NCBI GenBank assembly: GCA_947599905.1
Contig: CANQFR010000004.1
Coordinates: forward strand, 1-43,327
From: an uncultured Lachnospiraceae bacterium
GTDB lineage: Bacteria; Bacillota; Clostridia; Lachnospirales; Lachnospiraceae
Direction of reading: 5' to 3'
Length of the DNA: 43,327 nt
This document shows, one piece after another, positions 1 to 43,327 of this stretch. The stretch's first letter is position 1, and every line of letters begins with the position of its first letter. The position numbers were made by a program, and so were the translations under genes. A model generated the notes under the pieces. That model saw nothing but the letters and a program-made list of their open reading frames with translations, made no database searches and was not told where the DNA came from.

Positions 1-2
1 CC

Positions 3-488
3 ACCGGCTTTCTGATCGACGGCGTCAACGGCATCCTGCCCACCTGCGCGCTGGTTATCTCAGTCTTCGGCATCATGGGCGTGTTAAATGACGCCGGGAT
101 GCTGAACCTGATTGCCGATAAGATCCTGAAGAGCAATATGGCCCAGACCGATTCCGGTGCGGAGCTGATCTGTATGGCCGGAATCGCCCTGACGACGGTT
201 CTTCTGGGCGGCGTCACCAGCGCGTCCATCCTGACTTTCGGCCCGATCCTGAATAAGATCGGCTCGGCCAAGAACATTCACCCCTACCGCCGCGCCAACC
301 TGCTGGACGGCACGGCCAACAGCCTTCCGGCCATCGTGCCGTTCATGAGCGTCTTCGTCTTCATCGGCGCAGCGCTGACCGGCCTGTCGCCGCTGGTCGT
401 GGCAGGCGGAACGATCTACGGCTTCGCGCTGTTCATCGTGTTCCTGGCCGCGGTCATCACCGGTTGGGGACGGAAGAAAGAAAACTGA
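3..488 (+). CDS. NhaC-type Na+/H+ antiporter, C-terminal part
   Basis: The window opens inside this gene; the frame is open from base 3, and the last 161 codons are present, ending in TGA. The visible protein is almost entirely hydrophobic, with at least four membrane segments and a short basic tail (GRKKEN). The stretches GVTSASILTFGP and RRANLLDGTANSLP resemble the C-terminal half of NhaC-family cation/proton antiporters. The family exchanges Na+ or small amino acids and organic acids against protons across the cytoplasmic membrane. The N-terminal half, and so the substrate class, lies outside the window. A rho-independent terminator follows directly, so this is the end of its transcription unit. 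Family assignment is by recognition of the pattern only. Confidence 0.75.
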   Translation, partial: TGFLIDGVNGILPTCALVISVFGIMGVLNDAGMLNLIADKILKSNMAQTDSGAELICMAGIALTTVLLGGVTSASILTFGPILNKIGSAKNIHPYRRANLLDGTANSLPAIVPFMSVFVFIGAALTGLSPLVVAGGTIYGFALFIVFLAAVITGWGRKKEN

Positions 489-499
489 CCATAAGAAAC

Positions 500-568
500 G
501 GGCTGTCGTAAGTTCTGATTTCCGCTGTGAAGAACGGTGGAGACAGAAATTTACGACAGCTCAGTTTT
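500..568 (+). terminator. Probable intrinsic terminator after the antiporter gene
   Basis: A 12-bp stem is formed by bases 500-511 (GGGCTGTCGTAA) and 551-562 (TTACGACAGCTC), with one G-T pair. A smaller inner stem (GTTCT at 512-516 with AGAAC at 531-535) sits in the loop. The outer stem is followed by AGTTTTTG. It starts 11 bases after the stop codon at 488. Confidence 0.7.
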
Positions 569-622
569 TGTTGCGCACGTACATCCGCCGTGCCTGCAAT
601 ATATCCGGTTTATTTTGTATGC

Positions 623-698
623 CCGGCTGTGAAAGCGACTTTCGGCTGTGAAAGTGTCTCTCGGCTGTGAAAGTGTCTCTCAGCTATGAAAACGTCTT
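623..698. repeat. Four tandem 19-bp repeats at the 3' end of a small gene
   Basis: Four head-to-tail 19-bp units lie at 623-641, 642-660, 661-679 and 680-698; a partial fifth begins at 699. Units 2 and 3 are identical (core CGGCTGTGAAAGTGTCT) and the outer ones differ at a few positions. The fourth unit contains the last codons and the TGA stop of the minus-strand gene that ends at 680, so copy number changes would lie just beyond, or alter, its C-terminus. Confidence 0.8.
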
Positions 699-883
699 TC
701 AGCTGCCGGATGCGGGAGATCGGTTTCGCGGATCGACCGGCATTTGATCTCAAAGATACTTCCATCCTCGACCGTGACCGTTATCGTGTCATCCCGGTCC
801 TGAACGTCTATATCCGCGATTTTCAGACTGTCACATTCGTTGATCAGATCGAACAGACAATCCTTAAAATAATTCAATTCCAT
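680..883 (-). CDS. Small acidic protein of unknown function (67 aa)
   Basis: The start at 883 is chosen because GGAAGGAG precedes the ATG by 9 bases on the minus strand; a longer upstream frame exists but has no comparable ribosome binding site. The product begins MELNYFKDCLFDLINE and has a compact alpha-plus-beta look: an N-terminal helix, then alternating residues (TITVTVED, SIFEIKC) that suggest two beta strands. No catalytic or membrane motif is visible. Similar short proteins are familiar from clostridial genomes, but I know no function for them. The last seven codons are contributed by a 19-bp tandem repeat, so the native C-terminus may have been remodelled. It is divergent from the Cro/C1-type regulator that starts at 1067, so the two may share a control region. 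Confidence 0.7.
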   Translation of the reverse strand: MELNYFKDCLFDLINECDSLKIADIDVQDRDDTITVTVEDGSIFEIKCRSIRETDLPHPAAERRFHS

Positions 884-1011
884 ATCGAAAAACTCCTTCC
901 CTGTGCGCAATCTGCAGAGATGCGGCTCCTGCGGCCGCCTGCGGCGCCTTCCGTACAGACAAAAGATGCCATATATGCGCCTTGCAGTGACCGGACGGGG
1001 AGCATACACGC

Positions 1012-1029
1012 ACCATATTATTATATGGT
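1012..1029. promoter_or_regulatory. Inverted repeat between divergent small genes (candidate operator)
   Basis: ACCATAT (1012-1018) and ATATGGT (1023-1029) form a perfect 7-bp inverted repeat with a 4-base spacer. It lies 37 bases upstream of the HTH-protein start and between the two divergent genes. That is where an operator for a small Cro/C1-type regulator would be expected. The position is seen; the function is inferred. Confidence 0.4.
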
Positions 1030-1066
1030 ATCCGTAGGTAAAATACAAGGGGAAGGAGTGACACAA

Positions 1067-1285
1067 ATGATAAAATACGACCGGCTTTGGGAAACTATGC
1101 GCCGAAACGGCGTAAGCCAGTATAAACTGATCAAAGATTATGGGATTGACAAAGCGCAGCTGCACCGAATTCGTAAAAATATGGTAGTGAAGACAATCAT
1201 TTTAAACTATCTCTGTTCGATTCTCCAATGCCGGATCGAGGATATCATGGAATACGTCCCGGACGAGGAAACAAAACAAAAATAA
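1067..1285 (+). CDS. Small Cro/C1-type helix-turn-helix regulator
   Basis: This 72-residue protein is nearly all DNA-binding domain. Residues 6-30 (LWETMRRNGVSQYKLIKDYG) give helix 1 and the start of the helix-turn-helix; IDKAQLHRIRKN is the recognition helix, and CRIEDIMEYVPDE is the usual C-terminal helix of this group (PF13443-like). The start at 1067 is preceded by GGGGAAGGAG with an 8-base gap; the same frame runs further upstream but without a ribosome binding site. It is probably a local transcription regulator, and the 7-bp inverted repeat at 1012-1029 is a candidate target. It ends 9 bases before the end of the convergent signal peptidase gene. Confidence 0.8.
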   Translation: MIKYDRLWETMRRNGVSQYKLIKDYGIDKAQLHRIRKNMVVKTIILNYLCSILQCRIEDIMEYVPDEETKQK

Positions 1286-1294
1286 CAGTTACGG

Positions 1295-1951
1295 TTATTT
1301 CAGCAGACTGATCTTCGGGAAATAACGGAACAGCACTTTGGCGACCATCTGGTCTTCGGAGATGTAAGTGTAGCGCCAGAAACGTGCATCCAGCGAATAG
1401 TTCCGATTGTCGCCGAGCATCAGGTAATGACCCTCCGGAACCTCATAATGCAGCGCCTGGGGGGTCGCCATTTCTTCGGAAAGATAGGTCTCCGTCTCCG
1501 GTGTCTCCGAGCCGTTTAAGTAGACATGGCCGTCATGGATGTCCACGACGTCTCCGGGTACGCCGATAACACGCTTGACATAGTAAATGACTTTGTTCCG
1601 GCTGTCCTTCCGTCCGCAGTTGGGGCAGATCTCTTCCGGCGATTTCTGATACTCGACACCGCAGTCGCGGCAGGTATAGCCGAAGACAAAGATAGCGATA
1701 TCGCCCCGTTCGGGGTTGCCGAAGGTATAGCTGAGACGGGAGCCGATGACACGGTCGCCGGTCATGATCGTCTTCTCCATGGAGCCGCTGGGCACACGGC
1801 TGTTCGCGATGATGAAGGTATCGAGAATAAAGGCGGCCACCGCCGCAATGACAAGAAGCTCGATCCAGCTCAGGAGTTCTTTCTTCCAGCTGAAGGGTTC
1901 TTCCGCTTCCTGTTCCATCTGTCTCTGTTTGTCGTTTCTGTTTTTATTCAT
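1295..1951 (-). CDS. lepB: Signal peptidase I with a four-cysteine insert
   Basis: Type I signal peptidase removes signal peptides from exported proteins at the outer face of the membrane. The 218-residue product has a basic N-terminus, one membrane anchor at about 29-49 (WIELLVIAAVAAFILDTFII), the nucleophile Ser57 in PSGSM, and the general base Lys126 in YYVKRVIGVPGD. A C-terminal GDNRNYSLDARFW box follows. Between the serine and lysine boxes sits an insert with C94xxC97 and C109xxC112, which resembles a zinc ribbon; most bacterial SPase I proteins lack this. The start at 1951 follows AGAAGG at a rather long 13 bases; an in-frame ATG at 1984 (229 aa) is possible. No other signal peptidase is visible, so this enzyme may process the adhesin-locus products. 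Confidence 0.92.
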   Translation of the reverse strand: MNKNRNDKQRQMEQEAEEPFSWKKELLSWIELLVIAAVAAFILDTFIIANSRVPSGSMEKTIMTGDRVIGSRLSYTFGNPERGDIAIFVFGYTCRDCGVEYQKSPEEICPNCGRKDSRNKVIYYVKRVIGVPGDVVDIHDGHVYLNGSETPETETYLSEEMATPQALHYEVPEGHYLMLGDNRNYSLDARFWRYTYISEDQMVAKVLFRYFPKISLLK

Positions 1952-2069
1952 AAGTCTGTACGGACCTTCTTTCTTCTGTTTCATTTCCAGTGTAAATGAG
2001 ATTTCAGCAATCCGCAAGGCCTTTTTGAAAATGGTAAGAAAAAATTTATATGTTCTGTCCGCAAGACAT

Positions 2070-2078
2070 GATATACTT
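2070..2078 (+). promoter_or_regulatory. Extended -10 promoter for the DUF3810 gene
   Basis: TG at 2070-2071 followed one base later by TATACT (2073-2078) forms an extended -10 element, 52 bases upstream of the ATG at 2130. No good -35 hexamer is seen 17 bases further upstream. Confidence 0.5.
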
Positions 2079-2129
2079 AAAACGTATTCCCGGAGAATAA
2101 CGCGGTGCACCGGACAGCTGGGGGATTTT

Positions 2130-3203
2130 ATGAGAGAGCAGAAGATGAAAATGCGCAGTAGTTTACATAAAGAGACGGCGGGCGTTGCGATGCTTGCGGC
2201 AGCAGGAGTACTGCAGGTCGCTGCACGCAGGGCACCCGCGTTCGGTGAGTGGTACGCGACTACCGTATATCCATGGATTGTGGGAATATATGGGCGAATT
2301 TGCGGGATATTTCCGTTCTCGGTGGTGGAGATTCTTCTATATATTGGAGTTTTATGGCTTGTTTTATTTACTGTGTCCCACATCCGTCGCGCCGCGCTGC
2401 GTTTGGAGACAGTCCGCGGGGCTGTGGGAGCGTGGTTCTCGGCCGCCTGCCTTCTTCTGGGACTGCTGGCATTTCTTTATACGGCCTGCTGCGGCGTCAA
2501 TTACTACCGGAGACCGTTTTCAGGCTATCTGGAACTGGAGGTGCGGGATTCCACGGTGGAAGAACTGACTGCCCTTTGTGAATATCTGACCGGGAAGGTT
2601 AATGAAACGGTGGATACCGCTGCGTACTCGCAGGCCTGGAACGCCGTGGGGCAGCAGGCGATGGCGGGGCTGGGAGAGCGATATCCGCAGCTTTCGGGTT
2701 ATTATCCGAAGCCGAAGCCGCTGGCCGTTCCCTGGATTCTTTCGGTGCAGCAGCTGTCCGGCGTCTACTCGCCGTTTACGGTGGAAGCGAATTATAACCG
2801 GGCGATGACGGACTATAACATTCCGCATGCGATCTGCCACGAGCTTTCGCATCTGCGGGGGTTTATGCGTGAAGATGAGGCGAATTTCATCGGCTATCTG
2901 GCCTGCATCGGTTCGGAGAACCCGTCTTTTCGATACAGCGGTTACCTGACCGGCTGGGTCTATGCCGGCAATGCGCTTGCTTCTCAGGATCGCGAGGCCT
3001 ACCACGAATTGTACGGGCAGCTGAACGGGCAGACGCAGGCGCACCTTGCGGCCAATAACGCATTCTGGAACCGTTATGAGGGGAAGGTGGCCGAAGTGGC
3101 GAACCAGATGAACGACACTTATCTGAAGATCAACAGCCAGCCGGAAGGCGTGAAGAGCTACGGTCGGATGGTGGATTTGATGCTGGCATATTACCGGGAG
3201 TGA
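2130..3203 (+). CDS. DUF3810 membrane protein with HELSH metal site
   Basis: This 357-residue protein has two clear membrane segments near the N-terminus (about 67-88, VVEILLYIGVLWLVLF, and about 104-124, FSAACLLLGLLAFLYTACC), then a soluble domain. H237-E238-L-S-H241 (HExxH) within AICHELSHLRGFMREDEANFIGYLAC is the signature of DUF3810 (PF12725), with EDEAN as likely downstream ligand. This suggests a zinc metallopeptidase facing the outside, but no substrate is known. The start at 2130 is chosen after GGGGGA; in-frame ATGs at 2145 and 2151 are alternatives. It is divergent from signal peptidase I. Confidence 0.85.
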   Translation: MREQKMKMRSSLHKETAGVAMLAAAGVLQVAARRAPAFGEWYATTVYPWIVGIYGRICGIFPFSVVEILLYIGVLWLVLFTVSHIRRAALRLETVRGAVGAWFSAACLLLGLLAFLYTACCGVNYYRRPFSGYLELEVRDSTVEELTALCEYLTGKVNETVDTAAYSQAWNAVGQQAMAGLGERYPQLSGYYPKPKPLAVPWILSVQQLSGVYSPFTVEANYNRAMTDYNIPHAICHELSHLRGFMREDEANFIGYLACIGSENPSFRYSGYLTGWVYAGNALASQDREAYHELYGQLNGQTQAHLAANNAFWNRYEGKVAEVANQMNDTYLKINSQPEGVKSYGRMVDLMLAYYRE

Positions 3204-3224
3204 GCGTTCGTGAAGGAATAGTGT

Positions 3225-3253
3225 TTGTATTTATCGGAAAATAATGGTAAACT
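3225..3253 (+). promoter_or_regulatory. Probable promoter for the GlgB-like gene
   Basis: TTGTAT (3225-3230) and TAAACT (3248-3253) are separated by exactly 17 bases. The pair lies 49 bases upstream of the GlgB-like start codon. Confidence 0.45.
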
Positions 3254-3301
3254 TGATGACAGAGAAGGAATGGCAGGGTTTTCAGAAAGGGGGATTCATT
3301 C

Positions 3302-5665
3302 ATGACAGATACGCTGTATTCCCTGATGGACTGGGCGGCGATCGAAGAACTGGTTTATTCGGAGGCGGCTGACCCGCATAAACTTCTGGGGCCGCATATC
3401 GTACCGCAGGGCGTGCTGATCCAGACGTTTATTCCGACCGCAGCGGCGGTTACAGTGCGGACGGCTGCGCCGGATTCGGCTGCGGGAGAGCAGCCGGCCG
3501 AAGGTACGGCCTGGCCCATGGAGCTGGCTGATGAGGCAGGTTTCTTTGCGGCGCTTCTGCCGGGAGAGACGGTTCCGGCTTATACGCTGGAAGTGACATA
3601 TGACAACGGAACTGTACAGATATTGCATGACCCGTATGCCTATGCCCCGCAGCTTACGGAGACGGATCTTAAGAAGTTCGATGCTGGCGTACTTTATAAT
3701 GCATACGAGAAACTGGGGGCGCATCCGATGGAGATTGATGGCGTGGCCGGGACTTATTTTGCGGTGTGGGCGCCGTGTGCGATGCGTGTCTCCGTGGTCG
3801 GCGACTTCAATCTCTGGGACGGACGGCGTCACCAGATGCGCCGGCTGGACAGCAGCGGTGTGTTTGAACTGTTTATTCCCGGAATCGGGAAGGGCGATAT
3901 TTACAAATATGAAGTGAAGGCTGCGAACGGCGATACGATGTTAAAGGCGGATCCGTACGGGACGTACGCGGAGCTGCGGCCCGACAATGCGTCGATCGTG
4001 TGGGATGTGGCACATTTTACCTGGCACGATGAAGAATGGATGCGGCAGCGGCCGGCGTCGCGGGAAGCGGCGAAGCAGGCGCCGATGTCAGTTTATGAGG
4101 TGCATCTGGGCTCCTGGAAGCGCGCTGAGGCAGGGCCGGACAGCGGGGCAGGGGCGAAGAAGGGAAGCGCTGCGGCAGCAGGCTTCCTGAATTACCGCGA
4201 GCTGGCGGTGGAACTGGCCGCTTATGTGAAGGAGATGGGCTATACCCATGTGGAACTTATGCCGGTTATGGAGCATCCGCTTGACGCTTCCCTGGGATAT
4301 CAGACCACCGGCTATTTTGCGCCGACCAGTCGTTACGGCTCACCCGATGATTTTCAGTATTTCATGGATTATCTGCATGGACAGGGAATCGGCGTGATTC
4401 TCGACTGGACGCCGGCCCAGTTTCCGCGTGATCTGGCGGGGCTGGCGTGCTTCGACGGCAGCTGCGTCTACGAGCACAGGGATCCGCGGCAGGGAACCCA
4501 TCCGCAGTGGGGAACGCTGATTTTTAATTACCGCCGGCTTCAGGTCGCGAACTTCCTGATCGCGAGCGCTCTTTTCTGGGCGGAGGTATATCATGCCGAC
4601 GGCATCCGGGCGGATTCGGTTTCGGCCATGCTTTATCTGGATTACGGCAAAGCCCCCGGCCAGTGGATTCCGAATATCTACGGCGGCAATGAAAATCTGG
4701 ACGCGGTGGATTTCTTAAAGCGGCTGGCAGCCTGTTTCCATAAGCGGGAGAAAGGCGCGCTGCTGATTGCCGAGGAAGCGACTGCCTGGCCGCAGGTGAC
4801 CGGAGACGCGGAAACGGCGCTGGGCTTTGATTACAAATGGAACAGCGGCTGGCTGAGCGGTTTTCTTGACTATCTGCGTTACGACCCGTATTTCCGGCAT
4901 CAGCGGTACGGGGAGCTGACGTTCAGTATGCTTTACGCATACAGCGAAGATTTTATTCTGGCGCTGCCGCATCATGAAATGGGCGGCGGCCGCGGCTCGA
5001 TGGTTTCCAAGATGCCCGGGGAGACGCTGGCGGTGAAGCTGGCGCATCTGCGGGCGGCTTACGGATACTGGATGACGCATCCGGGGAAGAAGCTGCTGTT
5101 CATGGGTCAGGATATGGGAATGACGGAGGAGTGGGACGAGAATGCGCGGCTTCCGTGGGAAGCGGCGGATGTGTCTGTGCAGCAGACGGCGGAGAAGGCC
5201 GCGGCTGAAGCGGGTGCGGACGCCGGATTACCGGACGAGCGCGTTTATCAGCATCAGTTTATGCTGTATGTCCGGGCACTGCTGCATTTCTACCGTTCAC
5301 ATCCCGCGCTTTACGCGCTGGATGGGCGGCCGGAGGGCTTTGAGTGGATTGACTGCCTGAGCGGCGAGGAGAATATTCTGGTATATCTGCGAAATTCGGC
5401 TTCCGCAGAAGATACGCTGCTTATCGTTTGTAATTTTGCGCCGGCAGCTCATGCAAAGCGGCGTATCGGCGTGCCGTTCCACGGCAAATACAAAGAAGTC
5501 TTTCACAGCGATGCGGAGGAGTACGGAGGCGGCGGAATCGGTAATCCGCGGGCGCTCACCAGCCGTCCGGTGGAGTGCGACGGACGTGAGGAATCCATCG
5601 CGATCCGGCTCGCGCCGCTGGGAGTTCATATTTTTACATGCACGCCTGTTGTGGCGGCAGGATAA
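3302..5665 (+). CDS. GlgB-like 1,4-alpha-glucan branching protein, substituted active site
   Basis: The overall plan is that of GH13 branching enzymes, which cut alpha-1,4-glucan and re-attach it as alpha-1,6 branches in glycogen. There is an extra N-terminal beta domain (about 1-110), a CBM48 domain (about 130-230, YFAVWAPCAMRVSVVGDFNLWDG split over it), the barrel (about 265-640) and a C-terminal beta domain. Region II (DGIRADSV, Asp438) and region III (IAEEA, Glu491/492) are intact. In region I the usual His is Gln373 (DWTPAQFP), and in region IV the HDE triad reads H557-H558-E559, so the third catalytic Asp is missing. The protein is 787 residues, longer than the usual 620-740. The start follows AAAGGGGGA by 7 bases. 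It may be an inactive or repurposed paralogue; an intact glgB elsewhere would fit that idea. Confidence 0.88.
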   Translation: MTDTLYSLMDWAAIEELVYSEAADPHKLLGPHIVPQGVLIQTFIPTAAAVTVRTAAPDSAAGEQPAEGTAWPMELADEAGFFAALLPGETVPAYTLEVTYDNGTVQILHDPYAYAPQLTETDLKKFDAGVLYNAYEKLGAHPMEIDGVAGTYFAVWAPCAMRVSVVGDFNLWDGRRHQMRRLDSSGVFELFIPGIGKGDIYKYEVKAANGDTMLKADPYGTYAELRPDNASIVWDVAHFTWHDEEWMRQRPASREAAKQAPMSVYEVHLGSWKRAEAGPDSGAGAKKGSAAAAGFLNYRELAVELAAYVKEMGYTHVELMPVMEHPLDASLGYQTTGYFAPTSRYGSPDDFQYFMDYLHGQGIGVILDWTPAQFPRDLAGLACFDGSCVYEHRDPRQGTHPQWGTLIFNYRRLQVANFLIASALFWAEVYHADGIRADSVSAMLYLDYGKAPGQWIPNIYGGNENLDAVDFLKRLAACFHKREKGALLIAEEATAWPQVTGDAETALGFDYKWNSGWLSGFLDYLRYDPYFRHQRYGELTFSMLYAYSEDFILALPHHEMGGGRGSMVSKMPGETLAVKLAHLRAAYGYWMTHPGKKLLFMGQDMGMTEEWDENARLPWEAADVSVQQTAEKAAAEAGADAGLPDERVYQHQFMLYVRALLHFYRSHPALYALDGRPEGFEWIDCLSGEENILVYLRNSASAEDTLLIVCNFAPAAHAKRRIGVPFHGKYKEVFHSDAEEYGGGGIGNPRALTSRPVECDGREESIAIRLAPLGVHIFTCTPVVAAG

Positions 5666-5758
5666 GGAATACCGTATCGGCGCTTTTTGCGGGCGGCCGG
5701 CGTTATTTCAGCAGAAGCCGGACAGCAGAAGAAGCGCGGCAGACAGGAGATATCGGAA

Positions 5759-7294
5759 ATGATTTGGAATCAGCAGACAGACAGAGAGGAACCGTCGGTT
5801 GCTCTTCCATCGGAGCAGGGTGAGGAGTCAACGGCTTCCGGCGGAGGGGCGGACGGCGAGAATGGGCCGGAACCCTCTGCAGAGGAAACATCGAAAGCAG
5901 GTGAGGAGTCGTCCGGGGAGGCGGGCGCAGAATCGTCCGAAGAGGCAGACGAGGAATCGTCCGGAGAAGCAGTTGTGGAGTCGTCTGGGGAAGCGGGCGT
6001 GGAATCATCCGGGGAAGCAGGTGAAGCGTCATCCGGGGAAGCGGGTACGGAATCATCTGGGGGAGCGGGTACGGAATCATCCGGGGAAGCAGAAACGGGC
6101 TCATCGGAGGGAGCCGATGCAGTGGCGGGTGCGGAGTTATCGGAGGCGGAATCAACGGCACAGACAGGCGCTGAGACATCCACGGAAGAAGAACTGCAAG
6201 GTTCCGGTTCAGCCGGAGGCTCCGTATCGTATGGTCCGTTTCCACAGGAATTCTGGACGGGTGACGGTTACGTCATCGGCGAAGCCGGGGAGACGCAGTT
6301 TGTGTTTGACGCGGAACCGGAGACGGAATATTTTGTCGGCACGCCCGGGGAGGCTGACCTCGGGACGGCTGCGCCGGGGATGGAGGAAACGGCATCCTCA
6401 GAAGAAAAACCGGCGGCGCCTGCGGCTTCCAAGACGTATAAGAAAGCTGCCGGCGCAGTGGCGAAAACCGCACAGACAGCGGTGGAAAATGCAACGCCCG
6501 CGCTGAAAACGCTCGGATTTAATATCGTGAATGCCGTCCTGATCATGATCATCGGGATACAGATCGCACGGCTTTTGCGGATGATGATAAGAAAAACCTT
6601 TGAGAAGCTTCATCTCGATAATTCGCTGCGGGCATTCCTTTCTTCGGTGGTTTATGCGCTGACCATTGGTGTGTCGGGCTTCATGGCGCTTGAGCGGCTG
6701 GGCGTCAGTACGGCGTCAATCATTACGATCCTCGGTTCGGCGGGTCTGGCGATCAGCCTTTCCCTGCAGGATTTCCTGGCAAATTTTGCGGGAGGCATGA
6801 TCATTCTGGTCCTGAAACCGTTCCGGCCAGGCGACTATATTGTCTGCGGTTCTGCGGAAGGAACCGTGGTGTCCACAAGCCTGTTCTATACGACGCTTGA
6901 TACGGTGGATAACCGTCAGATGATTCTGCCGAACGGTGCGTTGTCCAACGCCAATATCATCAACGTGACGGCGGAACCGCGGCGGCGGCTGGAGATTCGG
7001 GTGGATATTTCCTACAGTTCGGATATCCGCAGGGCCAAGGATATCCTCAGGCAGCTTTTCGACGCGCATCCGGATATCCTGCATGAGGAAGATGTGGTGG
7101 TTTTCGTGGACAGTCTCGGAGAAAGCGGCATTACGCTGGTAGCCAGGGGCTGGATCCCGACGGAGAAATACTGGCCCGCGAAGTGGCAGATAACCGAGGA
7201 TCTGAAATACGCGTATGACAGGGCCGGGATTGAGATTCCATTCCGGCAGGTGGTTGTACATATGCAGGATGGGGAGAACGGAAACAGACCGTGA
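5759..7294 (+). CDS. MscS-family mechanosensitive channel with acidic repeat N-terminus
   Basis: MscS channels open under membrane tension to release solutes. The C-terminal half has the family plan: membrane helices at about 252-275, 293-315 and 320-352, the last being a Gly/Ala-rich pore helix (ILGSAGLAISLSLQDFLANF), then the beta domain (KPFRPGDYIVC, LPNGALSNANIINVT) and the alpha/beta domain. The first 240 residues are an acidic Ser/Glu/Gly-rich region with nine 8-residue repeats (ESSGEAGx, residues 50-121) and no signal peptide. With canonical MscS topology this tail would be outside the cell. The start at 5759 follows AGGAGA by 8 bases; an upstream ATG at 5687 lacks a site. It lies 93 bases after the GlgB-like gene, so the two may be co-transcribed, and a terminator follows. 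Confidence 0.9.
   Translation: MIWNQQTDREEPSVALPSEQGEESTASGGGADGENGPEPSAEETSKAGEESSGEAGAESSEEADEESSGEAVVESSGEAGVESSGEAGEASSGEAGTESSGGAGTESSGEAETGSSEGADAVAGAELSEAESTAQTGAETSTEEELQGSGSAGGSVSYGPFPQEFWTGDGYVIGEAGETQFVFDAEPETEYFVGTPGEADLGTAAPGMEETASSEEKPAAPAASKTYKKAAGAVAKTAQTAVENATPALKTLGFNIVNAVLIMIIGIQIARLLRMMIRKTFEKLHLDNSLRAFLSSVVYALTIGVSGFMALERLGVSTASIITILGSAGLAISLSLQDFLANFAGGMIILVLKPFRPGDYIVCGSAEGTVVSTSLFYTTLDTVDNRQMILPNGALSNANIINVTAEPRRRLEIRVDISYSSDIRRAKDILRQLFDAHPDILHEEDVVVFVDSLGESGITLVARGWIPTEKYWPAKWQITEDLKYAYDRAGIEIPFRQVVVHMQDGENGNRP
5906..6121 (+). repeat. Nine in-frame 24-bp tandem repeats in the MscS gene
   Basis: Nine 24-bp units, each coding for 8 residues with consensus ESSGEAGx, run without a break from 5906. 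Units differ mainly at third positions (for example TCGTCCGGGGAGGCG against TCATCCGGGGAAGCA), so selection seems to act on the peptide. Being multiples of three, changes in copy number would keep the frame. Confidence 0.9.
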
Positions 7295-7318
7295 TATTAC
7301 AGATACAGCAGCTATGAG

Positions 7319-7352
7319 CCGCCTTTCGGCATTTTGACCGGAGGGCGGTTTT
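7319..7352 (+). terminator. Intrinsic terminator after the MscS gene
   Basis: CCGCCTTTCGG (7319-7329) pairs with CCGGAGGGCGG (7338-7348), with G-T pairs and a loop of 8 bases, and TTTT follows at 7349-7352. It lies 24 bases after the MscS stop and separates this unit from the adhesin locus. Confidence 0.7.
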
Positions 7353-7431
7353 ACTTTCTGCGAGCAAAGGAAAGCGTGACCGCAGAGAAAACTGTCAGAA
7401 AAGAATGAATATTTAGACTTCATTTTGGTGG

Positions 7432-7460
7432 TTGACGGAAGCAGGCACAGGTTTTATACT
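7432..7460 (+). promoter_or_regulatory. Strong sigma-A-type promoter of the adhesin locus
   Basis: TTGACG (7432-7437) and TATACT (7455-7460) are exactly 17 bases apart. This is among the best promoter matches in the window. Transcription would start near 7467, about 295 bases before the first annotated start codon, and no later promoter of this quality is visible before the two large genes. Confidence 0.75.
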
Positions 7461-7466
7461 ATAAAT

Positions 7467-7747
7467 ACAAATCTAGGCGGATGGTCCAGCTGAAGCCTGA
7501 TTTCTGGAATTTCTATAATTCCTGTTTGGTGTTTCACCATGGTTTCACAGCGTATTGCCAAAGGACAGTGCGGGAAGCAGGGGGGTGATTTTCGGGTACA
7601 GGCAGAAGTGTATGATTAACAGATGAATTCCTGAATCTTCAGGAAATGCCGCGGTGGCACGCAAGAGAACGAACGGAAAGTGCGTTTGCCGGGGCAGGTG
7701 TATCATTGCGCCCTGAAAAGGGGACAAGGTTCTGAAAGGAGCTGTTT
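7467..7747 (+). other. Long untranslated leader of the adhesin locus
   Basis: About 280 bases lie between the promoter and the first ribosome binding site with no convincing gene. It contains a 7-bp hairpin (TTCCTGA at 7628-7634 with TCAGGAA at 7639-7645). I looked for the hallmarks of c-di-GMP and other common riboswitches and did not recognise one. Its length suggests a regulatory RNA, but nothing more can be claimed. Confidence 0.35.
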
Positions 7748-7777
7748 ATGGGGGGGAAATATGAGCGTGTACTATAG
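7735..7777 (+). promoter_or_regulatory. Ribosome binding site plus G7 tract at the start of the adhesin locus (candidate phase switch)
   Basis: AAAGGAG (7735-7741) is ideally placed, 6 bases before an ATG at 7748. That ATG reads into a run of seven G (7750-7756) and stops after nine codons (MGGKYERVL, TAG at 7775-7777). The long reading frame instead starts at ATG 7761 in another frame. Losing one G would join the ATG at 7748 in frame to the long protein (MGGNMSVYY). As written, the main gene must use the G-run itself, or coupling to the 9-codon frame, for initiation. This may be a slipped-strand switch or a one-base sequence error. Confidence 0.55.
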
Positions 7778-9068
7778 GAAATCCGTGTGTATTTGTATGC
7801 TGTCGGCGGCGCTGGCTGCAGGCTGCGGTCTGCTTTCGGCAGCGGCGGCGGGAGCGGGAACAAATGTGACGGAAACGGAGCGGGACAAGCTGCTTGAGAT
7901 GGCGAAAGCGCAGGAGGCGGAACTGACAGGGGAGGATCCGCGACTGATTCCTGACAGCCGGGTTCTGGTGAGGAATCGGGCGGAGAATGACATTCGGATC
8001 CTTTCTGCCGCCGGGCAGTGTCTGACGGACGGCGGCGCAGAGAAGGTATTCTGTGTGATCGGAGAGAATTATATGCCGGAAGGAAGTATCCTGCCGGCGG
8101 TATTCAGTGGTGGCGTGGAGTATTCCTGCACACTGGAGGAGACTGTTCGTGGGAAGCCAGATACGTATTACGCGGTTCGGTTTGCGATGTGTGGAACCGG
8201 GGAACCGGACGGCGCTTATGGCACAGATGGCAATGGTACGGCCGGCGGCGGGACAGAGCCGGGCGATGGTGACGGCGTTGGTCAGGAGAATGCATCCGGC
8301 GGTACGGCCTGGGCAGATGACGGGATTCCTGCTCTGCATCACTGGAGCATCGGCGACATCGTGACGCGGACGCTGGACGGTGTCAGCTACCGCTTCTGCT
8401 GTATCGACCAGAACTATGAAGAAGGCGGGCAGAAGCAGGGGCAGTCCCTGGCGCTCTTTCTGTGTGAATCGGTGATTCCGGCCAATACCGGCTCGGAGTA
8501 TGTCTATGAGAAGTTGGAAGACGGAAGCTACGGCTACGTCTTTCATCCGGGACCGATCGTGAATTTCGGGGAAAGCAGCGAATATGCGGATTCCCCGGTC
8601 CGCAGCTGGCTTCTCTCGCAGAACGCAGACGCTGCGGTCTTTCCGGAGGCGAGCGTGGGTGTGGAGTACAGCTGCATGGGGCTGACGGAAGCCGGGTGTT
8701 TTGAGCGGTTTCAGCCGGCGGCTCTGCGCACGTACCGGCTGGGCAGCCAGATCCTGACAGATCGTTATTTCCTTCTTTCGGTGGAGGAAGCGGTCAGGTA
8801 CAGGGAATATCTGTGGAAAGTGAACGGCTGCGATGCGGAGAACAGTGCTGCAAACGCAGGTGCATTTGACGGTGCATACTGGCTTCGGACACCAATGGGG
8901 GATGGAAGCGGACAGGATACCGGCTGCGTGTACGTGGTCGATCTGGTCAACGGAAATATCCATCCGCAGCCGGTGCGTCCGCAGGCGACAGCCGCGGCGG
9001 ATGAGGAAGTTGCTGTAACCGGGCGGGTCGGCGTACGGCCGGCGTTTGTGCTCCGGCAGCGGAAATGA
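7761..9068 (+). CDS. Exported DUF6273-like protein, first gene of the adhesin locus
   Basis: This 435-residue protein starts with a basic, then hydrophobic leader (YYRKSVCICMLSAALAAGC). LAAGC could be a weak lipobox, and cleavage after AAAAGA by signal peptidase I is the alternative. A first domain to about residue 145 is followed by a Gly/Asp-rich linker (about 147-190). The C-terminal domain begins WSIGDIVTRTLDGVSYRF and ends with AYWLRTP and GRVGVRPAFVL, the pattern of DUF6273, a family common on clostridial surface proteins and of unknown function. Translation start is unusual: the best ribosome binding site serves an out-of-frame ATG 13 bases upstream, next to a G7 tract. It is transcribed from the promoter at 7432 and is followed 73 bases later by the next surface gene. 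Confidence 0.75.
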   Translation: MSVYYRKSVCICMLSAALAAGCGLLSAAAAGAGTNVTETERDKLLEMAKAQEAELTGEDPRLIPDSRVLVRNRAENDIRILSAAGQCLTDGGAEKVFCVIGENYMPEGSILPAVFSGGVEYSCTLEETVRGKPDTYYAVRFAMCGTGEPDGAYGTDGNGTAGGGTEPGDGDGVGQENASGGTAWADDGIPALHHWSIGDIVTRTLDGVSYRFCCIDQNYEEGGQKQGQSLALFLCESVIPANTGSEYVYEKLEDGSYGYVFHPGPIVNFGESSEYADSPVRSWLLSQNADAAVFPEASVGVEYSCMGLTEAGCFERFQPAALRTYRLGSQILTDRYFLLSVEEAVRYREYLWKVNGCDAENSAANAGAFDGAYWLRTPMGDGSGQDTGCVYVVDLVNGNIHPQPVRPQATAAADEEVAVTGRVGVRPAFVLRQRK

Positions 9069-9141
9069 TGCGTGAGACGTCCTGCGGCGGACGAAGCCGG
9101 CAGGGAGGTATATATCTGAAAAGGGGGAAGGGGTATCAATT

Positions 9142-12100
9142 ATGGAGAAAGGAAGAAGGAAAACATATAAAGGATCCGAAGCTGGATTTACTACGGAAGA
9201 GATGAAGAAGGCGGCGGTTAAGCCGCGGATCAGAAAAAGATCCATGCGCAGGCGGACGGCCTGCGTGATGGCTGCGGCGCTGATTCTGCAGGGTACGCTG
9301 CTGCCGGCGTGGACGGCGTCGGCTGAGGAATTGCAGGCAAAGATGGAGGCTGCGGAGGAAGCCGGGGAGAGTACGATGGAAACCTCGCCGACAGAAGCTG
9401 AGGAGATCAGGGATTCGTTTACGACTGCGGAACCGGCAGCAGAAGAGACAGAGGCCGGCGGAGAAGAACAGTACCTACAGGCGGTTCAGCCTGCGACAGC
9501 ATCGGATGCGATGTCACAGGATGCGGCACCATCGAATGAGCCGTCACCTCCGGCGACGGAATCAAATGCCCGACCGCAGGCAATGGTGACTGCAATGGCA
9601 CTTATGACGGAACCGGCGGATCCGTGGGCGGAATGGAACGGAAAGACGGATTATCCGGGCAGCGGAACGGAGAAGGATCCGTATTGCATTGAGGATCTCT
9701 CACATTTGATGGGTCTGTCAAAGGAAGTCGCAGGCGGGAATGATTTTGCCGGCAAATATATTGTGCTGACCGCTCCGATTGACCTGGCGTCTCTGCGGAT
9801 CAATGGCGGCAGCTGGAATCCGATCGGATGGTATTGGGATGCGGATGAGATGGAAGGCGAAATCGCAAATCCGTTCCGCGGTCATTTTGACGGACAGGGC
9901 AATACGATTAAAAATCTGAGGATTGAGCGCAGCGGGGAGACGGCGGACTATGCGGGACTCTTTGGGCTGATTGACGGCGGCAGTGTGAAGAACCTGAAGG
10001 TCGAAGCGGGAAATATCGTCGGTTCGGATCACGCGGCGGTACTGGCAGCGGAGATACGCGGCGGTGCGGTGATTCGCGATGTGACGGTTTCCGGTAAGGT
10101 ATTTGCGGAAGGGAAGGAAAAGAGCTGCGCCGGCGGGATTACGGCGGTCGCGGACGGTTCATCCGCGCGTGTCATTATCGAAAACTGTTCGGCCGGCAAT
10201 GTCGCGGTGAAAGCCGAGGGACCGGATGGCTGTACGGGCGGCATCGCGGGGCAGGCCGTGGGGACCGACCTGGTGGATAACACGGTATCGACCTGGAACA
10301 GCAATTCCAATAATATTCAGGGTCTCGGTTATGTGGGCGGAATCGCCGGAAGCATGGAGGATGCGCGCATTTACAATTCCTATGTGGACGGACTGATCGG
10401 CGGGCACAGAAGCCGTGCCGTAGGCGGCATCGTGGGCGAGTATGTCAGCGGGGATCTGATTCTGGCGCGGTTTGCGGGGGAGACGGCGTCCACCGGCATG
10501 AGCGATGCTTCGCGCGAGGGAACATTTATCGGGACAAGAAAACCGGAAAATCCGTTCAGTTACGGTACGGAACCGGGGGACAATCTGGCGTTTCTGTTTG
10601 CGAGAGAGCCGGACGATGTCAAACGGGCGGTTGGTTCCTGCATCGCGAACGATAATACATTTTCCTATTCCGCCCATGTCGGTTACTGGGAATTTGATCA
10701 GCGAACCGTCTGGCTGCTTTCCGGCAATTCGAGGGAAAAACCGCAGGAGTATTTTTATCAAGAGCTGGAGGCCGGCGTGAATTTTATTATGACGGCGAAG
10801 CTGAAGAATGAATTTGTAAGCGGCGGTCAGGAGAAGGAGCCGAACTTCCGTCTGGACCATTTTGCGCCTGGCACATACGGCCAGCCGGTCAAAGGATATC
10901 TGTTGTCGGTTCCGCGGATTGATACGAAGAATGCCGGCGCTACCTATGATAAGGACGTCGCCGTGCTGACGGCGATGCCGGAAGGACGCCTGTCCTATTA
11001 CCGGACCATTGATAAGAACTCGCCAGCGGCGGTGGAAGCCGGCGTAACCGTATCGGTGTCCACTTCACCCAAAAACAGTGACGGGAACCGTTACCAGATG
11101 GCGGCTGATCCGACAGGGCATGGCGTAAAGCCGCCGGTTTATATCAATGAACGGGGAGAGGAGGTCCCGATGCATTATGTGAACGGAGGAACCTATACGT
11201 TCACAATGCCGGCCCGCGATACGCAGATCAATGTGGAATATGTGAAAGTGACGACGGAACTGACGATGACGCCGGCAGAGACGGAGATTACCGTGACCCA
11301 GACAAGAACCGGCGACCGTAAGGCACCGGACACCGTGACAGAGATTCATGATGCCAAAGGCAAGCTGATCGCCAGATACATCGACGGTGCGCCTGACCAG
11401 TCTGTTCAGGTGCTGCCGGTGCGGATCCACAGCGAACATAACTCAGACGGAATCGTTGCGGACCGCACGGTTAACTGGTCGGTTGACGATACGGATCTGA
11501 TCAGTCTGATATCCGACGGAGAATATACGGAAAAAGATGTGCAGATCATGCCGCGCCTGAACAGTACATTTATCCAGAAGACGCTTGAAGAGCAGGTGAA
11601 AGCGCAGGCGGACGGCGGTTATCTGGATGTGATAAAGCCGACCGTATATGAGAGACATGCCGTCGTGACGGCGGCCTCCAATCCGGCTACATCAGCGGAT
11701 CAGGTTGCCGTGTACGGAAGCTGCAAGGTGACCGTGAAATTCCGAATTCTGGATCTGACTACAAGGCGGGTGGAAGGACTGCAGCTGAATAAGAGCGATA
11801 TTGTGCTGACTGTAACCAGAAAGCTGACCGGTTCGCGGACAAATCCGACAGAAACGATTACCTGTTCAGAGCCTGTGGTACTGGCGGCGGGACTTTATCC
11901 GGAACAGCCGTTTTATAAAAATGTCAGCTGGAGCGACCGTGGAAGCGGAAGCGTTATCATTCTGACTCCGCAGGGGGCAAATGCGTCCCAGTGTGCGGTG
12001 ACGGCAAGATTTGATCCGGCGGGTAAGGCGAATCCGGCCTGGATTCAGAATGTAATCAATGGGGATAATCAGAAAAAGAAAGAGGACGCCTCTGCGGTAT

Positions 12101-12744
12101 TGGCGGGCAGGGCGGAATATACGGAGACCGTAACGGCGTTATCTGAGGATCAGACGCATGGCGTGGTGTCCGCGGCATGCCGGGTGACGGTGCGCTTTGT
12201 GACGGTGGATCAGACCAGCTCTGGCAGTACGGTAAGTTCCGGCCACAATTACGGAAGTTACAGCAGCGGTTCTTCGTCGTCTTCCGGCCGCGTGCAGAGT
12301 GCTGCGACGGTTGTGTATTTTCCCGATACGCCGGTTCCGGGAGCGGCGGGGATCGGAGTGAACGGACCTTTCGGAAATCGTGGAACCACACCGCTGACGG
12401 GAAGCTGGCTCCAGACGGCGGACGGCTGCTGGACCTTTACGGTCGGGCAGCAGTCCTGCCGCAGTCAGTGGGCATATATTTTCAATTCTTACGCGGATAC
12501 GGCGAAGGGACAGTCGAATATGGACTGGTTCTACTTTGATGCGGACGGTTATATGGTGACCGGCTGGCGCTGGATCAAGGGAAGCGACGGGATGGAACGC
12601 TGCTATTATTTCAATGAACAGTCTGACGGCACCAAAGGCGCCATGCTGCACGGCGGCACAACGCCGGATGGATGGCAGGTAGATGCGGACGGCGCCTGGA
12701 CGCTTGACGGCGTGGTGCAGCTGCGGCAGCCGGTTCTTGAATAG
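9142..12744 (+). CDS. Large secreted GLUG-motif protein with C-terminal cell-wall-binding repeats
   Basis: The 1200-residue product has a signal peptide in which the basic RKRSMRRR is followed by a hydrophobic core (VMAAALILQGTLLPAWTASA). A low-complexity Glu/Ala/Thr linker extends to about residue 155. Residues about 160-430 contain GLUG-type repeats (DYAGLFGLIDGGSVKNL, YVGGIAGSMEDARIYNSY, AVGGIVGEYVSG), which form beta-helix or adhesin surfaces. A middle region of beta domains (about 540-1040) follows, then a Ser/Gly linker. Residues about 1092-1195 hold aromatic repeats (WFYFDADGYMVTGWRWIKG, GWQVDADGAWTLDG) like those that bind cell-wall polymers. There is no LPXTG motif, so attachment is probably non-covalent. 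The start follows GGAAGGGG by 9 bases. It is likely co-transcribed with the flanking surface genes. Confidence 0.85.
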   Translation: MEKGRRKTYKGSEAGFTTEEMKKAAVKPRIRKRSMRRRTACVMAAALILQGTLLPAWTASAEELQAKMEAAEEAGESTMETSPTEAEEIRDSFTTAEPAAEETEAGGEEQYLQAVQPATASDAMSQDAAPSNEPSPPATESNARPQAMVTAMALMTEPADPWAEWNGKTDYPGSGTEKDPYCIEDLSHLMGLSKEVAGGNDFAGKYIVLTAPIDLASLRINGGSWNPIGWYWDADEMEGEIANPFRGHFDGQGNTIKNLRIERSGETADYAGLFGLIDGGSVKNLKVEAGNIVGSDHAAVLAAEIRGGAVIRDVTVSGKVFAEGKEKSCAGGITAVADGSSARVIIENCSAGNVAVKAEGPDGCTGGIAGQAVGTDLVDNTVSTWNSNSNNIQGLGYVGGIAGSMEDARIYNSYVDGLIGGHRSRAVGGIVGEYVSGDLILARFAGETASTGMSDASREGTFIGTRKPENPFSYGTEPGDNLAFLFAREPDDVKRAVGSCIANDNTFSYSAHVGYWEFDQRTVWLLSGNSREKPQEYFYQELEAGVNFIMTAKLKNEFVSGGQEKEPNFRLDHFAPGTYGQPVKGYLLSVPRIDTKNAGATYDKDVAVLTAMPEGRLSYYRTIDKNSPAAVEAGVTVSVSTSPKNSDGNRYQMAADPTGHGVKPPVYINERGEEVPMHYVNGGTYTFTMPARDTQINVEYVKVTTELTMTPAETEITVTQTRTGDRKAPDTVTEIHDAKGKLIARYIDGAPDQSVQVLPVRIHSEHNSDGIVADRTVNWSVDDTDLISLISDGEYTEKDVQIMPRLNSTFIQKTLEEQVKAQADGGYLDVIKPTVYERHAVVTAASNPATSADQVAVYGSCKVTVKFRILDLTTRRVEGLQLNKSDIVLTVTRKLTGSRTNPTETITCSEPVVLAAGLYPEQPFYKNVSWSDRGSGSVIILTPQGANASQCAVTARFDPAGKANPAWIQNVINGDNQKKKEDASAVLAGRAEYTETVTALSEDQTHGVVSAACRVTVRFVTVDQTSSGSTVSSGHNYGSYSSGSSSSSGRVQSAATVVYFPDTPVPGAAGIGVNGPFGNRGTTPLTGSWLQTADGCWTFTVGQQSCRSQWAYIFNSYADTAKGQSNMDWFYFDADGYMVTGWRWIKGSDGMERCYYFNEQSDGTKGAMLHGGTTPDGWQVDADGAWTLDGVVQLRQPVLE

Positions 12745-12825
12745 GCTGTTCGCGTGCGAATACGGATGTAAGACCGATCGGCGAAGATAGGAAACAAAGC
12801 AGGGCCGCAGGCCGCAAAAGGGGGC

Positions 12826-12852
12826 GGGCCGTCTGTGGGGGGCAGACGGCCC
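12826..12852 (+). other. Perfect 10-bp hairpin touching the ribosome binding site of the giant adhesin gene
   Basis: GGGCCGTCTG (12826-12835) and CAGACGGCCC (12843-12852) form a perfect, very GC-rich stem with a 7-base loop. The stem ends exactly one base before GGAAGGAGG (12853-12861), the ribosome binding site of the gene starting at 12868. No run of T follows, so it is not a standard terminator. It could set the relative expression of the two large surface genes. Confidence 0.6.
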
Positions 12853-12867
12853 GGAAGGAGGTATGAA

Positions 12868-15800
12868 ATGAAAATAGAATCAATTCGGGTCAAGCGAAGG
12901 CGGATCCTGTCGGGATTTCTGGCTTTCGTCTGTCTCTGTGTGTCAGTTTTTCCGTTTTATGCAGTAATGAAGACGACAACCATTGTCAGCCGAGCAAAGA
13001 CATTCAGCGGAAAGAATATCTGGAGCGGCGGTTCTGAGACATTGTTCGGCCACAGCAGGAATTATCTGTATCGTTGGAAAGACAACTATCAGCTGACATT
13101 TTGTATATCGCCGGGCAAGCATATGGGGGTGATGGTGACGTCTAACGGGATTCGGACGTCTGTTGATGATGCCGAAATTCCGTATATCAGAAGTACCGAA
13201 GATTACCAGCTGCTGGCGGATATCTGCTATTGGGTCGATCATCACGGTTCTGTCAGTGCGGATAATGCCACCTATGCGGCGGCTCAAGCCGCCGTGTGGG
13301 CGGTGATTGGAGACGGCTGGGAGAGCGCTGATGCGATGGAGGCTCTTGTGGATAAACATGTGCCCGGGACGCTCGCGCGCTGGCAGCAGCTGAAGGCTTA
13401 TATTGAGCGGTCGGAAGCCTGCCGGGTGCCAATACCGGACTGGGTTCAGACGTCCAGACTGGCTGCTCAGGAAAGTCCGCTGCCGATGAAGCAGGATAAC
13501 GGCGTCTGGAAGCTGGAACTGGATATTTCATCGCTGCCGCAGCTGGCGGCCTGCGCGTGGGATTTTGGGGAGAATGCCGCGGGCTGGTCCGCTCAAGTGC
13601 TGAACGGGAAGCTGATCTTTACCTATAACGGCGGACAACCGCCGGCAGCGGTTGCTTCGACGCCGATTCCAGATAGTCTGGCAGACTGGGCGCATAATAC
13701 GGAAACGCTGAATATTTATCTGCCCGTCAGCAATGCTTCGACAACCCAGATTATGATCAGCGCCGCTCCCGTGACGCCGAAGGTTTATATCGGGCTGACA
13801 AGCGGAGGCAGCTTCGATACAGAAACAGAAAGTGAACAGGAATTGGAACTGGTAATTTATGAACACCGTGAGACATTTACGTCCCACTATCAGATCGGAC
13901 TGGCAAAGTACTGTGCGGAAACTGGGCAGACGCTGGAGGGTGCGCAGTTTCGTGTGCTGGAAGCGTTTGACGGTTCTGAGATTACGGCGCCGCTTGATCG
14001 GGAAGGGATGGCGACGAGGCCGGCGGTGTGGGATGGCTTCAGGATCTGCGGGGAAGCTGTGACGGATGCGGACGGGCACTTTGACCACTGTGACACGAAG
14101 AAATATACATACGTGAAGACTTATTGCGACGGACATCCAAAGCCGACGTATGTTTCCGCTGAAGAAATGTTTCCCGAGGCGGACGGTTCGGACGCGGACT
14201 ACGAGGAAGTAGAACAGGCGGTTGATGCGCAGAATGAGAAGCTGGATGCGCAGTGGCAGGAGCTTGTGGATCTGTGCGCCTCTTATCATGAAGGGAGTCA
14301 TTTTCATCATGTGGAACCGGGTATGGCAAAGGAGGAGATGCTGGCTGACCGCGATGCGGCGTATGAGGGCTTTATCGGACTTACGTATGAATATACTTTT
14401 GAGGAAATCCGAGCGCGGTACGGCTATACCCGTCACGGACAGCACAAAGATGACATAAAGATTCCGGTGTATGCCGTGTCATCGCTGGAGGCTGGAGGGC
14501 GCGTTGTTGATATGGGAAGCCGTGATATAACTGTTAATGAGGATGTCGGTTATATCGCTTCCTACGCGGACAGCTCCGTGACAGGGGAGAACCGGGAAGA
14601 GGTAGAAGAGGCGCGGGATATCCGGACGGAATTCGGACAGTCGGGGCAGGAGGAATTATTATCTGCGTCGATACATGCGGAGATGCCGGAAATTATGAAA
14701 GGGATGCGGCCGGTTGTCAAGATTGAGGAGGAAGACGCGTGGGAGACAGAAGCGGATGAGATAGGGGAGACGGAAGAAGAAGAGGCTGCGGAGCCTGTGC
14801 AGCCGGAAACGCCGGAAGGGATGCAGGGATCCGCGACGGATGACGGGGAAATATGCGAAGCGACACCTTCTGACGCTGATGAGAAGGGGATAACAGGGCA
14901 GCCTGACAGCACGGAAAGAACGGTATCCATAATGTCGAATGCAGACAGACAGAAGACGCTGCGGTATTCATTTGCAGCGTTGCCGGAGGAGATGGATGAG
15001 GAGAAAGAGGATATGTTTTCGGCTGGGGCGCTGCCTGCGCCGGTACCGGATGACCTTCAGCCTATAACTCCGTATTCGACGGAAGGAGTTTCGGTGATTT
15101 ATATTCCGGTTTCGGATCACCGCACTGAAGGGGAGATCCATATCAACAAAAGGGATATCCTGCTGCGGGACGGCGAGCACGACGGATATGACAGCTATGC
15201 AGATACGCAGGGTGATGCAACGCTGGAGGGCGCGGTTTATGGGCTGTATGCAGCCGAGGATATTCTGCATCCCGACGGAAAAACCGGCGTGGTCTACCGG
15301 AAAGGCGCATTGACGGCGATTGCTTCTACGGATAAAAACGGCGATGCCTCTTTTATGGCGTATACGGAGGAAGGAGAGCTTGCGCGGCTGACCGACGCAC
15401 TGTCGGGGGCGGGGTATTCCGCAGGGAGCATACCGGGATATCGGACGCTGCGTTCCTGGATCGGCCGGCCTCTGATTGCTGGCCGCTATCTGGTGCGCGA
15501 GATCGCGCGTTCGGAAGGCTATGAACTGACCATTGATCCTGCGGCTATGGAAGGCGTGCAGACGGTCGGCCGTGCGGACGTGACGTCGGCTATGTATCAT
15601 CCGATTGATATGCATGACGGTTACTGGCTGGAGTTTGATGTGACGTATGAAAATACCGCGGAAGGCTTTGATGTTTTGGTCAGCGGATTTCCGGCTGGGT
15701 CTTCATTTTCCCGTTCGTATATGGAGTCGAAGACGGAAACCGAAGATGTGGTGGTCGGTGTGGAGATGGTGCCCACCGGTGAGTACGAAATTGCCGAACC

Positions 15801-18800
15801 GGGCGAATTCCGCATTGGGAAGAACGGCGGCTATATTCCTGTGACGGAAAACGGAAAGCCTGTATATGATACGTTGCGCCCGGTGATGCAGACCTGTTTT
15901 GTAACGCAGAGAATCGATTTCTATCCGTCCGGAGAATTTGAGATTATAGTCGATCCCTCGAAATGGAGCGATCCGGATGAGGTGGACGCAGACTATATCT
16001 GCGAAGAATTGAACGCCATGCTGAAGCAGATGGGATATACGCTGCTGGCGCATAACGCAGATGGGGCGGGCAGTGCGGACAAGGCGCCGTGGACGGTGGT
16101 CTCTCTGACAGGCACAAGCAATCAGGAGATGATAGAGAAGATTCTGGAATGGTTCGGCGCACATACCTTTTGGAGCAGCGTGCTGGTCGACGGGGTATGG
16201 GAAGAGGACGGACAGTGGAAAGCGAGAATACTGCATGATTATCCGGGCGGCAGCGCGGTTTATGAGGCGCGCACAAAGATATTGTATGTTAAGCTGCCGG
16301 TCAGAACCTCGGACGGGGAGAGGCATGTGTATGTGCCGTATCCGGAGGGTGCGTATGCGCTGAAAAACGGCTACGCGACCGTGAAGGCTGTCAGACAGAA
16401 GGAGGGTGAGATCCCGTTCGGCGCTGTCATGGATGACTGGCTTGAGAATGCGTATGAGCCGCTTTATGAGCGTTACGGCGAAAATGAACCGCGGCTGGAT
16501 GGAAACGGCAACCCGATTCCGGTCTACAAAGAGCAATATATTACCGGAAAAAGCCAGAATACGACCACTACCGATAAGCAGGTACCGCTTGCAGCCGTCT
16601 ATGATGCAGTCAGCGGCTGTTATCGGATTCATATCGAGAATACGGTGAACTGGGATGAAAACAAAGGACCGCAGATCATGACCATCCGTGCGAAAGCCCC
16701 GGCCACAGCCCATGCTGACAGCGGTCAGGAGCCGTTTTACAGCGATTATCTGGTTAACGTGAAGGGAGCGGGCGCCGGCGCATTTGCCTGTGTCCGCGGC
16801 GGGGAGCCGGAGGGCCTTGTGGAACTGGTATACCCCGGACAGGTTTCAGCGTCGCAGGACGGCGCGGGCGTACCGGGTAAAGGAACAAGGCTGGCGCCCG
16901 TCGGGGTGGGCGAAAGAATCATTTCGCAAAGCGTGAAGGTGATCAAAACCGTAAACCGAACCGACGGCGTTAGTGGCGGCGCAGTGCCCAATTTCCGCTT
17001 TAAGGCATATCTGAAGAGCAATCTTGAACGGCTCTACCGGGACGCCGAAGGAAATGTTGTGTGGCTTGACCGGCAGGGAAATGTGATCGATATCGGACAG
17101 GCGAACAAGGCGTATCCTGCGATCGTTCCGAATATTTATACAAAGGTCGAAAGACAGACTGCGCCGCTTTATAAACAGACTGCGGACGCGGTCATTGCCA
17201 ATGCATCTCTGTATTCGGAGGGCGAAACAGAACCGCTTGCCGGTTATACGGCTGTGCTGGAAACAGTGGAAAAAGAGGCTGTGGACGGAGACGGCGTAAG
17301 AACCGTCAGGGTACCGAATTATGAGAAATTCTTTGATGCCATAACGGTTGCCAATTACGACCTGTGGGATGACAGTTCCCCGGAACTGACGTCTCACAGA
17401 CCGTTGGGAAATACGGCGAACCGCAGCAATGACGCGGAGGAGAACGCGGAGTTTACGGATATGGTCAGGCAGTTTGCGATTGACTGGTATCTGGACGGTG
17501 AAGTGGCCGTGATGGAAAAAGAGACGGAAACGGCCTACGGCGACCGGTTCTATGATGAGGCGCTTCGGCGGGCGCTTGCGAAAGCGGATCTTTATCTGAA
17601 ACCATTTTTTAACTATGATCTGGATGAGATTTATGCGGTTTTGTGGGATTCTGACGCGGCCGGCGGAGCGGACGCGAATCCGGCGACGTTGAGTGCGGAT
17701 ACGGTCGCCGGAGATGCCTGTTTCGGGATTTCTGCAGCCCTTCCTTACGGTACTTATGTGGTGGTAGAGCAGCAGCCCCACTACGCTGGACTTAAGGATT
17801 TTGATAACCGGCATTACCGGATCGACAGCCCGAAGGAGGTGGTTGTGCCGTCGGTGTATTTGGCAACAGAAGAGGAAGGATCCGACGATGCGCTGAGCGC
17901 GGAATACATTTATCAAAGTAGTATGACGATGGAGGAGATGACCGGGCGCTACGGGATACGTTTCGGTTCAGAGATCCGTCAGGCAGCCGGCCGGGAAATA
18001 CCGTACGTGACAGACGCGCATAACGACAGCGGGGATTTCGAGATATACAAGTACGGCGTGGATATCGGTCTGCTCAGCAACGGCGTACACGAAACGGGGA
18101 AAGAGGGATATTTTGCGCTGACCCAGGATGCGTGGAAGCCATACCAGAATTATTATAATGACAGCGACGACCGCAGCGGACATGTGACGTATTATCTTTC
18201 GTGCGGGAAGTCGGGCCGAGAGGCTGTTGGACAGGTTTACCGCTACAGTTCGGTCGCCGAGAGCGCCGGAATCGCAAACGGAGTTGCATTTGCCGGAGGA
18301 ACGGCGACGGAGGAAAATCCGGCCGGAATCTTCTACCGGGACGGCGTGAAGACCATGAGCGGCGTAAAGACTGCTTACGAAGGACTGTACAGCCCGATGT
18401 TCGTTCCGGTAAGTCCCGGCGGCAGCGTGACGCCTGATGGGGGCAGCGGCGGGAATAGCGGAAGTTCTGCTCCGGGGGCGGAAAGCGCATTGAAAACGAA
18501 GATCGCCGGCGACGGTTCGTACGCCCGCGTGCGCTTCGTTAATACGCCCTATGAGGCGAAGCTGCGGATTGAAAAGATGGATTCTGAAACAGGGGAGAAT
18601 CTGCTTCACGATGATGCGGTTTTCAATATCTATCGGGCGGTGAGGGATGAGTCGCCGGACGGAGAGGGCAGGGTTCGCTTCTATGACGAGGATACTATGG
18701 TGTTTCGGAAAAGCAGGGAGTTTCTGGAAAGCATGGGGGCATCAGAGATTCGTCTGATGTCCGGCAGCTGGTATCAGGGCGTCATTCCTGCCGGAACGCC

Positions 18801-21800
18801 GGTCTGCGAGGAGACCGCGCGGATATACCAGACAGACGCGGAAGGCGTACGAATCGGCGAATTCCGTTCTTTTACAACGGTTAGGGACGGTGCTCTTGCG
18901 GCTGCGGACGATGGATTTGCGGGCGGCTTCGGGCAGCAGAATGCGGGTTGGCTTGAGACGCCGGAGCCGCTGGCGGCGGGCGTTTATGTGCTGGCGGAAG
19001 TGAAGGCGCCGGCCGGATATGTGAGGAGCCGTCCGATTGCGATCGAGGTTTACAGCGACAGGGTAACCTATTATCAGAGAGGAACAGAGGACAGCCGTGT
19101 AACGGCGACGGTTTATGCTTCGACAGACGTAGAGCGGGCTTCGGAGGAGGCGGCGCGGGTCTATGTAGAGAATACGCCGACCCGGCTGCTTGTGGAAAAG
19201 AGAAAGGAGGCATCTGCGGAAAGTTCCGAGGCGGAGAAGCGGACGATGACCGCACGAATCAGCGGACGCATTGACGGTAATCTGGCAGAGATCGGCGGCG
19301 ATTCGAATTACGAATATGCTTACCGCGACGGCGTATACATGGGTTATGCCTGGAGAAAAGGAACCCTGGAATATCTGAAGGCGCTGAAGGATGCCGGTAT
19401 GGATGTGGAGATCGTGTATCAGGGCAATTTGTTCGCGGGATACGGATATATTACGCAGGAACTGGCGACAGCGGATGATGTAAACGGTTATGTAACGGGG
19501 GCACTGATGACGCTGTATGAAGGGCTGGAATTGACGCCGTCGGGCGGCAGTCAGGATATGGCCTATCAGGGACTGGAAATCGTCCGCAGCGGCGCCGGCA
19601 ATGTGACGCGTATGTATGTTAAAGAAGGATATGCCGGGTTCCGGACGGAATTTACGCGAATTGATGAGCAGGACGGGGAGACCGCGTCGCCGGGCGGGGG
19701 CGCTTCATTCGGGGAAGCCGGAGACGAGAGTCCGAAAGATATATGGAGTGCCCGGAAAATCGACCGCGGCGACACGGATATTCTTTTCTATGATCTGGGC
19801 GGGCTGGATGTGTTCCGGACGGACTACGCTGCCGGGCGGATACTGCGGTACGGCTATGACCGCAGTCACAGGATAACGGAACTGCAGCAGCTGGAAGATG
19901 ATAAAGAGAATGTCGCCGCGACAGACGGCAGTCAGTCGATCTTTGCGTTTCGGAACGGCGTGCCGGTACTGGAATTCGCCGGGGGAGATTTTACCCAAAT
20001 AACCTATTCGGCGGCGAACAAGGTATTTGAAGGGAAATTCGCGCGTCCCGAACGGCAGCCGGACGGGACTGTCAGGATGAGCGGGGGCGTCGTGCTGTAC
20101 CATCTGGATTCAGACGGCAGCCGGGACAGTCTGGTCGATCCGTATACCGGGATGGCTTATACGCTGGCGGCCGGTGAGGCGGAAGAGGAATGCGGACCGG
20201 AGACGCCTGTGCGCGTGCTGGTATGGCCGGTTACGGTCGCGCGCGACGCGGAAGGACATCTGCTGGCGCAGGATAAGATTACGACATCGCGGATTGCTAC
20301 GCTGGGTACGGATAAAGATACGGAGTATCTGACTGGAACCTGGCAGTCTGAAAACAGCGGGCAGAGCCATCAGATGTTTTCGCTGACGGCGAACCGTTTC
20401 GGGCAGAATATGAATGGCGAGCCGGTTTTGACCGGAAATAACGGAGCCTTTGAAAAGTCGGTGTATCCGGTCTATGATTCGCACGGTATGGTTTTGTATT
20501 ATCGTTACAGCGGCGAGAGTTATGAGACGGAACTTCCGCTTTATGACCGAAGCGGGCGCAAGGTACGTGAAAAACAGTCCGATCTGCAGACGGAATATGA
20601 CGAAGCCTCGTATGTTATGCGGGAGGACCGCAAGGAAGACCAGGAGGCAGCCGGCACTGGCGGCGGCATATATCATCGTGCCGGGGAGAGTTATATTCTG
20701 GAGAATACCTGGCTTACAGGAGAGTCAGCGCCGGATGATCCGTTTGCGGACGAACTGACGGAAGGACAGGCGGATCTGCTGCGCCGCGTTCCTGTGGGAA
20801 TTTATATTATGGAGGAGCTGGCGGCGCCTGAAGGCTACGGGAAGGGGCTTCCCACCGGCGTGGTCGTGGAGGAGACGGCCGCGATACAGCGGACCGTGAT
20901 GACGGACAAGACGACAAAGCTTCTGGTCGGAAAGGCCGACGGGACGGAAAATAATACCTTCCGGGTGCTGGATATGCTGAAGACGGACGCCTCCGGCACG
21001 CCGCAAGTTCTGGGGACAGTCACGGAAGGCGCGGGAAGGTACAGCGGCACGCAGCTGTCCGGTGCGCGTCTGGCGCTCTACGAAGCGGAAAGGGTATACA
21101 CATCAGATCTGACGAACCATCCAGACGGAACATATTTGCGTAAAAAGGGTGGGGAACCGCTGACTTACCACTCCACCAACAGCAGACCGGGAGCGGAAGA
21201 GACGCTGCGCGCCGAGTGGACGAGCGGAGAGACGCCGCTCTGTCTGGAGGCCATTCCCGCAGGAGAATACCTGCTGGAGGAACTTGAGGCACCGCCGGGA
21301 ATGGTCAGTGCGCCTGCCCGTGAGGTTACGGTCGGCAGAATCGGAGAGATGCAAACGGTGATTTTGTATAACGATCATACAAAACTGGAGATTGAGAAAT
21401 ACACCGGCGACGGGGCCGGAGAAAATCTTGTAAGCGGTGCGCAGTTTACGCTGTATAAGGCGAAGACTGGCAGCGGTGGACAGGTTGTCTATGATGACAA
21501 CGGATGGCCCGCTTATGATCCTGAAAGTCCGGTAGATCAATTTACAAGCGATGACGGCGGGCGGTATACCGGATTCATTCGGGCATTTGAGGAACAGTAT
21601 GCGTGGTGGGGTACCGGACTGCGGGAAGTATCCTGGACATACGGCGGCCAGACGATTCATGCGCAGTATGCCAGCCATACGCAGATAGATGTATCGGAGG
21701 CCAGAATTCAGGAAGCGGGAGCATTGGCAGCGGATGGTCAGGAAGCGGGAACATCAGCGGCTGGAGACCAGGAAACGGGAATATCGGAGGCGGATGATCA

Positions 21801-24800
21801 GGAAAGCGGCATATCGGTGTCAGGTCTGAGAAGCGGCCTGCTGGCAGCCATCGGACGAGAAAGTACCGGGAACCAGTTTCCAACAACGGCGGAAATGGTA
21901 CTTCTCACTGACGACGGCGCGGAGATTCGCGTCAATATCAGCGAGCAGGGCAAAAACCTGCTGGGGCAGAACAGGGTTTATACGTACCGCTTTGATTATC
22001 ATGCGCTGCCGGACGTGAACAGCCGGGCGTCTTCTTATCTGACGGAAAGCGGGATGCGCCGTCTGGATTATCTGCCGGTGGGGGCGGATTATGTGCTGGT
22101 GGAGACAGCGCCGCCGGACGGATTTGCTGCGTCCGTACCGGTATTGATCCGCGTGCGTGATCTTGCGGATGTGCAGCGCTATCGGATCAGGAACGAGGAG
22201 GGCGCGGTCACGATTTCGAAAACTTACAGTGACAGCGGAAAAGAACTGCCGGGTACAAAGCTGGCGCTCTATCGGGCTGCAGCGGACGGCGGTCTGATCC
22301 GTGAGGACGCGTATCTGGCGGCAGTCTGGACCAGCGGCCGGGATGGCAGATATACGGAGGAGGACAGAATAAACGGTCTGATTCCGAAAGGATATGAGGT
22401 CGGGGATTTGCGTCCCCATACGCTTACACGGCTGCCGGAAGGAGATTACTGGTTGGTGGAACTTGCGAGTCCGGCGTATTATACGACATTTGAACCGGTG
22501 AAAATCGCGTATCATGTGGACGATCCGGTTCGCATTGTCAGGGTGTCCGATCTGCCTGCGAAGGGGCGGGTGACCGTAAGAAAGACAGATTCAGAAGGAA
22601 ATGATCTGCAGGGTGCCGTGTTTGAGCTGTCCGCGTATTGCCAGCCCGATCTGCAGAATCCTGTTTTTACGAAACGGTTTGGCGATATTGGCGGAATTGC
22701 GGCACTGGAGGAGCTGCCGGTTGGAGAAATTCAGGCAGACGGAAGCATCATTGCCTACTGCTACCGGCTGCGGGAAGTTATTCCGCCGGATGGCTACGCG
22801 GTGAATCCCCGATCCTGGACATTTGAGTTTTTGCCGGACAAAAAAGGCGTATCCTATGTCTGGGGAGAAGCAGCGGAATACAGCCAGACAGTTGTTGATC
22901 AGAAGACACGAGTCACGATACGGAAGAAGGATTTTGGGGAACTTTATGTCAACGGTGCGGAACTGACAGTGTATCCTGTGACCGGCGCGGACGATAATGG
23001 CAGATATCTCTATGATGAAGACAGTCCGGTCGCGAGTTGGGTTACGTCGGAGACGGAGCCGGATCATATGCTGGAAGGACTGATCGCAGGCAGAAGCTAT
23101 CTGTTGGCGGAGACTCAGGTACCGCAGGGATATGAGCAGATGAAACCGGTGGTATTTTCGTTATCGGCGGATGGTCGGCGGATTGCTTCGCTTGGAGGAC
23201 ATATGGCGGTAATAACGGTTCACGATCTGTATACTGCGACGCTTCGGGGGCGGTATGTCCTGCGCGGTGAAATGACCGTAACCGATTCGAAAGGACGGAA
23301 AACGGCTTCCTGGACGTCATCCGGCAGCGGACGGGTACTGACGGAAAAGGATGGAATCCGTGACGGGGAAATCTATACGCTGACAGAAACGACATTTTAC
23401 AGCGATGGTTCTGCGCAGACCGTAAGCCGGCGGACCGGGAGGGTATCGCTCTCCGATGGAGGATGGCGCGTGGAAGACCGGTGGCCGGAGCGCGTATACC
23501 TGCGGCTGCGCGAGCTGATAGAGGAAGATGCTGAGGCCCAACCGGTGATTGCCGCGTATGCGCCGTCGGAAGAACGGCCGGAGCTGGCAGTCGGGGACGC
23601 TTCTTTCGGGAAGGAGCTGTTTTCGAACCGGACAGGGTATGTGCTGGAGGAGACAACTTATTACAGCGACGGCAGTTCTGCGGTGAGCGGCCGGCTGGCG
23701 TTTGAGATCGGCGACGATGGTTCTGTCACGGCGTTGGCCGGATATGACAGGAAGCGGCAGGTGACGGTCAGTAAGACCGATATCACAGGGCAGAAAGAGG
23801 TACCGGGAGCCAGGCTGCAGATTCTGGATGCGGAAGGAAATATTGTCGAAGAATGGGTATCTGTGGAAACGCCGCATCCGGTGGCGGCTGTGCTGACGCC
23901 GGGGGAGAGCTATACGCTTCGCGAGATCCTCTCGCCGGACGGGTACGCATATGCGGCCGATATCACATTTACTGTCTCGGAAGAAGGCATCGAGGAGCAG
24001 GTCGTGATGGCGGATACGCAGACGCGGGTCTTGGTAACGAAGACGGATATTACTGGAGAGAAGGAACTTTCGGGTGCGAAGATGCAGATTTTCGAACTGG
24101 AGGAAGAGCCGGCGGTTTTGCCGTCTGCCGGAGAGACGTCCCAGCCGTCAGACGCAGCGGCCGCAGGAGGAGCGTCGGGAAAGCAGCCCGATAAGACGGT
24201 ACGGAAAGGGAGGTTAACGGAAGAATGGATCTCTGCCGGAGAACCGCATGAGATTGTCGGAAAACTGACAGCCGGGAAGTCGTATATTCTGCATGAAGAA
24301 ACGGCGCCGGCCGGGTATGCCTGCGCAGAGGATATTATTTTCAGGGTGTCGCGGAACGGCAGCATCGACCGTGTCACGATGAGAGACGAGGCGCTGCCGC
24401 ACAGGACGCGCAAACCGCGGGAACCGGAGCCGAAAAAACCCGGGACGGTCGAAGCAGAGTATCAGGTATTTCTGATTGATTCTGCCGGTGTGCCGCTGAG
24501 CGCGCTCATATACGGACCTGTGCCGGAGACGGGAGACAGCATATGGAGTGCTGCGGCCGCGGCGCTGTTTCTTATGATCTGTTCGGCGGTTATGTGCGGT
24601 GTGTTTTGGAATTTGACAGGAGGGGACAGTACAGTGTATCAGGAATGGAAACAGATGCAGAAGAAAAGACGAAGCGCTTCCCGGCGGCACGGGCGGTTTA
24701 TGGTATGGCTTGTGTTTGGCCTGGCTGCCGCGCTAGCAGGGAGAATATCAGTCAGAGCTTCAGAGATGACTGTCGCGGAAGAAAGCGTTGTTTCTGCAAC

Positions 24801-25689
24801 CGATACCGAGATTACCGTGCGTTACGATACGTATGCGGTGAGTGTGGAGGAAGCCGTGCAGATGCCGCTTCCGCCGGACGCCTGTCTCTGGCAGGGGGAG
24901 GAATACCGTCTCAAAGCGTTTCAGACGGTGTCGGTACCTTTGCCGGAGCTGACACGTTACGCGCGGGAATCGGTATTATATGAAGGCGTGGAACAGGCGG
25001 CGACCGTGCCGGAGAGCATAGACGCGAACCTGTGGGATGAGGATTCCGGTCGCAGCGCAGTTGTTATGCTTCCGTTGGAAAGTACGCAGGAGGCGAACGG
25101 ACGCTGGGCGGACGGTTTCATATTTCCGGTTACGGTCTGGGGGTACGAAAACGGAAGTTTTATTCTGGGCGGCGAAACTGTGCAGGTGAAGGAGGAGCAT
25201 CCGTTTGCGGGATATGAATCGTCGCTTCTGGAACTGATCGGCGTGGATCCGGCGTATTATCAGATCGATACGGTAGAATGGAGCGGAGCGCCGCAGACGG
25301 GGGAGAATGGCCTGATATACCGTCAGGCCACAGCCTCCGGCCGAAAATATGTAATGGATATCACAGCGGTCTACGGCGGGCAGGCGGTAATTCCCGAGCA
25401 GCCGGGCATGGCGTATGAGGCTGTATATGAGAAGGCGGCGCCGGAAAGCGAGCCTGAAACGGAGGAAGAAACGGAAGGCATAGCTTCGCCGTCCGCGGCG
25501 CAGATACAAATAACGCCGCCGCCCGTTCCTGCCGCTTCCGCGCTGCCGGAAGAGTCTGCCGGGCTGCCCGGTTGGATTCGGACAGTCATGAAGATCACGG
25601 CAGTGGTATTCGGACTTGGTTTTTTGCTGTTTCCCTTTTTCCTTATTTTTCTGCTTCGCAGGAAGAAACGAAAACAGGCGAAAGTCTGA
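12868..25689 (+). CDS. Giant thioester/SpaA-repeat adhesin with internal sortase signal, fused to a second membrane protein
   Basis: The frame codes for 4273 residues. The start at 12868 follows GGAAGGAGG by 6 bases. A signal peptide (about 1-40) precedes a thioester domain: Cys79 in FCISPG and Gln140 in AAAQAAVWAV match the TQXA-type pair that forms covalent bonds with host or matrix amines. About 13 CnaB/SpaA-type domains follow, recognisable by a strand-plus-Lys then (L)xGAxFxLY pattern, at about residues 342, 755, 1348, 1897, 2105, 2682, 2837, 3111, 3232, 3346, 3450, 3629 and 3717. VPETG (3885-3889) plus a membrane helix looks like a sortase sorting signal. Instead of ending, the frame goes on through a basic stretch, a signal-peptide-like helix ending VRA/SE, a roughly 300-residue extracellular part and a final membrane helix with RRKKRKQ. 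No sortase gene is in the window. It may act in binding host tissue, mucus or diet particles, which is inference. Confidence 0.85.
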   Translation: MKIESIRVKRRRILSGFLAFVCLCVSVFPFYAVMKTTTIVSRAKTFSGKNIWSGGSETLFGHSRNYLYRWKDNYQLTFCISPGKHMGVMVTSNGIRTSVDDAEIPYIRSTEDYQLLADICYWVDHHGSVSADNATYAAAQAAVWAVIGDGWESADAMEALVDKHVPGTLARWQQLKAYIERSEACRVPIPDWVQTSRLAAQESPLPMKQDNGVWKLELDISSLPQLAACAWDFGENAAGWSAQVLNGKLIFTYNGGQPPAAVASTPIPDSLADWAHNTETLNIYLPVSNASTTQIMISAAPVTPKVYIGLTSGGSFDTETESEQELELVIYEHRETFTSHYQIGLAKYCAETGQTLEGAQFRVLEAFDGSEITAPLDREGMATRPAVWDGFRICGEAVTDADGHFDHCDTKKYTYVKTYCDGHPKPTYVSAEEMFPEADGSDADYEEVEQAVDAQNEKLDAQWQELVDLCASYHEGSHFHHVEPGMAKEEMLADRDAAYEGFIGLTYEYTFEEIRARYGYTRHGQHKDDIKIPVYAVSSLEAGGRVVDMGSRDITVNEDVGYIASYADSSVTGENREEVEEARDIRTEFGQSGQEELLSASIHAEMPEIMKGMRPVVKIEEEDAWETEADEIGETEEEEAAEPVQPETPEGMQGSATDDGEICEATPSDADEKGITGQPDSTERTVSIMSNADRQKTLRYSFAALPEEMDEEKEDMFSAGALPAPVPDDLQPITPYSTEGVSVIYIPVSDHRTEGEIHINKRDILLRDGEHDGYDSYADTQGDATLEGAVYGLYAAEDILHPDGKTGVVYRKGALTAIASTDKNGDASFMAYTEEGELARLTDALSGAGYSAGSIPGYRTLRSWIGRPLIAGRYLVREIARSEGYELTIDPAAMEGVQTVGRADVTSAMYHPIDMHDGYWLEFDVTYENTAEGFDVLVSGFPAGSSFSRSYMESKTETEDVVVGVEMVPTGEYEIAEPGEFRIGKNGGYIPVTENGKPVYDTLRPVMQTCFVTQRIDFYPSGEFEIIVDPSKWSDPDEVDADYICEELNAMLKQMGYTLLAHNADGAGSADKAPWTVVSLTGTSNQEMIEKILEWFGAHTFWSSVLVDGVWEEDGQWKARILHDYPGGSAVYEARTKILYVKLPVRTSDGERHVYVPYPEGAYALKNGYATVKAVRQKEGEIPFGAVMDDWLENAYEPLYERYGENEPRLDGNGNPIPVYKEQYITGKSQNTTTTDKQVPLAAVYDAVSGCYRIHIENTVNWDENKGPQIMTIRAKAPATAHADSGQEPFYSDYLVNVKGAGAGAFACVRGGEPEGLVELVYPGQVSASQDGAGVPGKGTRLAPVGVGERIISQSVKVIKTVNRTDGVSGGAVPNFRFKAYLKSNLERLYRDAEGNVVWLDRQGNVIDIGQANKAYPAIVPNIYTKVERQTAPLYKQTADAVIANASLYSEGETEPLAGYTAVLETVEKEAVDGDGVRTVRVPNYEKFFDAITVANYDLWDDSSPELTSHRPLGNTANRSNDAEENAEFTDMVRQFAIDWYLDGEVAVMEKETETAYGDRFYDEALRRALAKADLYLKPFFNYDLDEIYAVLWDSDAAGGADANPATLSADTVAGDACFGISAALPYGTYVVVEQQPHYAGLKDFDNRHYRIDSPKEVVVPSVYLATEEEGSDDALSAEYIYQSSMTMEEMTGRYGIRFGSEIRQAAGREIPYVTDAHNDSGDFEIYKYGVDIGLLSNGVHETGKEGYFALTQDAWKPYQNYYNDSDDRSGHVTYYLSCGKSGREAVGQVYRYSSVAESAGIANGVAFAGGTATEENPAGIFYRDGVKTMSGVKTAYEGLYSPMFVPVSPGGSVTPDGGSGGNSGSSAPGAESALKTKIAGDGSYARVRFVNTPYEAKLRIEKMDSETGENLLHDDAVFNIYRAVRDESPDGEGRVRFYDEDTMVFRKSREFLESMGASEIRLMSGSWYQGVIPAGTPVCEETARIYQTDAEGVRIGEFRSFTTVRDGALAAADDGFAGGFGQQNAGWLETPEPLAAGVYVLAEVKAPAGYVRSRPIAIEVYSDRVTYYQRGTEDSRVTATVYASTDVERASEEAARVYVENTPTRLLVEKRKEASAESSEAEKRTMTARISGRIDGNLAEIGGDSNYEYAYRDGVYMGYAWRKGTLEYLKALKDAGMDVEIVYQGNLFAGYGYITQELATADDVNGYVTGALMTLYEGLELTPSGGSQDMAYQGLEIVRSGAGNVTRMYVKEGYAGFRTEFTRIDEQDGETASPGGGASFGEAGDESPKDIWSARKIDRGDTDILFYDLGGLDVFRTDYAAGRILRYGYDRSHRITELQQLEDDKENVAATDGSQSIFAFRNGVPVLEFAGGDFTQITYSAANKVFEGKFARPERQPDGTVRMSGGVVLYHLDSDGSRDSLVDPYTGMAYTLAAGEAEEECGPETPVRVLVWPVTVARDAEGHLLAQDKITTSRIATLGTDKDTEYLTGTWQSENSGQSHQMFSLTANRFGQNMNGEPVLTGNNGAFEKSVYPVYDSHGMVLYYRYSGESYETELPLYDRSGRKVREKQSDLQTEYDEASYVMREDRKEDQEAAGTGGGIYHRAGESYILENTWLTGESAPDDPFADELTEGQADLLRRVPVGIYIMEELAAPEGYGKGLPTGVVVEETAAIQRTVMTDKTTKLLVGKADGTENNTFRVLDMLKTDASGTPQVLGTVTEGAGRYSGTQLSGARLALYEAERVYTSDLTNHPDGTYLRKKGGEPLTYHSTNSRPGAEETLRAEWTSGETPLCLEAIPAGEYLLEELEAPPGMVSAPAREVTVGRIGEMQTVILYNDHTKLEIEKYTGDGAGENLVSGAQFTLYKAKTGSGGQVVYDDNGWPAYDPESPVDQFTSDDGGRYTGFIRAFEEQYAWWGTGLREVSWTYGGQTIHAQYASHTQIDVSEARIQEAGALAADGQEAGTSAAGDQETGISEADDQESGISVSGLRSGLLAAIGRESTGNQFPTTAEMVLLTDDGAEIRVNISEQGKNLLGQNRVYTYRFDYHALPDVNSRASSYLTESGMRRLDYLPVGADYVLVETAPPDGFAASVPVLIRVRDLADVQRYRIRNEEGAVTISKTYSDSGKELPGTKLALYRAAADGGLIREDAYLAAVWTSGRDGRYTEEDRINGLIPKGYEVGDLRPHTLTRLPEGDYWLVELASPAYYTTFEPVKIAYHVDDPVRIVRVSDLPAKGRVTVRKTDSEGNDLQGAVFELSAYCQPDLQNPVFTKRFGDIGGIAALEELPVGEIQADGSIIAYCYRLREVIPPDGYAVNPRSWTFEFLPDKKGVSYVWGEAAEYSQTVVDQKTRVTIRKKDFGELYVNGAELTVYPVTGADDNGRYLYDEDSPVASWVTSETEPDHMLEGLIAGRSYLLAETQVPQGYEQMKPVVFSLSADGRRIASLGGHMAVITVHDLYTATLRGRYVLRGEMTVTDSKGRKTASWTSSGSGRVLTEKDGIRDGEIYTLTETTFYSDGSAQTVSRRTGRVSLSDGGWRVEDRWPERVYLRLRELIEEDAEAQPVIAAYAPSEERPELAVGDASFGKELFSNRTGYVLEETTYYSDGSSAVSGRLAFEIGDDGSVTALAGYDRKRQVTVSKTDITGQKEVPGARLQILDAEGNIVEEWVSVETPHPVAAVLTPGESYTLREILSPDGYAYAADITFTVSEEGIEEQVVMADTQTRVLVTKTDITGEKELSGAKMQIFELEEEPAVLPSAGETSQPSDAAAAGGASGKQPDKTVRKGRLTEEWISAGEPHEIVGKLTAGKSYILHEETAPAGYACAEDIIFRVSRNGSIDRVTMRDEALPHRTRKPREPEPKKPGTVEAEYQVFLIDSAGVPLSALIYGPVPETGDSIWSAAAAALFLMICSAVMCGVFWNLTGGDSTVYQEWKQMQKKRRSASRRHGRFMVWLVFGLAAALAGRISVRASEMTVAEESVVSATDTEITVRYDTYAVSVEEAVQMPLPPDACLWQGEEYRLKAFQTVSVPLPELTRYARESVLYEGVEQAATVPESIDANLWDEDSGRSAVVMLPLESTQEANGRWADGFIFPVTVWGYENGSFILGGETVQVKEEHPFAGYESSLLELIGVDPAYYQIDTVEWSGAPQTGENGLIYRQATASGRKYVMDITAVYGGQAVIPEQPGMAYEAVYEKAAPESEPETEEETEGIASPSAAQIQITPPPVPAASALPEESAGLPGWIRTVMKITAVVFGLGFLLFPFFLIFLLRRKKRKQAKV
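21709..21828 (+). repeat. Four in-frame 30-bp repeats inside the giant adhesin
   Basis: Four imperfect 30-bp units at 21709, 21739, 21769 and 21799 code for 10-residue repeats (QEAGALAADG, QEAGTSAAGD, QETGISEADD, QESGISVSGL). They interrupt the SpaA-type domain that starts near residue 2837 and probably form a flexible loop or spacer. Confidence 0.85.
24520..24636 (+). other. Internal sorting signal and internal ribosome binding site with GTG in the giant gene
   Basis: Bases 24520-24534 code for VPETG, followed by a hydrophobic segment ending CGVFW, as in LPXTG-type anchors. AGGAGGGG (24618-24625) then stands 8 bases before an in-frame GTG (24634). From that GTG the rest of the frame would be a 351-residue protein with a good signal peptide (KKRRSASRRHGR, then VWLVFGLAAALAG, then VRA/SE) and a C-terminal membrane anchor. 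In the next frame a TGA (24614-24616) sits just before the AGGAGGGG. The layout looks like two ancestral genes joined by a small insertion or deletion, or one frame giving two products. Confidence 0.65.
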
Positions 25690-25718
25690 TTGCAGAAATC
25701 CGGAATATCTGATATGAT
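25690..25718 (+). promoter_or_regulatory. Promoter of malQ
   Basis: TTGCAG (25690-25695) begins right after the stop of the giant adhesin gene, and TATGAT (25713-25718) follows after exactly 17 bases. TG one base upstream of the -10 makes it an extended -10. malQ therefore has its own promoter and is not dependent on the adhesin transcript. Confidence 0.7.
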
Positions 25719-25792
25719 AGATTTCAGCAGAACGCGCATAGCGTCTGTATGGAGTATCATGACGGAAAAGATGAGGAAAGAGAGGCCTGGGT

Positions 25793-27295
25793 ATGAGAGA
25801 GTGCGGGATATTGCTGCCCATCGCCAGTTTGCCGGGCGAGTATGGGGTTGGCGCGTTTTCAAAAGAAGCTTATCAGTTTATTGACGACCTGGCTGCCGCG
25901 GGGCAGAACTACTGGCAGATTCTGCCGCTGGGACCGACCGGTTACGGGGATTCGCCTTATCAGGCGTTCTCTGCTTTTGCGGGGAATCCGTATTTCATTG
26001 ATCTGGAGCAGCTGATCGCGGACGGACTGCTGACGAAGCAGGAGTGTGACGAGGCGTATTTCGGTGATGATGAGAGATATATTAATTATGAGGCTATATA
26101 CAATAACCGCTTCCGGGTGCTGAAAAAGGCTTATGAGCGCTGGAAAGCGCGTACCCTCGCGGAAGGGAAGGATCTCGAGAAGGAACTGACTGCGGATCTT
26201 TATGAGGAGACGCTGGACTACTGTTTCTATGCGGCGGTGAAGCGTTCCTTTGGGGAGAAAAGCTGGAGCGAGTGGGATGAGGATATCAAACTGCGCAGAC
26301 CCGAGGCGCTGGCCCGGTACCGGAAAGAACTTGCAGACGAGATCTGCTTCTATGAGTTTCAGCAGATGATGTTTGTCAGGCAGTGGCATTCACTCAAGGA
26401 GTATGCGCATAGCCGCGGGATCCGCATCATCGGTGATATTCCGATCTATGTGGCGTTCGACAGCGCTGACAGCTGGAGTCATCCGGAGCTGTTCCAGTTC
26501 GATGAGAGATGCCGGCCGGAGGCTGTCGCTGGTGTGCCGCCGGATGCGTTTTCCGCCACGGGGCAGCTGTGGGGGAATCCGCTGTACCGGTGGAGTTATC
26601 ATAAGAAGACCGGTTATGCCTGGTGGCTGCGCCGGATGAAGTATTGCTTTGATCTGTATGATGTGGTGCGTGTGGATCATTTCCGGGGATTTGAGAAATA
26701 CTACGCTGTTCCGGCAGGCGATACCACAGCGGAAAACGGCAAGTGGGAGAATGGCCCCGGCTATGCGCTGTTCAAAAAGATGAAGGACGAGCTGGGAGAC
26801 CTGAATATCATCGCGGAGGATCTGGGATATCTGACGCCGGAAGTTCTTGAGATGGTCGAGAAGACCGGATTCCCCGGTATGAAGGTGCTGCAGTTTGCCT
26901 TTGACTCCCGGGAGAGGAGCAATTATCTGCCCTGTTTTTATACGCCAAACAGCGTGGTATACACCGGTACGCACGACAATGACACGGTGAGAAGCTGGTA
27001 CGAGACGATCCCCCAGCGGGACCGTGATTTTGCCGCGCGCTATATGGGCGTGACCGATCCGGACTGGGATGATATCCACTGGGATTTTATCCGCGCGGCG
27101 CTGGCCAGCGTATCGAAACTGGCGGTGATTCCGCTGCAGGATTATCTGGGGCTTGGCTGGGAAGCACGGATCAATACGCCGTCCACACTGGGCGGCAACT
27201 GGGAGTGGCGTATGAAGAGGGGAGAATTTACCCGTCCGGTCATAGACAGATGTCGTGAGATGAACCGGCTCTACGGAAGAGGAATCGGACTGTAA
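25793..27295 (+). CDS. malQ: 4-alpha-glucanotransferase (amylomaltase)
   Basis: MalQ (GH77) transfers alpha-1,4-glucan segments between maltodextrins and releases glucose, in the cytoplasm. The 500-residue length is typical. The N-terminus (GILLPIASLPGEYGVG) and LPLGPTGYGDSPYQ are family signatures. The catalytic residues are present: nucleophile Asp295 in RVDHFRGFEKYY, acid/base Glu342 in IIAEDLG, and Asp395 in GTHDNDT. NTPSTLGGNWEWR near the end is also characteristic. The start follows AGAGAGG by 7 bases. It lies between the adhesin locus and a LacI/debranching/GH31 block and probably shares a pathway with that block. Confidence 0.96.
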   Translation: MRECGILLPIASLPGEYGVGAFSKEAYQFIDDLAAAGQNYWQILPLGPTGYGDSPYQAFSAFAGNPYFIDLEQLIADGLLTKQECDEAYFGDDERYINYEAIYNNRFRVLKKAYERWKARTLAEGKDLEKELTADLYEETLDYCFYAAVKRSFGEKSWSEWDEDIKLRRPEALARYRKELADEICFYEFQQMMFVRQWHSLKEYAHSRGIRIIGDIPIYVAFDSADSWSHPELFQFDERCRPEAVAGVPPDAFSATGQLWGNPLYRWSYHKKTGYAWWLRRMKYCFDLYDVVRVDHFRGFEKYYAVPAGDTTAENGKWENGPGYALFKKMKDELGDLNIIAEDLGYLTPEVLEMVEKTGFPGMKVLQFAFDSRERSNYLPCFYTPNSVVYTGTHDNDTVRSWYETIPQRDRDFAARYMGVTDPDWDDIHWDFIRAALASVSKLAVIPLQDYLGLGWEARINTPSTLGGNWEWRMKRGEFTRPVIDRCREMNRLYGRGIGL

Positions 27296-27321
27296 GCGGC
27301 CGCCGATACCGGCCGGCTGCT

Positions 27322-28008
27322 CTACTCGGCCGGATGCGTCGCCGCGTTGTCTGCTTCCTCAATCACTTCGGTCAGGGAGAATGACGGTTGGTATTCGTTG
27401 CCGGACATATCCCTGATCGTCACGGTGAGACCGGTGGTGTCAATTGCGAATACGGCAGTTCCGGCATTCCGGTCGATCGACAGCGGGGCGATTATGCGGC
27501 CGTCGCCGGTGACCGCGCTGAGGCTGTCATAGTCAATTCCCGACTGGGTATCGGAAAGCCACAGTGTCAGATGATCTTCGGTCAGTGTATAGGAGGTGAC
27601 ATCCGGCAGTTCGTTGTCCAGGACGTCGATTACCGCATAACCGGTAATGGCCATATGGTTGAAGTTCTCCATATGGATTTCCAGTACGCCGTTATGAGTG
27701 ATTGTGGAACGGTAACTTTTCTTCCTGCCGATCTGCGTCAGATCGAGCGGTTCGCCGTCAAGCGTGATGGTCACGCTGCGCAGGGGCATGAAGGATGTGA
27801 TCGTGAACGTGAGATCAGTGGTCCGGTAATCATTCGTATCGTCAATGTTCAGTTCATAGCTTGGCTTTGTCGTTACCAGAAAGAAGATAATCAGGTTAAC
27901 GACGACAAAAGGCAGAATATAAAATAATAAAAGCCGAACCCATTCAAACCGTAAGATGCTGTTACGTCTTCTGGCCGGGGTGCGGCGATACACGCGCTGC
28001 TGTTCCAT
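27322..28008 (-). CDS. Single-span membrane protein of unknown function
   Basis: This 228-residue protein has a basic cytoplasmic N-terminus (RVYRRTPARRRN), one membrane helix at about 26-45 (LLLFYILPFVVVNLIIFFLV), and a beta-rich extracellular domain without cysteines. Within that domain, DLTFTITSFMPLRSVTITLDGEPL and a second half ending VTIRDMSGNEYQPSF resemble tandem Ig-like or bacterial-surface beta sandwiches. I do not recognise a named family. The start at 28008 follows GGAGGG by 5 bases, and a good promoter lies upstream. It is convergent with malQ, with 26 bases between the stop codons. Confidence 0.75.
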   Translation of the reverse strand: MEQQRVYRRTPARRRNSILRFEWVRLLLFYILPFVVVNLIIFFLVTTKPSYELNIDDTNDYRTTDLTFTITSFMPLRSVTITLDGEPLDLTQIGRKKSYRSTITHNGVLEIHMENFNHMAITGYAVIDVLDNELPDVTSYTLTEDHLTLWLSDTQSGIDYDSLSAVTGDGRIIAPLSIDRNAGTAVFAIDTTGLTVTIRDMSGNEYQPSFSLTEVIEEADNAATHPAE

Positions 28009-28103
28009 GAAATCCCTCCGGTGGTCTGCACTGCATATGAAATCCGGTCTCTGCGCGCTCTATCGGCTCCGGCCGGAGAGCATTGCAGAACAACCGTATT
28101 CCT

Positions 28104-28132
28104 AGCATACCAGAAAAACAGAAATCTTACAA
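28104..28132 (-). promoter_or_regulatory. Promoter of the minus-strand membrane protein gene
   Basis: On the minus strand, TTGTAA (28132-28127) and TATGCT (28109-28104) are 17 bases apart, about 96 bases upstream of the start codon at 28008. Confidence 0.6.
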
Positions 28133-28177
28133 GTTCTACTTTAAAAAATATCTTTGATATGGAAAGAGAGGACAGCA

Positions 28178-28723
28178 ATGATTCAGAAAGCCGCGGCTTA
28201 TGCTGCGAAGGCCCATGAAGGCGCTCTGCGCAAAGGAAGCAATATGCCCTACATCGTTCATCCGAAGACAGTGGCCGCGATTGTGGCCGCCATGGGCGGT
28301 GACCCCGAAGAAATTGCCGCCGCATATCTGCACGATGTCATTGAGGACGCAGGCGTGACTTATGAAGAGCTGAAGGAAGAATTCGGACAACGCACAGCGG
28401 ATCTCGTCCGGGCGGAGACCGAGGACAAATCAAAGACCTGGACAGAACGCAAGCAGGCGACGATTGACCGGCTGCACGCGGCTTCCCGGGAGGAGAAGCG
28501 GATTACTTTTGCGGATAAATTAAGCAATCTGCGAAGTACGGCGGAGGACTACCTGGCTATAGGGGATGAGATCTGGCAGAAGTTCCGCCAGAAGGAAAAA
28601 TCGATGCAGGAGTGGTATTACCGGAGCGTATTCGAAAGCTTCGGCGATTTTAAGGAATATCCGTTTTATCGCGAGTATGAACTGCTCCTGAAGATGGTGT
28701 TCGGTGAGAAGGCTCATCCCTGA
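28178..28723 (+). CDS. Stand-alone HD-domain hydrolase of the SpoT/MESH1 type
   Basis: This 181-residue protein has all the metal and catalytic positions of the (p)ppGpp hydrolase domain: RKGSNMPYIVHP (His28), LHDVIED (His52, Asp53, Glu56, Asp57) and FADKLSN (Asp113, Asn117). It lacks synthetase, TGS and ACT domains, so it would be a small alarmone hydrolase rather than a Rel enzyme. Removal of the 3'-diphosphate from ppGpp, or from an analogous nucleotide, is the likely role; which nucleotide cannot be told. The start at 28178 follows AGAGAGGA by 5 bases; an upstream ATG at 28154 is less well placed. Its last 10 bases overlap the end of the convergent LacI gene. Confidence 0.85.
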   Translation: MIQKAAAYAAKAHEGALRKGSNMPYIVHPKTVAAIVAAMGGDPEEIAAAYLHDVIEDAGVTYEELKEEFGQRTADLVRAETEDKSKTWTERKQATIDRLHAASREEKRITFADKLSNLRSTAEDYLAIGDEIWQKFRQKEKSMQEWYYRSVFESFGDFKEYPFYREYELLLKMVFGEKAHP

Positions 28724-29748
28724 ACAGGAAGTTTCCGTAAAGGGGCGGATTTACGGCGGCGTACGGGGCCGGTGCTGTCGCGGGTGATCAGTTCCGCACG
28801 CAGCAGGAGCGTTCCGATGCAGGTTCCGCCGATCAGACTGTGCAGCGCATAGAAGCCGCAGCGGCCGAGCGCCTCCTGATTCTGGCGGATCGTGGTCAGC
28901 GAGGGATTCGTATACGCAGCGAACGGTGCGTCGTCAAAACCGATGATGCTCACATCCTTCGGCACCCGGTATCCCAGATCCATACAGCTGGCGATTACCG
29001 ACTGGGCCAGAAGATCCGTGCCGCATACGATAGCGGTGACATGACTGTCCAGAAGGCGGGGCAGGTATTTATGCGTGCATTCGGAAATGAAATATGAGCA
29101 GCCGATCCGGTCCGGGTCCACGCGCAATTCGTGGGCGTCCATTGCTTCGAGAAACGCGTCATGACGTTTACGGGAGACGAAGGAGTCCATATCGCCGCCC
29201 AGATAGCCGATCTGCGTATGCCCCAGTTTGCTCAGATATTCGATCGCCATCATATATGCCTCGGAATTGTCGATGCCGATATAGCTGACGCGCGGATTCT
29301 CCCGGATGTAGTTGTCATAGAGGACAGCCGGTGTCCGGGCGCTCTGAAGTTCTTTCATCCACGGACTTAAAAGCGACATACCGATAATGAACGCGCCCTT
29401 ATATTCACGGGAGAGCATGAAGGCGTCATAAGAGATTTCCTTCTGCTGCTCTTCTGTGATGGAAACGATGTCCGTTTCCCAGCCGGCAGGAACGGCCATT
29501 TTCTTGAATCCCATGACAATGTCGTAGCCGAAATCCCCCGGATCTTCGTGGTTGATGTTCTCCACCAGAACGCAGAGGCGATTGGCGGTGTCCCGCCGCG
29601 CGCGGTTCCGTTTATAGCCGATTTCCACGGCGGTTTCGAGCACTTTCTTTCGTAAAGTTTCGCTCACGTCGTCTGCACCGTTAAGCGCTTTGGAAACAGT
29701 ACCTTTGGAAATTCCCAGTTTGTCCGCGATATCATTGATGGTCGGCAT
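28714..29748 (-). CDS. LacI-family transcription regulator
   Basis: The N-terminal helix-turn-helix (MPTINDIADKLGISKGTVSK) followed by the hinge ALNGADDVSETLRKKV is typical. The remaining 270 residues form a periplasmic-binding-protein-like sensor domain (GAFIIGMS, YIGIDNSEAYMMA, IVCGTDLLAQSVI, VSIIGFDDAPFAAYTNPSLTTIRQN). The start at 29748 follows GAGGG by 7 bases; MNEGNN upstream (29766) is less likely. It is transcribed away from the debranching enzyme/HAD/GH31 operon and probably controls it, with a maltodextrin or related sugar as effector. That link is inferred from position. Confidence 0.92.
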   Translation of the reverse strand: MPTINDIADKLGISKGTVSKALNGADDVSETLRKKVLETAVEIGYKRNRARRDTANRLCVLVENINHEDPGDFGYDIVMGFKKMAVPAGWETDIVSITEEQQKEISYDAFMLSREYKGAFIIGMSLLSPWMKELQSARTPAVLYDNYIRENPRVSYIGIDNSEAYMMAIEYLSKLGHTQIGYLGGDMDSFVSRKRHDAFLEAMDAHELRVDPDRIGCSYFISECTHKYLPRLLDSHVTAIVCGTDLLAQSVIASCMDLGYRVPKDVSIIGFDDAPFAAYTNPSLTTIRQNQEALGRCGFYALHSLIGGTCIGTLLLRAELITRDSTGPVRRRKSAPLRKLPVQG

Positions 29749-29768
29749 ATTATTACCCTCATTCATTA

Positions 29769-29780
29769 TGAAACATTTCC
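29769..29780. promoter_or_regulatory. Candidate LacI-family operator upstream of the regulator gene
   Basis: TGAAACATTTCC is close to the TGAAACGTTTCA type of palindrome bound by many LacI-family proteins. It lies between the -10 element and the start of the LacI-family gene, where it could serve in autoregulation. One side is imperfect, and no equally good copy was found beside the debranching-enzyme promoter. Confidence 0.35.
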
Positions 29781-29798
29781 GAAATCCTTCTCAATTAA

Positions 29799-29827
29799 AT
29801 TATACAGAATATCCCCGGATAAAGCAA
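29799..29827 (-). promoter_or_regulatory. Promoter of the LacI-family regulator gene
   Basis: On the minus strand, TTGCTT (29827-29822) and a perfect TATAAT (29804-29799) are 17 bases apart, 51 bases upstream of the start codon. Confidence 0.75.
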
Positions 29828-29844
29828 GGATTTATCAAAAAAGC

Positions 29845-29874
29845 TTGACAATCGGCCATGAATCGCGGAATAAT
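29845..29874 (+). promoter_or_regulatory. Promoter of the debranching enzyme operon
   Basis: A consensus TTGACA (29845-29850) is followed after 18 bases by AATAAT (29869-29874). The start codon of the debranching enzyme is 77 bases downstream. It is back-to-back with the LacI-family gene promoter; the two -35 elements are 17 bases apart. Confidence 0.65.
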
Positions 29875-29951
29875 GAGGATGACGGAAACTAAGGAAAACT
29901 TTTGAACCGGAAACAGAGCGGGATCGGAGTGGAAACGCGGGAGGATGCGGA

Positions 29952-32177
29952 ATGAGATTCGTGTATGGCGGACAGGACTGGGCAACGCGGGAGCGGGGAC
30001 AGGAAAATGTGTACCTGCTGACGAACGGACTTGGCGGCTTTTCCTGCGCTTCCATGATCAATTCAAATACGAGGAATGACCAGGCGTTTCTGATGGCCAG
30101 TCTGAGGGCGCCGAATCTGCGCTATAATATGGTGAACCGTCTGGAGGAAGTGCTTGAGTCAGGGGATCGCGTGCATCTGTCGTCGCAGGAATTTACAGAC
30201 GCGGCGCATAATGAGAACGGGTATCTTTACCTGAACAGCTTTGTGTACAAAGATTATCCGGAATGGACATTCCAGGCGGACGGCGTGGAAGTCGTAAAGC
30301 GTGTTGTTATGGTTCAGGGGAAGAATCTGGTCGCCGTGCAGTATCGGATCGACAACCGCACGGACGCGGAGGTCCGCCTTACGGTAACCCCGCATCTGCA
30401 GTTTGTACCGAAGGGGCAGCCACTTACGGGGAAACCGAAATTCACGATACGGCAGTGCAGCGCTGTGGAAGAGGCAAGGATGCCGGAGCGCTGCGGCGAT
30501 GAGACAAGGATGCCGGAGCGCTGCGGTGGTGGGAAAAGGATGCTGGCGCGCTGCTGCGGTGAGGAAACCGGGGCGCGGGTACGCAGCGCTGCGGCAGCCG
30601 CCGGGAAAGATGCGCCGGCTGAAGTGAAACAGCAGTACGGGGTCTATGAGATCGCCTCAGGGGAACTGCGGCTGTATATACGGACAAACGGCGAGACGGA
30701 AATCTATGAGCCGCGGTTCTGCGGCGGCGCGTATTACGCTTACGATGCCTGCGACGGGCGTGAAAGCGAGGGAAGAACCTGTATTCTCTGCGATATTTCG
30801 CGCGCGGTTCCGCCCCACGCGGACGCGGTGCTGGAGATCGTCTGCGGCGCGGATCGGGAGATCCCCGTTTCGGCGGAGCCGTTGTTTGACGAGGCGTCGG
30901 AATACCGGCGGGGTCTTCGGAAAGCGGCGGAAGGCGGTCTGCATTCCGCGGCGGCGCTGCAGCTGGCCGTGAGCGCAAACCAGTTCATTTCCCGCAGGGA
31001 GTCTACCGGAGGACAGACGATCCTGGCCGGATACCCGTTTTTCGAGGACTGGGGACGTGACACGATGATCGCGCTGGAAGGTTGCTGTATGAGTACCGGG
31101 CAGTACGATACGGCAAAAAGCATCCTGCGGACGTTTGCGGCTTACTGCAGGAAAGGCCTGATGCCGAACCTGTTCCCGGAAGGCGGCTCTGAGCCGCGGT
31201 ACAACACGGCCGACGCGGCGCTTTTATTTATCAGCAGTGTGTATACCTATGTGCTGCGGACCGGAGACGATGACTTCGTCCGGGAAATGTGGCCGGTCAT
31301 GGCGGGGATCATCGAAGCGTACCGGGACGGGACGGATTACGGTATCTGCATGGACGGAGACGGCCTGATCCGGGCGGGACTGGAGTACGACCAGGTGACC
31401 TGGATGGATGTGCGCATCGATAACCATCTGCCTACGCCGCGGCACGGGAAACCGGTGGAGATCAACGCTTACTGGTATAACGCGCTGAAGGTGATGGAGA
31501 AGCTGGGAAGCGGGCCGTATTTTAAGGGGCCGGAAACGCCTGTTTCCGGCGACTGGCCGCCGGCGGATCATCCGGCCGCTTTCGGAAGCCGGTGCGGGCG
31601 TCTGGCAGAACTGACAAAGAATAGTTTTCTCGGCAAATTCTGGATGGAGGACAAAGGGTGGCTTAAGGACGTACTGTCCGGCACGAAGGCGGATGAACAG
31701 TTCCGCTGCAATCAGATCTGGGCGGTCTCGATGCCATTTTCCATGATAGACAGGCGGCGGGCGCGGAGGATCGTGGATGCGGTCTATGAGAAGCTTTACA
31801 CGCCCTATGGCCTGCGGACGCTTGCCATGGACGATCCGGAATTTCACGGAACTTACGGCGGGGAGCTGCGCGCGCGGGATCTGGCGTATCATCAGGGAAC
31901 TGTGTGGGTATTCCCGCTGGGCGCGTATTATCTGGCGTATCTGAGAAGCCGGGATCATACGCCGGACGCGGTGCGGACAGTCCGGCGGCAGCTGGAGGCC
32001 CTGGAGAGCGCTATGCGGGAGGGCTGTATCGGACAGCTGCCGGAGATCTACGACGGCGGGCGGCCCGCGTTTTCCAGGGGATGCTTCGCGCAGGCGTGGA
32101 GCGTGGGCGAGCTTTTGCGGGTATATGAGGCCGTGGAGAGCGGAGAAACTGTGCGGGAGCACGGCGGATATGAATAA
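29952..32177 (+). CDS. Glycogen debranching enzyme (amylo-alpha-1,6-glucosidase type)
   Basis: The 741-residue protein has the bacterial GDE layout: an N-terminal beta domain (LTNGLGGFSCASMINSNTRN) and a C-terminal (alpha/alpha)6 barrel. The barrel carries the motifs GYPFFEDWGRDTMIALEG, LMPNLFPEGG, YNTADAALLF, LEYDQVTWMDV and EINAYWYNALKVME. This class removes alpha-1,6-linked glucose at glycogen branch points. Residues about 175-205 carry a Cys/Arg-rich insert of three 10-residue repeats (RMPERCG type) not expected in the family. The start follows GGGAGG by 8 bases. Its stop overlaps the start of the HAD gene by 8 bases, so the two are translationally linked, and a GH31 glucosidase follows. 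Confidence 0.93.
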   Translation: MRFVYGGQDWATRERGQENVYLLTNGLGGFSCASMINSNTRNDQAFLMASLRAPNLRYNMVNRLEEVLESGDRVHLSSQEFTDAAHNENGYLYLNSFVYKDYPEWTFQADGVEVVKRVVMVQGKNLVAVQYRIDNRTDAEVRLTVTPHLQFVPKGQPLTGKPKFTIRQCSAVEEARMPERCGDETRMPERCGGGKRMLARCCGEETGARVRSAAAAAGKDAPAEVKQQYGVYEIASGELRLYIRTNGETEIYEPRFCGGAYYAYDACDGRESEGRTCILCDISRAVPPHADAVLEIVCGADREIPVSAEPLFDEASEYRRGLRKAAEGGLHSAAALQLAVSANQFISRRESTGGQTILAGYPFFEDWGRDTMIALEGCCMSTGQYDTAKSILRTFAAYCRKGLMPNLFPEGGSEPRYNTADAALLFISSVYTYVLRTGDDDFVREMWPVMAGIIEAYRDGTDYGICMDGDGLIRAGLEYDQVTWMDVRIDNHLPTPRHGKPVEINAYWYNALKVMEKLGSGPYFKGPETPVSGDWPPADHPAAFGSRCGRLAELTKNSFLGKFWMEDKGWLKDVLSGTKADEQFRCNQIWAVSMPFSMIDRRRARRIVDAVYEKLYTPYGLRTLAMDDPEFHGTYGGELRARDLAYHQGTVWVFPLGAYYLAYLRSRDHTPDAVRTVRRQLEALESAMREGCIGQLPEIYDGGRPAFSRGCFAQAWSVGELLRVYEAVESGETVREHGGYE
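30476..30565 (+). repeat. Three in-frame 30-bp repeats in the debranching enzyme gene
   Basis: Units at 30476, 30506 and 30536 are about 30 bp each. The first two share AAGGATGCCGGAGCGCTGCG exactly; the third has diverged. They code for RMPERCGDET, RMPERCGGGK and RMLARCCGEE-like peptides in a loop of the N-terminal domain. Confidence 0.85.
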
Positions 32178-32865
32178 AATGACCCTGCGTTACGATAACT
32201 ATATATTTGATCTGTATGGGACGCTGATCGATATCCGCACCGATGAGGAAGACATAAGCGCGTGGGAGAAAATGGCGCTGCTTTATCGGTATCGGGGTGC
32301 GGATTACCGCGCGGAAGAACTGCGTAAGGCGTATGTTTCGGCGGTTCATGACGCGCTGGAAGCTTCATGGGCGGAACATGGCGGGGATATTTCCGGAAAT
32401 CGTTGCGCCGGCAGGGAGGACACTGCCGAGATCCGTATCGAGACGGTATTCCGCCGGCTGTACGAGGACAGAGGAGTCTGCCCGGAAGAGGAACTGGTAC
32501 TGTGGACATGCCGGATATTCCGCATCGTCACGACCGTGTCTATCCGTCTGTTTCCGCGGGTGAAGGAGCGTCTGCGCCGGCTTCGTGAAAGCGGCGCCCG
32601 TGTCTATCTGCTGACCAACGCCCAGCGGGTGTTCACGGAAAATGAACTCCGCATCTTCGGCCTGGAGGAGTATTTCGACGGCATTCTGATGTCGTCGGAC
32701 GTGTATTTTAAGAAACCGGACAGGAGGTTCTACCAGCGCCTGATCGATACTTACGGGCTGGATCCGGCGCGCTGCCTGATGAGCGGCGACGACGCGGTCT
32801 GCGACGTGGCGGGCGCGAGAAACGCCGGGATGGACGGATTCCTGGTAAAACACAGGCATTCATAG
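32170..32865 (+). CDS. HAD-superfamily hydrolase with a DxYGT nucleophile motif
   Basis: HAD enzymes form an aspartyl intermediate on the first Asp of motif I. Here motif I is FDLYGTL: Asp14 is present, but the usual second Asp is Tyr16, a form best known from L-2-haloacid dehalogenases and also seen in some uncharacterised HAD proteins. Motif II (LLTNAQ), Lys181 (KKPD) and motif IV (SGDD, Asp207/208) are intact. Substrate is unknown; a phosphatase role should not be assumed. The start overlaps the debranching enzyme stop and has only a weak ribosome binding site, which suggests translational coupling; an ATG at 32179 is possible. The GH31 gene begins 24 bases downstream. Confidence 0.82.
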   Translation: MNKMTLRYDNYIFDLYGTLIDIRTDEEDISAWEKMALLYRYRGADYRAEELRKAYVSAVHDALEASWAEHGGDISGNRCAGREDTAEIRIETVFRRLYEDRGVCPEEELVLWTCRIFRIVTTVSIRLFPRVKERLRRLRESGARVYLLTNAQRVFTENELRIFGLEEYFDGILMSSDVYFKKPDRRFYQRLIDTYGLDPARCLMSGDDAVCDVAGARNAGMDGFLVKHRHS

Positions 32866-32889
32866 GATCATGATAAATGGAGGAAAATT

Positions 32890-35064
32890 ATGATACGAAA
32901 GTATGTATTTGGAGATCCGATCGAAACAGACGCTGTAACAGCGCGGATTCCGGCGGAGACGAAGGAATTTACGGAAGATCACATCCGCCTGGTGAAGGAT
33001 ACGGAGAAAGCTTTTGCGCCCGCCGGCGGCATGGGCTGGATCCCGGAGGGACTGGATGCCGCGGCTGTAGCCGCTTTCGCGCAGCGGGAAGCATCTCCGG
33101 CTGCTGTATTTACCTGTGAACTGGCCGACGACGGCCGTATCTACGGGCTGGGTGAGAATATCCGCGGCATCAATAAGCGGGGCTGGATCTACGAGTCGAA
33201 CTGCTCGGATGTGCCGAACCACACAGAAGAGAAGCGCTCCCTTTACGGCGCCCACAATTTCCTGATCGTGGATGGGGCCGCGACGCCTGCCCGCCGTTTC
33301 GGGCTCTTCCTTGACGCCAGCCAGAAGGTCACCTTTGACTGCGGCTACACCGACCGCCGCCGTCTCACGATTACCGTTGGCGAAGGCGGCTTCACGCTTT
33401 ACATTCTGGAGGGCGACAGCCTGTCGGGCATTGTGCGGGAATTTCGTTCCATCATCGGACGCAGCTACATTCCGCCGAAGTGGGCTTTCGGTTACGGCCA
33501 GAGCCGCTGGGGTTACAAATGCGCCGACGACGTGCGCGAGGTAGTCCGTGAGCACCGCGAGAACGGCGTGCCGTTAGACAGCGTCTACCTGGACATCGAC
33601 TACATGGAGAGATACAAGGATTTCACGGTCAACGAAGAGCGTTTCCCGGATTTCCCGGCATTCGTGAAGGAGATGAAAGAGCAGCACATCCATCTGGTGC
33701 CGATCATCGACGCCGGAGTAAAGATCGAGGACGGCTATCCAGTTTATGAGGAAGGCGTGAAGAACGGCTATTTCTGTAAGAATGAGGACGGAGATAATTT
33801 CGTCGGGGGCGTCTGGCCGGGGCGGGTGCATTTCCCGGATATGCTTAATCCGGAGGCGCGGAAATGGTTCGGGGGCTGGTATAAGGTGCTTTTAGACGCC
33901 GGAATCGACGGCTTCTGGAACGACATGAACGAGCCGGCGCTGTTCTATGCCGAGAAGCATCTGGAGGAGATTGCCGGGGAGATCAGAAAATTTGAAAAAG
34001 ATAAGCTGAATATCGGTCAGGTGCTTACGCTGCAGGCGCAGTTCATGAATCTGGCGGCCCGGCCGGAAGACTATCGGACGATCCGGCATAATTGCGGTGG
34101 GAAAATGATCCGCCACGACTATGTCCACAACCTGTACGGCTACAATATGACCCGCGCTGCCGGAGAGGCATTTGCTCGGTTGTCGCCGGAAAAGAGGATC
34201 CTTCTGTTCTCCCGCGCCTCTTACATAGGTATGCATCGCTACGGCGGCATCTGGATGGGCGACAATCAGTCCTGGTGGTCCCACATTCTGATGAACCTGC
34301 AGATGCTGCCGTCGCTGAATATGTGCGGCTTCCTTTACACCGGCGCGGATCTGGGCGGTTTCGGCTCCGACACGACGGAGGATATGATGCTGCGCTGGCT
34401 GGAGCTGGGTATTTTCACGCCGTTGATGCGGAACCATTCGGCTATCGGCACCCGGAGACAGGAATTTTACCAGTTCGGCGATAAGGAGAGCTTCCGCAGG
34501 ATCATCGGCCTGCGCTATGCGCTTCTGCCGTATCTGTACAGCGAGTTTATGAAAGCGGCGCTTGGCGGCGACATGATGTTTATGCCACCGGCCTTTGTTT
34601 GGCCGGAGGATGAAATGGCGGCGCAGGTGGAGGATCAGCTGATGGTGGGAGAGAGTATCATGATCGCGCCCGTTTACCGGCAGAACGCGGAGGGCCGCTA
34701 TGTCTATCTGCCGGAGACGATGAAGCTGTACCGGATGCGCGGCGCGGACGATATGGACGCGGAGATCCTGCCTGCCGGACATCACTACGTGAGGGCGGCA
34801 TTAAACGAGGTGCTGATTTTTGTCCGTGCGGATCACCTCGTACCAATGGCGGCGCCGGCCGAATATGTGGACGGCGTGGACATGACGAAGCTGACGCTTC
34901 TGCATTTCCTGAAGAAAGAGGCGGTCTATGAGATGTATGATGATGACGGGGAAAGCCGCGGAGAAACGCTGGAGGGTCATCTGACGGAGATTCGACTGAC
35001 CGGGGACGGCGCGGTGCGGGTGAACGGTCCGGCGTTGCTCTCATGTGAAATGATGAGTGTCTGA
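32890..35064 (+). CDS. GH31 alpha-glucosidase
   Basis: This 724-residue protein has the GH31 order: an N-terminal beta domain, then a barrel with the nucleophile Asp345 in GFWNDMNEPALF and the likely acid/base Asp458 in IWMGDNQSWW. RYGGIW and GADLGGFGSDTTEDMMLRW are family signatures. It probably releases glucose from maltodextrins or isomalto-type ends in the cytoplasm; no signal peptide is present. The start follows GGAGG by 6 bases. It is the third gene of the debranching enzyme/HAD/GH31 operon, opposite the LacI-family regulator, and would complete the breakdown of glycogen-derived dextrins to glucose. Confidence 0.94.
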   Translation: MIRKYVFGDPIETDAVTARIPAETKEFTEDHIRLVKDTEKAFAPAGGMGWIPEGLDAAAVAAFAQREASPAAVFTCELADDGRIYGLGENIRGINKRGWIYESNCSDVPNHTEEKRSLYGAHNFLIVDGAATPARRFGLFLDASQKVTFDCGYTDRRRLTITVGEGGFTLYILEGDSLSGIVREFRSIIGRSYIPPKWAFGYGQSRWGYKCADDVREVVREHRENGVPLDSVYLDIDYMERYKDFTVNEERFPDFPAFVKEMKEQHIHLVPIIDAGVKIEDGYPVYEEGVKNGYFCKNEDGDNFVGGVWPGRVHFPDMLNPEARKWFGGWYKVLLDAGIDGFWNDMNEPALFYAEKHLEEIAGEIRKFEKDKLNIGQVLTLQAQFMNLAARPEDYRTIRHNCGGKMIRHDYVHNLYGYNMTRAAGEAFARLSPEKRILLFSRASYIGMHRYGGIWMGDNQSWWSHILMNLQMLPSLNMCGFLYTGADLGGFGSDTTEDMMLRWLELGIFTPLMRNHSAIGTRRQEFYQFGDKESFRRIIGLRYALLPYLYSEFMKAALGGDMMFMPPAFVWPEDEMAAQVEDQLMVGESIMIAPVYRQNAEGRYVYLPETMKLYRMRGADDMDAEILPAGHHYVRAALNEVLIFVRADHLVPMAAPAEYVDGVDMTKLTLLHFLKKEAVYEMYDDDGESRGETLEGHLTEIRLTGDGAVRVNGPALLSCEMMSV

Positions 35065-35107
35065 GGCGTCCGTGAAGCGGCATTTAACGAAAAATTGCGC
35101 GGGTGGA

Positions 35108-35136
35108 TTGACATTTCTCTGCCGATAAGCTATATT
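35108..35136 (+). promoter_or_regulatory. Promoter of the rubrerythrin gene
   Basis: A consensus TTGACA (35108-35113) and TATATT (35131-35136) are 17 bases apart, 48 bases before the start codon. I see no clear PerR-type box around it. Confidence 0.75.
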
Positions 35137-35183
35137 TTGAAGTAGTTACTGAATGAATTCACATTGATAAGGAGGAACCAGTT

Positions 35184-35720
35184 ATGTCCAAATATGCAGG
35201 CACCAAAACCGAGAAAAACCTGTGGGAAGCTTTCGCCGGCGAGTCCCAGGCAAGGAACAAATACACGTATTTCGCGTCGGTAGCGAAGAAAGCCGGATAC
35301 GAGCAGATCGCCGAGCTTTTCTTAAAGACGGCGGATAATGAGAAGGAGCACGCGAAGCTGTGGTTCAAGGAGCTGGGCGAGCTGGGCGATACGCCGACGA
35401 ACCTGCTTCACGCCGCCGAAGGCGAGAACTTTGAGTGGACCGATATGTACGCCCGTATGGCCGACGAGGCCGAGGCAGAGGGATTCAAGGAGCTGGCGAT
35501 TAAATTCCGCGGCGTAGCGGCCATCGAGAAGTCCCACGAGGAGCGTTACCGCGCACTGCTGAACAATGTAGAGACGAAGCAGGTCTTTGAGAAGAGTGGC
35601 GTTCAGGTATGGGAGTGCCGCAACTGCGGCCACATCGTCGTCGGCACAAAGGCCCCCGAGGTCTGCCCGGTCTGCGCGCATCCGCAGAGTTATTTTGAGG
35701 TAAGGAAAGAGAATTACTGA
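35184..35720 (+). CDS. rbr: Rubrerythrin
   Basis: Rubrerythrin reduces hydrogen peroxide in anaerobes with electrons delivered through a rubredoxin site. The 178-residue product has the N-terminal four-helix diiron domain with Glu/His ligands in [23 protein letters not shown] and [10 protein letters not shown]-terminal rubredoxin-like domain has two Cys pairs (CRNCG and CPVC). The start follows AAGGAGGA by 8 bases. It has its own strong promoter and its own terminator, so it is monocistronic, as is usual for this oxidative-stress gene. Confidence 0.97.
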
Positions 35721-35835
35721 TCCCGCCAGAACTGACGGAATCGAGCCGGACGAATATGAAATAGAGATAATGCTGCTGGCGTCTTGTTTGCATAGGAATG
35801 TGGGCAGAACGTCACAGGTATACATGTAAATCAGA

Positions 35836-35875
35836 AACCCCGCCGCTTCCCGGGTGAACGCGGCGGGGCTTTTTT
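35836..35875 (+). terminator. Intrinsic terminator after rubrerythrin
   Basis: CCCCGCCGC (35838-35846) and GCGGCGGGG (35860-35868) form a perfect 9-bp stem with a 13-base loop, followed by C and six T (35870-35875). Confidence 0.93.
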
Positions 35876-35957
35876 GTGGGAAAATGCCGCGATGGATGTG
35901 CCTCGGACAGCCGGACGCCGGTGTGCCGAAACTTATAATTTGAATTTTGATAAAATA

Positions 35958-35984
35958 TTAGCACTCATCTATTGACAGTGCTAA
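35958..35984. promoter_or_regulatory. CIRCE operator for HrcA upstream of clpB
   Basis: TTAGCACTC (35958-35966), a 9-base spacer and CAGTGCTAA (35976-35984) match the CIRCE inverted repeat, with one mismatch (C instead of G at the first base of the right arm). The heat-shock repressor HrcA binds this element. The right part overlaps the -35 box of the clpB promoter, so binding would block RNA polymerase. Confidence 0.93.
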
Positions 35985-36000
35985 CAACATGTGTTATAGT
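35972..36000 (+). promoter_or_regulatory. Heat-shock promoter of clpB
   Basis: TTGACA (35972-35977) and TATAGT (35995-36000) are exactly 17 bases apart. The -35 hexamer lies inside the CIRCE element. Confidence 0.85.
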
Positions 36001-36034
36001 ACGGATAGAACAACGAGAAAAAGGGGGAGATCCT

Positions 36035-38626
36035 ATGAATATCAATAAATTTACCCAGAAATCGGTCGAGGCCGTTCAGAACTGCGAGAAGCTGGCCTAC
36101 GAGCACGGCAACCAGCAGCTGGAGCAGGCACATCTGCTTCTGAGCCTCCTGACGCTGGAGGACAGCCTGATTCTGAAGCTGATCACGAAGATGAACATTT
36201 CGGGCGAGATGTTCACGAACGAGGCCCGGCAGGCGGTGGAGCGGCTCCCGAAGGTTTCCGGCGGCGGTCAGCTCTATGTGAGCAATGATCTGAATAAAGT
36301 GCTGGTGAACGCCGAGGACGAGGCGAAGGCTATGGGCGACGAGTATGTGTCCGTGGAGCATCTGTTCCTGGCCATGCTGCGCCAGCCGGATAGGACGATG
36401 AAGGAAATGTTCCGGCAGTACGGCATCAGTCGGGAGACATTTTTGCAGGCTCTTTCCACAGTGAGAGGGAACCAGCGGGTGGTCAGTGATAACCCGGAGG
36501 CTACCTACGACACTCTTGAGAAATACGGCTCCGATCTGGTGGAGCGGGCCCGTAACCAGAAGCTGGATCCGGTCATTGGCCGCGACAGCGAGATCCGCAA
36601 TGTGATCCGGATCCTGTCCCGGAAGACCAAGAATAATCCGGTGCTGATCGGAGAGCCCGGCGTCGGCAAGACCGCCGTGGTGGAGGGGCTGGCCCAGCGT
36701 ATCGTCCGCGGCGACGTGCCGGAGGGCTTAAAGGACCGCAAGCTGTTCGCGCTGGATATGGGCGCGCTGATCGCGGGCGCCAAATACCGGGGCGAGTTTG
36801 AGGAGAGGCTGAAAGCGGTTCTGGAGGAAGTGAAGAAGAGCGACGGACAGATCATTCTGTTCATCGACGAGCTGCATACGATCGTGGGCGCCGGCAAGAC
36901 CGAGGGCTCCATGGACGCGGGAAATCTCTTAAAGCCCATGCTGGCCCGCGGCGAGCTGCACTGCATCGGCGCGACGACATTGGACGAATACCGCAAATAC
37001 ATCGAGAAAGACGCGGCTCTGGAGCGGCGGTTCCAGCCGGTCATGGTGGATGAGCCTACGGTGGAGGACACCATTTCCATCCTCCGCGGCCTGAAGGAGC
37101 GCTACGAGGTGTTCCATGGCGTGAAGATCACCGACTCGGCGCTGGTGAGCGCGGCGGTGCTGTCGGACCGGTACATTTCCGACCGGTTCCTGCCGGATAA
37201 GGCTATCGACCTGGTGGACGAGGCCTGCGCGCTGATCAAGACGGAGCTGGATTCCATGCCGACGGAGCTGGATGAGCTGTCCCGGAAGGTCATGCAGATG
37301 GAGATCGAGGAGGCGGCGCTTAAGAAGGAGACCGACCATCTGAGCCAGGACCGGCTGGCGGATCTGCAGAAGGAGCTGGCTGAACTGCACGATGAATTTG
37401 CTAATAAGAAGGCCCAGTGGGAGAATGAGAAGCACTCGGTGGAGCGGCTGTCCTCCCTGCGCGAGGAGATCGAGAGCGTGAACCGCGAGATCGCCCAGGC
37501 GCAGCAGGTCTATGATCTGAACAAGGCGGCGGAACTGCAGTACGGGAAGCTCCCGGGACTGCAGAAGCAGCTGGCGGAGGAAGAGGAGAAGGTGAAGAAC
37601 CAGGATCTGAGCCTGGTGCGGGAGAGTGTTACCGACGACGAGATCGCCCGGATCATTTCCCGGTGGACCGGCATCCCGGTGGCGAAGCTGACGGAGAGCG
37701 AGCGCAGCAAGACCCTGCATCTGGACGAGGAACTGCATAAGCGGGTCGTGGGTCAGGACGAGGGCGTGGAGAAGGTGACCGAGGCCATCATCCGGTCCAA
37801 GGCTGGCATCAAGGATCCGACCAAGCCCATCGGTTCCTTCCTGTTCCTGGGGCCCACCGGTGTGGGCAAGACGGAACTGGCGAAGGCGCTGGCGGCAAGC
37901 CTGTTTGACGACGAGTCCAATATGGTCCGGATCGATATGAGCGAATATATGGAGAAGCATTCCGTGGCGCGTCTGATCGGAGCGCCTCCCGGATATGTGG
38001 GCTATGACGAGGGCGGCCAGCTGACCGAGGCGGTCCGCAGAAAGCCTTACAGCGTTGTGCTGTTCGACGAGGTGGAGAAGGCCCATCCGGATGTATTCAA
38101 CGTGCTTCTGCAGGTGCTGGACGACGGGCGGATCACCGATTCCACCGGCAAGACCGTGGATTTCAAGAACACGATCATCATCATGACGTCCAACATCGGC
38201 TCCCAGTATCTGTTGGAAGGCATCGATGAAAACGGAAATATCCGCGCGGAGGCGGAGGAGATGGCCATGAGCGACCTGCGGGCCCATTTCCGGCCGGAGT
38301 TTTTGAACAGATTGGATGAGATCATCCTGTTCAAGCCGCTGACCAGAGATAATATCGCGGGTATCATCACGCTTCTGATGGCGGACACCAACCGGCGGCT
38401 GGCGGACCGGGAGATTTCGGTGGAGCTGACCGATTCGGCGCGGGAGTTCGTGGTGGAGCGGGGATACGACCCGGTCTACGGCGCGCGGCCGCTGAAGCGG
38501 TATCTGCAGAAGAATGTGGAGACGCTGGCGGCGAAGATCATCCTGCAGGACCAGGTTCGGGCCGGGAACACCATCGTCATCGACACGGCGCCGGCGGGGG
38601 ATAAGCTGATCGCGTATGTGGAGTGA
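36035..38626 (+). CDS. clpB: ClpB-type chaperone ATPase (disaggregase)
   Basis: ClpB pulls proteins out of heat-induced aggregates together with DnaK. The 863-residue length is typical. Domains in order: the Clp N domain (1-145), AAA+ 1 with Walker A GEPGVGKT (206-213) and [12 protein letters not shown], and a middle coiled coil (about 410-525, ending before [14 protein letters not shown]). AAA+ 2 follows with GPTGVGKT (606-613), [13 protein letters not shown] and [13 protein letters not shown]. The long middle domain separates it from ClpC, which also would have an IGF-type ClpP loop that I do not see. The start at 36035 follows AAGGGGGAGA by 4 bases. Regulation by HrcA is indicated by the CIRCE element. 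Confidence 0.95.
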
Positions 38627-38676
38627 CGATTCGGACTGCGGGGGAACAGGCGCGTACGGCAATCGAAAACAAATGA

Positions 38677-38705
38677 TGGACGAATCTGTAAAAATATGCT
38701 ATACT
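38677..38705 (+). promoter_or_regulatory. Promoter ahead of the Mn2+ riboswitch
   Basis: TGGACG (38677-38682) and TATACT (38700-38705) are 17 bases apart, and TG one base upstream of the -10 makes it an extended -10. Transcription would start near 38712, just before the riboswitch. Confidence 0.6.
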
Positions 38706-38721
38706 TCCCTTAACTGAACGA

Positions 38722-38812
38722 TAAAAGGGAGTAGCTTGCACCGCCCGAAGGTGTGGTATGATCCGTCAGCCCGTAGATAATACCGGGTCATACCTGAAAC
38801 AGATGATGTTTT
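38722..38812 (+). ncRNA. yybP-ykoY (manganese) riboswitch
   Basis: The conserved 5' loop AAAGGGAGTAGC (38724-38735) and the 3' part CCGGGTCATACCTGAAAC (38783-38800) are the hallmarks of the yybP-ykoY aptamer, which binds Mn2+. A GC hairpin (CACCG with GGTGT-type pairing) lies between. An intrinsic terminator follows at once, and the next gene codes for a cation antiporter, one of the known target types. The likely logic is that Mn2+ binding prevents termination and switches the exporter on. Identification is by conserved blocks, not by a covariance search. Confidence 0.78.
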
Positions 38813-38814
38813 GA

Positions 38815-38859
38815 AGCGAGACTTTTAGCGCAGAATATGTGCTGGAAGTCTCGCTTTTT
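38815..38859 (+). terminator. Intrinsic terminator of the riboswitch expression platform
   Basis: AGCGAGAC (38815-38822) pairs with GTCTCGCT (38848-38855), with an inner AGCGC/GTGCT stem; the run of T ends at 38859. It lies between the aptamer and the antiporter start codon. Confidence 0.85.
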
Positions 38860-38926
38860 CGCGGCGGCGCAGAAGAGATTCGCCGGGCGGGGCCGCAGGC
38901 ACGCAAATTTCCAAGGAGGAATCCAT

Positions 38927-39865
38927 ATGTTAGTTACTGTAGCGTTATTCGTATTAGGACTGATCCTGATCTGCCTGGGCGGCGACCGTCTGGTAGACGC
39001 CGCTGTGGCAATCGCGAGGAAGATCGGTATTCCGCAGATCGTAGTCGGAGCTACGATCGTAAGCTTGGGTACCACGCTGCCGGAGATTCTGGTTTCCACC
39101 ACGGCCGCTTTCGACGGTTCCGCGGCCATTGCCGCCGGCAACGCCTTCGGCTCGATCATCTGCAATACGGCCCTGATCGCAGGTCTGACCCAGACCTTAC
39201 GGCCGACGAAAAAAGTGGAGACAAAACCGCTTCTGTGGCGTGCGGCGATCTTCTTCGGCGTGATCATTGTACTGGAAATTGTGGGTTTCCTGCGGGGCGA
39301 ATTCGGACGGTTGGTGGGTTTCCTTCTGCTGGCTATGTTCGTGGTGTATGCGGTGCTGAATATCGTCCGCGCCGGCGCCGAAGGCGGGGATGAGGAGGAA
39401 AATGAAGCGTCAGAGGACGGCTCTCTGCTGAAGCAGTTCATTATTCTGGCGGTGTGCGCCGTACTTTTGTATGTGGGAGCGAATCTGCTGGTTGACAACG
39501 GCATTCTGATCGCAGAGGCCATCGGCGTGCCGCAGCGGGTGATCGCTGTTACATTTATCGCGCTGGGTACATCGCTTCCGGAACTGGTGACTTCTATCGT
39601 CTCCATGATCAAGGGCTTCTCCAATGTGGGCTTCGGCAACATCCTGGGCGCCAATATCCTGAATATTCTGGCCGTGATCGGTATTCCGGCGGCGGTCGTG
39701 GGGATCCCGCTGGAGGCGTCCACATATCAGATGGATATTCCGCTGGCGGCGCTTGTGATGGCGATCCTGATCGTGCCGATCCTCATCCGCAAAAAGGCGT
39801 CACGGCTGCAGGGTATCGTGCTTCTGGCGATCTATGCGGCGTACTGCGTGGTGTCGTTTATCTGA
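38927..39865 (+). CDS. CaCA-family cation antiporter, probable Mn2+/Ca2+ exporter
   Basis: The 312-residue protein has about ten membrane helices in two homologous halves. Each half carries the alpha-repeat signature of Na+/Ca2+ exchangers: GTTLPEILVS with GNAFGSIICNT, and GTSLPELVTS with GNILGANILNI. An acidic cytoplasmic loop (EGGDEEENEASEDG) separates the halves. It is closest to the YrbG/CaxA-like bacterial calcium/sodium antiporters, but the manganese riboswitch upstream suggests Mn2+ efflux as the physiological job. The start follows AAGGAGGA by 6 bases; an earlier in-frame ATG at 38837 would fall in the terminator stem and is rejected. The DUF4250 and cardiolipin synthase genes follow closely and may share the transcript. 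Confidence 0.92.
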   Translation: MLVTVALFVLGLILICLGGDRLVDAAVAIARKIGIPQIVVGATIVSLGTTLPEILVSTTAAFDGSAAIAAGNAFGSIICNTALIAGLTQTLRPTKKVETKPLLWRAAIFFGVIIVLEIVGFLRGEFGRLVGFLLLAMFVVYAVLNIVRAGAEGGDEEENEASEDGSLLKQFIILAVCAVLLYVGANLLVDNGILIAEAIGVPQRVIAVTFIALGTSLPELVTSIVSMIKGFSNVGFGNILGANILNILAVIGIPAAVVGIPLEASTYQMDIPLAALVMAILIVPILIRKKASRLQGIVLLAIYAAYCVVSFI

Positions 39866-39887
39866 GAAGCCGGAAGGAGGATATCTC

Positions 39888-40067
39888 ATGAATCAGCTGC
39901 CAAAGGATCCGGCAATTCTTTTAAGCTATGTAAATACCCAGCTGCGGGATTTCTATCCGTCGCTGGACGAGTTCTGTGAGGCGCAGGACGCGAACCGAAG
40001 CGTTGTGGAAGCGGCGCTCGCGCCTCTCGGATATACTTATAACATAGAGAAGAATCAGTTTGTGTGA
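39888..40067 (+). CDS. DUF4250 small protein
   Basis: This 59-residue protein (LPKDPAILLSYVNTQLRDFY, then LDEFCEAQDANRSVVEAALAPLGYTYN) matches the DUF4250 pattern common in Firmicutes. The family has no known function; the fold looks like a small helical bundle. The start at 39888 follows GGAAGGAGG by 7 bases. It lies 22 bases after the antiporter and 27 bases before cardiolipin synthase, probably in one operon. Confidence 0.88.
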   Translation: MNQLPKDPAILLSYVNTQLRDFYPSLDEFCEAQDANRSVVEAALAPLGYTYNIEKNQFV

Positions 40068-40094
40068 GAGCGGATGTTAGGAGGGGGAACCTGA

Positions 40095-41582
40095 ATGCAG
40101 CAGGTATTTTCGGTCATAGCCATGGTGTGGGGCTGGCTGATGGATCATCTGTTATATATCAATCTGATCCTGTCGGTCGTGATCGTATTTTTTCAGCGCA
40201 GGGATCCGAAGGCTGTGTGGACGTGGCTTCTTGTGCTTTATTTTGTGCCGATCTTCGGTTTCCTGCTGTATCTGATGCTGTGCCAGGATTACCACAAGAG
40301 CAGAATGTTCCGTGTCAAGGAGGTGGAAGACCGGCTGGCGCATCCCGTGAAGGAGCAGGAACGGCTGATCCAGGGCGCCATGGACCAGATTGCGAAATCG
40401 CCGTGGCGCGACTATGAGCCGCTGGTACTGTATAATCTGGAGACGTCCGGGGCGGTGCTGACATCAGATAATTCGGTGGAGATCTTTACAGACGGAGAGG
40501 CGAAATTCAGCGATCTGAAAGAAGAACTGAGGAAAGCGGAGAAATACATCCATATCCAATACTATATTATCAAAAACGACGAGCTGTTTCAGTCGATCAT
40601 TCCGATTCTTAAGGAACGGGCAGCTGCCGGCGTGGAAGTGCGCGTGCTCTACGACGGAATGGGCGGCCGCTTCATGCCGGCGCGGGTCTGGAAGGATCTG
40701 CGCTCCTGCGGGATCCGGACGGCGGAATTCTTTCCGCCGATCCTGGGGCGGCTGCAGCTGCGCATGAATTACCGGAATCACCGGAAGATCGTGGTGATCG
40801 ACGGAAAGGCCGGATATGTGGGCGGCTTCAATATCGGGCGCGAATACATTTCCAGGGATCCGAAGTTCGGCTACTGGAGAGATACGCATCTGAAGATCCG
40901 CGGAAGCGCGGTGTACAGCCTGCAGATCCGGTTCGCGCTGGACTGGAATTACGCGTCAAAAGAGAACCTGTTTCGGGACGGGAAATATTTCGGGATGGGA
41001 AATGCGGACGTCCGGGCGGTGCTGGACCAACGCGGCGTCATGATGCAGATCATTGCCAGCGGACCGGACGCAGGCAACCGGCAGATCCGCAATAATTACA
41101 TCCAGCTGATCACCCGGGCGCGCCGTCATATCTATATCCAGACGCCGTATTTCATTCCGGACGACGCGGCGCTTTCGGCGCTGAAATTCGCGGCGGAGTC
41201 GGGCGTGGACGTGCGGCTGATGATTCCGTGCAAGCCGGATCATCCGTTTGTCTATTGGGCTACCTATTCCTACATGGGCGATCTGCTGACGGCGGGCGCC
41301 AAATGCTACACCTATGAAAACGGCTTCCTTCACGCCAAAGGAGTTATGGTGGACGGCATGGTCAGCTGCGTCGGCACGGCCAATATGGATATTCGGAGCT
41401 TTGAGTTGAATTTTGAGGTAAACGCCACCATTTATGACGAAGGCGTGACGAAGCGGCTGGAGGACAAATTCCGGGAGGATCTGAAACTGTGCCGGGAAGT
41501 AACCCGCGCGGACTACGCCCAGAGGAAACTGTGGATCCGGTTTAAGGAGCAGAGCTGCAGGCTGCTGTCGCCGCTGTTGTGA
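40095..41582 (+). CDS. cls: Cardiolipin synthase
   Basis: Cls joins two phosphatidylglycerol molecules into cardiolipin at the membrane. The 495-residue protein has two N-terminal membrane helices (about 14-32 and 42-61), then two phospholipase D domains with the HxKx4D motifs: His229 (HRKIVVIDGKAGYVGGFNIG) and His413 (HAKGVMVDGMVSCVGTANMD). The start follows GGAGGGGG by 7 bases. It is the last gene of the apparent antiporter/DUF4250/cls cluster. A second phospholipid gene, plsC, lies less than 1 kb downstream. Confidence 0.95.
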   Translation: MQQVFSVIAMVWGWLMDHLLYINLILSVVIVFFQRRDPKAVWTWLLVLYFVPIFGFLLYLMLCQDYHKSRMFRVKEVEDRLAHPVKEQERLIQGAMDQIAKSPWRDYEPLVLYNLETSGAVLTSDNSVEIFTDGEAKFSDLKEELRKAEKYIHIQYYIIKNDELFQSIIPILKERAAAGVEVRVLYDGMGGRFMPARVWKDLRSCGIRTAEFFPPILGRLQLRMNYRNHRKIVVIDGKAGYVGGFNIGREYISRDPKFGYWRDTHLKIRGSAVYSLQIRFALDWNYASKENLFRDGKYFGMGNADVRAVLDQRGVMMQIIASGPDAGNRQIRNNYIQLITRARRHIYIQTPYFIPDDAALSALKFAAESGVDVRLMIPCKPDHPFVYWATYSYMGDLLTAGAKCYTYENGFLHAKGVMVDGMVSCVGTANMDIRSFELNFEVNATIYDEGVTKRLEDKFREDLKLCREVTRADYAQRKLWIRFKEQSCRLLSPLL

Positions 41583-41603
41583 GGCTGCGATGGGGTGTGA
41601 GGG

Positions 41604-41684
41604 AGATTATGCTGTGCAGAATACATTAAGCGGTAATGTGCATATGGCGGAATGACGCCAGCTGCATAAAACACAGCATAATCT
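41604..41684. repeat. 81-bp element with 13-bp terminal inverted repeats
   Basis: AGATTATGCTGTG (41604-41616) and CACAGCATAATCT (41672-41684) are a perfect 13-bp inverted repeat. Two further small stems lie inside: CATTA/TAATG (41623-41637) and TGGCG/CGCCA (41645-41660). As RNA it would fold into a branched structure. It sits between cls and the next gene. It may be a structured RNA, a bidirectional control element or a small mobile inverted-repeat element; no T run follows, so it is not a classical terminator. Confidence 0.6.
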
Positions 41685-41699
41685 GCGCATACTACCCCC

Positions 41700-42155
41700 A
41701 TGAAGACGACAGCAAACATTCGTGATACATGTAAGAATTTTATGAAATGCGGCGTGGCGGGTTGGTGTCTGGAGGTGATCTTCACCTCGGTGGATTCCAT
41801 CATGCTTCACGACTGGAGACTCATGGGGCGGACGTCGCTTCTGATGTTCCCGATCTACGGCATGGGAGCGATGCTGGCGCCGATCGGGCGCGGCGTGGAT
41901 CGGTGGCTTAAGGTGGAACCGGCAGGCGGACTCAGCACGAAGGATCGCATCCTGCGCCATGGGATGCTCTATATGGTGCTGATCTTTGTCGTGGAGTATG
42001 CGACAGGGTTCTGGCTGCGGGGCCGGGGCATGTGCCCGTGGGATTATACCGGGCGGCATTCGAACATCAACGGGCTGATCCGGCTGGATTTTGCGCCTCT
42101 GTGGTTCGGGACAGGGCTGCTGTTTGAACTGATCACGAGTAAAGGACAGATGTGA
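41700..42155 (+). CDS. CmpB-type multi-span membrane protein
   Basis: This 151-residue protein has about four membrane segments. The pattern CGVAGWCLEVIF near the N-terminus, LMFPIYGMGAM in the middle, and EYATGFW with a late N-x-x-G-x-I-R-L-D motif and PLWFGTG resembles the putative ABC-transporter type IV (CmpB, PF06541) family, for which no firm function exists. No ATPase partner is next to it. The ATG at 41700 has no convincing ribosome binding site; it lies 15 bases after the inverted-repeat element, which could influence initiation. An in-frame ATG at 41742 is the alternative start. Confidence 0.7.
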   Translation: MKTTANIRDTCKNFMKCGVAGWCLEVIFTSVDSIMLHDWRLMGRTSLLMFPIYGMGAMLAPIGRGVDRWLKVEPAGGLSTKDRILRHGMLYMVLIFVVEYATGFWLRGRGMCPWDYTGRHSNINGLIRLDFAPLWFGTGLLFELITSKGQM

Positions 42156-42209
42156 GTGGATGTGAGTAAGATTCGGCAGAATGATGAATGGAAATATGCG
42201 GGATGATAA

Positions 42210-42239
42210 TGCGGCGGCGACCGAAAGGGAGCCGCCGCA
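42210..42239. other. GC-rich hairpin in the gap before plsC
   Basis: TGCGGCGGC (42210-42218) and GCCGCCGCA (42231-42239) form a perfect 9-bp stem with a 12-base loop. No T run follows on the plus strand. It lies 55 bases after the CmpB-type gene and could act as a transcript 3' end or a weak terminator. The rest of the gap from 42156 to 42401 holds only the plsC promoter; a 65-codon frame at 42181 lacks coding character and a ribosome binding site. Confidence 0.5.
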
Positions 42240-42334
42240 CCGCGTAACTCGATTAGTCAGGTATGTGTATGCTGCGTGGGCCGCGGCCGGTTCCGTCAGG
42301 CAGATCCGACGCGGGCAAATTTGGGAAAATGGAC

Positions 42335-42363
42335 TTGTTTTTTATTTAGTACATGAGTATAAT
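42335..42363 (+). promoter_or_regulatory. Promoter of plsC
   Basis: TTGTTT (42335-42340) and a perfect TATAAT (42358-42363) are 17 bases apart, 38 bases upstream of the start codon. Confidence 0.72.
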
Positions 42364-42401
42364 GCAGGTATAACGTAGCACAGAAAGGATATTCATTTCC
42401 T

Positions 42402-43151
42402 ATGATTAAATTCATCATACTGGCGGTCAGCGTTATCCTCTTCCTGATATTCACTGTGCCGGTGCTCTGGGTGGAAGCGTGGATCGCGAAGAAGCACCCA
42501 GAGAAGCGGGATGCCCAGAGTCTGGCCATCGTCCAGTTCATGTTCCGGTATCTGCTTCGGCTGTCCGGCGTACATATTACCGTGAAGGGCCTTGAGAATA
42601 TCCCGAGGGATCGGGCAGTTCTCTATGTCGGAAATCACCGGAGCTATTTTGATATTCTGGTGGGCTATGTGACGGTGCCGACGCTGATGGGTTTTGTGGC
42701 GAAGAAAGAAATGCTGCGTTATCCATCCCTGCGAACCTGGATGAAAAATGTTCATTGTCTCTTTTTGGATCGGGAGAATCTGCGGGAAGGCCTGAAAACG
42801 ATTCTGCAGGGCATCGAGCAGGTCAAATCCGGTATTTCCGTATGGATATTCCCGGAAGGGACGCGGAACCGGAATGAAGATATCCTGGAGATGCTGCCGT
42901 TTAAGGAAGGCAGCCTCAAAATCGCGGAGAAATCCGGCTGTCCGGTGATCCCTGTGGCGATGACCGGCACCGCGGAGATCTTCGAGAATCATGTACCGCG
43001 CATCAAGTCGTCGAATGTGACGATCGAGTTCGGCGAGCCGTTTTTCATCAGCGATCTGCCGAAAGAAGAGAAGAAATTCGCCGGTCTCTACACGCAGAAC
43101 CGGATCAGGGAGATGCTTAAGAAAGAACAGGAGATAAGGAAGGGCGCGTAA
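42402..43151 (+). CDS. plsC: 1-acyl-sn-glycerol-3-phosphate acyltransferase
   Basis: PlsC adds the second acyl chain to lysophosphatidic acid, making phosphatidic acid at the cytoplasmic membrane. The 249-residue protein has an N-terminal membrane helix (about 3-24), the catalytic NHRSYFD (H79xxxxD84) and the substrate-binding FPEGTR (150-155), and VIPVAMTG later on. AAGGAT stands a rather long 12 bases before the ATG. The next gene starts on the base after the stop codon, so the two are probably translated together. Confidence 0.95.
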   Translation: MIKFIILAVSVILFLIFTVPVLWVEAWIAKKHPEKRDAQSLAIVQFMFRYLLRLSGVHITVKGLENIPRDRAVLYVGNHRSYFDILVGYVTVPTLMGFVAKKEMLRYPSLRTWMKNVHCLFLDRENLREGLKTILQGIEQVKSGISVWIFPEGTRNRNEDILEMLPFKEGSLKIAEKSGCPVIPVAMTGTAEIFENHVPRIKSSNVTIEFGEPFFISDLPKEEKKFAGLYTQNRIREMLKKEQEIRKGA

Positions 43152-43327
43152 GTGGATCTGCAGGAAATTCGAGTGAAATTGGATGAAATTGACGCACAGC
43201 TGGTGCGTCTTCTGGAAGAACGGCTGGCTCTGAGCGCGGAGGTGGCCGAATATAAGATCGGCGTGGGCAAGCCGGTGCTGGATAAGGCCCGGGAGGAGCA
43301 GAAGATCGCGGCGGTCCGGGGCCTGGC
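43152..43327 (+). CDS. Chorismate mutase domain, start of a probable P-protein (partial)
   Basis: A GTG directly after the plsC stop opens a frame that runs off the window (58 codons visible). It begins (M)DLQEIRVKLDEIDAQLVRLLEERLALSAEVAEYK and continues GVGKPVLDKAREEQ. This is the AroQ-type chorismate mutase pattern with its Arg/Lys active-site residues, which converts chorismate to prephenate for phenylalanine and tyrosine. In clostridia this domain usually heads a chorismate mutase-prephenate dehydratase, but the rest is not visible. GGAAGG lies about 10 bases upstream of the GTG. Confidence 0.82.
   Translation, partial: MDLQEIRVKLDEIDAQLVRLLEERLALSAEVAEYKIGVGKPVLDKAREEQKIAAVRGL

Follow-up and report, generated by a model that had tools for sequence, protein, structure and literature searches.

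Giant Lachnospiraceae frames with an internal sorting signal: a probable polyprotein of a SpaA-repeat adhesin and a membrane protein

Sortase substrates normally end at a basic tail. Their sorting signals are regarded as C-terminal, a position that surface-protein predictors generally take for granted. The closest described relatives of the protein analyzed here are the sortase-anchored SpaA/CnaB-repeat proteins, which have an N-terminal signal peptide, SpaA repeats, a P-x-T-G-D motif, a hydrophobic helix, and basic residues. The present locus has all of these; however, its sorting signal is internal and is followed in the same chain by a second signal peptide and another membrane protein. The fbcH gene of Bradyrhizobium japonicum reportedly encodes (in work ascribed to Thony-Meyer in 1989) a cytochrome b/c1 precursor, a bacterial polyprotein that is cleaved at a signal peptide within the chain. 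It resembles the present locus in its single chain, its internal signal peptide, and the two membrane products expected from one gene, but it belongs to a respiratory complex, has no sortase signal, and involves unrelated proteins. In viral polyproteins, host signal peptidase cuts at internal signal sequences, for example at HCV core-E1 (PMC5402940). There, as in our locus, a membrane helix is the signal sequence and a signal peptidase site lies between two products, although that system is viral, is placed in the eukaryotic ER, and has no wall anchoring. Finally, other Lachnospiraceae carry overlapping pairs of an adhesin gene and a gene for the second protein, hereafter the tail (14 loci), with the same halves, order, and signals; unlike the fusion, each pair is spread over two reading frames, separated by a stop codon and, in most cases, a strong ribosome-binding site.

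Among the literature matches listed by our full-text searches, none described a sortase/signal-peptidase polyprotein in its title or the start of its abstract. Precedents exist for the sorting signal, for gene pairs that overlap, and, in the B. japonicum precursor, for a cut at an internal signal peptide; judged from those titles and abstract openings, their combination appears to be new.

A giant frame that continues past its sorting signal

The window, by which we mean the whole analyzed stretch of 43,327 nucleotides, lies on one contig (C4) of a 276-contig draft genome of an uncultured Lachnospiraceae bacterium. Its forward strand holds a giant fused frame, an adhesin half plus a second membrane protein, at 12868-25689. 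The frame encodes 4273 residues from the ATG at 12868, is stop-free from 12772 to 25689, and is terminated by the TGA at 25687-25689. PF17802 (SpaA) matches it in four stretches (E = 1.5e-70). The adhesin half opens with an N-terminal signal peptide (12868-12996) that has a basic n-region and a hydrophobic core, and whose probable end, between VSRA and K, was estimated by eye. Within 12868-13400, the motifs FCI and AAQAAVW resemble those of thioester adhesin domains; the N-terminal part of the adhesin gave no Pfam match to such a domain.

The earlier note had described a frame of this length that does not stop after its VPETG motif and membrane segment but continues into a basic stretch, a second signal peptide ending VRA/SE, an extracellular domain, and a C-terminal membrane anchor, and all of this is present. 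Specifically, the internal sorting motif VPETG-D occupies 24520-24537, and a sortase would be expected to cleave it between T and G (after 24531). It is followed by a first hydrophobic segment, TM1 (24562-24606), which is part of the sorting signal, and by a predicted cytoplasmic loop with a net charge of +6 (24607-24696), in which the tail of the sorting signal and the n-region of the second signal peptide are combined. TM2 (24697-24741) forms the h-region of the internal signal peptide and leads to a predicted signal peptidase I site, VRA/SE (24751-24765), with the cut after 24759. The ectodomain of the second protein, with a Pro/Glu-rich linker, spans 24760-25599, and a C-terminal anchor, TM3 (25600-25656), precedes a basic tail (25657-25686). 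Since 383 in-frame codons follow VPETGD, the sorting signal is not at the very C-terminus, although the P-x-T-G type motif, the hydrophobic helix, and the basic residues of a sortase substrate are all in place. By the positive-inside rule, the chain is predicted to run out, in, out, in. It looks like a sortase substrate joined to a type I membrane protein, with the basic tail of the one serving as the n-region of the other.

The loop also contains a Shine-Dalgarno-like AGGAGGGG (24618-24625), which stands, as described earlier, eight bases 5' of an in-frame GTG (24634-24636), a candidate internal start for the second protein; its duplex energy with the anti-Shine-Dalgarno sequence is -10.8. 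A TGA in the +1 frame at 24614-24616 had been taken for a former stop. The triplet is there in the window, but the sister locus L003 has CGAACA at that place and an other-frame TGA a few bases on.

Fused, split, and stand-alone forms

We searched the tail sequence in whole genomes, read the frames at each match, and assigned the states fused, split, or stand-alone by this reading. Within the genus, the tail is matched in 23 of 26 genomes and not matched in the other three; 21 genomes hold at least one in-frame fusion, and two (G001 and G002) hold split genes only. The genus fusion frames measure 3823-4760 residues, except for one of 1200 (G020), apparently truncated at the end of its contig. 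Of 397 genomes sampled from the family, 36 match, and 34 of these lie outside the genus. The loci of 32 of these 34 were examined, and they include a fusion in 10 genomes, an adjacent split pair in 11, a stand-alone tail gene in 14, and a merged form in one, with some genomes holding two kinds. Further afield, an order sample of 295 genomes gave seven tail matches, all within the family, and a class sample of 391 genomes gave two weak matches outside it. The locus counts, here and below, leave out weak matches in the family sample (G150, G306) and in the order and class samples (G338, G681, G857, G911), as well as two stand-alone matches of the order sample (G600, G661). Two single-protein scans of viral contigs found no tail relative, and phage records gave no tail match.

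Of the 66 tail loci classed altogether, 35 are fused, 14 are adjacent split pairs, 16 are stand-alone (an uncertain assignment for L069, at a contig end, and for L071, overlapped by an upstream frame with a membrane segment), and one is merged without a hairpin; the fused class includes L042 on the strength of its junction, its frame seeming cut short and having no clear C-terminal membrane segment. An adhesin is fused to, merged with, or beside the tail in 50 of the 66. The remaining 16 have no recognized adhesin alongside, and therefore the tail does not always depend on one. One fusion, of 3852 residues, lies in a single-contig genome (G095). Relatives retain the topology signals despite much sequence divergence. 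As read in these genomes, the fused arrangement is more than chance, since it recurs across the genus as one open frame. The earlier note had named, among the results that would speak against its observation, homologues that consistently show two separate genes; the opposite is found in the genus, given its 21 genomes with fusions.

A cultured isolate carries the arrangement as well. WP_235622276.1 (3925 residues, "SpaA isopeptide-forming pilin-related protein") is annotated on plasmids of Enterocloster bolteae ATCC BAA-613 and FDAARGOS_1231, and its translation in the ATCC BAA-613 record contains the motif AKTGD, the hairpin, the ectodomain, and the anchor. On plasmid NZ_CP022465.2, the fused gene (L096, 2732-16073) stands in a conjugation-type operon with an FtsK/SpoIIIE-domain protein, TcpD, TcpE, and others, and the third gene downstream of it encodes a class B sortase; the fusion product is possibly a mating-pair surface protein. 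A third E. bolteae plasmid also matches, at the start of its record, where no gene is annotated.

In the 14 split loci, the adhesin ends behind its sorting signal, with the tail gene next in line. The best start codon for the tail gene lies 1-23 nt before the adhesin stop codon in 13 of them and 153 nt downstream in the other (L076). A sorting-type motif is present in all 14 adhesins, three of which have no P at position 2 (PSKTGD, NVKTGD, GVKTGD). The halves of the single frame thus occur as separate genes in relatives, and because the second start so often precedes the adhesin stop by 1-23 nt, an older indel between overlapping genes is a plausible origin of the fusion.

On the order of events, a quick tree of the 66 tails needs at least eight changes of the fused state, of which the starred branches force only two, many deep branches being weak. 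In a tree of the genus, the split pair (G001/G002; loci L007/L008) forms one clade with support 95/94 inside the fused ones, and forcing the 21 fused genus rows into one clade is rejected (p-AU 0.02, for a test group chosen after the first tree was seen). A single split in a fused ancestor would explain this most simply, repeated fusion being the alternative. Either way, the two states appear exchangeable in evolution, as expected of a polyprotein that gives two mature products.

Junction conservation and competing explanations

In the sorting motif of the 35 fusions, P occupies position 2 in 31 loci, T position 4 in 27, G position 5 in 34, and D position 6 in 32; the automatic parse missed the motif in several loci, for which it was named by hand. 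T is absent in eight, seven of which (with M, V, or L) belong to one subclade, the eighth being VPSAGD. Junctions of that subclade (L018-L024) read, for example, IPKMGD, LPRVGD, and LPGLGD, with P, G, and D retained; either its sortase has changed taste or sortase cleavage has been lost. A further locus, L011, has SPYTHD. Sortase may therefore not act on all of the fusions.

The loop is net positive in all 35 fusions (the value for L042, +8, coming from a separate parse), and the stretch after the last core is net positive in 34, L042 having no clear last core. For signal peptidase, we used the pattern small-x-small, placed 4-12 residues after a hydrophobic core, with [AVT]xA as the strict form. 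Sites were at first chosen by hand, and TM2 was placed with their help; the test was then repeated without hand picks. In that repeat, two hydrophobic cores were found in 30 of 35 fusions and in none of 14 split tails. A site follows the last core before the tail in 35 of 35 fusions (strict in 33), and the preceding core in only 11 of 30 (strict in 4). In the first test, one followed the C-terminal core in 11 fusions out of 35 (strict in 4). The background rate is 0.058 per position; the N-terminal signals of the split tails have one in 14 of 14 (strict in 7). The features of a signal peptidase I substrate, namely a positive n-region, an h-region, and small residues at -3/-1, are present in every fusion. 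In five pairs tested, dN/dS at the junction is 0.14-0.69, with the flanks more constrained in four of the five; these ratios are rough, several dS values being high. As far as such ratios indicate, the junction is constrained as a protein in these pairs.

We consider it probable that the frame encodes a natural polyprotein, with predicted cuts by signal peptidase I, and by sortase where the motif is intact, that would separate the adhesin from a type I membrane protein. The N-terminal signal would export the SpaA-repeat adhesin, and the internal VPETG-D with TM1 would halt transfer, leaving the short basic loop in the cytoplasm. TM2 would then act as a second, cleavable signal peptide and export the second ectodomain, which TM3 would anchor. 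Signal peptidase I would cleave after VRA to free the type I membrane protein, while a sortase (class B-like by inspection) would cleave between T and G of VPETG and attach the adhesin to the wall; the hairpin of TM1, loop, and TM2 would be a by-product to be discarded. Adhesin and second protein would be made 1:1. We infer both cuts, the use of the internal signal by sortase, and the role of the second protein as the adhesin's membrane partner. Of the three readings offered by the earlier note, a recent indel, a polyprotein, and one gene with two products, the polyprotein is the best supported, by the signal peptidase site and the positive loop in 35 of 35 fusions and by the mixed fused and split genus tree, its cuts being predicted.

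The same junction could also remain whole, as a three-pass protein in which the hairpin ties the adhesin to the second ectodomain and the adhesin is held by the membrane, not the wall. Loss of the motif T in eight of 35 fusions fits such a protein, as does L081 (3874-6345), an 824-residue protein in which a SpaA-type region is joined straight to the tail ectodomain, with no hairpin and one C-terminal anchor, as though the halves had been permanently united; because this locus merges the halves without a hairpin, an uncut version can exist. For the fusions, however, we think this unlikely: an uncut transmembrane helix does not need the signal-peptidase-type site found in all 35, and the split pair sits within the fused clade. 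There is likewise only a slim chance that signal peptidase cuts alone and the adhesin keeps the hairpin as its anchor, using no sortase, at least where the motif is degenerate. The degenerate motifs of the one subclade do coexist with a signal peptidase site, but the window has VPETGD, the residues at positions 4, 5, and 6 are mostly kept across the fusions, and a class B sortase gene lies near the E. bolteae fusion.

Another route would make the second protein mainly by initiation at GTG 24634, with the read-through form as a minor product. Loop starts in the window (-10.8) and in the sister locus L003 (-10.7, with a GTG at the same place) rank near the top, a value of -10.7 being reached by about 2% of null windows; the strongest start is in L023 (-11.7). 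The split relatives have strong sites too, the best duplex energy reaching -8 in 13 of 14 loci. Among the fused loci, where the stretch scanned for starts is shorter per locus than in the split ones, candidate loop starts reach -8 in only seven of 35, a modest excess over the 10.6% of random in-frame windows, and six fusions (L011, L015, L019, L047, L066, L067) have no candidate loop start with any pairing. One gene giving two products, as suggested earlier, is thus possible in the window and in L003, going by these duplex energies, and unlikely as a general route to the second protein; as the main source of that protein, internal initiation seems to us very improbable. A merger of two genes through an assembly or sequencing error, or through a very recent indel, has a next to negligible probability. 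The draft state of the window's genome and the split versions in G001 and G002 would suit it, but in-frame fusions in 21 genus genomes, in the single-contig genome, and in the annotated E. bolteae plasmid records lead us to reject it. The recent one-base indel proposed in the earlier note fails with it, the sister L003 having no TGA at the proposed former stop.

Processing enzymes, the tail family, and significance

The polyprotein reading calls on two enzymes, and the window's own genome has matches over the cut-off for both. It contains two sortase matches (PF04203), so a sortase is present; the two were called class B by inspection, with no class-specific model. It also contains two signal peptidase I matches, one of them in the window (1295-2383, reverse strand; PF10502 at 1319-1873, E = 2.5e-39), a candidate processing enzyme whose gene precedes the fused one by about 10.5 kb on the same contig. 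Directly upstream of the adhesin, an apparently secreted protein of 1200 residues (9142-12744, forward strand) is a possible operon partner, with sub-cut-off Pfam matches to choline-binding repeats and to the M26 peptidase N-terminal region. The adhesin is flanked (3302-7294 and 25793-35064) by glycogen/starch and other genes: GlgB-like and MscS-like, then 4-alpha-glucanotransferase, a LacI-type regulator, a debranching enzyme, and GH31. At L031, the gene downstream of the fusion begins like the same 4-alpha-glucanotransferase.

Neither Pfam nor NCBIfam yields a match above the curated cut-off for the ectodomain of the window tail. Across 28 tail relatives, weak matches are scattered, the best being NF053819 (EF0750-type) at 24.3 bits against a cut-off of 47. 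This model matches four of the 28 members, always below its cut-off (best E = 3.4e-5), and the three matches that we viewed singly cover about 44-57 residues near the tail start; we took them as non-specific. Other weak Pfam and NCBIfam matches occur in single members. Among solved structures, the best chain for the tail ectodomain reaches only E = 0.14, and an AlphaFold2 model built from two sequences has a mean pLDDT of 36.1. The fusions define an unnamed membrane-protein family that is often tied to giant adhesins.

Beyond this locus, we lean somewhat towards a widespread class of polyproteins in which the basic tail of a sorting signal is also the n-region of a cleavable signal peptide inside the chain. 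A wall adhesin and its membrane partner would then come from one ribosome, at the same site and one after the other, at a fixed 1:1 ratio. The adhesin would be tethered to a dedicated, hitherto unrecognized membrane partner when it is handed to sortase, and lineages would switch between this arrangement and translationally coupled overlapping genes. Because E. bolteae ATCC BAA-613 is a cultured isolate, two questions become testable: whether sortase acts on an internal sorting signal, and whether signal peptidase matures a Gram-positive cellular polyprotein. As a property of the genomes, the frame with an internal sorting signal, as predicted for such a polyprotein, is conserved and recurrent in Lachnospiraceae, and the fused frames are therefore a conserved, recurrent exception, within a large gut family, to the rule that sorting signals are C-terminal.
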